From Styela clava (lineage: Eukaryota > Chordata > Ascidiacea > Stolidobranchia > Styelidae), in the NCBI RefSeq assembly GCF_964204865.1, contig NC_135252.1, forward strand, positions 11,119,383 to 11,183,382: a stretch of DNA of 64,000 nucleotides. The letters run 5' to 3'. Below the pieces are notes generated by a model. It was not told the origin of the DNA, did not search any database, and was given only the letters and a program-made list of their open reading frames with translations. This document shows, one piece after another, positions 1 to 64,000 of this stretch. A program made the position numbers and the translations under genes. How positions within the stretch are numbered: position 1 is the first letter of the stretch; each line of letters begins with the position of its first letter.

Positions 1-3000
1 AGACAAAAAGGCTGAAAGCGAATCCGGAAGATTAATTTTATGCACATCGCTATAGATAACAGTTTGTAAGCATTTTATGAATAGAGAAACAATATCAAAA
101 TAGTCTTCGCAAGATTTTTCAACATATTTTAACACAAGTATACATTCAAACTTAGCTCTAATATCAAAATAAATGATGATAAGCAATCAACAAATAATTC
201 TTACAAAATATATGAAAATAGCCATTCCGGCTGGGGGTAATATTACATCGCAACACGCTATTAAACAGGAAACTTGTTTGAATTGTGAACACAATTCGTG
301 TCTCTCCTCAACATCACTTTACCTGTACAATTTGCGCTTCCTTCATCCCAATTACCATCCCTATTTGTATCATTATTTTCATTTGAATCTGTGCACGTTG
401 CTTGTTTATCTCCATCATTATAATATCCATCCAAGCAAGTAATATCGCATGTATCATTGAAACTATTGCTGGTGCAGTTTGATTGTTGCGAATTTGAAAT
501 TATTGTGAATGAAACAGGACACGTGATAGCTATGGTATATAGTAGAACGTTAATTACAAATATTAAAAAAAATTATAAATCATCACTTTGTTATCTTTAT
601 CCAAATATACAAAGAAAGTAACCTTCAATAAATTTAGACACGTGCGATCATCTTTTATTACCAAAAATCCATCGAGACCAACAATAAATCATCTAAAAAT
701 GGGACACATACATACACCAAAGATAACGATATTCATTTCTACATATAATATGCACTTCTTCAAAACAACTTGAAAAAAAAACTAGACATATAATATACTG
801 ATACATCTTTTTCGTAAATATTTTGGTATATATTTTTGTGAATATCGCAATCACAACCAAAACTTAAGGTATAGACAAAAAGGCTGCAAGCGAATCCGAA
901 AGTTCAATTTCATGCACATCGCTATATAGATAACAGTTTCTAAGAATTTTATGAATTGAGAACCAATATCAAAATAGTCTTCGCAAGTTTTTTCAACATA
1001 TTTTAACACAAGTATACATTCGAACTTAGCTCTCATAACAAAATAAATGATGATAAGCCATCAACAAATAATTCTTACAATATATATATAAATAGCCATT
1101 CCGACTGGGGGTAATATAACATCGCAACACGCTATTAAACAGGAAACTTGTTTGATTTGTGGAGACAATTCGTGTAATTTTGTCCTATTTCTGAAATTTT
1201 TGTTTGCTTCTCCACAACATCACTTTACCTGTACAATTTGCGCTTCCTTCATCCCAATTACCATCTCTATTTGTATCATTATTTTCATTTGAATCTGTGC
1301 ATGTTGCTTGTTTATCTCCATCATTATAATATCCATCCAAGCAAGTAATATCGCATTTATCATTGAAATTATTGCTGGTGCAGTTTGATTGTTGCGAATT
1401 TGAAATTATTGTGAATAAAACAGGACACGTGATAGCTATGGTATATAGTAATATGGTAAATACAAATATTTGAAAAATTATAAATCATCACTTTGTTATC
1501 TTTATCCAAATATGCAAAGAAAGTAACTTTCAATATACTTAGACACGTGGGATCATCTTTTATTACCAATATCCATCGAGACAAACATTAAATCATCTAA
1601 AAAAGGGACGCATACATACAGCAAAGATAACGATATTCATTTATACATATAATATGCACTTCTTCGAAACAACTTGAAACAAAAACTAGACATATATTAT
1701 ACTGATACATCTTTTTCGTAAATATTTTGGTATATATTTTTGTGAATATCGCAATCACAACCAAAACTTGAGGTATAGACAAAAAGGCTTGAAGCGAATC
1801 CGAAAGACAAGTTCATGCACATCGCTACAGATAACAGTTTGTATGAATTTTATGAATAGAGAACCAATATCAAAAAAGCGTTTACAAGTTTTTTTTAAGA
1901 TTACTTAACACAAGTATACATTCAAACACAGCTTTAATATTAAACTAAATGATGATCAGTCATCAACAAATAATTCTTGCAATATACATGAAAATAGTCA
2001 TTCCGATCGGGGGTAATATAACATCACAACACACTATTAAACAAAAATTTTTTTTAATTTGTGAAGACAATTCGTGTAACTGTGTCCAATTTGTGAAATT
2101 TTTGTTTGCCTCTCCACAACATCACTGTACCTGTACAATTTGCGCTTCCTTCATCCCAATTACCATCTCTATTTGTATCATTATTTTCATTTGAATCTGT
2201 GCATGTTGCTTGTTTATCTCCATCGTTATAATATCCATCCAAGCAAGTAATATCGCATGTATCATTGAAACTAATGTTGGTGCAGTTTGATTGTTGCGAA
2301 TTTGAAATTATTGTGAATGAAACAGGACACGTGATAGCTATGGTATATAGTAAAATTTTAATTACAAATATTTAAAAAATTATAAATCATCACTTTGTTA
2401 TCTTTATTCAAATATGCAAATGAGGTAACTTTTAATAAACTTAGACACGTGCGATAATCTTTTATTACCAAAAATCCATCGAGACAAACATTAAATCATT
2501 TAAAAAGGGGTCGCATACATACACCAAAGATAACGATATTCATTTCTACATGTAATATGCACTTCTTCGAAACAACTTGAAACAAAAACTAGACATATAT
2601 TATACTGATACATCTTTGTCGTAATTATTTTGGTATATATTTTTGTGAATATCGCAATCACAACCAAAACTTGAGGTATAGACAAAAAGGCTGGAAGCGA
2701 ATCGGAAAGACAAGTTCATGCACATCGCTACAGATAACAGTTTGTATGAATTTTATGAATAGAGAACCAATATCAAAAAAGCGTTTACAAGTTTTTTTTA
2801 AGATTACTTAACACAAGTATACATTCAAACACAGCTTTAATATTAAACTAAATGATGATCGGTCATCAACAAATAATTCTTGCAATATACATGAAAATAG
2901 TGATTCCGATCGGGGGTAATATAACATCACAACACACTATTAAACAAAAAATTTTTTTAATTTTTGAAGACAATTCGTGTAATTGTGTCCAATTTGTGAA

Positions 3001-6000
3001 ATTTTTGTTTGCCTCTCCACAACATCACTTTACCTGTACAATTTGCGCTTCCTTCATGCCAATTACCATCTCTATTTGTATCATTATTTTTATTTGAATC
3101 TGTGCATGTTGCTTGTTTATCTCCATCGTTATAATATCCATCCAAGCAAGTAATATCGCATGTATCATTGAAACTGATGCTGGTGCAGTTTGATTGTTGC
3201 GAATTTGAAATTATTGTGAATAAAACAGGACACGTGATAGCTATGGTATATAGTAAAATTTTAATTACAAATATTTAAAAAAGTATAAATCATCACTTTG
3301 TTATCTTTATTCAAATATGCAAATGAAGTAACTTTTAATAAACTTAGACACGTGCGATCATCTTTTATTACCAAAAATCCATCGAGACAAACATTAAATC
3401 ATCTAAAAAGGGGACGCATACATACACCAAAGATAACGATATTCATTTCTACATATAATATGCATTCCTTCGAAACAACTTGAAAAAAAAAAAAAGACAT
3501 ATAATATACTGATACATCTTTTTCGTAATTAATTCGGTATCAATTTTTGTGAATATCGCAATCACAACCAAAACTTGAGGTATAGACAAAAAGGCTGAAA
3601 GCGAATCCGAAAGATCAATTTAATGCACATCGCTATAGATAACAGTTTGTAAGCATATTATGAATAGAGAAACAATATCAAAATAGTCTTCGCAAGTTTT
3701 TTCAACATATTTTAACACAAGTATACATTCAAACTTAGCTCTCATATCAAAATAAATGATGATAAGCAATCAACAAATAATTCTTACAATATATATGAAA
3801 ATAGCCATTCAGGCTGGGGGTAATATAACATCGCAACACGCTATTAAACAGGAAACTTGTTTGATTTGTGAAGACAATTCGTGTCTCTCCACAACATCAC
3901 TTTACCTGTACAATTTGCGCTTCCTTCATCCCAATTACCATCCCTATTTGTATCATTATTTTCAATTGAATCTGTGCACGTTGCTTGTTTATCTCCATCA
4001 TTATAATATCCATCCAAGCAAGTAATATCGCATGTATCATTGAAATTATTGCTGGTGCAGTTTGATTGTTGCGAATTTGAAATTATTGTGAATGAAACAG
4101 GACACGTGATAGCTATGGTATATAGTAATATGGTAAATACAAATATTTGAAAAATTATAAATCATCACTTTGTTATCTTTATCCAAATATGCAAAGAAAG
4201 TAACTTTCAATATACTTAGACACGTGGGATCATCTTTTATTACCAATATCCATCGAGACAAACATTAAATCATCTAAAAAAGGGACGCATACATACACCA
4301 AAGATAACGATATTCATTTATACATATAATATGCACTTCTTCGAAACAACTTGAAACAAAAACTAGACATATATTATACTGATACATCTTTTTCGTAAAT
4401 ATTTTGGTATATATTTTTGTGAATATCGCAATCACAACCAAAACTTGAGGTATAGACAAAAAGGCTGGAAGCGAATCCGAAAGACAAGTTCATGCACATC
4501 GCTACAGATAACAGTTTGTATGAATTTTATGAAAAGAGAACCAATATCAAAAAAGCGTTTACAAGTTTTTTTTAAGATTACTTAACACAAGTATACATTC
4601 AAACACAGCTTTAATATTAAACTAAATGATGATCAGTCATCAACAAATAATTCTTGCAATATACATGAAAATAGTCATTCCGATCGGGGGTAATATAACA
4701 TCACAACACACTATTAAACAAAAAATTTTTTTAATTTGTGAAGACAATTCGTGTAACTGTGTCCAATTTGTGAAATTTTTGTTTGCCTCTCCACAACATC
4801 ACTGTACCTGTACAATTTGCGCTTCCTTCATCCCAATTACCATCTCTATTTGTATCATTATTTTCATTTGAATCTGTGCATGTTGGTTGTTTATCTCCAT
4901 CGTTATAATATCCATCCAAGCAAGTAATATCGCATGTATCATTGAAACTGATGCTGGTGCAGTTTGATTGTTGCGAATTTGAAATTATTGTGAATGAAAC
5001 AGGACACGTGATAGCTATGGTATATAGTAAAATTTTAATTACAAATATTTAAAAAATTATAAATCATCACTTTGTTATCTTTATTCAAATATGCAAATGA
5101 AGTAACTTTTAATAAACTTAGACACGTGCGATATTCTTTTATTACCAAAAATCCATCGAGACAAAAGGGGACGCATACATACACCAAAGATAACGATATT
5201 CATTTCTATATGTAATATGCACTTCTTCGAAACAACTTGAAACAAAAACTAGACATATATTATACTGATACATCTTTTTCGTAATTATTTTGGTATATAT
5301 TTTTGTGAATATCGCAATCACAACCAAAACTTGAGGTATAGACAAAAAGGCTGGAAGCGAATCCGAAAGACAAGTTCATGCACATCGCTACAGATAACAG
5401 TTTGTATGAATTTTATGAATAGAGAACCAATATCAAAAAAGCGTTTACAAGTTTTTTTTAAGATTACTTAACACAAGTATACATTCAAACACAGCTTTAA
5501 TATTAAACTAAATGATGATCGGTCATCAACAAATAATTCTTGCAATATACATGAAAATAGTCATTCCGATCGGGGGTAATATAACATTACAACACACTAT
5601 TAAACAAAAATTTTTTTTAATTTTTGAAGACAATTCGTGTTCATGTGTCCAATTTGTGAAATTTTTGTTTGCCTCCCCACAACATCACTTCACCTGTACA
5701 ATTTGCGCTTCCTTCATGCCAATTACCATCTCTATTTGTATCATTATTTTCATTTGAATCTGTGCATGTTGCTTGTTTATCTCCATCGTTATAATATCCA
5801 TCCAAGCAAGTAATATCGCATGTATCATTGAAACTGATGCTGGTGCAGTTTGATTGTTGCGAATTTGAAATTATTGTGAATGAAACAGGACACGTGATAG
5901 CTATGGTATATAGTATAATTTTAATTACAAATATTTAAAAAATTATAAATCATCACTTTGTTATCTTTATTCAAATATGCAAATGAAGTAACTTTTAATA

Positions 6001-7700
6001 AACTTAGACACGTGCGATCATCTTTTATTACCAAAAATCCATCGAGACAAACATTAAATCATCTAAAAAGGGGACGCATACATACACCAAAGATAACGAT
6101 ATTCATTTCTACATATAATATGCATTCCTTCGAAACAACTTGAAAAAAAAATCTAGACATATAATATACTGATACATCTTTTTCGTAATTAATTCGGTAT
6201 ATATTTTTGTGAATATCGCAATCACAACCAAAACTTGAGGTATGGACAAAAAGGCTGAAAGCGAATCCGAAAGATCAATTTTATGCACATCGCTATAGAT
6301 AACAGTTTGTAAGCATTTTATGAATAGAGAAACAATATCAAAATAGTCTTCGCAAGTTTTTTCAACATATTTTAACACAAGTATACATTCAAACTTAGCT
6401 CTCATATCAAAATAAATGATGATAAGCAATCAACAAATAATTCTTACAATATATATGAAAATAGCCATTCAGGCTGGGGGTAATATAACATCGCAACACG
6501 CTATTAAACAGGAAACTTGTTTGATTTGTGAAGACAATTCGTGGTTCCCCACAACATCACTTTACCTGTACAATTTGCGCTTCCTTCATCCCAATTACCA
6601 TCCCTATTTGTATCATTATTTTCATTTGAATCTGTGCACGTTGCTTGTTTATCTCCATCATTATAATATCCATCCAAGCAAGTAATATCGCATGTATCAT
6701 TGAAACTGATGCTGGTGCAGTTTGATTGTTGCGAATTTGAAATTATTGTGAATGAAACAGGACACGTGATAGCTATGGTATATAGTAGAATGTTAAATAC
6801 AAATATTTAAAAAATTATAAATCATCACTTTGTTATCTTTATCCAAATATACAAAGAAAGTAACTTTCAATAAATTTAGACACGTGCGATCATCTTTTAT
6901 TACCAAAAATCCATCGAGACAAACATTAAATCATCTGAAACGGGGACGCATACATACACCAAAAATAACGATATTCATTTCTACATATAATATGCACTTC
7001 TTCGAAACAACTTGAAACAAAAACTAGACATATAATATACTGATACATCTTTTTCGTAAATATTTTGGTATATATTTTTGTGAATATCGCAATCACAACC
7101 AAAACTTGAGGTATAGACAAAAAGGCTGAAAGCGAATCCGAAAGATCAATTTCATGCACATCGCTATAGATAACAGTTTTTAAGAATTTTATGAATAGAG
7201 AACCAATATCAAAATAGCTTTTACAAGTTTCTTTAACATTTGTTTAACACAAATATACAATCAAACTTAGCTCTAATGTTAAAATAAATGATTATTAGCA
7301 ATCAACAAATAATTCTTACAATATATATGAAAATAGCCTTTCCGATTGGGGGTAATATAACATAGCAACATGTCACTATTAAACAAGAAAATGATTTGAT
7401 CTGTGAACACAATTCGTGTAATTGTGTCCGATTTGTGAAATTTTTGTTTGCTTCTCCACAACATCACTTTACCTGTACAATTTGCGCTTCCTTCATTCCA
7501 ATCACCATATTTATTTGTATCATTATTTTCATTTGTGTCTTTGCATGTTGCTTGTTTATATCCATCGTTATAATATCCATCCAAGCAAGTAATATCGCAT
7601 GTATCATTGTAACTATTGCTGGGGATGCATGTTGATTGTTGTGAATTTGCAATAAATGACGATTCAGGACACATGATAGCTAAGGTAGATAATAAAGATT
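1..7700. repeat. Tandem array of ~0.9-kb units, each with one CCP exon
   Basis: Equivalent donor sites recur at 323, 1229, 2131, 3034, 3906, 4808, 5694, 6566 and 7473, giving spacings of 906, 902, 903, 872, 902, 886, 872 and 907 bp. Introns are almost as conserved as exons, which indicates very recent amplification or gene conversion. A higher-order period of three units is visible: sequence near 1369-1584 recurs at 4046-4261 (shift 2677) and that near 3034 recurs at 5694 (shift 2660). Units at 323, 3906 and 6566 share a shortened segment just 3' of the CCP donor. The rightmost unit (7473) is the most diverged. Short reading frames elsewhere in the units are intron noise. Confidence 0.9.
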
Positions 7701-8724
7701 ATCGATATATAATATTACGAAAACGGAGTTTAATGTTACCTTGTTGTATTCGTTCTACAATATGCTGAGTTTTGAAAATTTCATTTGGGACACTAACTTG
7801 ATATCCGCTACAAAATTGTTTTTGATGTTAGTTTTTCGCCATTAAGATTTTATTTTAAAAAATAGTCCGGATGATATATTTCAAAACTGTTATCTACAAA
7901 TCTTGATAATGGCATAATAATGGTCATGAACCGAAAGATATGCCGTGCAATATTGAAACTGTACAAATTTAATTTGCATGTTCAAATCTGCGCCGAATGT
8001 CTGCAACTGTAATGGTGCTCTGTAAGCCATGAATTTTGTTCTTCCCTTTTAGTAATGTTCAACTCAACATCGAACACAGAAAAACACAATTACAAAATAT
8101 TCACGTGGGGTTGTTTTAAAGATTTAAAAACATTAAAAAACGTAGTTGCCTTTACAAATCGGACTTTTATTCAAAAAATTATATCCGCCTTACAACTTTT
8201 GACAAACGAAAATGACAGAGATTATTGGAAATTGAAGTACAAAACGCTAACTACAATCATCAAGTTCTGTTTTTAACTTTGTTATATTCAGCATACCTTG
8301 ACAGGTATCATTCCAATTATTGTTATCCCACTCATCTTGTTTGATGCACGCAGCACTTCTTACAGAATTATTGAAATACCCATCATCACAAGTTATGTTG
8401 CAAATCGTTCCTACGTCAACAGTGCCTATACAGTCCGTAGTACCGTGCAGTGGACTTGAAACAGTGCAGTTCTCGGCTGAATAACATAAGTTAAGTTCAG
8501 TATCGTTATGGAGAAACTTCGCAAGAATAATTGAAGAAGTGGAAAACAACTGGTTTAGAAAGTGAGAATTTCAACATCTATCATATTTCTTCCTAAAGAT
8601 AGTTGAAATCAAGTTACAACCGAATTATAGTTCGAATTAAATCACTAAACATACCTGAGCATTGCAATACAACCAGAAACCAGTTTAACCATACTATTTT
8701 CAAGAAAACGGTTTGACCTTTCAT
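1..8724 (-). CDS. Gene 1: multi-CCP (sushi) domain secreted/surface protein, 3' end beyond window
   Basis: Signal exon 8655-8724 starts at ATG 8722-8724 and encodes a hydrophobic leader (MKGQTVFLKIVW...) ending at phase 1. A divergent CCP exon follows (8297-8476, 60 codons). Nine repeated CCP exons of exactly 207 bp come next: 7473-7679, 6566-6772, 5694-5900, 4808-5014, 3906-4112, 3034-3240, 2131-2337, 1229-1435 and 323-529. All are phase 1-1 with GTAAAG-type donors, so any number can be joined in frame. Each module has six cysteines in the order CP..C..DTC.ITC..GYYNDG..ATC..W..NC, which is the selectin-type extended sushi pattern rather than the four-cysteine form; W and GY are kept. Most modules carry several N-linked glycosylation sequons. 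The gene continues past base 1, so membrane anchor and tail are unseen. CCP modules commonly bind complement or glycan ligands; the function here is inferred only. Confidence 0.82.
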
Positions 8725-9227
8725 GATTTATATAAGTTTTACCATTTAAACCACTTTATACTGTTGAATAATGCATAATAATAATTTTTCACAAGTTTTG
8801 TTAAATTTTTGTAATAACTTATGAATATGTTTGTAAGTATGTCGTAAATTGGTACAAAATATGTTAGTATATATTCAAGTTGTAAAAAAGTCCCTAATCA
8901 AAACCCTAGATAGTTTCTATTTTTCTAATTCATATGCACCAAATAAAACGTTGAATACTGAAATTTTATTTGTGATCCCAGGTGATAAAACGTCATTATT
9001 TGCGAATATATTAAAACATAGCGACATATAAATGAGTATAAAACTTTTCATACAACGAGTCCGTCAGTTTTGGTTGGTGTCATGATGGATAAAATCCTGA
9101 CAAGTTACAGTATTGATGGTAAATTTCTCAATATCTTTAATAAACATTTTAAAGCTGTTGCAAAATTTCCCATCTTCTAGTTAGTTCCCTTTCACAAATG
9201 TTAAACCTACTTATTATTACTATAAAT
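8725..9227. other. Intergenic, upstream of gene 1
   Basis: Apart from the TATA-like box, no exon with paired splice sites or coding pattern is seen on either strand. The sequence is AT-rich and unique within this window as far as can be judged by eye. Confidence 0.5.
8754..8760 (-). promoter_or_regulatory. TATA-like box of gene 1
   Basis: TATAAAG on the minus strand lies 30 bp upstream of the gene 1 ATG. If used, it leaves an extremely short 5' leader. Another AT-rich TATA-like stretch (about 8728-8736) overlaps the leader, so the assignment is tentative. Confidence 0.3.
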
Positions 9228-9538
9228 CAGTGATACCTAAACATTTATAAGTCGCACCTCCTTTTAGAAGTTGTCAAATTCGCGCTTCACCTCAAAAACT
9301 ATCTAGCAGTAAGCTACAAAGAACAGATAGTAAGGCAAATGTATGTTTTTTTTTTTCAGAAAACACGTTGAAAATACGTGGATGGAAATCTATGCTATCT
9401 CTAAACAATAAAGAAATGTAAATATTCAAAATAAGACGGGAAAGATCAAACCTAACATATATTTCTATTTCCAATAAGCTTCACGCCCCCTCCAAAAAAA
9501 AACGTCTACAACACCCCCACCCCGTTTGAGAACCGCTG
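9228..9538. mobile_element. Short non-autonomous hAT-type element
   Basis: The left end reads CAGTGATACCTAAAC and the right end, inverted, CAGCGGTTCTCAAAC; both are typical of hAT termini. The flanking 8-bp sequences are ctataaat and ctataaac, a target duplication with one mismatch. The 311-bp interior has no transposase. Confidence 0.65.
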
Positions 9539-12500
9539 CTATAAACCATCTCTGCTAGAGTGCTAGGTGTCTGCAACAATTACGTTTGAACTTCCGATTT
9601 ATGTACTTTGTCTCCTCCAACTAAATTGGTGAACAGCATCATATTAATAGGTTACTAATTTTAATCATAACGCATAGTCCTGATGCCTCTATATCATATT
9701 AAAGTAAACAAGAGCAGAGAAAACAAAGATACATCCTTTGTTACGCTTTCGTAAATTTGAGTGAACCGTTCTGAATTACCTTACTGTTGTTTTCTATGGA
9801 AACTCCAAATAAGATTGACGGTCATTATTCCAGATATTATTTTCAAAGCTTGCTATGTGAATCAAAAAAGACGAAATGGAATTTCATTTCGGTTTACAGA
9901 CTTTTGAATAAAACTAACATTATAATTAGGTGCTACTACAGCATACAGCCAGTATTGAGCGGATTGCTATAATTGTGTTGATGAAAATACAGATAAGAGT
10001 ACTTCATAAATCTGTAAATAAATCTGAGTAAATTTACGTGTTACAGTATTCGACTAACGTTGTCAACAATTAATACATATTACTTTATTTTGGGAAAAAT
10101 GTAGTTCAGTTATCAATGTTTCGGTTGCATAGTTTAAATTGGACTTTACGGATTATATGGATGAAATGTGTGTATACAAACTCGAACATATAATGAAAAC
10201 AAAAAGAAACTTTCAATGGATTGTATAAATCTATCTAGATCATCTCTACTATAGTAAGAAAAAAATTGACTTTGTTAAATTTCTTTCACATGCTTAACAA
10301 AGCATGTGATTACTATTTTGTGTAAAGCAAGATGTTCCAATACAGTTGCAAAACATGAAACTTGGGGAGTCAGGCAGAATCTTGCATTTTGAGATATACC
10401 TTAGAAAGCCGAGGAGGTATCAATTATGTGCATTAATATTTGATTCTAATTTGAATCGTTAGTAAGAGTTGATATCTTATACGTATACGTCTCATCGTGG
10501 AGTCTGTTGTATACAGAAGCAATGGGACACTTTTGCGTCGTACCAAGCATGATCCATGCTTGAACCTCGTGTTCGTAATCACGGTAAGCGCGTTACGTTT
10601 TTTCGCATATTTTCTATTCTGCTATATGGTGAATTTTACGTTCACGGATGCACTATCAAAACTTAACCGTCTGTAAATAAAATCTATGCTTGACAAATTT
10701 GCTCATTTTATGAGTATCGCTAGGTTTTTGAACTTTAGTGTGTCTACAATTAAAAACTATTGCGTCCAGCAGTAGCCACGATACCACCTCAAGCACTTTT
10801 CAACTGAATACAAAATCATATCGAATAATGTTAATTTTTAAGTTGTTTTCAAATTTTTACAGTTAACTGTCAGATTGGAAGTGTTTTGACCTGACATTTG
10901 CCTCATGTCATCCCTCCACGGTACACCAATAATTGACATATACAATATGCTTATACCAAATTTGTTTTTGATTAAAATAGAGACCTCACTTCTTGAAGGA
11001 AACGTTGGAACGAAATGAATGCATATTTGCAGACAAAATGTCCTGGAACGTGTGTATTCCCATTTGCACTATTTGAATGTTACGCTGAATTCATTCTCAA
11101 CTCATTGTGCAACATGACCTTTGAATGATACTTCCTTCCGATTCAAAATGGATGCTCAATGTACAGAGTTCAATTAATACAAACTATGTAGTTTTCAGCA
11201 TATAATACAACGGTTTTTCAATATAATTCTGATCGGGACTCCCAGTTTAAAGAGCCCTTGTATGACTTTACATTGCATCAAACAAACTTTAGAGCAATAT
11301 TCAGTACCCTAGTACCGGTACTCCCATATAGGCCTTATGTTGTTTCTTGAATATTAGATTGTTTGAGAATCGAATACCTTTATGTACGTATGGCGTTCTG
11401 TATCGTGTTGTTCTTTAATCTATTTACATTAGTATAACTTGAAATAAATGCAAAAAACTACTTCACTTTACGGCAGGATAGAACAAGAATACATGTTTTG
11501 GATTGAGTTCCCATTACTTACTTCACTAAAAGTCGATTCGCCACTGGGTTATATTTTTTGAATTGTAGATTTAGGAAAAATTCACGTCAACTTTATAATA
11601 ACGGTAAAGTTAAAAATGTTTAGAAGTTATATGGAATCAGCCGCATCAAGACAATTTTTCTGTGATAACCTACCTCACCTTAATTGGGGAACATGTGATC
11701 ACGTGAGCATGAATCACATTTTTGGATTACTTGTTGTTGGCCGGACAGTTTAGCAATGTTTCGACCGATTGCTATCATGCATTCGATAATATAAACAAGA
11801 TAATTAATTTTATTTAATGCAATTTTTAAAATTTTCGTAATATGATATTCAACTATTCTGCCAATGTTCAGAGAGATTTTCACTGGATTACTGTTTTCAT
11901 TTTTCATCTGCCGCAGAGTTGTTGTAAAGATGGTGCTGCCGAAGTATGTGCGACAAAATGGCGCACAACCTGAACATAGTATGTGTACCAGCTTGGGGTT
12001 ATCAGGTTGTGCGCCATCTTGGTACACAAACTTCTGGAGCGCCGTATAGATAGGGTGCCTGTATTAGATTGAGCTTGTTTGCTAGTAACGGTCCCCTCCA
12101 AATGAGGAGATCACACAGAATGGCGGAGTTGTGTGTGTTTTGAACACAATTTCCGTCCTGGGCTTGGATTAGTGCTGTTGCATTTTTGCGATAGAACGTG
12201 GTTTGACAGGTCACTGAAAAACATTATGCGGGTCAGTGGTTCGCCATCCTTAGTCAGGTGAAATTTGCAATATATCAAGTACGATAATATCTTACTGCTT
12301 ATGAATGGTAATTATTAAAACGAGAAAACTATCTCGAAAAATATACTCCGCAACGTTGTCTTTTAAAATATAAAAGCACTATAAGTGAACAAAACGTCGT
12401 GGTTTCGCATAAGACAAGCACATGATAGATTTCAAAAAAATTTGGAAACTACTAAAAAACAGGAATAAACCTTAGGACCGATATCTGAACCGATTTATTA

Positions 12501-12949
12501 TATTGAAAAACATAAGATATAGATGAGGAACAAAATGGCTACTGAGTGTCTCACGCATTTTTTTTTTCATGCAGCACAAACCCTTATGCAACTTTCTGCC
12601 CGCAGTCATATCTAACATAAGAACACAATTGCTTTTATTACAGACATTTATTTTCTGTATTGATTCATTATTATCTGCCCAATTTAGGGTCTGAGAGCTT
12701 GGCAGGAACCTTCGTAGTAATAGAATCTGAAAAATTATAAAATTATGCATTTGAAGATCATTTTAAATAAATATGCAAAAAAAAATCATAAATATAGCTA
12801 TAAAAAAACTAATAAAAGAGTCAATCATCTGGGACTGTCAAGTGTTTTAGTCGATTATATAGGCCGTGCCCAGATCATACCAATCGAATTAAAACAAATT
12901 GAATAGTGATAAACTCATAAGCACCGAAACGGTAAGAAGGAACGTAAAC
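9539..12949. other. Intergenic between gene 1 and gene 2
   Basis: No convincing exon chain was found in this stretch. It holds one foldback repeat (11939-12035). A 92-codon minus-strand frame at 12472-12750 has a hydrophobic start but no supporting splice context or family motif and was not called. Confidence 0.45.
11939..12035. repeat. Foldback (palindromic) repeat, TGCGCCATCTTGG family
   Basis: Two arms, one containing AAAATGGCGCACAACCTGA and the other TCAGGTTGTGCGCCATCTTG, face each other around a short spacer. The same arm sequences occur at 56436-56537, and a related segment (cctgaagtatgtgtaccagg) lies inside the element at 35741-36229. This is a small dispersed element that can form a hairpin. 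Confidence 0.6.
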
Positions 12950-13814
12950 TTACATAGGTGCCTCAGCGCATTGCAGACATTTGTTGTTTAGTTCCATCTG
13001 TACAACCGGATCAAACTCGTCTTTTCCGGCATCTATAATGCAGACGCGCCTCAACATTTCGTCACAATATCCCATTATTTCTTCTTCATTACATACCTGT
13101 AGAATTAAAAATGCGTAATAGTCTCATAATTACCTTTTTGTTTCAAAAGTTTTGTTCTACATTCTCCATTAATCATGGGTTTACGTAAAACACTGATTCA
13201 AATCGCAAGTTTCGTATACATACGTGTCGATATTTAAAAATTCAAAGCAAAAACAACAAGTCCCATGAAAGATTTTAATGAGTCTCGTGACTTAGATCGT
13301 TGTAATGTATTCTCGTAGCTTGTTTATAGGCAATGTAAAACAATTATTAGTGAGAAAAACTATAAATCAACTAAACGGAGGTGTTGAAATTCTAAAATGA
13401 CATTATGAGTTACGAATGACTTCTATATTGAATTTAAAATTTCGAGTGTTTCTACTTCGCACTCTCACAATGGCCGCACACATACATGTAACAGAAATAC
13501 CATCAAAAACGTTGCTTCAATAATGATATGATAAATTACTCACGTAGTGCTGTATATCCAGATGTGGAAAGTAGTACGCACAATCTATAAATAAAATTAT
13601 TGCTAATTAATCGATTTTTTTTTATAATATATTTGTTCAGGTATCTACACTTTATTGCTTTCTTAATTAAATGTAGGCGTTTGTTGCGTTTTGCAATATA
13701 GGCTACAATTCAAGTTTTAAATACATTTGGTTACATCCAATCCTAAAATAAAATTGTTTTACTTGCTATTGCGAGAAACATCGCCAAAACAACGAGATGA
13801 ATCAATTTGTTCAT
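12950..13814 (-). CDS. Gene 2: small secreted six-cysteine peptide (79 aa), family unknown
   Basis: Three exons join cleanly: 13763-13814 (ATG 13812-13814, 17 codons plus one base), 13544-13584 and 12950-13096 (stop TAA 12950-12952). They total 240 bp, or 79 residues. Exon 1 is a classic signal peptide (MNKLIHLVVLAMFLAIA). The mature chain of about 60 residues has six cysteines spaced C-x13-C-x8-C-x7-C-x20-C-x2-C, is rich in Glu/Asp and has no membrane segment. Splice sites are ag/GTATGT... (acceptor), TAC/gtgagt and GCAA/gtaaaa. I do not recognise the cysteine pattern; it matches neither CCP nor Ig nor a standard insulin, Kazal or EGF pattern. The last codon overlaps a possible donor (AT/gtaagt), so a further exon is possible. 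It stands alone between genes 1 and 3, on the same strand. Confidence 0.68.
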
Positions 13815-13888
13815 GATTACTGTTCGAAAGATTTATTCGGCAACCGGCAAACAGTCAGTCAGAAAGTAGTTTTTTGTTGTGCTTGGTG

Positions 13889-13896
13889 CTATTTAA
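13889..13896 (-). promoter_or_regulatory. TATA-like element of gene 2
   Basis: TTAAATAG on the minus strand lies about 75 bp upstream of the gene 2 ATG, a reasonable distance for a short leader. No other supporting motif was identified. Confidence 0.35.
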
Positions 13897-14704
13897 GCGC
13901 AGCAGAATAAAAGGAGGATAGTGTATGGGAAAAAAATCCAAAATTCTATGTTAATTAATAGGGTATACCGAAACTTCAATCCAAAAGAAGTGCATCATAT
14001 ATATCATCAACTGTCAGGTCATGACATTTCCAGCATAACCTGCTATTATTCCTTAGCACACAAATAAATGAATAACACATGTGATATACTAAACTGGAGT
14101 ATTCCATTATGAAACGGTGATCTAATTACTCGGGAGAAATGGTATTGTGGAATGAATGTGCGTTTGCACAAAATATGCGCGGTATGGGCTCATGCTCATG
14201 TATTTCCAATTATTTGAACGGCACAATCATTCATTAATTACCTTATTGTTTGATATTAAAACCTTTATTAACACGTTATTGCAGAATATTTTCTCTGTTG
14301 GGCGCTACTATTCTTCGAAACGTCTCTTCCTATATACAGCACCATACATTTGATTCAAACGTAGGCATTCAGACATTTGTAGATGTAAGAATTATTACTC
14401 TATTTCAACTTTTGACCGAGTTGTAATGAGAGTTAGTTAGAAAGATGATTGGCTAAAAAATAGCTCTAGACTTGCAATATCATTGTATGGACTATAAAAT
14501 ACTGTTTTACTCTGAACCTATACTGACTTCGTTGCCCGGTTCCAAAGAACTGAAATTCCATTCCACTAGCTGTTTCCCTGACAATAATAATAATATATAT
14601 GTATGCTTTAATTCTTGCTTCAACTTCTATCAATAAAGAATATTTTAATATGATTTAAAGCTAATTTGATGAACGTAATCTACCTACAATGGTATGGAAA
14701 AATT

Positions 14705-14770
14705 TTAAACCAATACTAAGCCCCTGGAATCGAACCAAGGTTGGCTTGTCCAATCCGCGCCGTCCTGTTT
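14705..14770 (-). repeat. tRNA-derived fragment (B-box and T-arm only)
   Basis: On the minus strand an exact B box GGTTCGATTCC (14726-14736) sits within a T-arm-like stem followed by a 3' acceptor-like sequence. No A box or full cloverleaf can be drawn upstream, so this is more likely a tRNA-derived SINE remnant than a tRNA gene. Confidence 0.35.
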
Positions 14771-16680
14771 TTTTGCTTCAGACATATGATAATCTTATAA
14801 CATGTGAATAGCAGAGATAAACCTAGAACGTTAAACACCCAGTGGTCACTTTCCACTCTTCTGTCAGTGTCGAAAAGCTTCACCGTTAGTCAAAATAAAT
14901 AGTCGTTTGCTATCGCCGAAGACACTTGTATATACCCGTTCTATGAGACAAATCGTCAAACAGAGATCGATTAAAAGTAATGTGCCTTTGGACTGTCTCC
15001 TTATTTCCATTTGATTTCCCGCAAAGAGTTGGATTCGAAGAGAGTACACTACAAATAGTTAAATATAAAAACACATATGGTATCCCCAGGCTTATTTCAT
15101 GATTCACGTTTTGGGTTTGGGAAGCTGATCTGTATAATATATAATCTGTATATCTGAATAATATAGGCAATGTATCAGTCAAAAGCGAACATTCACGACT
15201 GCAGAACAGCATCGAAGGTGGCTTACGAGAATCGCGTATCCATATACATGTAGTTGGCCATATTTTATCGCCTCTCTATATTTTGCGTGGCGATTTCAAT
15301 ATCATTGAGTGTCCCGCCTCTGTAGTACCCGAGCTATACATATAAATAGAACTATAGATTGCGCTTCGCTCTCGTTTTGCATAACCAACTGAGGACTTTG
15401 TCGGAATCTTTCCCGTGGAGGTTATTTCTTTTTTACGATATCCACATCAGGCAATCAGGCTCCAAATTATCAACTTGAATATAATTATATTTGAATATCC
15501 AGAAAGTGTGGCATGTACCAGTGCAGATGGTCAGTCAAATATTTGTGATTTTTGTTGGGTGACAAATAGTTTTATGGCAAATAGAAAAATATTTACCACC
15601 CTTTAAATCTGTAAACACTCCCCTAAAATGCATAGCTGACGAGCATATGTATATAGTTGACAAAATTTAAACGCTCTTGATTTTCGTATTGCCATGCTAA
15701 CCGTCATTTTTTGTATGGATCATGTGGTGGAAAGTGTCAGTACTCAGGTCTGTGAGGCCAACCAGGTTTTTCCGAATCGAGCCGCCTCACTGGACCGGTT
15801 TTGATGGATATGTAATCAGGCCTAATGTAATTTCTAACGGTACCATTGAGACACTCTTTATGTATAAGAAAACCAATCTATGGATATCACTTTGATTGTA
15901 TGTTTATCGCCCAGCTAAATGTCAGTTGGGATTTTAATCTGGAGATCTAAGCAATTTTCAACAAATTATTCAAAACTTCTACGGTGACATGTGGTTGTTT
16001 GTATAGCAATAAATGCTTTGATTGACGACTACTAGGCAATCTAGATTATCACAATCACTATGGTGACAAGAAATGATCCAAATGTGGTCAAATGCGTAAG
16101 CAATTTTGATCTGAAATCAGGAATGCCGCAAAGAAGTGTTTCCATCAGTCGATGCTCATGGTCATTTAGTTTTTGCAACGTCTAATTTTGGCATATTCCG
16201 TAATAGTAGATGCAACTAAAATTGAAAGTTTTGCAATAATGTTATAAATCAATGCAAGGGTATTAAATCTAATATGAAAGCGATTTTGCTTATTAAAACT
16301 TCGAATCGTAATTGTTGTGTATTAATTGTTACTCGACATATCCATTGACTATGAGCTTCTATATTTTTTTTAATAAAAATGACGACAAAAACAACGGTAA
16401 CAGTACATGCATTCATTTGCCGCCACCAATTGTTTGTTCTTTGCAAATTCATCGGAATGTATTACACAGATTGATACGTGTTCGCGAGTGCTTATACGTC
16501 TTAGGAATAATTTTTCATTCTTTATCAGGTCTATTTTTTGGTTCATTATGATTTGTTTTTCACTTTGAAATTTTGTGTGAAGACCTCCAAATCAATAAAA
16601 CTTATTTTTGGTGGTTCTGCGATCTCGTTCTCTCGTTCTACGCGAAAGTTGAAAGTTTTGGACCGTACAGTACTGTAGGC

Positions 16681-18073
16681 CAGGGCTTCCCAAACTAGGG
16701 GCCGCGAAACGAATTTTAGGGGCCGCAACGAGAACACCAATTTTACAGTACCTTAAAGTACCTTATATACTGTATTTTTTTCAGACTCTTAATTCGAAAT
16801 ACAATTATTATACAAATAGTGTAAAACAAAGATTTCAAGATTCCGAGTGAATTCATTGTCTTCAATTTTCTTTCGAAAATAACACTTGGGCTTATTTTTG
16901 GAATAGAGAATAATGAGATTTTTTATTATACAAAATATCACAGGTAAGATCAATTTAATCGTTCTTTTTTCCAGTGAAAGTAGAAGATATGGGTTGTTTG
17001 AAAGGTTCACGAATCACGAAATTTTGCAACATCCTAGCAAAATTGAAACGACGCACTTCCACGAGATTGACTCAAAAAAAAGTTGCGCTATCGACTAAGT
17101 CTTTTTTAAAAGCGAGATCTTATATTGGATTTTTTTTTTAAATTCAGGCTTGGTCTTATATTCGGGGAAACACGGTAGAATGATCGCGCTTGCATAACAA
17201 TGCATATTCTGATCGTGAAACCCGGTTTGCATAACAATGACGGCTTTAATCATTGGGTTAACGATTTCCGAAGACGATTTGCTAAGTGCGCCACGAAACA
17301 TATTACACATCATATTTATTCTAAATGTCTTATTGTTTAAAATGACGTGTTATGAATCAAAGTCATTTTGCCGTTCTATGTGTTTACTTTCTGTACGTAG
17401 GGTCTATTGTTACGTAATATAAGAGATACCCCTACATGATGCAATTTCGTATAGGCTGAAGTTTATTCATTTGCTGAACCAAGTTCATCAAACTTGAGTG
17501 ATTTCTGCAGCATTTTAAAGAAAAACCAGGCAGAGATAAAAAAAAGAAACGTTAATTTTTTGTCTTTATTTCTCGGGCCTACATGAATAAAAACCTCAAA
17601 AGACAGTTAGTACATATTAACGATGACAAAATTGTGTTTTGTTTCGAGGCAGTATATTTTTCGTGTAGGTGCGCCATGAGTTTTTTCCCTGATAATTTGG
17701 CGTCGCACAAAATGCTGCTTTTTGCTAAGTTTGATCAATAGGAGTGAACAATTCGAGATAAGGACCATGCCGTCGGTAGCCAGACATCGTAATTCGTCAT
17801 TTAGGCCTGTATAAACAAACATACATTGAGCCTTGCTATGCAGAAAAAAGCATTTGTACCCATTACACTGAATAATCGAGAAACGTTAATCTGAATAAAT
17901 ATGTGCTTGTTTTTGTTAATGAGTAGACATGTTAAAGTTAAGAAGTAGCTGTGCCAATAAAACATCAAAAATGCATAATTCGAACTGTTTGGCATTATTT
18001 AACGTGGACAAGGGACGCGAAAAATTTTAATATATTAAAAGGGGCAGCGAGCTCAAAAGTTTGGGAAGCCCTG
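16681..18073. mobile_element. Non-autonomous hAT-type element, 1.39 kb
   Basis: The termini CAGGGCTTCCCAAACT (left) and their inverted copy at the right end are flanked by a perfect 8-bp target duplication, ctgtaggc (16673-16680 and 18074-18081). There is no intact transposase. A second element is nested inside at about 16768-17176. Confidence 0.85.
16768..17176 (-). mobile_element. Nested degenerate MITE related to the 47324-47713 element
   Basis: The right end reads ATTCGGGGAAACACGGTA. The interior at 16860-16907 (ttcaattttctttcgaaaat) matches the reverse complement of the element at 47324-47713. The left terminus is degenerate (tactgtatttttttcag). It lies inside the 16.7-kb hAT element and is therefore younger than it. 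Confidence 0.55.
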
Positions 18074-18202
18074 CTGTAGGCTATGTAAGGTAAGGTAGAC
18101 TATTGCATAAGGTAAGGTAGACGACTGTTTCGCTTTTGCTTTTGTGTACATACATTTGAGCATCGCTCTTTTGTTTACTTCCAACAAAGATGCATTATAA
18201 GC

Positions 18203-18604
18203 AGGGATTCCATACTGTCTTTATTTTTAAGATTTGTTCTTATTTTTGACTTATTTTTAGCTTGCGTCCTTATTTTTGGCTTGCGTGTCCTTATTTTGTC
18301 TTATTTGGACTTCATAAAGTAAGCTTTGTGTTGTTTGTTTTATCGCCAAAGCTTTTTTTGTGCCACCATAAAAGCAACACAATCTTATTTGGAACACAAA
18401 AAAGCAAGGCACAGATAGGCATGAAGCATTGTTAGTGTGGCGATCCTTAGGTTTTGTCGTGGTGGTGGTTATTTTAGCCTAAATTTAAAAATGAGCAAAA
18501 GTAAGAACGTTTTTCGTGATGAGTACGGGAAAGAATTCAAAGTCAAACGAAGCTTGAGGGGTGAGTGCTTCGCACACCGTGACGTCTGTAATTGTGACTT
18601 ATAA
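18203..18604 (+). mobile_element. 5' relic of a hAT element
   Basis: A hAT-like terminus (CAGGGATTCCATACTGTC) is followed by a degenerate T-rich leader and, at 18491, a short open frame resembling the start of a hAT/BED transposase. No right terminus is identifiable, so the element is truncated. Confidence 0.45.
18491..18604 (+). pseudogene. Truncated hAT transposase N-terminus (BED-finger-like)
   Basis: ATG at 18491 opens a 37-codon frame (FRDEYGKEF..., RSLRGECF..VCNCD) ending at TAA 18602-18604. The pattern resembles the N-terminal zinc-finger region of SCAND3/ZBED-type hAT transposases. The first metal-binding cysteine appears replaced (AHRDVC) and the rest of the protein is missing. Recognition is by eye only. 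Confidence 0.4.
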
Positions 18605-19627
18605 GTTTTTTGATGCATAACGAACAGGATACTAAAACTATATAGCTATATATAATATAACTATATATAAAATAAGAAAATTTAAAATATAATATTTATT
18701 GCATAATTATATTTCTATTTATTTATCTGGCGGAAAACTTAAAAAGAAATTGGCTTTTATATTTAAAATATATAAGAATCATTGCAGCAAATCATAAAAG
18801 AACAGTAGTATTAACTGGTACGTGACCATAATTTTACTTAAACAGAACTTTATATAAAAATATAAAGATTTATATATAAACATAAAATTGCATTTGACGT
18901 ACAAAATATACTTTACAAAAATCGTAATACTGAATTAATAGAAATATATAAAAAAAAAATGGTAGAATCGTCACAATAAAGCTATTGAATACTTCAATGT
19001 AACATTATGCAACTGATATATTTGATTGTGCGGTGAATACTCGATTTAACTTGCTGTTGCTTTAATTGCTGTTGAGCTTATCTAATATACAAAAGCATTA
19101 TCGAAAATCTGGAACGTATTGCTTCTTCATGTTGTCGTTCCTTCAACTTGGATTTAGGCTTCTGTAGATTCATGACGATCATCAGTGCTAGTAAAAATGA
19201 ATAATTTCATGTCTCCGTAAACACAAGGATAATACAAACTTGAGACACACAGTTATATAATTTTATCGCCTTCCCAAATATCGTTGATCTGCGTATTATG
19301 CATGGAGTTTGGAAAATGGTCGCAATAGCTGTACTAGAATCTGAGTGCGTATTATCTATGGGTGCTTATTATACAAGAAGAAATACGGTATTTGGGAATG
19401 ACACATAACACAAGTTAAAAATTTAATGACTGAGCAATAAGAACATATAGCAAATAAGATATCAAGTTTTGCCATACGCCATTCATCATCTTTCATTCAT
19501 CGGGATAAATGAGAAAATTTAGTCGTTAATAAACTTTGTGATCTACAATGAGGGATGAAAAATAGCACATAACAACTCATAATACAAATTGCTTAATAAC
19601 TTCGGGTTCAATTTTTTTAAACATCAC
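18605..19627. other. AT-rich intergenic, downstream of gene 3
   Basis: Long AT-rich stretch directly 3' of the gene 3 stop codon. It probably includes the gene 3 3' UTR. No exon or clear poly(A) site was pinned down. Confidence 0.4.
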
Positions 19628-21348
19628 TTACACAGATATTGTTTCTTTCTCTGAAATGTCATCATCCTCGACGTCGGTTTGACCAGGAATTGATGACATA
19701 GACGTGACAATGGGATTGTCGTAACTGAGAGATAAAAATGATTTAACAAAGTTTAGTGATCACAAAAGTAAGAGCTATTGTTCCCAATACCAGTTCCCAT
19801 AATTTCGTGTGTACCATGGAATTGCTGATCTAATTCAATCGTTCTCGCTTTTATGAGCAATCACTGACATTCATAACCTCTGACCTATTGCGACTTCCGT
19901 ATTCACCGATGCACAAAAAGGTGGAGCCTGTGATTCTTTGCTCTAAAAGTTGACTTTAAATATTTGTTCTTTAAACTAATTTTGCTAATACTTTTATACT
20001 GCAAATCACTACTGTCTTAGACGGGAAGCATATGTTTTAAAATACACCTATTTTCAATTTTCAACCATACTTTACATCCCACTGATCATTAACCGTTGGC
20101 GCAATATTGTTTGAACTGCAAATAGAAAAAGGATATATACAACAATGAGTTGTCCTTTTGTATCGTTTGAATTCTTTTTCATGAAAGAAAACACAGATGT
20201 TTACAAAGCTCGAATATCAATGGTAAATTAAGATTCGCAAAGATGATGTTGTTCAATATTTTATCTTGACGGTTCCCAATGAAGGAAAGAATGTTTTCAG
20301 AGAAAATATTCCATTTGTTTTTTATTCGCGTTTGGTATTACAAATATTTTTTATTTATGAAGCACTATTGTAATGAAAATAAGCGAAGACATTGCTGATG
20401 CTCTTATACTAAAAATCACCACTTTTTCGACTGGAAGCATTTGTTTTAAAATACATCTATTCAAATTTTCAACCTTACCTTGTGCTTGGATTCGTCTGGT
20501 TAATAACCGCTGTTGCTTGGTCATTGTTCGGGCTGTAAATAATAATTATATGTACAATGATCAGTCGTCCTTACATCGATGGATTTTTTTTTTGTGGAAG
20601 AAAAAGTAGATGTTGAATTTACAAATGGTAAATTAGGATTCGCAGAGATGATATTTTTCAATATTCTATGTCAACGTTTGCCAACCGAGAAGAAATTTCT
20701 CCACGAGAGGATTTGAATCTTTTTGATGAATTTGATTTTTTATTGCGTATAATATTTCGAATATTGTCAATTATTCAGAACCATTGTAATGTATATATAA
20801 GCGATTTAAAATATACAAACGTCAGAGTGCAAGTTGCACGTTTCGCAAGCAAATGTCTCATTAAAGATTGAATAACAAATGAAAATGGAGTGTTTATGCG
20901 TAAGTTGGGGGAATTAAGAACTTAAAATAGACTAAGGGAGGAACATAATCTATCTGAAGAGACAAGTGAGAGAAAGCAGACAAAATAGTGAATCGGAGAT
21001 GCATAGCATTCACTTCTGAACCACTGAGATGCAGAAAACAGGGGTTTATAAATGCTTCAAATGTTAACAAGTAAAATATTCCGAATGCTGAAACGTGACA
21101 AAACCCTAATCAAGCTTAATTGAATATGTACCTTATCAATGTGAAAATAGTAGCTAAGAGTCAGGCTTTAAATTTTTCATAATGCTCGGTCGCATTAAAA
21201 TTCAACTATCACTAGTATGTTTTTGAGGTTTCGAATACTTAGTTTCATAAGTAAATGGACTTTTTCCTTTATATATTAAGGGAAGGAATTTTTCAAAAAA
21301 TTCAAGAATAATCATATCAGTTTTATTTCAGAACCACGCGGGGATAAT

Positions 21349-21398
<50 letters not shown>

Positions 21399-24300
21399 TT
21401 TGAGTATAATATTCAATTGTATACTGTTTGTACGAAAATTGTCTCTGAAATATTTGCAAAAATAAGAAAACGCTGGAAAAAGGAGACATTGTCAATAACC
21501 AAAAAACTTTTCAACTTACCCGACCCTGGTTTTTTCTTCACCACTGTGAAAACAAAAAAAGAATATATCGGCCATATATCATGAATGAAAAATAAATATT
21601 TGTTAGTTTAGGATACAACCATTGAAATTTTGCCAAATATATAAAAACGTGAAGCGTTTAACTAATAGAGTTCATTGTTCTCCAGTTTTACCAGACGGTA
21701 ATCAATCAACTGTATCTTTGAGAGTAGTCACAAGCATTCACTTTAATGTATGGTAGTTTTAAAACATGAACAACAACAACAACATAACGAGAATATCGGT
21801 GAGAGACCGAAGACTCATCGATCGAAAGTCAGGGGATTCCCCAAAACAGCGCTCTTACTCCATAGTGACACCTTGTGTCCCACCACTAATTAAATAATAA
21901 CTCGCTAATTATACGACATAATTTATCCAAAATCAATAGACTTCTTGTACAACATATAATGAATACACATGCAAAATCTTGAGCAGATTCAATCTCGCTT
22001 TCGTGAGATATCGCGTGCATCTAACAGACAAACAGACATACAGACAAACCGACAAACAGACAAACAGACAAAGAGACAAACAGACAAAAACCTATCAACA
22101 TATTTACCGAATAAAATCGATAAGTAATAACAAAACGATCCAGTCCAATAATAAACAATGACAAGATTAGCAAATACCTAATTTTTCTCAGCATGGTTTA
22201 TGAGAATAAGTATAATGTTAGTGTTAATAAAGATAGTGGTAAATAGAAAAGTTTTGGATTTAAATTTTAAAGTTAATTAGATATCACGATATGCATTTCA
22301 CTCACCATTTTTTCAGAAGCAAGATTATCAAAATAATCACGACCAGAAACAATACAGTTGTGGTCACAATGAGTCCGACTGGTGAAGAATCATTCTCTGA
22401 CAATATATAGTAGAATGTATATTTAAATATAACGAACAAAATGAAGAATTTTGATATTTGATCAACTGCTGAAGCATTTATAATATTTTTATGCTCTTTG
22501 CCATGCCCGAATCATGACATTTGTCAAACATTATGTCTAATAAAAAAATCTGATTTGATTTTCAATGCAATGTAAGAATAACTTTGTTTCTAAGAAATGA
22601 TACACGTGGACTTGTAATCGTGTTTTGTGAGCCATTCGTTTGAACCAGGGTTACAAAACTTTTTTTTTTCATAGAAGGGCTGGACAAATACGTGAACTCA
22701 CAAATGTGTGTCAGATCAATGGAGCTGTCAGAAGGTTTTTGACAAACTTAAAAAGACGCTAATAAAGTAGCGTATGCTATAAAGTGTTTTTGGCAAATTG
22801 TTTTTGTCAGTGTGAATTGACTATTTAGCCTGTGAACATGTTTATGTCGGTTTCACAAATTTTCCCGGTCCCGAAAAACTTGTCATTTTTGAACATCGTC
22901 ATCAGACGTTGTAGACAATTAAATGAGTGATTTCAATCACATTTTCCTACTGCCAATGGAGGAATGAATACTAATGAGAACTAAAAAACATTTTTATAAT
23001 ATCGACAATTCAACTGTATTTCAGAAAGTGGCCGAGCGTTGACGTTGAAGGCAACTGTTATGACATTCCAAAGTTGGATTACAAGTCGTGGGTTGTATAT
23101 TGTACAAAAAATGAATATCAGCGGAATAAATTTCTGAAACCGTTCTTTTCTTATGAAGACGTGGTTGCGCCCCTGGACGGATACTCGCTTTATAAAAACC
23201 AATGTCAATACGATATTATCATTTGCAATATCCAGTAGCTTATTTCAATAGTAGTAACGTTAGCCCCGTTCAATTCTTTACTTTGTTCATTTCTACGATA
23301 CATGGCAGCAAGTTGGCAGTAGAGAAACAATGACGCTACTGATTCTTTCTTCATAAATCGAACAATGCAATTGAGCAAAAACCGAAAAGTGATCATTATT
23401 TACATAAGCAGATTTCTTCAATTCATCTTTCATATTCGAATTAAGCGAAGTGCGGCGCGCTTGATTCAAACCACAGGACGTAGCTAAGAAACTGTATAGG
23501 TTTTGTTATATATCAATTTGTTTGAGAAACAGTTGAATGTATTTGATTTTTATTGTGATTTTGTTTGATCCGGCAACTTCTAATTTAATTTTATGTATAC
23601 CATGTAAAAAGACATAAACAACCTCACTTCGTATTGCCTGGAAGAACTGCATTTGAAACGATTGCTATCAACGGCACTCGGTACATTACTGATATGCATT
23701 CGAGATCATTACCTTTTAAGTCAATATGGATGTATATTTCGCGTGTTTTTATTCCATCTGCTACAATGGCTGCACATTCGTACACTCCGGACTTCGAATC
23801 CAATACAGATTTCGTAACTGAGAGTACCGACTTCGATTTGTTTCCGGAATCCGGGTATGTTTGATATATTGTGAGCGAGGAATCTTTTTGGATTTGATCA
23901 CCGTCTTTGTACCAGGCTATCTGTTGACTAGTATCACTCGAAGAGCATTCTATTTCTGTTATTGGTAGAGCTCGATCGATCTTTATTGATTTTTCGCTTT
24001 CTGATAGCATTATGACAAAGTGTCCTAAAAATTGTTAATGATTTATAAATGTAGTTATTTATACTGCAAAAATTTTAGTACCTTTTTTTTGCGTGTAGAT
24101 TAAAAGATGTTTCCGAGAGGAAACAGTCTGCCCAATTAAAATTGATAAATTGGTACATTCGGTACTTAACAATCTTCTATATTGAACAATATTGACCCAT
24201 CGCCATTACTCGTATATTCGTTCGTTACTCTTAAAACTACGAACAACAATATATTGATGCATACCTTGGTAATTGATACTCCTAAAATCAGCTGTAGTAC

Positions 24301-27300
24301 TATTGGTAACACTCTTAGTAGTGCCTATACCAGAGACAATGCAAGAATATTCTCCTTTAGGAACAGACTCATCGTGTGACAGAATCAAATTAGACAATAC
24401 AGAAGTAATTGTTCCAGATTGTAGTTGGAAAACATTTGATGATGAATCCGAGGTAATAAGTACGCCGTCTTTATACCACCCTAGCGTTGAAGATGATATA
24501 TTTGGTGCTGAGCAAGTGAATATTGTAGCCGCGCTGTTGGACATCTCATCTATTTCTAAGTTTGTAGATTCTATTGATGAAAAATACACAATGAGCTTAC
24601 TATAGTATAACCGAGCGTTTGAAGTTGATCGGAAAAAATACTACCGATTTAAACAATATTCAATTGGCATTTGACAATATTCAATCGATAACTAATGTAA
24701 TCAGTCTCAATAAACCTTTACAATTTATTTGTAGAGTAGTCTTGATTTTATTGAATTGCGTCCTTCTATAATATATATATCATGATTGAACCATTTTGTC
24801 AACCATAATGACAAAACAAAATAACGAAATTTTTCAAGAGACATCTTAGACTAAACTTTAAAATTTAAAAAAGAAATTAAAACTGAGTATTTTTTGTCGA
24901 TAAGATATAACGATGTGCGGAATTGCCATGAATGACAACTGGACAAGAACTAAATTTATCATATTTATTTTTGCTTCTACTATATATACCCAACATTAGT
25001 AAAAAAAAGATCTTGACACTAACCTCCTGAAAAAACTTCCAGAATGACAATTTTTTCTGTATTGGCATGCGTAGTTCTTTTGCAAATATATTCACCACCA
25101 GCTGACGTTGTTTCCCCCGACCAGCCAGCTGCCTTCGATATAACGAGTGATTGCGAATATTGTTCGGGGCCAATACTTTGATAAACCGGTCTTTCAGAGT
25201 CGGTGTCAATTAATTTGCCATTGGTGTACCAAGAGAGTGTTACATCATCTTCGGAATAGCACGTAATGATGACGTCATGCTCCGGGTATTTGCCGGATAT
25301 TATATTAACCTTGCTTACATCTGGGTCGAGATATAATGAGTAGACTCCTATTGCAACACATGATAAATATTATAAGAATAGTACAATATCATATTCCTTC
25401 GAGCTCTGTGTATCATAAAAAGAGCAAACAAACGATGAGTAGATAAATGAACTTGTTGTAATTTGCAAATAAATCGATGTTACAGAAAAAACATTTTAGC
25501 TGATGACAATAACAGTATCACTTGGAGGGTATTAAATCGATACTTAAACTAAGATTGTAATAAAATGTTAGCTAGTATGCATGAGTATTCAGTCAGAGTC
25601 ACGGTCATCAGCCATCCTTATTTGCAATATGCACAAAATTAATAAGCAGTAAATTATACGAGGTAAGGCTAAAAAGAAACGGGACTGACGTCACAGATTG
25701 CGCAACATGATTACCCATCGGTAATCAACACTTTTGCAGTGTGGCGTAATATGTGTTCTTTGTTTAACAGCTGTTTTGACACAATATCGCAATTATTTTT
25801 GCTTTTCAGGATCCATAAGTGAATGTGATAAATTTTTTGTTGAAAAAAAAATGCTGTGCGAGGTCTGATTGAGTTTTTTTGCGATAGGGGGTTCAATTAA
25901 AGAATGACGACTGAGCAAAGAAGTAACATTAAATTTTGTGTCAAACTTGGGAAAACGGCGACTGAAACTTTGCAGATGTTGCCTGATGTTTATGGAGATT
26001 CTTCCATGTCCAGAACAAGAGTTTTTGAATGGCACAAGCGATTTGTGGAAGGCAGGGAGGATGATCCGAGGTCAGGGAGGCCTTGCACTTCCACTACTGA
26101 TACAAACATCGAAAAGGTTTGGCAGTTGGTTCGCAGTGACCGTCGCTTAACAATTCGCGTCATTGCCAACGGAATGGGGATAGACAAAGAAACGGTCCGC
26201 AACATTTTGGTTGACACTTTGGGAATGCGAAAGGTGTGTGCCAAAATGATGCCAAAGGCTCTTGAGTTGACTGAGGAGCAGAAAGCTCAACGATTGAATG
26301 CATGCCGAGTTGACGTGCATTTTTCCAAGTTTGACACAAAATTTAATGTTAATTCTTTGCTCAATCGAATTGAACCCCCTCAATTGAACCCCCTATCGCC
26401 AAAAAACCCAATCATACCTCGCACAGCATTTTTTTTTCAACAAGAAATTTATCACATTCACTTATGGATCCTGAAAAGCAAAAGTAATTGCGATATTGTG
26501 TCAAAACAGCTGTTAAACAAAGAACACATATTACGCCACACTGCAAAAGTGTTGATTACCAATGGTTAATCGTGTTGCGCAATCTGTGACGTCAGTCCCG
26601 TCTGGTACATGAAAGACTCATATAAATACTCGCTTTTTCAAAAAGAACGCACACCAAAAAATAGCATTAAAGTTGAAATACCATCGTACACTAAATGATT
26701 CTATAGTATTTTACTATCAGGTTAATTAGTATAGCAATCTTTTGACCTTTACCGACTTAACACAAAAGTTATTTCATCTAACAAAATTTGTTTTACATAG
26801 AATGCAGAATGTACACACAAAACCCGATATACAATGTAAATTATTTGTTAATTTGAAATTGTATTAACTATCACTATTCGACCTACCTTTAATTTCAATT
26901 TCAATTCTTTTCTTTTCGTCTACTTTTTGGTTAGCTGCAATGCATTCATATACCCCGCCTTCCGAAAATCCGACATCAATTAGTATGTTCAAAATGGTAG
27001 TTTTCGCTGAAATGTCTTGAAAAACTGACAGACTTTGATCCGTCGGAATAACTTCGCCTTCTTTGTACCAGTAGAGTGGAAGAGACTTAATATCGCTAAG
27101 TATGCATGATATCGATAAATTATTGTCAACACTTTTGTCGAATATAAAATTTTCTTCTGGCGGATATACGAAGAGATGTATGGTCACTGTAATAGAAAAA
27201 TATGACTTTAGATTGTTCGTAAACATTGTATTCTCGTGAATTTATAAATATATGCCCACACGTTACTCCTTACTGACGTTCATAAATGTATGCGTAAACC

Positions 27301-29602
27301 TGATCCTACAACAACAAAACCACAGTCATTATAACGGTATTTCTAGGAATTATATTTCGGAAAAGTGAAAGTACTATTTATTCGGAAGTAAATCAAAATA
27401 TTGGTGATGAATTTGATGGAGTCGTCGACAAAAATCATATGGATTGATATATGATAGGATATGAATGTTTATCTACGCTCACCAAAATCGGGAAATTCAA
27501 GACAAACTGTTCCCTCGTCTTCATTGTATATTTCTTTACAAGTAAAGCAGCCAGAATCTGACTTTGTCGCATATTTAACATCAAGTAGAGCCGACTGATA
27601 TCCATTGATCATCGTATGGTTTTGATAAATAGATGAACTAGAATCAAAAGTCACTTCATCTTTATCATAATGCCACCACGACACGTCAATACTTTCCTTC
27701 GAATAACATAGAACATCTGTGGAGTTTGAAGTTGGTCGAGAAATAAGAGTAATATTGGACTTGACGTCTGTAAAATTCGATATTGTTAAAACAAATCTGC
27801 AATTTTAGCATTTTATAAGAGAAATAATAAATGTGTAGCCTGCGCTGAGTAAGATATGCAATTTTATTTCGAACCAATAGCGAAAAATTTCAATCATGTT
27901 GTTAAGGACATCGTATTTAATCTGTAACCGTTTCTAGCACTTACAGACAGAAATATTTTTAACTATCAACATAATAAACATGAGTTTAGTCTCTGAAAAT
28001 AACGAATAACTTTTAGAAAAAAACTGATGTATTTGCAATTTCTTCTTTCGTTTTTCTCTCAAACCGGAAGCATTATACAACTTTCAGTAATATTAGATTA
28101 ATATACGTGGCATTTGTTTTTAGTCCTCAGTTCATATATTTATTCAACTAGGGCGGTTAATACACAAATCAAATTATTTATGATTTTTAAGGTAATTCGA
28201 ATATTTTTTGCAGTGTATTATCTTTTCAATACAAAATAAATATTATACTAAGATACACTATTTACATTGCCATAACGAAGATTCGGTAAAGTGAAACAAG
28301 AAATTAATATATACCAACGTGTCTGTTCTTGCCTTCCCAAGATAAGGGGCAGTGCGCTAAGCATGTCCGTCTACTTTCGATTGGACTTGTTGTACTCATA
28401 ATTTTGAATGAATATTAGACAATGTGACGAATTAATCATAAATAAGTCATTATTACAAGTTTGATGTTAGACCGCTACAACACGTACTTTTCGAAATCAG
28501 ATTATCAAATAAAACAGCTAGATATCAGTAAAATTCCGACAAATAATGTCTTTTGATATCTCTGACTCATAATATATACCACGATTATACAACAACGAAA
28601 GTTTGAATAAACTTGCAAACTCACCAGAAGACACCACAAACACAGTTATTTCATTTCCACAGATATTATTATTCATTTCCTTGCATGTCAAGTATTTTGG
28701 ATGTATCGTTTCATTGTGTGAAACTGCCAACGAAGCTGGATAAGGTTCTCCTGTACTTATTTCATATATCTGATAGTAATTTCTACTGGTATCATTTTCC
28801 ACCAAGTTGTTCCCTTCATACCAAGCTACTTGTGATTCATTGGAACATGAGTAACATACAACAACTTGATATCGAGCTCCTCCGCCGACATCGAACTCAA
28901 TATTTGTAATATTCGGGAAAATCACCAGTTCTGTAAAAAAGAATTGTTTACGGAAACGGTGAGTTGGCAGACAGTTACTTGAGATATGTTATTTATTATT
29001 ATAGAATCTTTTTTTTAATTGCACAATAAAAACTCGTAACACTTAAGGCAAGATTATCGACATCTGCTTGCTGCAAACAGAACTCAATTGTACATACATG
29101 CGGCATATATGTATGAAATAAGTGTTGCTAAATACTGTATTATCGATTGTAATATGCAGAGTGCGGAAAAGGGGCAGGTTGTTTACCGTTTAAGGTGCTG
29201 AACCACTTCCCACTGCAAGCATGATATCCCGGAAAAAATTTTGCAGCGCTCGTAACTATTACATTACAATCGAACAAAAATGACATATAGTTTAATTTCT
29301 GACAATAATTCTAAGTAGAGTTTAAACAAAGGCATTTTTGCATATATACAAGTATAATAACTAGATGCATTGGGTATTCGAAAAAACACAATACAAAGAA
29401 TTAAATATAGGTTGATATATGAAATCGTATTACAGTTACAACGTTTTGAGTCTTTATCGGTGCAGAATTTTTGAACATTCATATACGATGAAATGAACTC
29501 ATTCATATACATTACTTTACCTTTGTCTACTGCAAATGTATCTTCAGAATAGGTTTCATATAAAAAGACAGTAACTACAATAAGTAATTTTAAAATTTCC
29601 AT
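19628..29602 (-). CDS. Gene 3: six-Ig-domain type I membrane receptor (~726 aa)
   Basis: Exons: signal 29521-29602 (MEILKLLIVVTVFLY...); Ig1 28625-28930; Ig2 27483-27767; Ig3 26887-27186; Ig4 25024-25347; Ig5 24265-24570; Ig6 23713-24024; transmembrane 22306-22396; tail 21520-21543, 20479-20532, 19628-19724 (stop TAA 19628-19630). They sum to 2181 bp. Each Ig exon is a whole domain, phase 1-1, 95-108 codons, with Cys, WY/WW and a second Cys in C-x-W...Y-x-C context (VCY..AWYEG; ECS..AWYKDG..YECA). The membrane exon has a run of aliphatic residues ending LLLKKC. The 58-residue tail has a single tyrosine, in SYDNP (pYxN, a Grb2-type SH2 docking motif), and an acidic C-terminus. Probably an adhesion or recognition receptor. 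A mariner relic sits between Ig3 and Ig4 exons. The Ig5 acceptor was chosen at 24570 because only that site keeps phase. Confidence 0.8.
20076..20115 (-). pseudogene. Decayed duplicate of gene 3 tail exon 20479-20532
   Basis: The sequence from about 19990 to 20300 is a diverged tandem copy of 20380-20650. It keeps an acceptor (ctatttgcag) and AAACAAT... core, but its length changed: the donor now falls at phase 0 instead of 2, so including it would shift the final exon out of frame. If read through, it ends shortly after at TGA 20061-20063. Probably non-functional, or an alternative terminal exon. Confidence 0.5.
21353..21395. repeat. (AT)n microsatellite
   Basis: Uninterrupted alternating AT run inside a gene 3 intron. 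Confidence 0.95.
21787..22093 (+). repeat. Dispersed repeat ending in a GACAAACA microsatellite
   Basis: The sequence begins aacgagaatatcggtgagag, contains the palindromic atcgatcgaaag block, passes through gagatatcgcgtgcatctaa and ends in repeated gacaaaca (22020-22090). An inverted copy lies at 62340-62639. The fixed microsatellite end suggests the 3' tail of a retroposon. It lies in a gene 3 intron. Confidence 0.6.
25657..26602. mobile_element. Foldback mariner-type element in a gene 3 intron
   Basis: Long inverted arms: the left arm (about 25681-25951) contains GGGACTGACGTCACAG and reads into the transposase start. The right arm (about 26318-26600) is its reverse complement, including the first codons of the transposase, and ends CTGTGACGTCAGTCCC. 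The outer left flank tacgaggtaaggc looks like a mariner terminus that the right side lacks. It lies between the Ig3 and Ig4 exons and does not affect the spliced frame. Confidence 0.75.
25904..26330 (+). pseudogene. Truncated mariner transposase (N-terminal DNA-binding part)
   Basis: ATG 25904 opens a frame with the mariner N-terminal helix-turn-helix pattern (RSNIKFCVKLGKTATET, VFEWHKRFVEGRE, DDPRSGRP, ETVRNIL, ALELTEEQKAQR). About 140 residues are recognisable, against roughly 345 in intact mariner transposases. The catalytic DD34D region is absent. Downstream the frame continues only because it enters the inverted right arm, so the ORF end at 26569 is artefactual. No activity is expected. 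Confidence 0.8.
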
Positions 29603-31670
29603 TGTTGTCAGTATTGCTATCAATAGACGAGTTGCTTCACATTTGACCGCATACAATACATATCACCTTAATGTTAAGGCTAAAGTATGCAATATGTCTC
29701 GTTTAGACAATCCTCGAAGTGTTCGTACATAAGATATTCGTGTAAATAATTTACGAATTTAAAACTCCTGGTGTTTACTCAAGATAGGCTAACGTACATC
29801 TTAGTTATCTTTCTGTAGTGCATTGTAGAGACTGGAGCGACTCCCCGGGTAGACTGTTTATTTAGCACTTATAGTTCACAAAATATCATCCATCTATGTT
29901 TGTTTGAGATAACGTGTGTACATCACAAGCTCAAAAACTCAAAGTGATTTGTAAACTGAATCTGAAACTTTGTAGTCTACCTAAATTGACGAAAAAGGTC
30001 CTCACGAACTGATCTCTTTCTATTGAGAGTAGAGAGAGATGATACTGTCATTAGGCTTCGGTCGTCAAGTTATATTTTTAATTTCTAAGGGCACCTTTCA
30101 CAAGAATTTCTCTGCTCGAAAAGCCAAACAAATAAATCATCAACTTGGTTCACGTAGTTCGTGAACTTGAAACGGAGAATCAAATACAACAATTATTTAT
30201 TTATATCAAAAAGAAATGTGAAAAAAATGAAGTTGTATTGAACTGTAAAAAAATGAGACAGGAGGGACACCTTCAGTGATGTCTTGGGAACTGTGATTGG
30301 AAATCATGTTGATAACTCTGTAAAAATCTTCTTATTGTAAGCAGTAGTAACAGATGCAAATACCAGAACTCTTTTTCGACTCATAATATGTTGTACCAAA
30401 CAAATAGCTTTGACTCTAAGCTTCTTTTTGAACATGAAATAACTATATAGATGGTTTTCACATAATTGCTGAAAAGTTGGTGCTGTTCCGTTCGAAAGAA
30501 GATGCTTTACCCTGCAACTAATTATCCAACTAATTATCCAAATTTACCACCCAGATTCTTCACTCGACAAAGCCGGTGCTCAGTTACGATCTTATAGGTA
30601 GTGACAAGAATTGCCACAGAAGTGTACTTGATGTTTAATGGTGATTTGAAGTACCGTATTGGTATGTTCAAATAATATATTTCTGTGTAAATATCATGGG
30701 CTACTAACGTACCAAAATTAGTCGTGTGATCACCGTTGCTGTATATATAAACATAGCTCTACTATAATTTATTTTGTCAGCTGGCGGTGCAACAACATTA
30801 TTCACCTACACAAATATTAGGGTTGGCAAATTTGGGGTTAGTTCTATATTGTTCTATTTTTTCTTCCTTAAGTTCATTTGATTATATTTATCTGTACATT
30901 TAATTCCTCAAACCCAAAGTGTATTACATTTGAAAATTCATGGGTTGCCACACCAAGCTAAGCGTGGATTTGCGGATTTGAATCCCATAGAGGTGCAACA
31001 CAATTTACTTTAAATTATTCTGGTCATGATATTAAGTGGAGTATCAGAAATCAAGGAAACACTATCGACTGCAATAAGACAGCATTTTACATTGTGATAA
31101 CGTCATCATGGAGCACGAGAACAGAAAACACTCGGCTGATCCTTACGTACACTGTACGGCCTGGTTTCCCAATAAAATAAGATAGTTATAATAAGAGTTA
31201 TTGTGCATAATGATCGCGTAAATAGACTTTTTGTTTGACAAATATCAAGTTATCATGCCTAGATACAAAAAAATAAATACAACTAAGGAATAAATTACGA
31301 ATTGGTCAAATATAAAAATGATACATGTAACCTTCTTTTGGTGGAGTGGGAAGACTTTTAAAATGGCATTAGTAATTTTGCCATTAGTCTTTTGATTGAC
31401 ATTGCGTTATATATTCTCTACTTAATATTCAAGATAGATTGTTTTGTTAGAAACAGTATAACGACAGTCAATAATACTGGTAGTTGTAATAGAATTAGAT
31501 GAGTATGATGTACAGTCTGATTCTTTCTTGGAAATTTCTTCTTCAAGTCACATGCTTCAAATTGAATCCAAGTTTATCTGTAAAAAGCAATATGCGGTTC
31601 CAGATATGAACGTACAAGTACACATAGCTGCAAAATATTTTCACACAGATAAAATTATAAATAAATATGA
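29603..31670. other. Intergenic between gene 3 and gene 4
   Basis: Contains the gene 3 promoter side and the gene 4 3' UTR. No exon chain with splice sites and coding pattern was found. An AATAAA on the minus strand lies near 30770, far from the gene 4 stop, so the poly(A) site is unresolved. Confidence 0.4.
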
Positions 31671-34600
31671 TTAAATGGTCTTCACCTCGTCTTTTAGTGG
31701 GTCATCGTCATCCGACTCATCCGTGGTTTCATCATCAAATGCTTCGTTTGAAAATTCTGTTGCTTTTGATGGTTCGCTTTGATTATTATCATGATTTACG
31801 TCTTCATTATTATTTCTTAAAATAGTGAGCACAGATGTAAATTTTTATAATAAAAACTGGCAAATAGGTACAATTTAGAGAATAGTCGAAACTCAATGCA
31901 GTGTTGAAAACTATTTATACTCACTCTGCACATTCTTCTTATTTGAATAGCTTGTATTAATATTGCTAAATTGTTTAAGATTAAGATGCTACAAGAAAAT
32001 GTATCTGAAAATACTGGAAAATATGAGCCTTACCTCTTTCTCCAACGTATTATTAATATGATGCCAACAATCAACAGTATTGCGACAAGGACGGCCACTC
32101 CGATATAAATTGCTGCAAGAAGAACAAAATTTACAAAATGTGGTCATTGAATATCAAAAAATAAATATATATTCAGCGGATTCACATCAACGCCGTATAT
32201 CACATCGAAAATGAGAGTAAGCAAATTACAGCATTGGTTTACTCATAAAAAATAATACACTCTAACATATTTTCTATATAATCGTTTTCAATATTTATAT
32301 CATCGTTATATATCTAACCTTTATTGCCAGAATTTTCTGTTACACCTGTTGATTCGTAAATGATTTCTGTTGTCACTTCATTTTGCCATGGTTCTGTCGT
32401 TTGATTGTCGAAGATTTTAGAAAAAGGAAAAGTTATGTACAAATATAAAACTTACGTATATTATATATATCGTGAAGATATTGTAATCAGATATGAATTT
32501 ATATGCAAACTACACCAAATATCATCAAAAAACCTTTAACGTTATCGCTGATGACAAGTGAAATAGTCAAGATGAATGGCTACCGAAACAATTATTATAT
32601 TGAAATGAGTTTCTGGTAGAATTCTGTACCATATGATCGGTTACCTGTAGTCGGCGGCAAACTTTCATTAGTTGTTTCAACAGGTATTGTCGTTGTTTCT
32701 CGTATTGTACTTTCATCTGCTGTGTACAATATGTGTTTTATATTAATTTAAACTTCTAAATTCAATGGATTTAATATGGAATATATTTCCTAATGAAATT
32801 ATTCAATTTTCTAATTTGATTCGTCAAACAAGAATATCTTTTTATGCAAATTCATGAGTTTTGTTCCTACTTTAGATAATTCAATACGCACCAAAGTTAT
32901 ATTATATAGATCAGGGTGGTACAAGGTTGTTCTATTCGGGGGCCACAAAATTATTTTCAAATTGTTCGCGGGCCATAATAGTGTCAAGTATAGGTAAACA
33001 GCGCAATACAAAACAAACACTTTTATTGTGCAAACACATTGATCATCATCACATTGCAAAAAGTCTTTTTTCTATATCTACCTTTAGTTTTGGATTTCAA
33101 ACTATTCATAACGAAAAAAAAGTGCTTCCGCAAATTTAGAACATCGATACGATTCTCAGAGCAAAATCCCTACTTTAGAAAATGCTCACTGATCGGAAGA
33201 TTGTTAAATGTCGTTTTATATTCTTTTGTTATCGACACAACTTGCAAGCATTGTTGTATTTTCATGCCGAAATGCAGTTGAAAATCTGGTTGAATTGGTC
33301 AGCGTTCTTTCCAAATTCATGTTTACAAAATAACTGCAGAATGATTGATTACCAAATATGAGGTACAGGGAGGTAATTACTGAATTTTCTGTCATAATAG
33401 GCATCATTTTTTGTAATATTGTCTAGGTTATTTGAAACAAATACATACTGTAGGATTTATAATGTTAGGCTATAACATTATTATCTGGTTATCATGTCAA
33501 GAGATTTTTCTGGTTATATTATGACTAGACAACATCAAATACGATTCTTTGATTACCTCCCATCAAATGTGATTTTTTGATTATGCCATAGATAATAAGG
33601 CTGTGGGCCACATGTGTCCCGCGGATCTGTGTTCGGACCACCCTGAATAGATTCAGGGCTCTATGATATTTTACTTCATCAACTTGATATTAAATTTGGA
33701 TATAGTACTTGTAATATATGTCGAATTTGTAGCAGATGTTGTTGAGTAGGCTGTTGATATGTCTGTTGTCACTTGCTGTGTAGTTGTATCTGTAAAACAA
33801 ATCAATTACACAGATCAGCGACAGCTTATAATAGTAACTATATAGATTAATTAATATTAGAAAAATTGATTTTTGTCAATTTTTTTAATTTTTGCCGATT
33901 GAACAGAAAAACTATAAAACGATTCATATCCTTGCACAAAATTGGACCCAATATGGAATTGCGATATAAATTTGTCAAATATTACATATCATCTATTAAC
34001 ATATTATTCTCTGATCATGTTAGAAAATAAAACAATTAGTCAATGGTTAATTGGCAATAAAACACGCTGAACAAATAATAACGATATTTTTCTCCATTTT
34101 ATACTTCCATGAACATAATATTTTTTACTATTATTGAAAAAACTGTACCTACAAACTCAGTCGTAGATAGCGGTACTGTTGTCTGTGGTGGCAATGTAGT
34201 GCCAGTATCTGTAAATTAATAGAATGTAATCCACTTCGACTCTTGTTTTTAAATGTTTAAATAAGTGACCTATTTACAGTGAAGGTACGGAATTCAGTTG
34301 ATTGCCTCTTCACATGCATGAATATCTGCCGTTGGTGAATACATACTTACATGCCTTGAAAATTTTTTCATTTTAAAATATATACCCAAATGTTTTTATA
34401 TGCTATATCGTGCTAACGTACAATTGATAATGTGGTGCTGCATGCATTCTGGAATTTTTATCTAAGTTATTTTCCTTCTGCTCTTATCGTAGTGTAGGGA
34501 TGTAAAGATTCAAATTGCACTTCTTTCTATATTCTATAAATCTATAACAATCACAAGATTTCAAGATAGATGTACTATATTGTATAAATGAGAGAGAATA

Positions 34601-35447
34601 TCAAAAACAATATGTAAGTAAAATTAAATTTTACAGTATTGAAGTTGTGTTTCAAAATGCTTCGTTCTGTAAATCCAGAAACTCACCTATGATGTTCACG
34701 GATAAAATTCGGGATCCCAAATCAGAAGGTGTTTGCACTCTGCAAGTGTAATTTCCCGAATCATTAATTTCTACATAATGCAAAAAGTACAAGCCAACTT
34801 CATTTTCGGAAATAGATTCTTGAAACACTGCTGCTTTACCAGCTTGTGTGATTTGTACTTCAGAATCATCTTTCCACCAAGATATTGTGAACGTAGTAGA
34901 GATGTTGTAGATGCATCTAACAGAATTTTGTGTTACCTCATAGTGGTTGATGTCGATCTCAAATTCATTGATTTCAGGAACAAACTGAATGTCTGCAAAG
35001 AAATTGTTTTTATATCACATGAAGCACAAGAGAGCTTTGCCCAAATATATGTACACGAAAATCAAATTATTACGTCCAAGAGCCTCATGAATGAAATTGC
35101 CCTATTAGTAGCACCACATCCGATTTGGCCTCGTTTTACAGACAAATAGTGTGATTGTTCCATATCACCAAATATCGTGTAAATATTGGAATTGTCAAAA
35201 TGTGTCGTACTGTAATAGGACTATTATCTGTCTAACAGTAAAAGCTCTTTTATTTCTTTTATTTTACGCACTGGAAACAATTGCGTTGAGGAGAGCAAGC
35301 ATTTATTTACAAACCCAACAACAGCACGTCCAATAACATGATCCAAGCATGATTGAACAAAGATAAAAGATTCCTACCTGCATTGATATCTGCATTTATC
35401 AGCCAACCACAACTAACCAATACGAAGATCAGAGATACAACAAACAT
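31671..35447 (-). CDS. Gene 4: single-Ig receptor with Thr-rich stalk and acidic tyrosine-free tail (295 aa)
   Basis: Exons: signal 35378-35447 (MFVVSLIFVLVSCGWLINA); Ig 34687-34992 (102 codons); stalk 34149-34208, 33709-33789, 32645-32716, 32319-32393; transmembrane 32034-32112; tail 31671-31815 (stop TAA 31671-31673). Total 888 bp. The Ig domain has RCIY...ISWWKDD...NDSGNYTCRV, a canonical disulfide and Trp. The stalk repeats TTT/PTT/ETT, a likely O-glycan mucin-like spacer. The tail of about 48 residues is strongly acidic (TTDESDDDDPLKDE) with no tyrosine, unlike its neighbours, so it cannot signal through SH2 docking. A donor (GAG/gtgaag) overlaps the end of the tail exon, so a longer alternative tail is possible. 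Signal exon and two stalk exons are close copies of those in gene 5. Confidence 0.8.
32912..33645. mobile_element. hAT-type element in a gene 4 intron
   Basis: The ends read CAGGGTGGTACAAGGTT on the left and CAGGGTGGTCCGAACACAG inverted on the right. Flanks atatagat and aatagat correspond to one target site with a 1-bp loss. The paralogous intron of gene 5 (around 47270) lacks the insertion and shows the empty site tatatagatattcag. Confidence 0.7.
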
Positions 35448-35740
35448 AATACAATTCTTTTTATCTAGTTATTGCACAGCTCTCGCGTTGAAGTTTTAAT
35501 TTCAAAAGCTCGAATAAACTGATTTAGACATAAACAGTTTTACCCTTGTCTTACATTTTGCAATAATATATTATATTCAAACATGGTCACATCGCATCTT
35601 AGTTATACATTACCTTCCGACAATGATAATTGTAAATATTTGAATACCGACGTCATTCAAATATATTATCATCAAATGTCTCGGCGTTTGCTTTGGCACG
35701 TGAATGAATACTCTAGTCTTGTCCAGCATACACCAGTCTG

Positions 35741-36229
35741 CTACAGGAGTGGTGACTCTTCTACGGCCCATGGGCCGGGGCCACGGCCCATCTAATTGGG
35801 CCACATGGGCCGTGGCCCATCCAGCTATGGGCCGCGGCCCATCAGGAAAAATTCAATTATCGTACCAAAATTTTCAATTATATTCGAACCAAAAAAAATC
35901 GCAGGATGCCAGTATGCCACCAAACCTTTTTCTTACAATAAGCCTTTACATAAAAATAAAGCAAAATACCGAGCTACAGAAAAGGATACACCTGAAGTAT
36001 GTGTACCAGGTTAGGGTTAGGACAAAATTTTGTTCAGATTTTTCACATTGTAGGCCTAGTTCTATTATGAGTTTAGGGAGTGGGTAGAATTTACATATTT
36101 ATTAGTCTTTATTATTTTATCCCTTTCTAAAAACTGATGGGCCGCGGCCCATAGCCTGATGGGCCGAGGCCCATTTCAATGGGCCGTGGCCCCGACCCAT
36201 GGGCCATAGAGGAGTCACCACTTCCACTA
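35741..36229. mobile_element. GGGCC-palindrome-rich hAT-type MITE
   Basis: Flanked by a perfect 8-bp duplication ccagtctg (35733-35740, 36230-36237). Both ends carry AGTGGTGACTC followed by many copies of the self-complementary motif ATGGGCCGCGGCCCAT and variants, a striking GC-rich island in an AT-rich region. The core includes cctgaagtatgtgtaccagg, shared with the foldback repeats at 11939 and 56436. The paralogous segment at about 48720 has no insertion. Confidence 0.75.
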
Positions 36230-36237
36230 CCAGTCTG

Positions 36238-38771
36238 GATGCTGTACATTATTTTCAGGACTTACCGTATTCAATGGAATTAAACCCTGCCGTCTCTGAG
36301 CGAAGTTGCTCTCTCACCTGGGAGGTCTGCGGTGCCGTATCGGCAGGGCAATAAAGTAATTCGAAATATTGTTTTTTTTTACCTTTTTATAAATTTTTAC
36401 CAATTATGGGTAGCAAACTGACGGGCATCTCAAACGAAATCAAATTTTATCACGCAGTGAGATAAAATGTTACATTCTGAAATAAAGTTTGTCAAAAAAT
36501 GAGAAATTTATTTTAGTCGCAACATATTTTTTTTCTCATTTTCAGTGAGTTATGATCCGAAATCTCGTATTTTATGGAGAAATATTTTACCAATAACATA
36601 GAGCTCTTGGTATGCTTTCAGTTGATACTTGAATTACTTCCTTAGCTATTGTATAACCAAGATTATAGCGAAATATGCAATTCTACATTCTTGTATCGGA
36701 TGAACAAGTTCAATAATCGGTCATGACGTTTTGGTCACGTAGCTACGCAATCTCGTGATTGGCGTCACGAGATTGGGACTACGCACAGTCGAGACGATTT
36801 GCGTCGCAAATTGCGTAAGATAACAATTACGGAAAGCTTTGCGATCACATTCTCCGCGGGACATCAACTGACGAGTTGCGATAAAACTTTAACCCTTTTC
36901 ATCATGTCAACTCCGAGACACCGGATGCGTAAAATAAATATCGCAATCGCCTAACAAAACTAGAAATTACCGTTGGAAAACAGCCCAAATTAGTTCAAAT
37001 ATCAGCAAAAATAAGTATTTGTTTGCCAGATTTTGTGAAATGTTAGCCGAGGCAAGTAAAGATTACGAAATTCACCGTTTATTGTGTGAATTCATCAAAT
37101 CGTAAAGCGCCTGACGAAAACTCAGGAGTTAAACTCAGTTACAAACGCACGTGAAATGTATTGCACACGTTTCGGTCTCATTCGATTCTGGTTGTATCAT
37201 TACGTTGCAATCTCGGTACCGCTTTATATAAAACTATACGAAAACTTTATATAAAAATTAAAGAGTTTTTCTTGTAAGATTCACTAGTATTAGGGCACTA
37301 GGCAATCTTCATTTTCGGAAGAAAAAGTTTGAATTGACTTGAAGCTATCCCTAATCTAGAAGGTAGATTTTCATGCAAATAGTCTGCAACTCCTACCGTA
37401 TTGTGAATTAATGTTAAGTGGCACTATATGATAGGACATCCCTTATGGTTTCATGTTTTTTATTGTTCTGTTATGTACTAATAGACCATGATTTGGTTTA
37501 TGTCCCTTTGGTGCTGTCACAGGTTTATGGGGCTTGAGCTGACAGTCAAATTTGAAGCTATACGCATAACATGCGTAACATCGGGTTAATTAACTGGAAA
37601 CAATTTTTACTAGATCTTCTCAACGACATAATCGGTATAAACGATGACAATGTTCAATCCAAACAGAATTCTAATCAGAATCATATTGACATGCAGGCAT
37701 TTGTTAAAACACTACAAAGCCATGCATGCGAAATTAATATATTATCCATCATATAACAACTTGAGAGAAATCTTTCCACTGAACTTGCGTAACTTTTTAT
37801 GAGTCTTCGCGTAGCCCTCACTTTGCACCTTCTTGTCATAAAACTGAGTTATTTATATTCTGTCAGACGATTTAGGACTAATAGCTGTTGGGAAAAATAT
37901 CGTCAAAAATTACTCTATTGGTGAATATGTTTCAACCATTAGGGAACAATTTCGACGGCTTGACTCCCCTGTCCTATAACTATAGATACGTGTTTTCATT
38001 TATTTATTTGAATTATGACATCATAGAAAACTAAAACATAAATTAAGGTGAAAGGCGGAATGATATGTTGCATAATATACAAGTAATCAAGTTCAAACAT
38101 TGTATCTTACTAGTATGATTCATAGCAATGTTCTTGAAATGTTGAAAATATCAAATAATAATATTAAAAAAATAATAAACAGTTCTGTATAATATATAGT
38201 ATTCATCTTTGCATTATATACTTCTCAAAATAACGAAATTTATGTAAGATTTACAGTTTCTTAATCTTGTCACAAATAGTAGGTTTTCAATCATCATTCT
38301 CTACGAAACAATTCTTGTCTTCACTTTTCTTTGATTTCTTTACTCTGGTGAAATGTTAATAAGATATCTTATAATTCATTTTTATGTATCTGTAATTTTT
38401 TTTATAATTACACTTCTAAAAATGAAAATATATATTGATATTTGACTTTGCATCGAAGTATCGATAAATATCAGATATTTTGCTTTAAACCAGTATCTGT
38501 ATTGAAGTTCATTATCGCTTAAACGTCCTGTTGCGAATGCAGAAAAGTGTTGCAGTGTATAAAAAATCATTTTAAGTGACATTTCACGGTTGCGAGCCTA
38601 TCTTTACACAACAACGTAAGCGATGCTATTGACTGACTATATGTGTCTGGTTCGGCTTAGGCTTACCATGCTATTCCATTCAGGTATAGATCATGGATAT
38701 GGTGTTCGATATTAAGACTAACTCACAAAGTACACTCTATCATTATTTAAACTCCGTTTTTAATTTAATAC
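36238..38771. other. Intergenic segment duplicated at 48.7-50.4 kb
   Basis: Large parts match 48720-50390 (for example the region of 37590-37720 with 49094-49180, and 38090-38580 with 49810-50290), so this is the spacer of a segmental duplication. The copies contain diverged short reading frames that are not conserved between them, which argues against a gene here. Confidence 0.6.
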
Positions 38772-41460
38772 TTACATGGTATATAAATCGACTGGCTTCG
38801 ATTCCGTTTGAACTTCAGTAGGTTGAACATTGGGTTTATAGAGTCTTAAAAGATAACAATTCTATTTTTTATAACATTTATATGCCTATATACAAGCCAG
38901 TGTTATTGCACACACTGTTTTTGTGAAATTGATGAATACAGAAATGATGCATCACCAGTTTCCTCTTTCCCAGTTACCTTCTCGAGGAAGCGTTACCTAT
39001 ACGTACCACAGTACATAGAAAGAGGTTGACCTACTGGCAGAATTATCTGAACAAATTTCCTGTCGGTGTCAAATACAGGTTTTCCAGCCTTATATGCGGA
39101 AATTCTATGACGTAATACTGCGCATTGGTAGTGTTTAAATTGTTAACGCAAATTGTATTTCAAACATGTAATTATTGCATTGCACGATATAAATATATAT
39201 ATATAAGTAATAAAGCCTATATTCGTGCCATGCGACTGATGAAAGTTTCTGTCATTTTATTATCCATTGTCCATTTATCCATTTATTATCAAATATTGGA
39301 GACGAGTTAACTATATGTTGTGTAGTTCAGTGTTTAGAAACTCGTTTATTTATTTTCAATATCACCTGTCATAAAGTCCATCTTCACCCACATTTTCTTG
39401 CCCAGCTTGGGTATGAACGAATTTTAAATTCAACTGTTGATACTCTGTATCATCGACGTCACTATTTTTATTCAATACCCTGAAACATATATAATTTTTG
39501 TCACATCGGAACAGTTTTTAGGTTTCAAGTTCGAAATAAAAATGAGTGTAGAATTTTCGATCTAGATTCTAGAATCACAATGCTTTGCTCTAGAATGTAT
39601 TATGAATATCCATTTAACCTATACTATATCCTTTAGGAATTTAAAAATATAACTGTGAATGATACTTTCAACACTAATGATAAAATGCGAGAGATGCACA
39701 CAGTGTCACCGGCTGTAATGTTTGCAAAATTTATAAAATTATGCAAATCCGAAGCTAAAGGTTCCGTTTGTTGTTTTGTTTATCAAATTTTTTGAAAACG
39801 TAATCCATCATAAACAATCATAACTTATACCGTTATCGGTCATTAAATGTCTATATCTGAATTATTTATATATTGATGTTTGCCCACGCGTATGATGCTT
39901 CTTTGTCCTCTGGTGATGATGGTTCATCCGCTTCATCAGCTTGATTGTGAACTGGTTGTAAATTTAGCTGTTGGTAGTTTGAATTATCAGGTATTTTATT
40001 TTTGTCCAATTCCCTAAAATACAAACAAATACAGTTCAAGAAACGTCCAACGTATCCTGGCGATCCCGAAACACGATGTTTCGCACTAAACGTGTTTACT
40101 AAAATTTGATTTATCTTTAGTAGTTCTTTCCAAATATTTCTGTGAAATGGCTTCGAACAATTTATGTTTTGAATAGAAACCACCAACTGGATTATTTAAA
40201 TTAAAATTATTATTCAGATTGATTCGTCATATTCAAGCAAGTGTATGTTTTGTGAAATTGTGTTTGGGCAAAATTCTAATAAAACCGCACGGAAGTAAAA
40301 TTAAAATATGCATCACAGTCTTGGTGCTTTATCTTGATAAACTGGCTAAAAACAATTAATTTAGTAAAAGCAATTTTGTGCCTAACCAAATCAGTTGTTA
40401 AATTACTATACTGGCCATATATTGGTAGACGTTAGCTCACGCATAAAACATATCTTCGCCCTTTGACTGTTCATTGTCCACAGAAAATCCAGCAACGTCT
40501 TCAGCAGGCAAGAAACCATCATCATCAATTATTGCGTATTCGCTTCAGAATAAAAATAATCTGATTTGTAAACCATATTTGTATGTTCTTCTCCATTTGA
40601 GATATTGATTAAGTGTTATTTGAAACGAAGTAAAAACTCAAACCAGAAGTTTAAGTTGAATAGCCTTGGCCAAATAACAAGTTACAGCTAATTTAATTAT
40701 TCAAGGAATTTTCCGTTTAATGTATTAGTAGAAACATTGTCATGATCTTGAATAGTCGAACGATGAAACCAAGATGTATGTGCCAAGTGCCATAGTGCAT
40801 ATATGCATGATGTAATCAATTTACATAAAAATATATCATCATACTTATTAGGCAAAAAAACGGGCTTTCGATTATGAAGAACAACTTCTTCATATGTTCC
40901 ATTGAAAGTTCCATTTGGTACAGGTGCTTTTCTGTAATAAATTGCAATATAGTTAAGTATTGTTGGATACCACATACCAATAGTACATTTTAATATGCGA
41001 CATGGCAGGCAGTAAGATAATAATTCTTGGATAGAATTAGGTCCCGTTACCAGTAGTTAAAAGAGAAAAGGGCGACTTTGGTCCTGTAAACACGAACACA
41101 ACAACAACTTAAAAAAATTGTACTCATACTTTATGTTAGAAATAATGAAATTCAAAAAGAAAAATTTTTTTTCGATTTTGTAAAATATTTGATTGTTGGT
41201 AAGGAAGTAAAGAAATTAATAATACGTGACTACCCTTCTTTGATATATGTCTAATTGTCTACAACTTACTCAACATTTCGCTTGTCAGCCGGTTCGTTTG
41301 TTTTCTGTCTGTAAATGGAATATTGTTGTGAGTTACTTGTTTGTTCGATGAAGGTAACATGATGTTTATTTTTTGTTTTACCTTATATAGAAAAAATAAT
41401 ATGCAATTCAGATGACAGCAATTAAAACAAACACTCCTATGACCGCGCCGGCTATGGGAC
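38772..41460 (-). pseudogene. Headless tail block: transmembrane plus cytoplasmic exons with a nonsense codon in the TM exon
   Basis: Exons homologous to genes 5 and 6: TM 41382-41460, 41270-41308, 40845-40931 (YEEV), 40441-40542 (YAII, FYA), terminal cassette 1 39866-40013 (YQQL, stop) and terminal cassette 2 39366-39479 plus 38772-38844 (YQQL, LYTM, stop TAA 38772-38774). The TM exon carries TGA at 41408-41410, where genes 5 and 6 have GGA, cutting the protein inside the membrane segment. No ectodomain lies between it and the gene 5 tail. All cytoplasmic exons remain open with good splice sites and phase 2-2, so it may serve as extra 3' cassettes for gene 5 if its TM exon is skipped. Otherwise it is a recent pseudogene. 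Confidence 0.7.
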
Positions 41461-41484
41461 CTACAAATATAAAAAAAAAATCAA

Positions 41485-41554
41485 CATGGTATATAAATCG
41501 ACTGGCTTAGATTCCGTTTGAACTTTAGTAGGTTGAACATTGGGTTTATAGAGT
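41485..41554 (-). pseudogene. Orphan copy of the LYTM terminal exon
   Basis: Nearly identical to 38772-38844 but with its stop region replaced (the TTACATGG context became TCAACATGG). Just to its right the sequence jumps from the equivalent of 38866 to the equivalent of 39566 across a short attcta overlap. This duplication therefore lost the whole cassette-2 YQQL exon. It marks the breakpoint between the two tail blocks. Confidence 0.65.
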
Positions 41555-41584
41555 CTTAAAAGATAACAATTCTAGAATCACAAT

Positions 41585-42767
41585 TAGGGTTTTGTTTTTT
41601 ATCAATTCTAAAAAAAACATCGTGTTTTAAATCAAATATTTTCTGTATTATTTGTATTTTTTATTGAAATACCCCCTGCATCGCCGCGAAACTACGCCAA
41701 AACGTTGCATTCTGGCAGATGCACACGCAGCCGGAATTATAATTTCAAAATATAAGTAAAATTTTATAATTTGACTTTCGCTTCTATTGCGTACATTTAT
41801 CGCCATGCTTGTATCTCCACCAAAGTCATAAGATTATACCCGGAATGTTTAGCCGAGATATCAGAGAGACGTTTTGAGTAAGAAAAATTATGAAAATTAG
41901 CTCACGAGCCCACTACAAAAGCAATTAGATCAAGTGCAGCCCTCCGGCAAAACGAGTGGGTTGCGATAATGAAGAATATGCTCATATCGGCGGTAATCTA
42001 CTAATATAAACGACGAGACACCCTAGCGGCTAGGGTCACCATATTTAAAAAAGCAAAATTCCGGACAGTGCATGCTATTTTCATGACCTCGTAGTAAAAA
42101 ATATGCGCACGGTACGAAATAACAATGTTCTGTATTATCAGATTCCGGACATTTGAGCGTTTTTTAAATTCTTTCCGGACGCAAAATTTGACCCTAAATT
42201 CTGGACGGTATGGCAACCCTACCCTAGCTTAGCCTATGCTAATTGTAGGAGTCCTCGGATGCAAAGACGCCACAACTAATCTGTTATGACGCCTAAATAT
42301 GGATTTCGAGTTCATGTATTGACATTTTCCTCATAAAATGAGGGCATTATTACGGCTAATACTGTCCGGTTAATTTATGCTTAGCATGCTTTGTTTTCAA
42401 GGTTAAAGTGATGGAGCTTTTCAAGGTTATACGAACTCATTTATTCGATCGCATTTTCGCGATTTCAATTTTGGCAAGATGGTTTCGTCGCAACAGGCTC
42501 GTTCAATTAATGGCTTATCGGTTGCGTCTTACTGCGCCAACCACTGAACTACAGCTTGAGAAGGTGTACATAAGCCTCTATCGATATTTGTGGCGTTTTG
42601 AAAGATTTATTGCAAATAAGAAGCGCTTGGCAAGTTTTTACGTCCATTTTTCTTCAACCTATTTAATACAAAAAAATCAAATAGTACAGCCATTTTGAAC
42701 AAAAAAGGCATAAAAAACTTGATTTAAAACAATTGTTTTAAAACAATTCTTTTTGAACAAATCCCTA
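41585..42767. mobile_element. hAT-type element between the two tail blocks, 1.18 kb
   Basis: Termini TAGGGTTTTGTT and, inverted, TAGGGATTTGTT are flanked by a perfect 8-bp duplication atcacaat (41577-41584, 42768-42775). The original site is visible intact near 39570. A smaller hAT-like segment (about 42022-42221, ends TAGGGTCACCATAT and TAGGGTTGCCATA inverted) appears nested. A 96-codon plus-strand frame at 42408-42698 lies inside and matches nothing I recognise. Confidence 0.8.
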
Positions 42768-43066
42768 ATCACAATGCTTTGCTCTAGAATGTATTATGAA
42801 TATCCATTTAACCTATCATATAGCCTTTAGGAATTTAAAAATATAACAGTGAATGATACTTTCAACACTAACGATAAAATGCGAGAGATGTACACAGTGT
42901 CACCAGATGTAATGTTTGCAAAATTTATAAAATTATGCAAATTCGAAGATAAAATATTTAAGGTTCCGTTTGTTGTTTTGTTTATCAAATTTTTTAAAAC
43001 GTAATCCATCAAAAACAATCATAACTTATACCGTTATCGGTCAGTAAATGCCTATATCTGAATTAT

Positions 43067-46000
43067 TTATATATTGATGTTTGCCCACGCGTAGGATGCT
43101 TCTTTGTCCTCTGGTGATGATAGTTCATCCGCTTCATCAGCTTGATTGTGAACGGGTTGTAAATTCAGCTGTTGGTAGTTTGAATCATCAGGTATTTTAT
43201 TTTTGTCCAATTCCCTAAAATACAAACAAATACAGTTTAAGAATCGTCGTCCAACGTATCCTGGCGATCCCGAAACACGATGTTTCTCACTAAACGTGTT
43301 TACTGAAATTTGATTCATCTTTAGTAGTTCTTTTCAAATATTTCTGTGAAATGGCTCTGACAATTTGTGTTTTGAATAAAAACCAACAACTAGATTATTT
43401 AAATTAAAATTATTATTTTCAATTGATTCGTCATATTCAAGCAAGAATATGTTTTGTAAAATTGTTGCTTTATCTTGATAAACTGGCTAAAACAATTAAT
43501 TTAGTAAAAGCAAATTTTGTGCCTAACCAAATTAGTTGTTAAATTACTATAATGGCCATATTTTGGTAGACGTTAGCTCACGCATAAAACATATCTTCGC
43601 CCTTTGACTGTTCATTGTCAACAGAAAATCCAGCAACGTCTTCAGCAGGCAAGAAACCATCATCATCAATTATTGCGTATTCGCTTCAGAATAAAAATAA
43701 TCTGTTTTGTAAACCATATTTGTATGTTCTTCTCCATTTGAGATATTGGTTAAGTGTTATTTGAAACGAAGTAAAAACTCAAACCAGAAGTTTGAGTTAC
43801 CTTGGCCAAATAACAAGCTACAGCTAATTTAATTATTTAAGGAATTTTCCGTTTAACGTATTAGTAGAAACATTAAAATTGTCATGATTTTGAATAGTCG
43901 AACGATGAAACCAAGATGTATGTGCCAAGTGCCATAGTGCATATATGCATGATGTAATCAATTTACATAAAAATATATAATCGTACTTATTAGGCAAAAT
44001 AACGGGCTTTCGATTATCAAGAACAACTTCTTCATATGTTCCATTGAAAGTTCCATTTGGTACAGGTGCTTTTCTGTAATAAATTGCAATGTTCAGTATT
44101 GTTGGATACCACATACCAATAATACATTTTAATATGCGACATGGCAGGCAGTAAGATGAGAATTCTTGGATATAATTAGGTCCCGTTACCAGTGGTTAAA
44201 AGAGAAAAGGGCGACTTTTTGTCCCGTAAACACGAACACAACAACAACTTATGAAAATTGTACTCATACTTTATGTTAGAAATAATGAAATTCAAAATGA
44301 ATTTTTTTTTTCGATTTTGTATAATATTCAATTGTTGGTAATGAAGTAAAGATAATTAATAATACGTGACTACCCTTCTTTGATATACGTCAAATTGTCT
44401 ACAACTTACTCAACTTTTCGCTTTTCAGCCGGTTCATTTGTTTTCTGTCTGTAAATGAAATATTGTTGTGAGTTACTTGTTAGTTCGAGGAAGGTATCAT
44501 GATGTTTGTTTTTTGTTTTACCTTTTATAGAAAAAATAAAATGCAATTCCGATGACAGCAAGTAAAACAAACACTCCTACGACTGCGCCGGCTATGGGAC
44601 CTACAAATATAAAAATCGGTAAAATATATCAAAGTACTATATTTTAATCAGTATTATTTATCGTTCAGGAGGACCAAAAATGAACAATAAAAGGTATGAA
44701 AATAGAATGGAAACAGTAGCGTCTATTTTAAAATATTTTTTTTTACATCTGCAAGTCTTGTAACCAAGTTTATAAAATGAAGCATTTGAGTTTTTATGAA
44801 TATGGAATTACATTTGTCTGAAGACATATAATAAATACCAACTATTGATAAAAAGAATTCTGATAAAATTGGTTTGCTCTGTTAGTTTTCAGAATATCGT
44901 TTCGCAGAACTATAGTTCCACAGAAAGACACACTGTTTTCGTTTATAAGAGTTAGCATTTACTTGATTGTACTTGTATACCTGAATGACTGACTCCTACT
45001 GTGGCTTTTTCATTACCTATTTGCTATCCGCACAGAGAGAAACAACGTTGTTTAAAAATGTCATCATATAGGTCTCGATTACAAATTCTTGTTTACAAGT
45101 TGATGTAGTAAAAATGTATATTCATATTCAAATTACAACCATCTCGATCATGATTCATTCACTACTATTGCGCATTATTTTTGTTTTGTTCATTAGCTCT
45201 GCGTACTTGTATCCATGTGCATGCATGATATACCCGTTTGATAGTTACCGGCATTGCTGGGTGAATTTTCCTTTGTTGGTGATATTGACTGCGTTATTTC
45301 GCTCAAATTCGGCTTATCGTTGGTTGCTGTAACAACAACATAATATTGAAACGATTGTTATGTCCACTACGTGTCCAAACAGACATAAAATAAAAATGGG
45401 ACCATTGATACTAAAGATCAGCATTTTCCAAACTTTTTTGGCCACGGAATACTTACGCTTTTTATCTCGCCTCGCGGAACACCAAAAATGAAAAGGTAAA
45501 ATTGATAAAGAAAAATGGTGTATTGCAGCGGTCCCAAAAAGTGCGCTACTACAGTACTGTTGCCAAATGCGCCGCGAAAACTAACAAAAGTGTATTCAAC
45601 ATACCTAAAATATGATTGAATATTTGTGTATGTATGTCTGAAGAAGTCTGACCTTTGTCAGACGAAACGTTACAGGAAGATATTTGTGTTAGTGTGTAGC
45701 AAGACTCTTGAATCACTTAGGATTGTTATCTCTACTCTTGCTACAGCATCCTTGCAATATATGTCTACGGATCCACCGGCACAAAAGAATAGAAGAAGGA
45801 TAAGTAGTTAGTCTCGCAGAAACCAAATAATCAGCGGATATTTTGCATATTGCATTCAAATGTTTATTGCTCCTTACTTTAAATGCTGTGTATCTGGATC
45901 AATAAATTCATTTTAACTTTCTTTGTCGTTTACTTTCTATTACGTAGTACGTAATACGTAGTACGTACTAGTACTTTGTTCAATTTTGCGAGCTGGAGTT

Positions 46001-48502
46001 TGTTTATCTGCTGAATCGAGTTTAGCGAACATGAGTGATTTTTTCATCATTTTCAAGTAAAATCAGGTAGAGCTTGAGAAAGAAGAGTTGACCTTTTGCA
46101 TTTGTCCGCTTTAGGCCGACCGTGACGCGATATTGAACGGTCGCTAGTTGTGCGACAACTTCACGATCCCGAGATAGCCATGGCGACCAATTTGGTTGTA
46201 ATTTTGGTCCATTTGGAAGATGCTCGGGGAACACTAGTGTTACGCGGAACACAGTTTGGGAAACGCTGCTATAGATTATAGAAGGTAAATAGTAGATTAT
46301 AAAATTAGTGAATGATTGGCTTCTGGCTATGAAACTAGCAACTGTATCTAACATATTTAAGACAGTGCGTAAACTTGAAATCTTTTAATAAATGGGTGGA
46401 ATTTATATAAGTGCTAACACTTTTAACATTTAAATTAATACCTGCGTTTACTGTCGTCTCGGATATTGTTATTGGTATTGACGATGTCATTGATTCATCT
46501 ATGTTAGCTGTTATAGATATTGTTCCCGTTTTCTCTACAATTTGTTGAACAGTACAATTCGGTGAAAAAAAAATATCCGTTCGCATTTAATATGATACAA
46601 AAAATAAAAATGTCAGACGTCAAGGCATTTTGTATTTGCTTTTGTCAAATAACAATTTATAGTCCTTGTTCGTGGAATTATATTTCTGTCATAAAATATA
46701 TCAGAAAAAAAAGATAATAGGTTTTATCACTATTATTTTCCACGTATTTAGTTTTGCATTCTCAGTATAAATTATGAGTATTTAATAAAGTTATATGTAA
46801 AATTATGAAACATGCGTAATATGTGATAAGCATGAAGATCTTGTGACCAAATATACATTTATATGCTATTTTATATACAGAACTATACCAAATATTATCA
46901 AAAAAGCCATTAACGTTATCACTGATGACAAGTGCGATAGCCAAGGTAAGTGGGCTATTGAAACAATTATTATATTAAATTGAATTTCTGGTCGAATTCT
47001 GTTACCTGTAGTCGGCGGAGAACTTTCTTTAGTTGTTTCAACAGGTATTGTCGTTGTTTCTCGTGTTGTACTTCCATCTGTTGTGTACAGTATGTGTTTT
47101 ATATTAATTTACACTTATAAATTTGATGGGTTCAATATGGAGTCCGAATAAAATTATTCAGTTTCTTAATTTGATTCATCAAATAAGAATACATTTTTAT
47201 GCAAATTCATTCTGAGTTTCGCCCCTGCTTTAGATGAATTCAATACACACCAAAGTTATTATTATATAGATATTCAGAGTTTTATGATAATTTCATCAAT
47301 TTAATATTAATTTTGGATGAGTACTGTGTTTCCCCGAAAATAAGACCTACCTGAAAATAGGACCTAGCATGAATTTTAAAAATATTTTTAATATAAGCCT
47401 CCCCTTAAAATAAGAGACCAAGTCGATAGCGCAAAATTGTTTTTGACCTAGTCGATAACAAGAAATATTTCCCACTCGTTTTGACGGATTAATAATCTAT
47501 GTTGTTTAGTAGTTATTTTAAATAAAAACGTGGTATTATAAGTAAATGGATATCGGTTTTCATATTTTGTATATTTGAAAATCTCGTAATTCTTTACTTT
47601 GTAATTTTGTTTTTGATAAATGGAGTTAAGGACATCCCCCGAAAATAGGCCCTAGCGTTATTTTTCGAAAGAAAATTGAAATAAGCCACTGTCTTATTTT
47701 CGGGTAAACACAGTATAGATACTACTTGTAATATATGTCGAATTTGCCGTAGATGTTGTTGGTGTTACCGAGTAGGCTGTTGATGGGTCTGTTGTAACTT
47801 GCTGTGTAGTTGTATCTGCAAAAAAATCCATTACATAGCAGCGACAGATTATAATAGTATCTATAAAGATTAATCAGAAAAATTGGTATGTGGTAATTTT
47901 ATTAATTTTTGCTGATTGAATTGAAAAAGTGTACAACGATTTATAAATCATTGCACAAAATTCCACCGAATAAAGAAATGCAATATAAATTTATCAAATA
48001 ATACACATTATCTATTATCATATTATGCTCTGATCTTGTTAGAATATAAAACGATTAGTCAATGGTTAATTGGCTATAGAACCCGCTAAAAAGATTTTAA
48101 AAGATATTTTTTTCATTTTCTTCTATCAAAACTTGAACATAAGGCTATTTTATTATTATTGAAAGAACTGTACCTACAAACTCAGTCGTAGGAATGTAAA
48201 GATCAAATTGCACTTTTTTCTATATTCTATACATTCGCAAGATTTCATGATAGATGTGCTATATTGTACAAATGAGAGATCATATCAAAAACAATAGGTA
48301 AGTAAAATTAGATTTTACAATATTGAACTTGTGGAGGAGATTGGAGAGATTGAAGATTAAGGAGGAAGAGACCAACAACATCACGTTCAATAACATTATC
48401 CAAGCATGATTTGAAAAATAGAAGATTCCTACCTGCACTGATATCCGCATTTATCAGCCAGCCACGACTAATCAATACGAAGATCAAAGATACAACAAAC
48501 AT
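43067..48502 (-). CDS. Gene 5: Ig-less stalk receptor with ITAM-type tail (285 aa)
   Basis: Exons: signal 48433-48502 (MFVVSLIFVLISRGWLINA); stalk 47726-47815, 47006-47077, 46442-46534, 45249-45326; TM 44522-44600; tail 44410-44448, 43987-44073, 43582-43683, 43067-43214 (stop TAA 43067-43069). Total 858 bp. Gene 4 has an Ig exon between signal and stalk; gene 5 has none, and the deletion scars are readable (see 48172-48190). The extracellular part is therefore only a Thr/Ser/Pro stalk of about 110 residues. The TM GPIAGAVVGVFVLLAVIGIAF has a GxxxG motif and no charged residue. The tail carries YEEV, YAII, YAEL and YQQL; the last two make an ITAM, YAELDKNKIPDDSNYQQL, with the first tyrosine in one exon and its +3 leucine in the next. 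A second, damaged tail block lies downstream. Confidence 0.77.
45419..46268. mobile_element. hAT-type element in a gene 5 intron
   Basis: The left end CAGCATTTTCCAAACTTT and inverted right end CAGCGTTTCCCAAACT are flanked by ctaaagat and ctatagat (8 bp, one mismatch). The matching gene 6 intron near 53770 reads ctatagaaag with no insertion. A Penelope-like, hammerhead-like segment lies inside at about 45620. Confidence 0.75.
45630..45680 (+). ncRNA. Hammerhead-ribozyme-like core, probably from a Penelope-type retroelement
   Basis: CTGAAGA (45638-45644), a perfect 7-bp stem GTCTGAC/GTCAGAC with loop CTTT (45646-45663), then GAAAC (45664-45668). This matches the CUGANGA, stem II, GAAA core of type I hammerheads, which are known in Penelope-like elements. 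A convincing stem III and cleavage triplet were not found, so it may be a partial or dead copy. Confidence 0.4.
47324..47713. mobile_element. MITE with CCCCGAAAATAAGA inverted termini
   Basis: Ends CTGTGTTTCCCCGAAAATAA and its near-perfect inverse, flanked by TA dinucleotides (Tc1/mariner-type target). It lies 12 bp from a gene 5 stalk exon. The equivalent gene 4 intron lacks it. A related degenerate copy is nested at 16768-17176. Confidence 0.75.
48172..48190 (-). pseudogene. Scar of a deleted stalk exon and lost Ig exon in gene 5
   Basis: The sequence acctacaaactcagtcgtag is the 3' end and donor of the gene 4 stalk exon 34149-34208, but it is fused directly to sequence equivalent to 34494 onward. 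The acceptor and most of the exon are gone. A second join near 48335-48385 removes the region corresponding to the gene 4 Ig exon (34687-34992). Confidence 0.7.
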
Positions 48503-50391
48503 AATACAAATCTTTTTATCTAGTTATTGTATTTTGCAATAATATATTATATTTTTACTAGTCAACATGGTTACATCGCATCTTAATCATACATTACCTC
48601 CTGAAAATGATAATTGTAAATATTTGAATACCGACCTCGTTCATTTATATTGTAATTAAATGTCTTAGCGTTTGCTTTGATCATGAATGAATACTCTAGT
48701 CTAGTCCAACATACACCAACCTAGATGCTCTTTGTTATTTGAAGATATTCGATGGAAATTTAAAAAAAAATGGAAAAAAATATATATATATATTCGATGG
48801 CCTACATTAATTTGTGTGTTGATTTCACGAGCGTGCTGGCGATTCATCGCTGATATAAAATACAACAGTTTATTGTTTATTTCAATACCATTGCTTCACA
48901 AAAGTTGCCTGAGGAAAAAATATACACCCTTTCCGAACCGAATAGTCAAATATCACAAATTATTGTCCAGTTTAAAATTTCACAATAGAAGTGTTACAGC
49001 GTCCCATAGTCAGTTGAACACACTAAAATCAATGTGCTATTCAGCTGTCACAAACTTGCATAAAGGTTACAGTGAAGCGAAATGATCTGGAGACAATTTT
49101 TATTAGATCTACTCAACCACAAATGATGACAATCCCAAACAGAATTCTAATCAGAATCATATCGACACCCAGGCATTTGTGCGAACTTATTAGACTATCC
49201 TTCATATAACAACTTGAGGGAAATCTTTCCACTGAATTTGTGTAACTTTCTTATGAGGACCTTCATGTACCCTTCTCTTCGCACCTTTATGTAATAAAAC
49301 TAAGTTATTTGTATATTGTCAGATGGAGCAAAACCAGCCCCTGGAAAAAACATCATCGAACAATTTCTCTATCAGCGCATGATTGCCACCAGGTATATTC
49401 ATGTCGATGATAAATAAAGCACAGCCGGTGTATAGCAAAACGATGTAATTTACCGACGTTTCGTATTTCTATTCAGAATAACTTCATCAAGACATGATAT
49501 GAAAGCACACTAACGTATATATAGAGAGAGAAAAGCAAGAAGAAAGAAAAAATTATCACGTCAAATTCGAAACGTCCGCAAATTACATCGTTTTGCTACA
49601 CACCGGCTGTGCTTTATTTATCATCGACAATTTCTCTATTGTTGTATATGTTTCATTTAATGGGGAACAACTGCAACGTTTTGACTCCAACATTCCTCCA
49701 CCATAACCATACGTGTTTTCATTTATTTATTCGAATAAAGACATCATAGTAAGCTAAAAGGTATATTAGGTGGAAGGCGAAGTTATATTGTGGCATAATA
49801 TACAATCAATCAAGTTCAAACATTGTATCTTACTAGTATGATTCATAGCAATGTTCTTGAAATGTTGAAAATATCAAACAATAATATAAAAAAATATTAA
49901 ACAGTTCTGTATAATATATAGTATTTAATCTTCAAAATATTGTAGAAATCCATGTAAGATTTACAGTTTTCTTCATCTTGGCATACACAGTAGGTTTTCA
50001 CTCGTCATTCTCAACGAAACTATTAATGTCTCCACTTTTCTTTGATTTGTTTACCCTGGTGAAATGTTGATAAGATATCAGATAATTCATTTTAAGTATC
50101 TGTAGATTTTTTATAATACCATTCTGAATATATAGGGATATTTGACTTGGCACCGAAGTGCCGATAAATATCAGATATTTATTATTCACTTCAAATCAGT
50201 ATTTGTATTGAAGTTCACTATCGTTCAGACGTTAATTTTCAAATGCTAAAAGTGTAGCAGTGTATAAAAATCTCTGAAAGTGACATTCCGCGATCACAGC
50301 AAAGAAAGCGATACTATTGACTATACATGTCTGGTTCGGCTCAAGATGACCATGTTATAATATGTCTATAATATAGATATCAATTTAATAC
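48503..50391. other. Intergenic between gene 5 and gene 6, duplicate of 35.5-38.7 kb
   Basis: Colinear with 35500-38770 apart from insertions and deletions. It lacks the GGGCC-rich element but has its own insertion at 49373-49627. No gene was recognised; short frames here are not conserved with the partner copy. Confidence 0.55.
49373..49627. mobile_element. Retroposon-like insertion with inverted repeats and 12-bp target duplication
   Basis: The duplicated target caatttctctat is at 49361-49372 and 49628-49639. The insert has facing arms gtcgatgataaataaagcac / gtgctttatttatcatcgac (49403-49450 and 49580-49628). It also contains taccgacgtttcg with gaataacttcatcaa, reminiscent of Penelope-type ends. 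The paralogous site near 37915 is empty. Confidence 0.55.
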
Positions 50392-51108
50392 TTACATGGT
50401 ATATAAACCGACTGGCTTAGATTCCGTTTGAACTTCAGTAGGTTGAACATCGGGTTTATAAAGTCTTAAAAGAAAACAATTCCATTTTTTATCAAATATT
50501 TAGAATTTGCCAAACACTATGCCCATGTATTTCCTTATATATATAAAGATCAGTGGTATTACAAACGATGTTTTTTGTGAAATTGATGAATACAGAGATA
50601 ATGGATCATCTGTTTCCTCTTTCCCTGTTACCTTCTCGAGTAAGCGTTACAATAGGTTGACCTACTGGCAGAATTGTCTGAACAGACTTCCTGGCGGTGT
50701 CATGTACAGGTTATCAAGCTCTATATGCGGAAATTTCATGACGTAGTACGTACTACGCGTTGGTTGGTAGTTCAACGCAAATTGTGTTAAATATATGCAA
50801 TTATTGCATCGTATGATACAAGTACTAAAGCCTATATTCGTGCCTTGCAACTGATAAAAGTTTCTGTCCGCTCACAACGATTGAAAAATTAACAAGATAC
50901 TCTGGCTGTCCATTTGTTATGAAATGAAGACGGTTGAACTATATGTTGTGTACTTCAGGGTTTAGAAACTCGTTTATTTATTTTCTGTTATCACCTGTTA
51001 TAAAGTACTTCGTCATCCGGATTTTCTGGCTCAGCTTGCGTATGAACGGATTGTAGATTCAACTGTTGATACTCTGTATCGTCGACGTTACTATTTTGAT
51101 TCAATACT
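50392..51108 (-). CDS. Gene 6 alternative terminal exons (cassette 2)
   Basis: Exon 50995-51108 begins after ttttag and its first base completes the same alanine codon as cassette 1. It encodes VLNQNSNVDDTEYQQLNL and ends at LYNR. Exon 50392-50464 continues LYKPDVQPTEV and stops after GLYTM. It is reached by skipping 51473-51620, or is the older end. The same pair is kept open in the tail block at 38772-39479, but only the second exon survives (as an orphan) beside gene 5. Conservation of both cassettes in two copies argues that both are used. Confidence 0.65.
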
Positions 51109-54100
51109 CTAAAACATATTTAGGTTATGGGTTCGAAATAAAAATGAGTGTAGAATTTTAATTCTGAAAGCCAATGTTTTGCTTTTAAATGTGTTATGAA
51201 AATTCATTTACCTTATACTATAACCTTCAAGAATCTGATAATATAATAAGTTATGAAGCAGAAGTAATTAGCCCTAATGATAAAGTATGAGAGACACACA
51301 CAGTCTTACCGGCTATAATATTGGCAAATTATATACAATTGTGCAATTGCAAAGATAAAATATTTAGGTTCCGTTTGTTGTTTTATTTATCACATTTTTT
51401 AAAAACACAACCTATCAAAAGCAATGTTTAAATAAACCGTTATCAATCAGTAATTGCCTATATCTGAATTATTTATATATAGATGTTTGCCCACGCGTAT
51501 GATGCTTCTTTGTCCTCTGGTGATGATGGTTCATCCGCTTCATCAGCTTGATTGTGAACGGGTTGTAAATTCAGCTGTTGGTAGTTTGAATCATCAGGTA
51601 TTTTATTTTTGTCCAATTCCCTAAAATGCAAATAAATACAGTTCAGGAAGTGTCCAAAGTATCCTGGCGATCCCGAAACACGATGTTTCTCACTAAACTT
51701 GTTTATGAAAATTGGATTCAACTTTAGTAGTTCTTTTCAAATATTTGTGTGCAATGGCTCCGAACAGTTTATGTTTTGAATGAAAACCACCAATTAGTTT
51801 ATTTAAATTAAAATTATTCTTCAAATTATTATTTAAATAGATTAGTCATATTCAAGCAAGAATATGTTTCGTGAAATTGCGTTTGGGCAAAATTCCTATA
51901 AAACCGCACGGAAGTGAAATTAAAATATGCATCACTGTTTTAGTGCTTCATCTCGATATACTGGCTAAAAACAATTGAGTAAAAGCAATTTTTTTGTACA
52001 TAACCAAATCAGTTGGTAAATTACTATAATGGTCATATTTTGGTAGACGTTAGCTCACGCATAGAACATATCCTCGTCCTTTGACTGTTCATTGTCAACA
52101 GAAAATCCAGCAACGTCTCCAGCAGGCACGTAACCATTATCATCAATTGAGGCATATTCGCTTTAGAATAAAAATAATTTATGTTTGTAAAATCATATTT
52201 GTATGCTATATTTAAAGTATTTATGAATCGCTATTTGAAACGAAGTAAAAACTCAAACCAGAAGTTTAGGTGGAATTACGTCGGCCAAATAAGTTAGGCT
52301 AATTTAATTATAGGAATTTGTCGTTTGATGTACTATATTATTGAAAACGATGAAACCAAAACGTATATGCCAATACTATATTATATACTAACCAAAAAGA
52401 CCTAATTTGAATTATTCACAGAAATATATATCATCATACTTGTTGGTCAACACAACGGGCCTTCGATTATCAAGAACAACTTCCTCATATGGGTCATTGA
52501 AATTTCCATTCGGTACAGGTGCTTTTCTGTAAACATTAACAATAAAAATAAATTAGAATTAGGAATTCCAGCACTCTATAACAATACATTCTCAATATCC
52601 ATTAGGACAGAGTTTAGAACACAAATACACAAATATATGGACAAGAAGTTTTGTGTATAGGCTACAACCTAGTAAACAGTGATTAAAAAAGCCGACTTAG
52701 GAAAACGGAACATAGCATTCCTTCAAATTTAAATAGAGATATTCATTTTGATTTTGTAAAATATTTGATTACTGGTTATGAAGTAAAGATAATTAATAGT
52801 ATGCTACTACCATTCTTTAATATATGTCACTTGTCAACAACTTACTCGACATGTCGCTTGTCAGCCGGTTTGTTTGTTTTCTGCCTGCAAATGAAATATT
52901 GTTGTAAATTACTTGTTATTTTGTGGATTGTATCGTGATCTTTATTTTTTTTTTACCTTTTATAGAAAAAATAAAATACTATTCCGATGACAGCAATTAA
53001 AACAAACACTCCAACGACTGCGCCGGCTATGGGACCTACAAATAAAAATAAAAATAAAATCGTTAAATATATGGTAGTAATGATTTTAATCGGTATTATT
53101 TATCGTTCAGAAGGACCAAAATGAATAAAAAAGTTTCCATTCAAAAATATTGCTTTCTACACATGCATGCTTTGAGTCTCATGATCACGTTTATAAAGTG
53201 AATTATCTGAGTTTTTATGAATACGCAATTACATTTTTCTAAAGTCACATCATAAACAACAACTACTATTAGAAAGAATTGTTGTAAAATTGGATTGCAC
53301 TATTAGTTTTTGAAATACCATTTGCAGACTTATACAAAAATACGCATTGTTTGCCAATATAAGGGTCAGCTATGTATTCTCAACTTTAGCATTTTCATTA
53401 CATATTTGCTATCTACTCAGAAAGAAACAACGTTGTTTAAAAATTTCATCATATAGGTCTCGATTCCAAATTCTTGTTCAAAAGGTGATGTAGTAAAAAT
53501 GTATATTCATATTCAAATTACAACCATCTCAATCATGATTCATTCACTGCTATTGCACAACATTTTTCTATTAACTCTACATATTTGTATACATGTACAT
53601 GCATGATATTCTTGTTTACTAATTACCGGCATTATTGGGTGAATTTCCCATAGTTGATGGTATTGTCTGCGTTGTTTTGCCCAGATCGTTGGTTGCTGTG
53701 GAAATTCATGAACTGTAAATTGGCTCATTATATAAATAAAAATGAAAAATAAAAAAATGGAACCTTTGATACTATAGAAAGTAAATTCTAGATTATGAAA
53801 TTAGTAAATAATTGTGGCTTATAGATGCATGTTGTGAAACTAGCAATTGTATCTGACATGTTTATGACACTGCGTAAACTTCACAAAATGGATATGTTTT
53901 TGCTAACACTTCTCACATTTAAATTAATACCTTCGTTTACTGTCGTCCCAGATGTTGTTATTGGTATTGACCATTTACTTGTTTCATATGTGTTAGTTGT
54001 TATAGATATTGTTCCCGTTTTATCTACAATTTATTGAACATTGGAAATGTATTGATTCAGTGGAAAAATTATTTGTTTGCATTTAATATGGTACAAAAAA

Positions 54101-55344
54101 TAAAAATATCAAACGTCAAGGCATTTCGTGTTTGCTTTTGTCAAATAACATTTTATAGTCCCGACTCCTGGTTTGTGGAATTATATTTCTGTCATAGAAT
54201 ATATATATCAGTAAAAAAGATATTAAATTATATCACTATTAATTTGCAAATAATTAATTTTATATTGTCTATATAAATCATATGTGTTCATACCGCTGGT
54301 GTGTTCTGTTGACGGAGAAGATGTTGGATTACACTCCGGTACCGTTGATGTACTGGGTGTACTTGATGAAGCTGTTTGTTTGAATATAAAAAGAAGTTGT
54401 TAAAGAAAGGTTCTCGATAAAATAGTCATGTAAAATATAGCGTTTGACCTGGCTATGTTAGCGTAGTATGTTGAAAATTTCAGCTGAAACCCTATCCCTA
54501 TCACCTATCGTGGGGTATAATAAAATAGGTAGGCAAGGCACAAGCGAGATACTTTCTTCAATTCTTTTTGAAAAGTGGCACTTTAAGTATCAGTGACATT
54601 CAGGAATTTGTTCGGAAAGAAAATGTGAAAACGTATCATGACAAGATATTATAGGCTTTAGATTCCCTTAATTATTATTTCTGTTTTTAATTTTTACAAT
54701 CTTACGTTTAAATATAAGTTTCAATTGCCTAATCTAAGTCATTTGATGGTTTTCGAGCTCTGAGATAAAAATAAAAAAAATCCTAATATTCAATCAAAGT
54801 ACAAAATATGTTAAATTAACTGAGAATTAGACATAAATTGTTTGTTTTGATGAAACGTGATTTTCATATTTAAAGAATTCACACCAGACTTACCTATTAC
54901 GCATACTAGTAAATCTCTCTCTCCATAGTTTGAAGATGTATTGACTTTACATGAATATTCACCGGAATCTGTCAATGCTACATGCTTAGGAAAATATATT
55001 CCCCCGTTGGTTTGATAAACAGAACAGGACTGACTTTTGCTAACTTCGACATTATCTTTCCACCAACTTATTGATGATGTTGATGAGGAATATGAACACC
55101 TTATGGAATTGGAATTTGTATCGAAGTTGTCGGTATCCAATTTGAAATAGTCGGTATTCGGATTAAAAGTAATATCTGTTATAAGATAAAACGAATGTTG
55201 TTGATCACTATAGCACAGAAGACACATAGGTCAAAATATTTGCAACTTACCGCCACTGATATCATCTGAATATATTTCCGAAAACAAATGAAAACCAATT
55301 AATAAGATGATTATGTTCAATGAATTATTGGCGTACTTCAACAT
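50392..55344 (-). CDS. Gene 6: single-Ig receptor with stalk, TM and ITAM-type tail (356 or 369 aa)
   Basis: Exons: signal 55251-55344 (ATG 55342-55344); Ig 54894-55175; stalk 54294-54371, 53931-54023, 53627-53695; TM 52957-53035; tail 52846-52884, 52440-52526, 52059-52160; then either cassette 1, 51473-51620 (stop 51473-51475; 1071 bp total), or cassette 2, 50995-51108 plus 50392-50464 (stop 50392-50394; 1110 bp total). Both keep frame. Ig (residues ~32-125): IRCSYSS...SISWWKDN...LTDSGEYSCKV. The first stalk exon contains a lone cysteine (ECNP). Tail tyrosines: YEEV (~258), YASI (~276), YAEL (~307) and YQQL (~321) in cassette 1. Cassette 2 instead gives YAVL then YQQL at the same spacing plus YNRL and GLYTM. 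This looks like an activating-type receptor carrying its own ITAM; the ligand is unknown. Confidence 0.8.
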
Positions 55345-56435
55345 TTGTTTGTCGCTTGTTCACTCGTCCTTCGCTATTCTTCACCTTGTATACATTCTAT
55401 GCTTCATTTGAATATTATCACCAAAACATCTAGATTTGATCACTATTAAAAGATTGAGATGCAAAATCAGATCAGATATTAAAAAAGCATTGTCAATTTT
55501 AATAAAATTATGATCTGAATTCTGAACATGCGCACACTAAATATTGAACGAAAAACTTTTTTGTTTTATCGGCTCATCCTGAAAATTACTAAATCAGCTA
55601 TGCCAAACCAAAAATCTGAATCACTTAGTGCAATTAATCGGATGCCAATCATATTCCAGCACTCTTGCCTCCGTCTGTTATTAACAAACTTTATATTCTG
55701 CACAGCTAATGGACATTTGATCTATATTTACCTACACGAAGATTAACTTTACCCATCCAACTAATAACATTTATTTTACAAATACATCTATTGCAAGGCA
55801 TAGGCAGAGTGCATTTTTATCTAATTTGGCTCCAAGTAAGTATTCAATGATTCATTAAGAAACTATCTTTAGTTTTAGACCATTTAAGAATCAAACGCTA
55901 AAATAACACAAACAAGCTAAATAAACTGTGTGAATGTGGTATGCTGCAATTAAAATAGCAAACGTTTACTGGCATTTTCAATACCTCCTTTTTTCGTTTA
56001 TAGTGAAAGTGCAAATAATTCACTGATCTTAATATTCAAATCCCATTCTACACGATTTGTTATTGCTTGATTCAGGCTAAAACTGAATATTTAACCGATG
56101 CCAAACTTCATTCATTACTATATAAATAAAAGCACTCAAGTAGTTTCTGTACATCGAATTTCACTAAACTCGAATTAAAATTCTGTTGGCGCCTTTTTGG
56201 TATGCTTTTAATTTCATGAAAACATTCTCATAGAATTCAGTTCCCAGCCCTAACCTAATCTAAAAAATCACTGAGATCACACAACCGCTGAGATCGTCCC
56301 ACTAAACCATTCTGTTTATCACAACCTGTAATGCATTTTTTTAATCCTATAATAAGGTACTTTTTGGATCGGACTAAAACATTACATATAGTCTAACCTT
56401 AATTAATACCATTGCTTGGCAAACAAATTTAGGTA

Positions 56436-56537
56436 CTCCTGAAGTATGCGCACCAAGATGTGGCATAACCTGAACCCTAACCTGGTACACAACCTGATTT
56501 CAGGTTGTGCGCCATCTTGGTGCGCATATTTCAGGAG
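56436..56537. repeat. Foldback repeat, TGCGCCATCTTGG family
   Basis: Arms CTCCTGAAGTATGCGCACC and GGTGCGCATATTTCAGGAG enclose cctaacctgg and caacctga. Same family as 11939-12035. Confidence 0.7.
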
Positions 56538-56632
56538 GTCACAAATTTATTACAAAAGTGGTATAAATATGAGCAGAGCACTAGACCGATCATAGCTCCT
56601 AACTAGATCTGGGATCCCAATAACCTATATGT

Positions 56633-57261
56633 AGGGCTGGGAATGGTTAACCGGTTAATAGGTTAACCGATTTTAAATGGTTAACGGTTACGATTTATTT
56701 TAACCTTTTATTTTAACTGACATCTCAGGTACAAATCATCTTTATAATGTACATTTTTTTCAAAAATGATTACGTCATCGCAAATTTATTTCAGTGGCGT
56801 TTAATTCAGAAAAATATCACTAACTGTATTGGTAAGGACCGAATAAATGTGAAAAATAATTCAAAATTGCTAAATATGAAAATTTGACAATGATAAATTC
56901 AGAATCACTTTTCAGTCGAAATATATTGTTCACGATTTTATTGAAAAATCGTATATTCAATGTCATCCAACAATTGCGCAGTTGATGCTGTTTTTCCTCA
57001 TGATATCTCAGAGTAGAACTTGCACGCCCGAAGAACGCTGTATATCTCTTGCAGCAGAGCGATCATGAAACTATCTCCATTCGTGAATAATTTTGAGCGA
57101 TACCGGGACAAGATCACGCGAAATTGTTTTGTAACCATTGTGACGTAACAAGCTAAAATCATAAATTATTACGTCAAACGTCACGCTGCGGTTTATCGGT
57201 CAACCGGTTAATTTCACCCTGTTGACGGTTAAAGTGTTTCCCCCGAAATTCCCAGACCTAA
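56633..57261. mobile_element. Probable hAT-type element with AACCGGTTAA-rich left end
   Basis: The left end TAGGGCTGGGAAT and inverted right end TAGGTCTGGGAAT are hAT-like. Multiple ggttaaccggttaa palindromes follow on the left and a matching cluster precedes the right end. A clean 8-bp target duplication was not seen. Confidence 0.5.
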
Positions 57262-59935
57262 TGTACAGACAACATACTAGCCTTTTAAGATGAGACATCC
57301 CCCTATCCTTTTAGTAATACACTTGCACTCAATACTCCACTACCTAACAATTTTAAGAATATCTGCTATAGACGTTTGAGATTACTATTGCTCAGAAACA
57401 ATTTTTCACGCTTGTACAGTGATAGGTGTAGTATTTAGACACGTTTTCGATGTGATGAGGCGTACTACAGGTATGACTAATCAGCTTGCGCGCAATTACA
57501 TTACCCTCATTTGGTCAAAAAGGGAAGCATCATATTTTGTTATCTCCGCTATGTATTGTTTAAACAGCCAATATTTGACTTTGTGCCTCATATAGATTTT
57601 TGCTTACAGAGGGTAACTACTTTCATTTTGTTGCCTGTTGACGAAACATGATAAGATGAATTTGTGTTGTGTCGTATATAAGCGTATAATAAAAGTTGAT
57701 TTTCATTCTCTTTATTGCATATTTACTTGTACAAAGAGAACATATGTTCAATAAAACTGTTCTAGCTAAAATATTCATCAATAGAATCAGAGTCTTTTCA
57801 AACTATGAATTGAACTTGTCTCATGTACCAGCTTCCAGAACGAATTTTTCAATTCAAATTTTAGGACATAATTTCCAAGAGAATAGGTTTGATAATTATG
57901 TCGACGGAGGGGGAAATCGATAAGATGGCTTACCGTAGCTTTTCGGCCGACTAACAGAACATGCCGCCGATAGGAGTTGTTGACTATTTTTCTATATAAT
58001 ACATGCCCTACAACTTTCAAATGCATAGACGTTTGCTAAAAAGTAAAAAGAAATAAATCAAAAGCTGACAACTAAAGCAGCCTGAGCCGACAAGAAGTTC
58101 AACATCTTTTTCATATTAGTTCTGCACGCATTGCAATGCAGCGCGAAAATCAAAATGAAGAGGACAATAATCAGGCAACTATAAGAAATATGAACTGATA
58201 AAGGATTAGTGGTATTTTGTGTAATACAGTCACTTACTAAATTACGAAATAAAATGAACACAATACTTTACTGAATAAAAAACGTGTCGCGGGGACAGTC
58301 TGTTTGTCTAATAGCCTACATAGGCCAACACAGAATTAGTATTCAAAACTCATTGCAAATCCTGGCTCGTTACTTTTTCAAATCAAAATTTTTCTGTTAA
58401 AAACAACAATTTTACAAATTAATTTTATTATGCAATTATTTAACGCATTTTTGTACGAAACATGACAAAACAACAAAAGTAATTAAACCGTGTATATGGT
58501 GGATACACCATACCTGAAGTTACATATATATATTTAATATCCTTTTGCATTTTTTGTCATACCTTATTCAGTACAATTTCCGTATTTCATTTTTGAAATC
58601 ACGTCTAAAACTTGAGATTTTTTAATATATAAAATTGAAACTAGAAGCGATATTCTACAGTTTTACACCAGTGCTATTCCGCGATCTATCGATGCTTATT
58701 TGCTGGCTCTTATAAATCTCTCAGTTTGAAAAACAGAGTTTCTTGGATAAATGTTTTTATTGAATATGTTTCGAAACTGAAAAAGAAAGGCAAACAAATG
58801 TGATGAAATAGGATATTCAGTATTGTTCAGAGTTGCAAATACATGAGCAGTAAAATTATTAATTTCTCTTCGTTTAATATTTGCTATTAAAATCCGTTGT
58901 TGTTGTTTTCCTCTCTTTTTAGCTATTTGCTTGAATGTATGGTTTATTGTAATATAATAAAGTTCATTCCTTGCCCTATAAATCACAAATTCAATTGTGC
59001 TTTTTTTTTTATCTAAGCACGTGCTCTTTTGAACTTATCGTTATAGGTGATATTGGTACAAAAGCACCTTTACATAACGAACAAATGTCTGCTAATAATT
59101 GCACTCAAAAACAGGAATGGCTGAATTAAGAATAAATCACAAAAGTGAAAGTAAACTGTCACGGTTGAAAAGACAAAAATAACAAACTTTATTTGCCATA
59201 ACAAAATTCAAATCACCCAAAATATACACATATATATCTACATAGCATATGCCATGTTATCATTAAAAATTTATGGCCCGTATTAAAGATTGCAATTATC
59301 TATCGGAAAATTCTGTTCATTGAGTACAATTATACTATCAAAATAGGCACAGCTGCAATGGCCAAAATTCAAGGCAAGTTGTGCATCTGATATGCTAAAT
59401 GATGATTATTAATTGAGAAATTTCTATATTAGACCTTAAAAAACAGTTAAAATCTTCAATCTTATATTAATTATTAGAAATATTATCAAAGTTGAAATAT
59501 GTGATTATTTGCGGCAGCCTTTTTCAAATTATGGAGGTAGGTAGAATTAAAAAAACATCACCTCAGATTTATACAGTAAAAGTTACATTATTTTTCAAAT
59601 GAACTTGGTTATATTACGATACTTATGCGATATCGAAGGAAGTACCACAATATAGAAAATGCGACAGTGTAAGTATTTTACTAGTTTTGAACGTGTTGTT
59701 CAACTCTTATGCGATATTCTGTCAGCCCTTATTGTAATTGGAACAATCTCTCTGCATGCAACAAAATTACCTGGATTGTGGTATTTGATCAAATATATTT
59801 CATAAGTATATTAAATTTCATGTTTACTGTAATGAATTATAGTAAAATATACGGCGTCAGATACACCTACATTATATATATTTTAATTTTTTCGTATATT
59901 GAAAACTGATACAAGAACAATACAGAAAATATAAT

Positions 59936-59941
59936 TTTATT
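59936..59941 (-). terminator. Poly(A) signal of gene 7
   Basis: AATAAA on the minus strand, 54 bp downstream of the gene 7 stop codon and inside the same terminal exon. Confidence 0.6.
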
Positions 59942-59994
59942 GATTGCACAAAATTGTATAGTTTCTTTCTTTAAATCATCTGAACTAGGTTGGA

Positions 59995-62900
59995 TCATCT
60001 GCAAAAAAATATAACAATGATTTATTTCTAAACTATTTTTGAAGTTTTGGGCAATGAATTAGTAACTTAACCGAAAACTTGTCTGAATATAATATTCAAA
60101 CTGGTAATGAGGATTTCATGGTTTACAAGTCAGTTGAGAGGTTTGCTAAGAAAGCAATGGTGATGCAATCAATTAGGTCAACACTAAATTATATTAACAC
60201 AATTTAATACTACCAATTTGAAACTAAATTCTAATCTGATGGAAAAAAATAATAATTATGTAGGAAAAATATCTTTTTATTAGATTTGATTCAAAACAAT
60301 TCTTTCAATTAACATTATGTTATGCCCTGGACTGTTATTGCGCAGGACTTAAATTAAGATGTTAATTTAGTTATTTTTAATGATATGGTATTTTATTAGA
60401 ATTCAGCATCATTTAAATGCTACTAAATGATTGTAGTCTCTAATTGAGATGATCGAATTTAATCCCACATGTCAAATTACATGCTTATCTTTATATCAGT
60501 GGTCAAGTATAACATTGGAGTTTGGTTGGTAATAATATTAGAATTTGACTTCTACAAATTTAGTGTAACAAGCTAAAATATTTACCTCATGAACTCCATC
60601 ATATGTCAGTATGATAATATACTTTGTATTTTCTAAGCGTTTTCATACTCATAAATAATTTTCTCCTGGTTTTTGTTCAAGCTGCGAAAACATAAACGTA
60701 ACATAGTAAAGAACGGTTTCGAAACAACCAAATTAATTGATCTTTTTTCTTACTTTTCATAATACGGTGGCCGTTCGGAGATATTTGGATTGTGTGTAAT
60801 ATATGCACTAGGTTCATACCCGTCTTCTTCGATGACATTTGAATATGTTCTAGAATGATTTTGGTTGAAAATTAGTTCACTATAAAATTATATTTGACGT
60901 CAAATGTTTTTGATAATGTAGAAGATATCTTATTCAGACACCTGCAAGATATCTTATTCAGACATCTTGTTTGCTTGTTATGATTTAGTCTAGAAAATTA
61001 TTGTGTTTATCAAACTGCAGTTCGCGAAAATGCCGTTTGAGTGTGCATCCACGATTGAGATACATGTTTTCAAGTGGTTTAGATTTTGTTCCTAAAAATA
61101 ATTAATGTATAAATTTTACCTATTGCCCTCTGAGGTATTATTGGACGCAGTTGGTGGATTAGACGAAATCTCGTGATAATGTAGGGATTCCTCAAGCACA
61201 ACATCCGATTCAGGAACATTTTTCGGTGATCTATATTGAAATTAAATAATTAGATTCAAAATTGAACTGACTTTAGCATTATTATTTTGTATAAACTACA
61301 CGCCTTATTAACAGTTTCAGTGTGATTAACTAAACTAAACAGCGATTGAAAGAACATTTCGATTTTTTGTTCTAACATCATCAAAATTCAGAAATAAAAG
61401 ATACATACTCTTAACATTGTATCTCTGGAGTAAAATTATATAACATTTGTTTTTGCTATTGTAACTTATTTGATTGCTGGCAATGAATTAAAAATAAACA
61501 ACTGTTTGTTGCTATTATCTTTCATGCCTAATCATCAATAACTAACTCACACGACGTTCCGTTCCGTGGGTTCGTTTGTTTTCCTTCATGACAATAAAAT
61601 ATTATTGTGAAATAAAAGTTACTTACAGAAATGTACCGTGATCTAAATTTTTTGTTTTACCTTTTATGGAAATAAAATACAATTCCGATGATGGCAATCA
61701 ACACCACTACTCCTACGGCTGCGCCTGCTATGAGGCCTGCAGATATAAAAGTATATTGAATATTTGAAGAACAATATTTTAAATGGTATTACTTACCAAG
61801 CAGAAAGCAGCGGTATCAAACATTTAAAGCACGACATGTTAATATCACGAATGGTCACAAAAATTGCTGAAAACATCGCCCTTGGTTATTGTGCGATTCT
61901 TTTACAACCATCTCGGCCGAGGTGATTTTCTAACATTCAATATTATTTCACACCATTTTTTATCAGCTCCACATACATGAACATATATGCATATACACAC
62001 ATTCGGTAATTACCGGTATTGTTGGGTAAATTTTCTGTTGTTGATTTTATTTTCTGCGTTGTTTCGCTCAGATTCGTCTTGCTTGTTTCTGTGGAAAATA
62101 AAAATCTCTGATTGTCTAAATATATATATATATATACGACGAATGGAAAATGGGACCATCGATTAATTAAAAATGCTTCTCGAATGCCTGTTTTGTATTA
62201 TTTTTACAATTTTACCCTTGGAAGAAACCAAATAACATCGACCTAAATGCAGTATATTATTTTAATTTTAAATTGTTATGAATATATTCACCAAGAAGTG
62301 AGAACGGCGAGTCTTAGTTTATCACTTATCGATCTCGATAAGTATGTTGATAGGTATTTGTCTGTCTGTTTGTTTGTCTGTTAGATGCACGCGATATCTC
62401 ACAAAAGCAAAGTTGGATCTACTCCAAATTTTGCATGTGCATTCATCATATCCCGGACCAGAAGTCTATTGATTTTGGAAGATTTATGTCATATAATTAG
62501 CAGTTATTCATTAATTAGTGATGGAACACACGATGTCGCTAAGGAGTGAGAGTGGATTAATCGAAACTGCAGTTTCTGTTTTGGGGGATCCCCTAACTTT
62601 CGATCGATAAGTTTTCGGTCTCCGACCGATATTCTCGTTTTATAATTGGCTCATTAATGATTACTGCAAAACTTGGAATTGTACTCGTACAAGTTTTTCC
62701 AACGCGTAGACAAGGGCTCTTCAACCTGGAGGTCTCGACCGATCGGGGGGCCACAAAAGGAATCAATGGGAGTCGCGGTGATATATTTGTTGCACTAACT
62801 CATGTTGAAAAAAAATTTCCATCAAGTTTTAAAGATTTGTAACCTGTACTGAGAGGCACCAAGACATGATTAGATTTTTTGTGCGAAAATAAATAAGCAA

Positions 62901-64000
62901 GCCTGTCTCATCAAAAGCATTGTCAGTTTTTTCAATATTTTCTGTATTATTAAATTTCACTTCATTTTTAACTTTGTTCCTGGCGGTCGCGAAAAATTTG
63001 GCCGCGCCGAGTGGATCGTGATGAAAAAAGTTTGAAAACACTGGCTTAGACAAAAATCTCTTTTAACAATCGGTTGATATTTATGTCCTGACAGACACAA
63101 TTGGAATTCGAATACATACCTGCATTCACTGTCGTTATGGTTATTGACGATCTTGTCGTTTCATTCACGTCTTTGAAAGGAGTAGATGTTGGATTACAAG
63201 CTGGGACCGTGGATGAAGACGGTGTACTTGCTGAAGCTGTATGTTTGCATGCAAGAAAACAATTCAATTCGCTAAAGAATATTCTCAGGTCAATAGTTAG
63301 TATTGGAATATGGCGTTGGACTTGGCCATGTAGGCGTCGTATGTTTACGGGTCGAAATCCAATCCACCTCATCAGAATATGATAAATAGGGTAGACAATA
63401 CGGATCCGAAAAGCTTCCAACCTTTCTTAAAATGCTGCTCTTTGCATATCAGTGACGCCTAACCAGATAGAATGGATTAAAATATTAACATAACATTATA
63501 TTAAATATATCGATAAGAAGATAAAATTAGACACCTGCTATTAGTTCAATGAAATTAGAGCAAAAACTATATATATATATATATATATAGATGATTAGTT
63601 AACCGGAAGAACTCATATTTCCCAATACAAAACAAAATGTATCTGAGGATGGCCTCCAGCGTTTTTATACAAACTCTGATAAATATATATTACTGATGAC
63701 GTTGAAAATATTTTAGAATTTACCTATAATGCATACTAATAAATTTTTCTCTCCAAGGTTAGAAGATGCATTGACTTTACATGAATAATCACCGGAATCT
63801 GTCAGTGCTACATGTCCAGGAAAATATATTCTCCCGTTGACTTGATAAGCAGAATCGAACTGACGTCCGCTAACTTCGACACTGCCTTTCCACCAGCTTA
63901 TTGAGGTTGATGAGGAATATGAACATATTACGGAATTGTGGTTTATATCGAAGTTGTCGATATCCAACTCGAGATAGTCGCTATCCGGATGGAATAGAAT
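59995..64000 (-). CDS. Gene 7: single-Ig receptor with ITIM-type tail, 5' end just beyond window
   Basis: Exons: Ig 63724 to past 64000 (ICSYSSSTSISWWKGS...LTDSGDYSCKV); stalk 63120-63236 and 62014-62088; TM 61661-61736 (GLIAGAAVGVVVLIAIIGIVF); tail 61551-61583, 61120-61230, 60754-60849, 60649-60681 and 59995-59998, where the first spliced codon is followed by stop TGA (59995-59997). The Ig acceptor should lie within a few bases of the edge by comparison with gene 6. The tail differs from genes 5 and 6: ESLHYHEI fits the ITIM form L-x-Y-x-x-I; TYSNV offers a pYxN docking site; GYEPSAYITH and PPYYEK add tyrosines; it ends IIYEE. This suggests an inhibitory-type partner of gene 6. A frame-preserving read-through of exon 60754-60849 into TAA could give a shorter tail. 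Acceptor 61583 is weak. Confidence 0.72.
62340..62639 (-). repeat. Inverted copy of the 21787-22093 dispersed repeat
   Basis: Reverse complement of the earlier copy, with the tgtctgtctgtttg microsatellite end on the left (62356-62382), gatatctcacaaaagc in the middle and ccgatattctcgtt at the right end. Lies in a gene 7 intron. Confidence 0.65.
62711..63044. mobile_element. Probable short hAT-type element
   Basis: Left end CAAGGGCTCTTCAACCTGG; right end inverted CCAGTGTTTTCAAACTTT; interior with gaccgatcggggggccac and tggccgcgccgagtggatcg, as often seen in hAT MITEs. The target duplication is uncertain. Lies in a gene 7 intron beside the stalk exon. Confidence 0.45.
63568..63589. repeat. (AT)n microsatellite
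   Basis: Short alternating AT run in a gene 7 intron. Confidence 0.9.

Follow-up and report, generated by a model that had tools for sequence, protein, structure and literature searches.

The window, that is the whole stretch of 64,000 nucleotides analysed, contains several related genes on the minus strand. Gene C reads as a single open frame and encodes a signal peptide, one Ig domain, a Ser/Thr-rich stalk, a transmembrane (TM) segment and a tail. Exon 1 (55251..55344) carries the start and the signal peptide, and it is open up to a GT donor in phase 1. Exon 2 (54894..55175) holds the single Ig domain, with cysteines 49 positions apart and a match to Pfam Ig_2 (3.4e-06, 27.7 bits against a cut-off of 27). 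The cysteine distance suggests that the domain is not of V type. Three Ser/Thr-rich stalk exons (54294..54371, 53931..54023 and 53627..53695), all phase 1-1, are followed by the TM exon (52957..53035), a juxtamembrane exon (52846..52884, phase 2-2) and two tail exons, t1 (52440..52526, phase 2-2, with PYEEV) and t2 (52059..52160, from NEYASI to DEDMFYA), which carries the first half of a split ITAM. Gene C and its neighbor, gene BA, are both complete open models with GT-AG sites, phase 1 in the outside part and phase 2 in the inside part.

Beyond t2, gene C offers two ends. Cassette 1 (51473..51620) starts with ELDKNKIPDDSNYQQL and runs to YAWANIYI and a stop. Cassette 2 begins with exon 2a (50995..51108), which starts with VLNQNSNVDDTEYQQL and ends in VLYN(R), and continues with 2b (50396..50464), which ends in GLYT(M) at the donor CAT|GTAAGT. 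The sequence-only reading had let cassette 2 terminate there, in GLYTM with a stop at 50392, and this is probably wrong. Because the donor is in phase 2, an open exon lies beyond it and the plan is identical in both copies, the stop is probably a splice donor, with 2b read as an internal exon and 2c (49998..50055, VNKSKKSGDINSFVENDE and stop) as the proposed terminal exon. Exon 2c has the acceptor TTTCACCAG and an open frame equally long in block A, and the gene C tail through 2c ends in GLYTMVNKSKKSGDINSFVENDE. The two cassettes had also been called interchangeable; since cassette 1 has its own stop, they have the look of alternative last exons and not of internal cassettes. An AATAAA lies 86 nt past the cassette-1 stop in gene C, and the first polyA signal after cassette 1 is found at 394 nt in block A and 400 nt in block B. 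A nearby signal is thus confined to C, which we counted against the main reading given below.

The junction behind t2 is where the two ends converge. Exon t2 stops at FYA in phase 2, and the residue at +3 from the tyrosine comes from the next exon, so it takes splicing to create the first half of the ITAM, as had been claimed. In conceptual splicing, t2 joined to 51620-51473 (cassette 1) reads YAELDKNKIPDDSNYQQL and t2 joined to 51108-50995 (cassette 2) reads YAVLNQNSNVDDTEYQQL. Both cassettes are entered in phase 2, with AG acceptors and GT donors, and the coordinates first proposed for t2 and the two cassettes are exact. Either junction forms YxxL-x10-YxxL, and the claim that each of two alternative ends rebuilds the ITAM holds, with the ends being homologous. 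YAEL or YAVL-x10-YQQL is present in gene C and block A with either end and in block B with cassette 1. The strict ITAM definition asks for a spacing of 6–8, and no match to it occurs in four tails. The original description of x10 as ITAM spacing stands under the wider rule of two YxxL/I with 6–12 residues between them (PMC6433993, PMC3528668) and falls outside the strict one.

The two ends are not equivalent in their other motifs. The second tyrosine lies in SNYQQL with cassette 1 and in TEYQQL with cassette 2. When tested against the ITIM consensus (I/V/L/S)xYxx(I/L/V), SNYQQL matches in cassette 1 of A, B and C (3/3) and VLYNRL matches in cassette 2 of C; the consensus is absent from the cassette-2 tail of A. 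Cassette 2 brings two further YxxPhi motifs made at junctions, YNRL and YTMV. The cassette-2 tail of gene C has six YxxPhi motifs. Three of them are completed at +3 by the exon that follows, and YEEV, YASI and YQQL lie within exons. Exons t2, 2a and 2b all have phase-2 ends right after a tyrosine (FYA|, LYN|, LYT|). Left unspliced, each would stop at once (YA*, YNR*, YTM*), and any phase-2 GTRA donor gives the same result. We offer, quite tentatively, the idea that the tail may be a phosphotyrosine code assembled by splicing, in which the hydrophobic +3 residue of the next exon would decide which tyrosines dock.

How easily such a pair arises by chance was gauged in two ways. In 20000 shuffles per tail of three tails (C with cassette 1, C with cassette 2 and A with cassette 2), YxxL/I-x10-YxxL/I occurs in 0.145–0.17% and an x6-12 ITAM in 1.1–1.3%. 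In the second control, a simple filter over the whole window collected acceptor-like AG sites that leave the frame open after FYA. An x6-12 ITAM is completed at 13 of the 534 sites that pass (280 minus, 254 plus); among these 13, three belong to the cassette-1 copies and another four to copies of a single repeat. The cassette-2 acceptors fail the filter, and the control therefore informs on cassette 1 only. Cassettes 1 and 2 agree in 68% over 100 aligned nt with 23 gap columns, and tblastn gives E 3e-8. They are homologous and therefore do not represent two independent hits.

The same layout recurs in the neighboring blocks. Gene BA is a paralogue without Ig, with a signal peptide (exon 1, 48433..48502) and stalk exons only (45249..47815: 47815-47726, 47077-47006, 46534-46442 and 45326-45249), followed by block B (43067..44600) with TM 44600-44522, juxtamembrane 44448-44410, t1 44073-43987, t2 43683-43582 and cassette 1 43214-43067. 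Cassette 1 is the only intact end of block B, whose likeness to the other blocks ends at 42767. A remnant of cassette 2b lies at 41485..41556, and 2a is lost. Block A adjoins block B from behind as a second tail block. Its TM exon (41381..41461) has an in-frame TGA in translation, and its tail (38287..40931) comprises t1 40931-40845, t2 40542-40441, cassette 1 40013-39866 and the cassette-2 exons 2a 39479-39366, 2b 38844-38776 (38772 in the first reading) and 2c 38344-38287. Both cassettes of block A are open, with splice sites as in gene C. A splice from block B to block A leaves an open frame and would be the sole route of gene BA to a cassette 2. The arrangement had been described as repeated at 40542-38772, and both cassettes are indeed there; block A does not amount to a complete gene of its own. 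With its broken TM and its place behind block B, its kept layout is weaker evidence than it looks, and since A and B are recent duplicates, their intactness adds little.

Comparison of blocks A and C separates exons from introns: six tail exons have no indels, and each of the five introns has 19–103 gap columns. The dN/dS ratios between A and C are 0.35 for t1+t2 and 0.23 for cassette 1, both below 1, and the remaining pairs give 0.15–0.54. Cassette 2 has a ratio of 0.64 from few changes (8 synonymous, 22 non-synonymous), which we counted against the main reading. Of the exons, cassette 1 is conserved best (97%). The intron between t2 and cassette 1 is 89% identical, compared with 76–81% for the other four tail introns, and gene conversion could explain why cassette 1 and the intron before it match so closely.

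There are further paralogues. Paralogue E (31671..35447, minus strand) has a signal peptide, Ig (34992-34687), stalk and TM (32112-32034), and its tail is acidic and free of tyrosine, with the last exon read by eye. Paralogue F (61660..64000, minus strand; ends approximate) has Ig from beyond 64000 to ~63724 and TM from ~61740; a protein search found in it no tail exons of the gene C family. A diverged paralogue at locus L025 keeps the FYA| split, with YASM-x10-YENV and sushi-like frames upstream. It also carries the ITIM-like SYYADI and SKYEDI, and SEYATI on re-reading. Its pair is of YxxM/YxxV and not YxxL/I type, which we counted against the main reading. A search with the Ig exon of gene C gave three strong matches, all in the cluster, and eight weak ones on other contigs; all 11 exon matches of the tail search lie on the contig of the window (C3) at 11.092–11.172 Mb. 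By these searches, the Ig exon and the tail are private to the cluster. A separate search for the Ig family (75 matches) undercounts, because none of the Ig exons of the window is among the matches.

Candidate partners with SH2 domains are encoded in the same genome. The SH2 survey gave 50 matches, of which translations were read near 19, in 10 loci, and at one more locus (L027) by frames. Locus L029 has an open frame of 624 aa with two SH2 stretches and a kinase by Pfam, and it matches SYK (4fl2) and ZAP-70 (4k2r) in the PDB, with the best stretches in the kinase region. A Syk N-SH2 query matches the first SH2 of this frame weakly (27%, E 0.006); it finds a better match in another SH2 on contig C19 (44% over 52 residues, E 7.7e-4). 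From its kinase part, the predicted product of L029 is a tandem-SH2 kinase of Syk/ZAP-70 type. SH2 exons at locus L030 we take to resemble SHP-2, as judged by eye.

The reading we prefer, at a probability of roughly 0.6, is that immunoreceptor-like genes of ITAM/ITIM type lie here in a tandem tunicate cluster and that their alternative last exons tune the output. The gene C product would be a type I membrane protein with a long tyrosine tail. With cassette 1 as terminal exon, the transcript would encode the ITAM YAEL-x10-YQQL, the second half of which also fits the ITIM consensus; with cassette 1 skipped, 2a-2b-2c would supply an ITAM that lacks this ITIM and would add YNRL and YTMV. Once a ligand binds, the tail would be phosphorylated by a kinase of Src type. 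An ITAM phosphorylated on both tyrosines would then dock the Syk/ZAP-70-type kinase through its paired SH2 domains, and sites of ITIM type would recruit an SHP-2-type phosphatase. The ectodomain being fixed, splicing would set the balance of activation and inhibition. We infer from the sequence that both ends are used in transcripts and that the tail is phosphorylated, binds such partners and serves an immune role.

The pair could instead belong to an inhibitory ITIM-like family that recruits an SHP-2-type tandem SH2 phosphatase and not Syk. SNYQQL in all three cassette-1 copies, VLYNRL in C, the three ITIM-like motifs of the L025 paralogue and the SHP-2-like exons at L030 make this conceivable, at odds well short of even; the most conserved pair is ITAM-like, with DED or GED in front of it, and the cassette-2 tail of A lacks an ITIM. 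It is doubtful that the tyrosine motifs act mainly as YxxPhi sorting or endocytosis signals of AP-2 type with an incidental ITAM spacing. YQQL, YAEL, YNRL and others do fit YxxPhi, four to six per tail, but the distance between the tyrosines is equal in three blocks and in the distant L025 paralogue, acidic residues precede the first tyrosine, and a tandem-SH2 kinase exists in the same genome.

The tail in use, and the ancestral one, might be cassette 2. Cassette 1 would then be a by-product that yields a rare, prematurely terminated form, having once been an internal exon whose donor decayed from GC|GTGAGC to GC|GTGGGC. When the cassette-1 end is aligned with the t2 end plus donor, our own count gives 27 of 40 bases in agreement for C (shuffles as good: 1/1000 in C, 0 in A, 11 in B), and the cassette-1 core of 126 nt is phase 2-2. 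A general likeness among tail exon ends gained no support: all 1000 shuffles scored at least as well as t2 end against 2a end. We consider this origin of the cassette-1 form unlikely, as no other exon is so well conserved as cassette 1, which has a dN/dS of 0.23 and is the only intact end in block B. Under the tentative idea of a splice-assembled code, occasional use of this old donor even now would give a single tail with two ITAMs. That both blocks are decaying parts of pseudogenes and make no receptor is very improbable: the TGA in the TM of block A and the missing 2a of block B fit decay, but genes C and BA are open throughout, over 10 exons or more.

The cluster was also compared with known loci. 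An origin in Hydractinia Alr, prompted by the Ig-stalk-TM layout, was ruled out because cellulose-synthase and GH6 exons share one locus (L010), on one strand, which marks the genome as a tunicate's; cellulose synthase joined to GH6 is not known outside tunicates. Identity with the fuhc locus was dropped, as none of the 56 HECT matches in the genome lies on the contig of the window. A cluster on contig C14, with five of the 56 HECT matches at 7.68–7.72 Mb plus one short fragment, was rejected as a fuhc candidate; its frames read as RCC1-HECT, and a pattern search gave no convincing Ig- or sushi-like frame there.

The closest sister lineage of vertebrates is the tunicates. Should gene C use both its ends, it would be a germline receptor with a constant ectodomain and ITAM, in which the last exon changes the inhibitory and extra docking motifs, and thus a case of IgSF receptor tuning by tail splicing at a locus without fuhc-type HECT linkage. 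TCR zeta and eta come from one gene with alternative C-terminal exons, and eta loses part of the third ITAM; both ends of gene C keep theirs. A74 is a Halocynthia roretzi glycoprotein with two ITAMs. As an ascidian hemocyte membrane protein (PMC5465252), it is similar by description; the passages on it in that source mention no alternative tails, and gene C is predicted to have two. Judged by description and not by sequence, the cluster resembles the Fester co-receptors (FcoRs) of Botryllus schlosseri, in whose oligomorphic loci alternative splicing is reported to swap ITIM and hemITAM (De Tomaso and Rodriguez-Valbuena 2025, PMC12065747). Both are clustered tunicate type I IgSF receptors with a long tail bearing YxxI/L/V, ITIM or hemITAM, as gene C has. 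FcoRs are described there with a V-type Ig, sushi, two C2 Ig, TM and a long tail; gene C has one Ig and a Ser/Thr stalk, and among its paralogues gene BA has no Ig and the one at L025 has sushi-like repeats. FcoR splicing is described as mostly between TM and Ig/sushi (PMC12065747), a region whose counterpart in gene C is the three phase 1-1 stalk exons. FcoRs of the fuhc locus adjoin fester and HECT E3 genes, although not every FcoR haplotype lies there (PMC12065747); the contig of the window has no HECT match. In arthropod Dscam, also an IgSF receptor, alternatively spliced tail exons include or exclude an ITAM or ITIM, and shrimp Dscam has two alternative stop-codon exons (PMC6851185). A motif is gained or lost in Dscam, whereas here either predicted end rebuilds the same ITAM at the junction. 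FcgammaRIIA likewise carries a long-spaced ITAM (x12) in its own chain (PMC6433993), and gene C differs in having x10 and two alternative ends.

Gene C, a minus-strand receptor gene of the window, is complete and begins upstream of the exons that carry the split ITAM (two YxxL/I motifs with x10 spacing). Its exons encode a signal peptide (55344–55251), an Ig exon (55175–54894), a Ser/Thr-rich stalk (three exons) and a TM segment (53035–52957), followed in order by a juxtamembrane exon, tail exons t1 and t2 and two ends. Each exon up to the last stalk exon ends in phase 1, and each from the TM exon to t2 ends in phase 2; when the joined exons are translated, the two full messages stay open throughout. 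Pfam gives modest backing to the putative Ig domain: the Ig exon frame matches Ig_2 at 3.4e-06 (27.7 bits, cut-off 27), and the whole protein matches Ig at 1.5e-04, below the cut-off.

Exon t2 (52160–52059, minus strand) ends in TAT GC|GTGAGC, and the acceptors of cassettes 1 and 2 on the same strand read TTTTAG|GGAATTG and TTTTAG|AGTATTG. In the joined exons Y-A-x-L is in frame with either cassette, and ten residues later comes the second YxxL. The sequence-only reading had described this ITAM, assembled at the junction and restored by either of two ends; the observation is correct and now better supported than originally stated. The same arrangement with both ends, also claimed there, is present in the tail block A (40542–38772), and the further block B (43683–43067) rebuilds the motif with cassette 1 only. 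YxxL/I pairs arise at spacing ten in 0.145–0.17% of shuffles of the three tails and at spacing 6–12 in 1.1–1.3%; with L/I/V/M allowed, the figure is 5.7–8.8%. Across the window, 13 of 534 filtered acceptor-like sites complete an x6–12 ITAM; three of these are copies of cassette 1, and a single repeat accounts for four more. The cassette-2 acceptors failed the filter, so that this control covers cassette 1 alone. Blocks A and C differ by no indel in any of six tail exons, and their dN/dS, from small counts, is 0.35 for t1 and t2, 0.23 for cassette 1 and 0.64 for cassette 2. Intron identity between A and C is 89% before cassette 1 and 76–81% in the four other tail introns; the high value could reflect regulation or gene conversion.

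Cassettes 1 and 2 are homologous to each other (68% over 100 aligned nt; tblastn E 3e-8). The 3' part of cassette 1 also aligns with the end of t2 and its donor: a manual count gives 27 of 40 bases for C, and in 1000 shuffles an equally good score came up once for C, never for A and 11 times for B. The end of 2a, the first cassette-2 exon, showed no such alignment with the end of t2. We infer that cassette 1 formerly lay internally, as a phase 2-2 exon, and that its donor then changed from GTGAGC to GTGGGC; this change would also abolish the stop there, so that cassette 1 would become a terminal exon.

Cassette 2 had been read as ending at the GLYTM stop of its exon 2b, which is probably a donor instead. 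CAT|GTAAGTAT at the 2b end is a consensus donor, identical in block A and in phase 2 as at the other tail junctions. An acceptor, TTTCACCAG|, follows it in both copies, about 340 bases downstream in C and 431 in A, and the open exon behind it has equal length and the same stop in both. This candidate further cassette-2 exon, 2c, lies on the minus strand at 50055–49998 in gene C (predicted product YTMVNKSKKSGDINSFVENDE) and 38344–38287 in block A (predicted product YTIVKKSKKSEDKNCFVENDD). AATAAA occurs 267 and 279 nt beyond its stop in the two copies, and its dN/dS is 0.6 (nine changes). If the 2b donor is unused, the GLYTM end holds.

The cassette 1 tail has one ITAM, whose second half, SNYQQL, fits the ITIM consensus in all three copies. 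The cassette 2 tail has the same ITAM with TEYQQL, plus YNRL and YTMV or YTIV; the YNRL site is VLYNRL in C, an ITIM consensus, and GLYDRL in A. In three of the six YxxPhi motifs of the C cassette-2 tail (YAVL, YNRL and YTMV) the +3 residue is supplied by the following exon; YEEV, YASI and YQQL each lie inside one exon. If both ends are used, they could give two outputs: once phosphorylated, the ITAM might be bound by a kinase of the type at locus L029 and the ITIM by an SHP-2-type phosphatase. At locus L010, GH6 exons share a strand with an exon for cellulose synthase, a combination that we take to be tunicate-specific and to mark its genome as tunicate. The 624-aa frame at L029 (413–2287, minus) lacks introns and combines two SH2 stretches with a kinase. 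The PDB chain that ranks first against this frame is labelled EGFR, and none of the individual stretches of that match is within the limit; full-length SYK and ZAP-70 chains rank next, and their best stretches fall in the kinase part. A Syk N-SH2 query matched the first SH2 of L029 at 27% (E 0.006); its match to an SH2 on contig C19 was better, at 44% over 52 residues (E 7.7e-4). It is therefore by domain order and kinase similarity that L029 is assigned to the Syk/ZAP-70 type. Only about 30 residues separate its two SH2 matches, which may affect the ITAM spacing accepted. Other SH2 exons presumably resemble SHP-2, PLC-gamma and RasGAP, to which they were likened by eye.

Systems of this kind are known; what differs here is that either of two ends builds the motif at a junction. 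According to a 2025 review (PMC12065747), Botryllus FcoRs have tails with ITIM, hemITAM or YxxI/L/V, and at oligomorphic FcoR loci the motif type can be swapped through splicing. The present genes appear to work alike, but they differ from FcoR in ectodomain layout and lack its HECT linkage (none of 56 HECT matches is on C3, the contig carrying the window). An intronless HECT cluster with N-terminal parts read as RCC1-like lies at 7.68–7.72 Mb of contig C14 (L042, L043, L045 and L046). Two further papers describe Dscam tails of shrimp and Daphnia that gain or lose ITAM or ITIM via splicing (PMC6851185) and a Halocynthia hemocyte protein carrying two ITAMs (PMC5465252). No report of alternative ends each rebuilding one ITAM across a junction was found in the literature searched, outside which most subscription journals fall.

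When the cassette-1 tail was searched against the whole genome at the protein level, the 11 exons that matched all lay on C3, at 11.092–11.172 Mb. Exons t1, t2 and cassette 1 account for three matches each and cassette 2 for one; a diverged paralogue at L025 is also among them. The paralogue tail reads FYA|SM-x10-YENV, so the FYA split and the Y-to-Y distance are shared beyond the blocks. Its TM is similar and its upstream open frames are sushi-like; the ectodomains that go with the family tail are thus of the Ig, stalk-only and, apparently, sushi types. The stalk-only gene is BA (48502–38287, minus), which spans both blocks; its model has no Ig exon, a complete frame passes through block B, and the sole reachable cassette 2 is that of block A, where the TM exon is interrupted by TGA. 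The paralogue gene E (35447–31671, minus) shares the ectodomain type, and its 3' end (31671–31812), read by eye, encodes an acidic tail without tyrosine. An unequal receptor pair beside gene BA is possible. Gene F (minus, from above 64000 to about 61660) showed no family tail before gene C in protein searches, and might splice to the gene C tail or be tail-less. Its signal peptide, whose exon has a GC donor, its Ig and TM exons and a juxtamembrane exon with a good donor fall within window 61660–64000 and L011 1–520.

Elsewhere in the window, 1–7696 consists of tandem units of roughly 890 bp, about eight in number, and every unit has a sushi-like exon (seven long self-alignments, 87.8–93.5% identical), and L024 and L025 hold more sushi-like frames beyond it. 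A distinct minus-strand gene at 22302–28988 has five Ig-like exons, some with weak matches, an exon (28988–28518) without a Pfam match and a TM-like frame near 22.4 kb. Between its Ig exons lies a plus-strand 222-aa open frame (25901–26569), mariner-type transposase-like by eye, near an inverted repeat (25679–25955 and 26601–26320, 92.6%).
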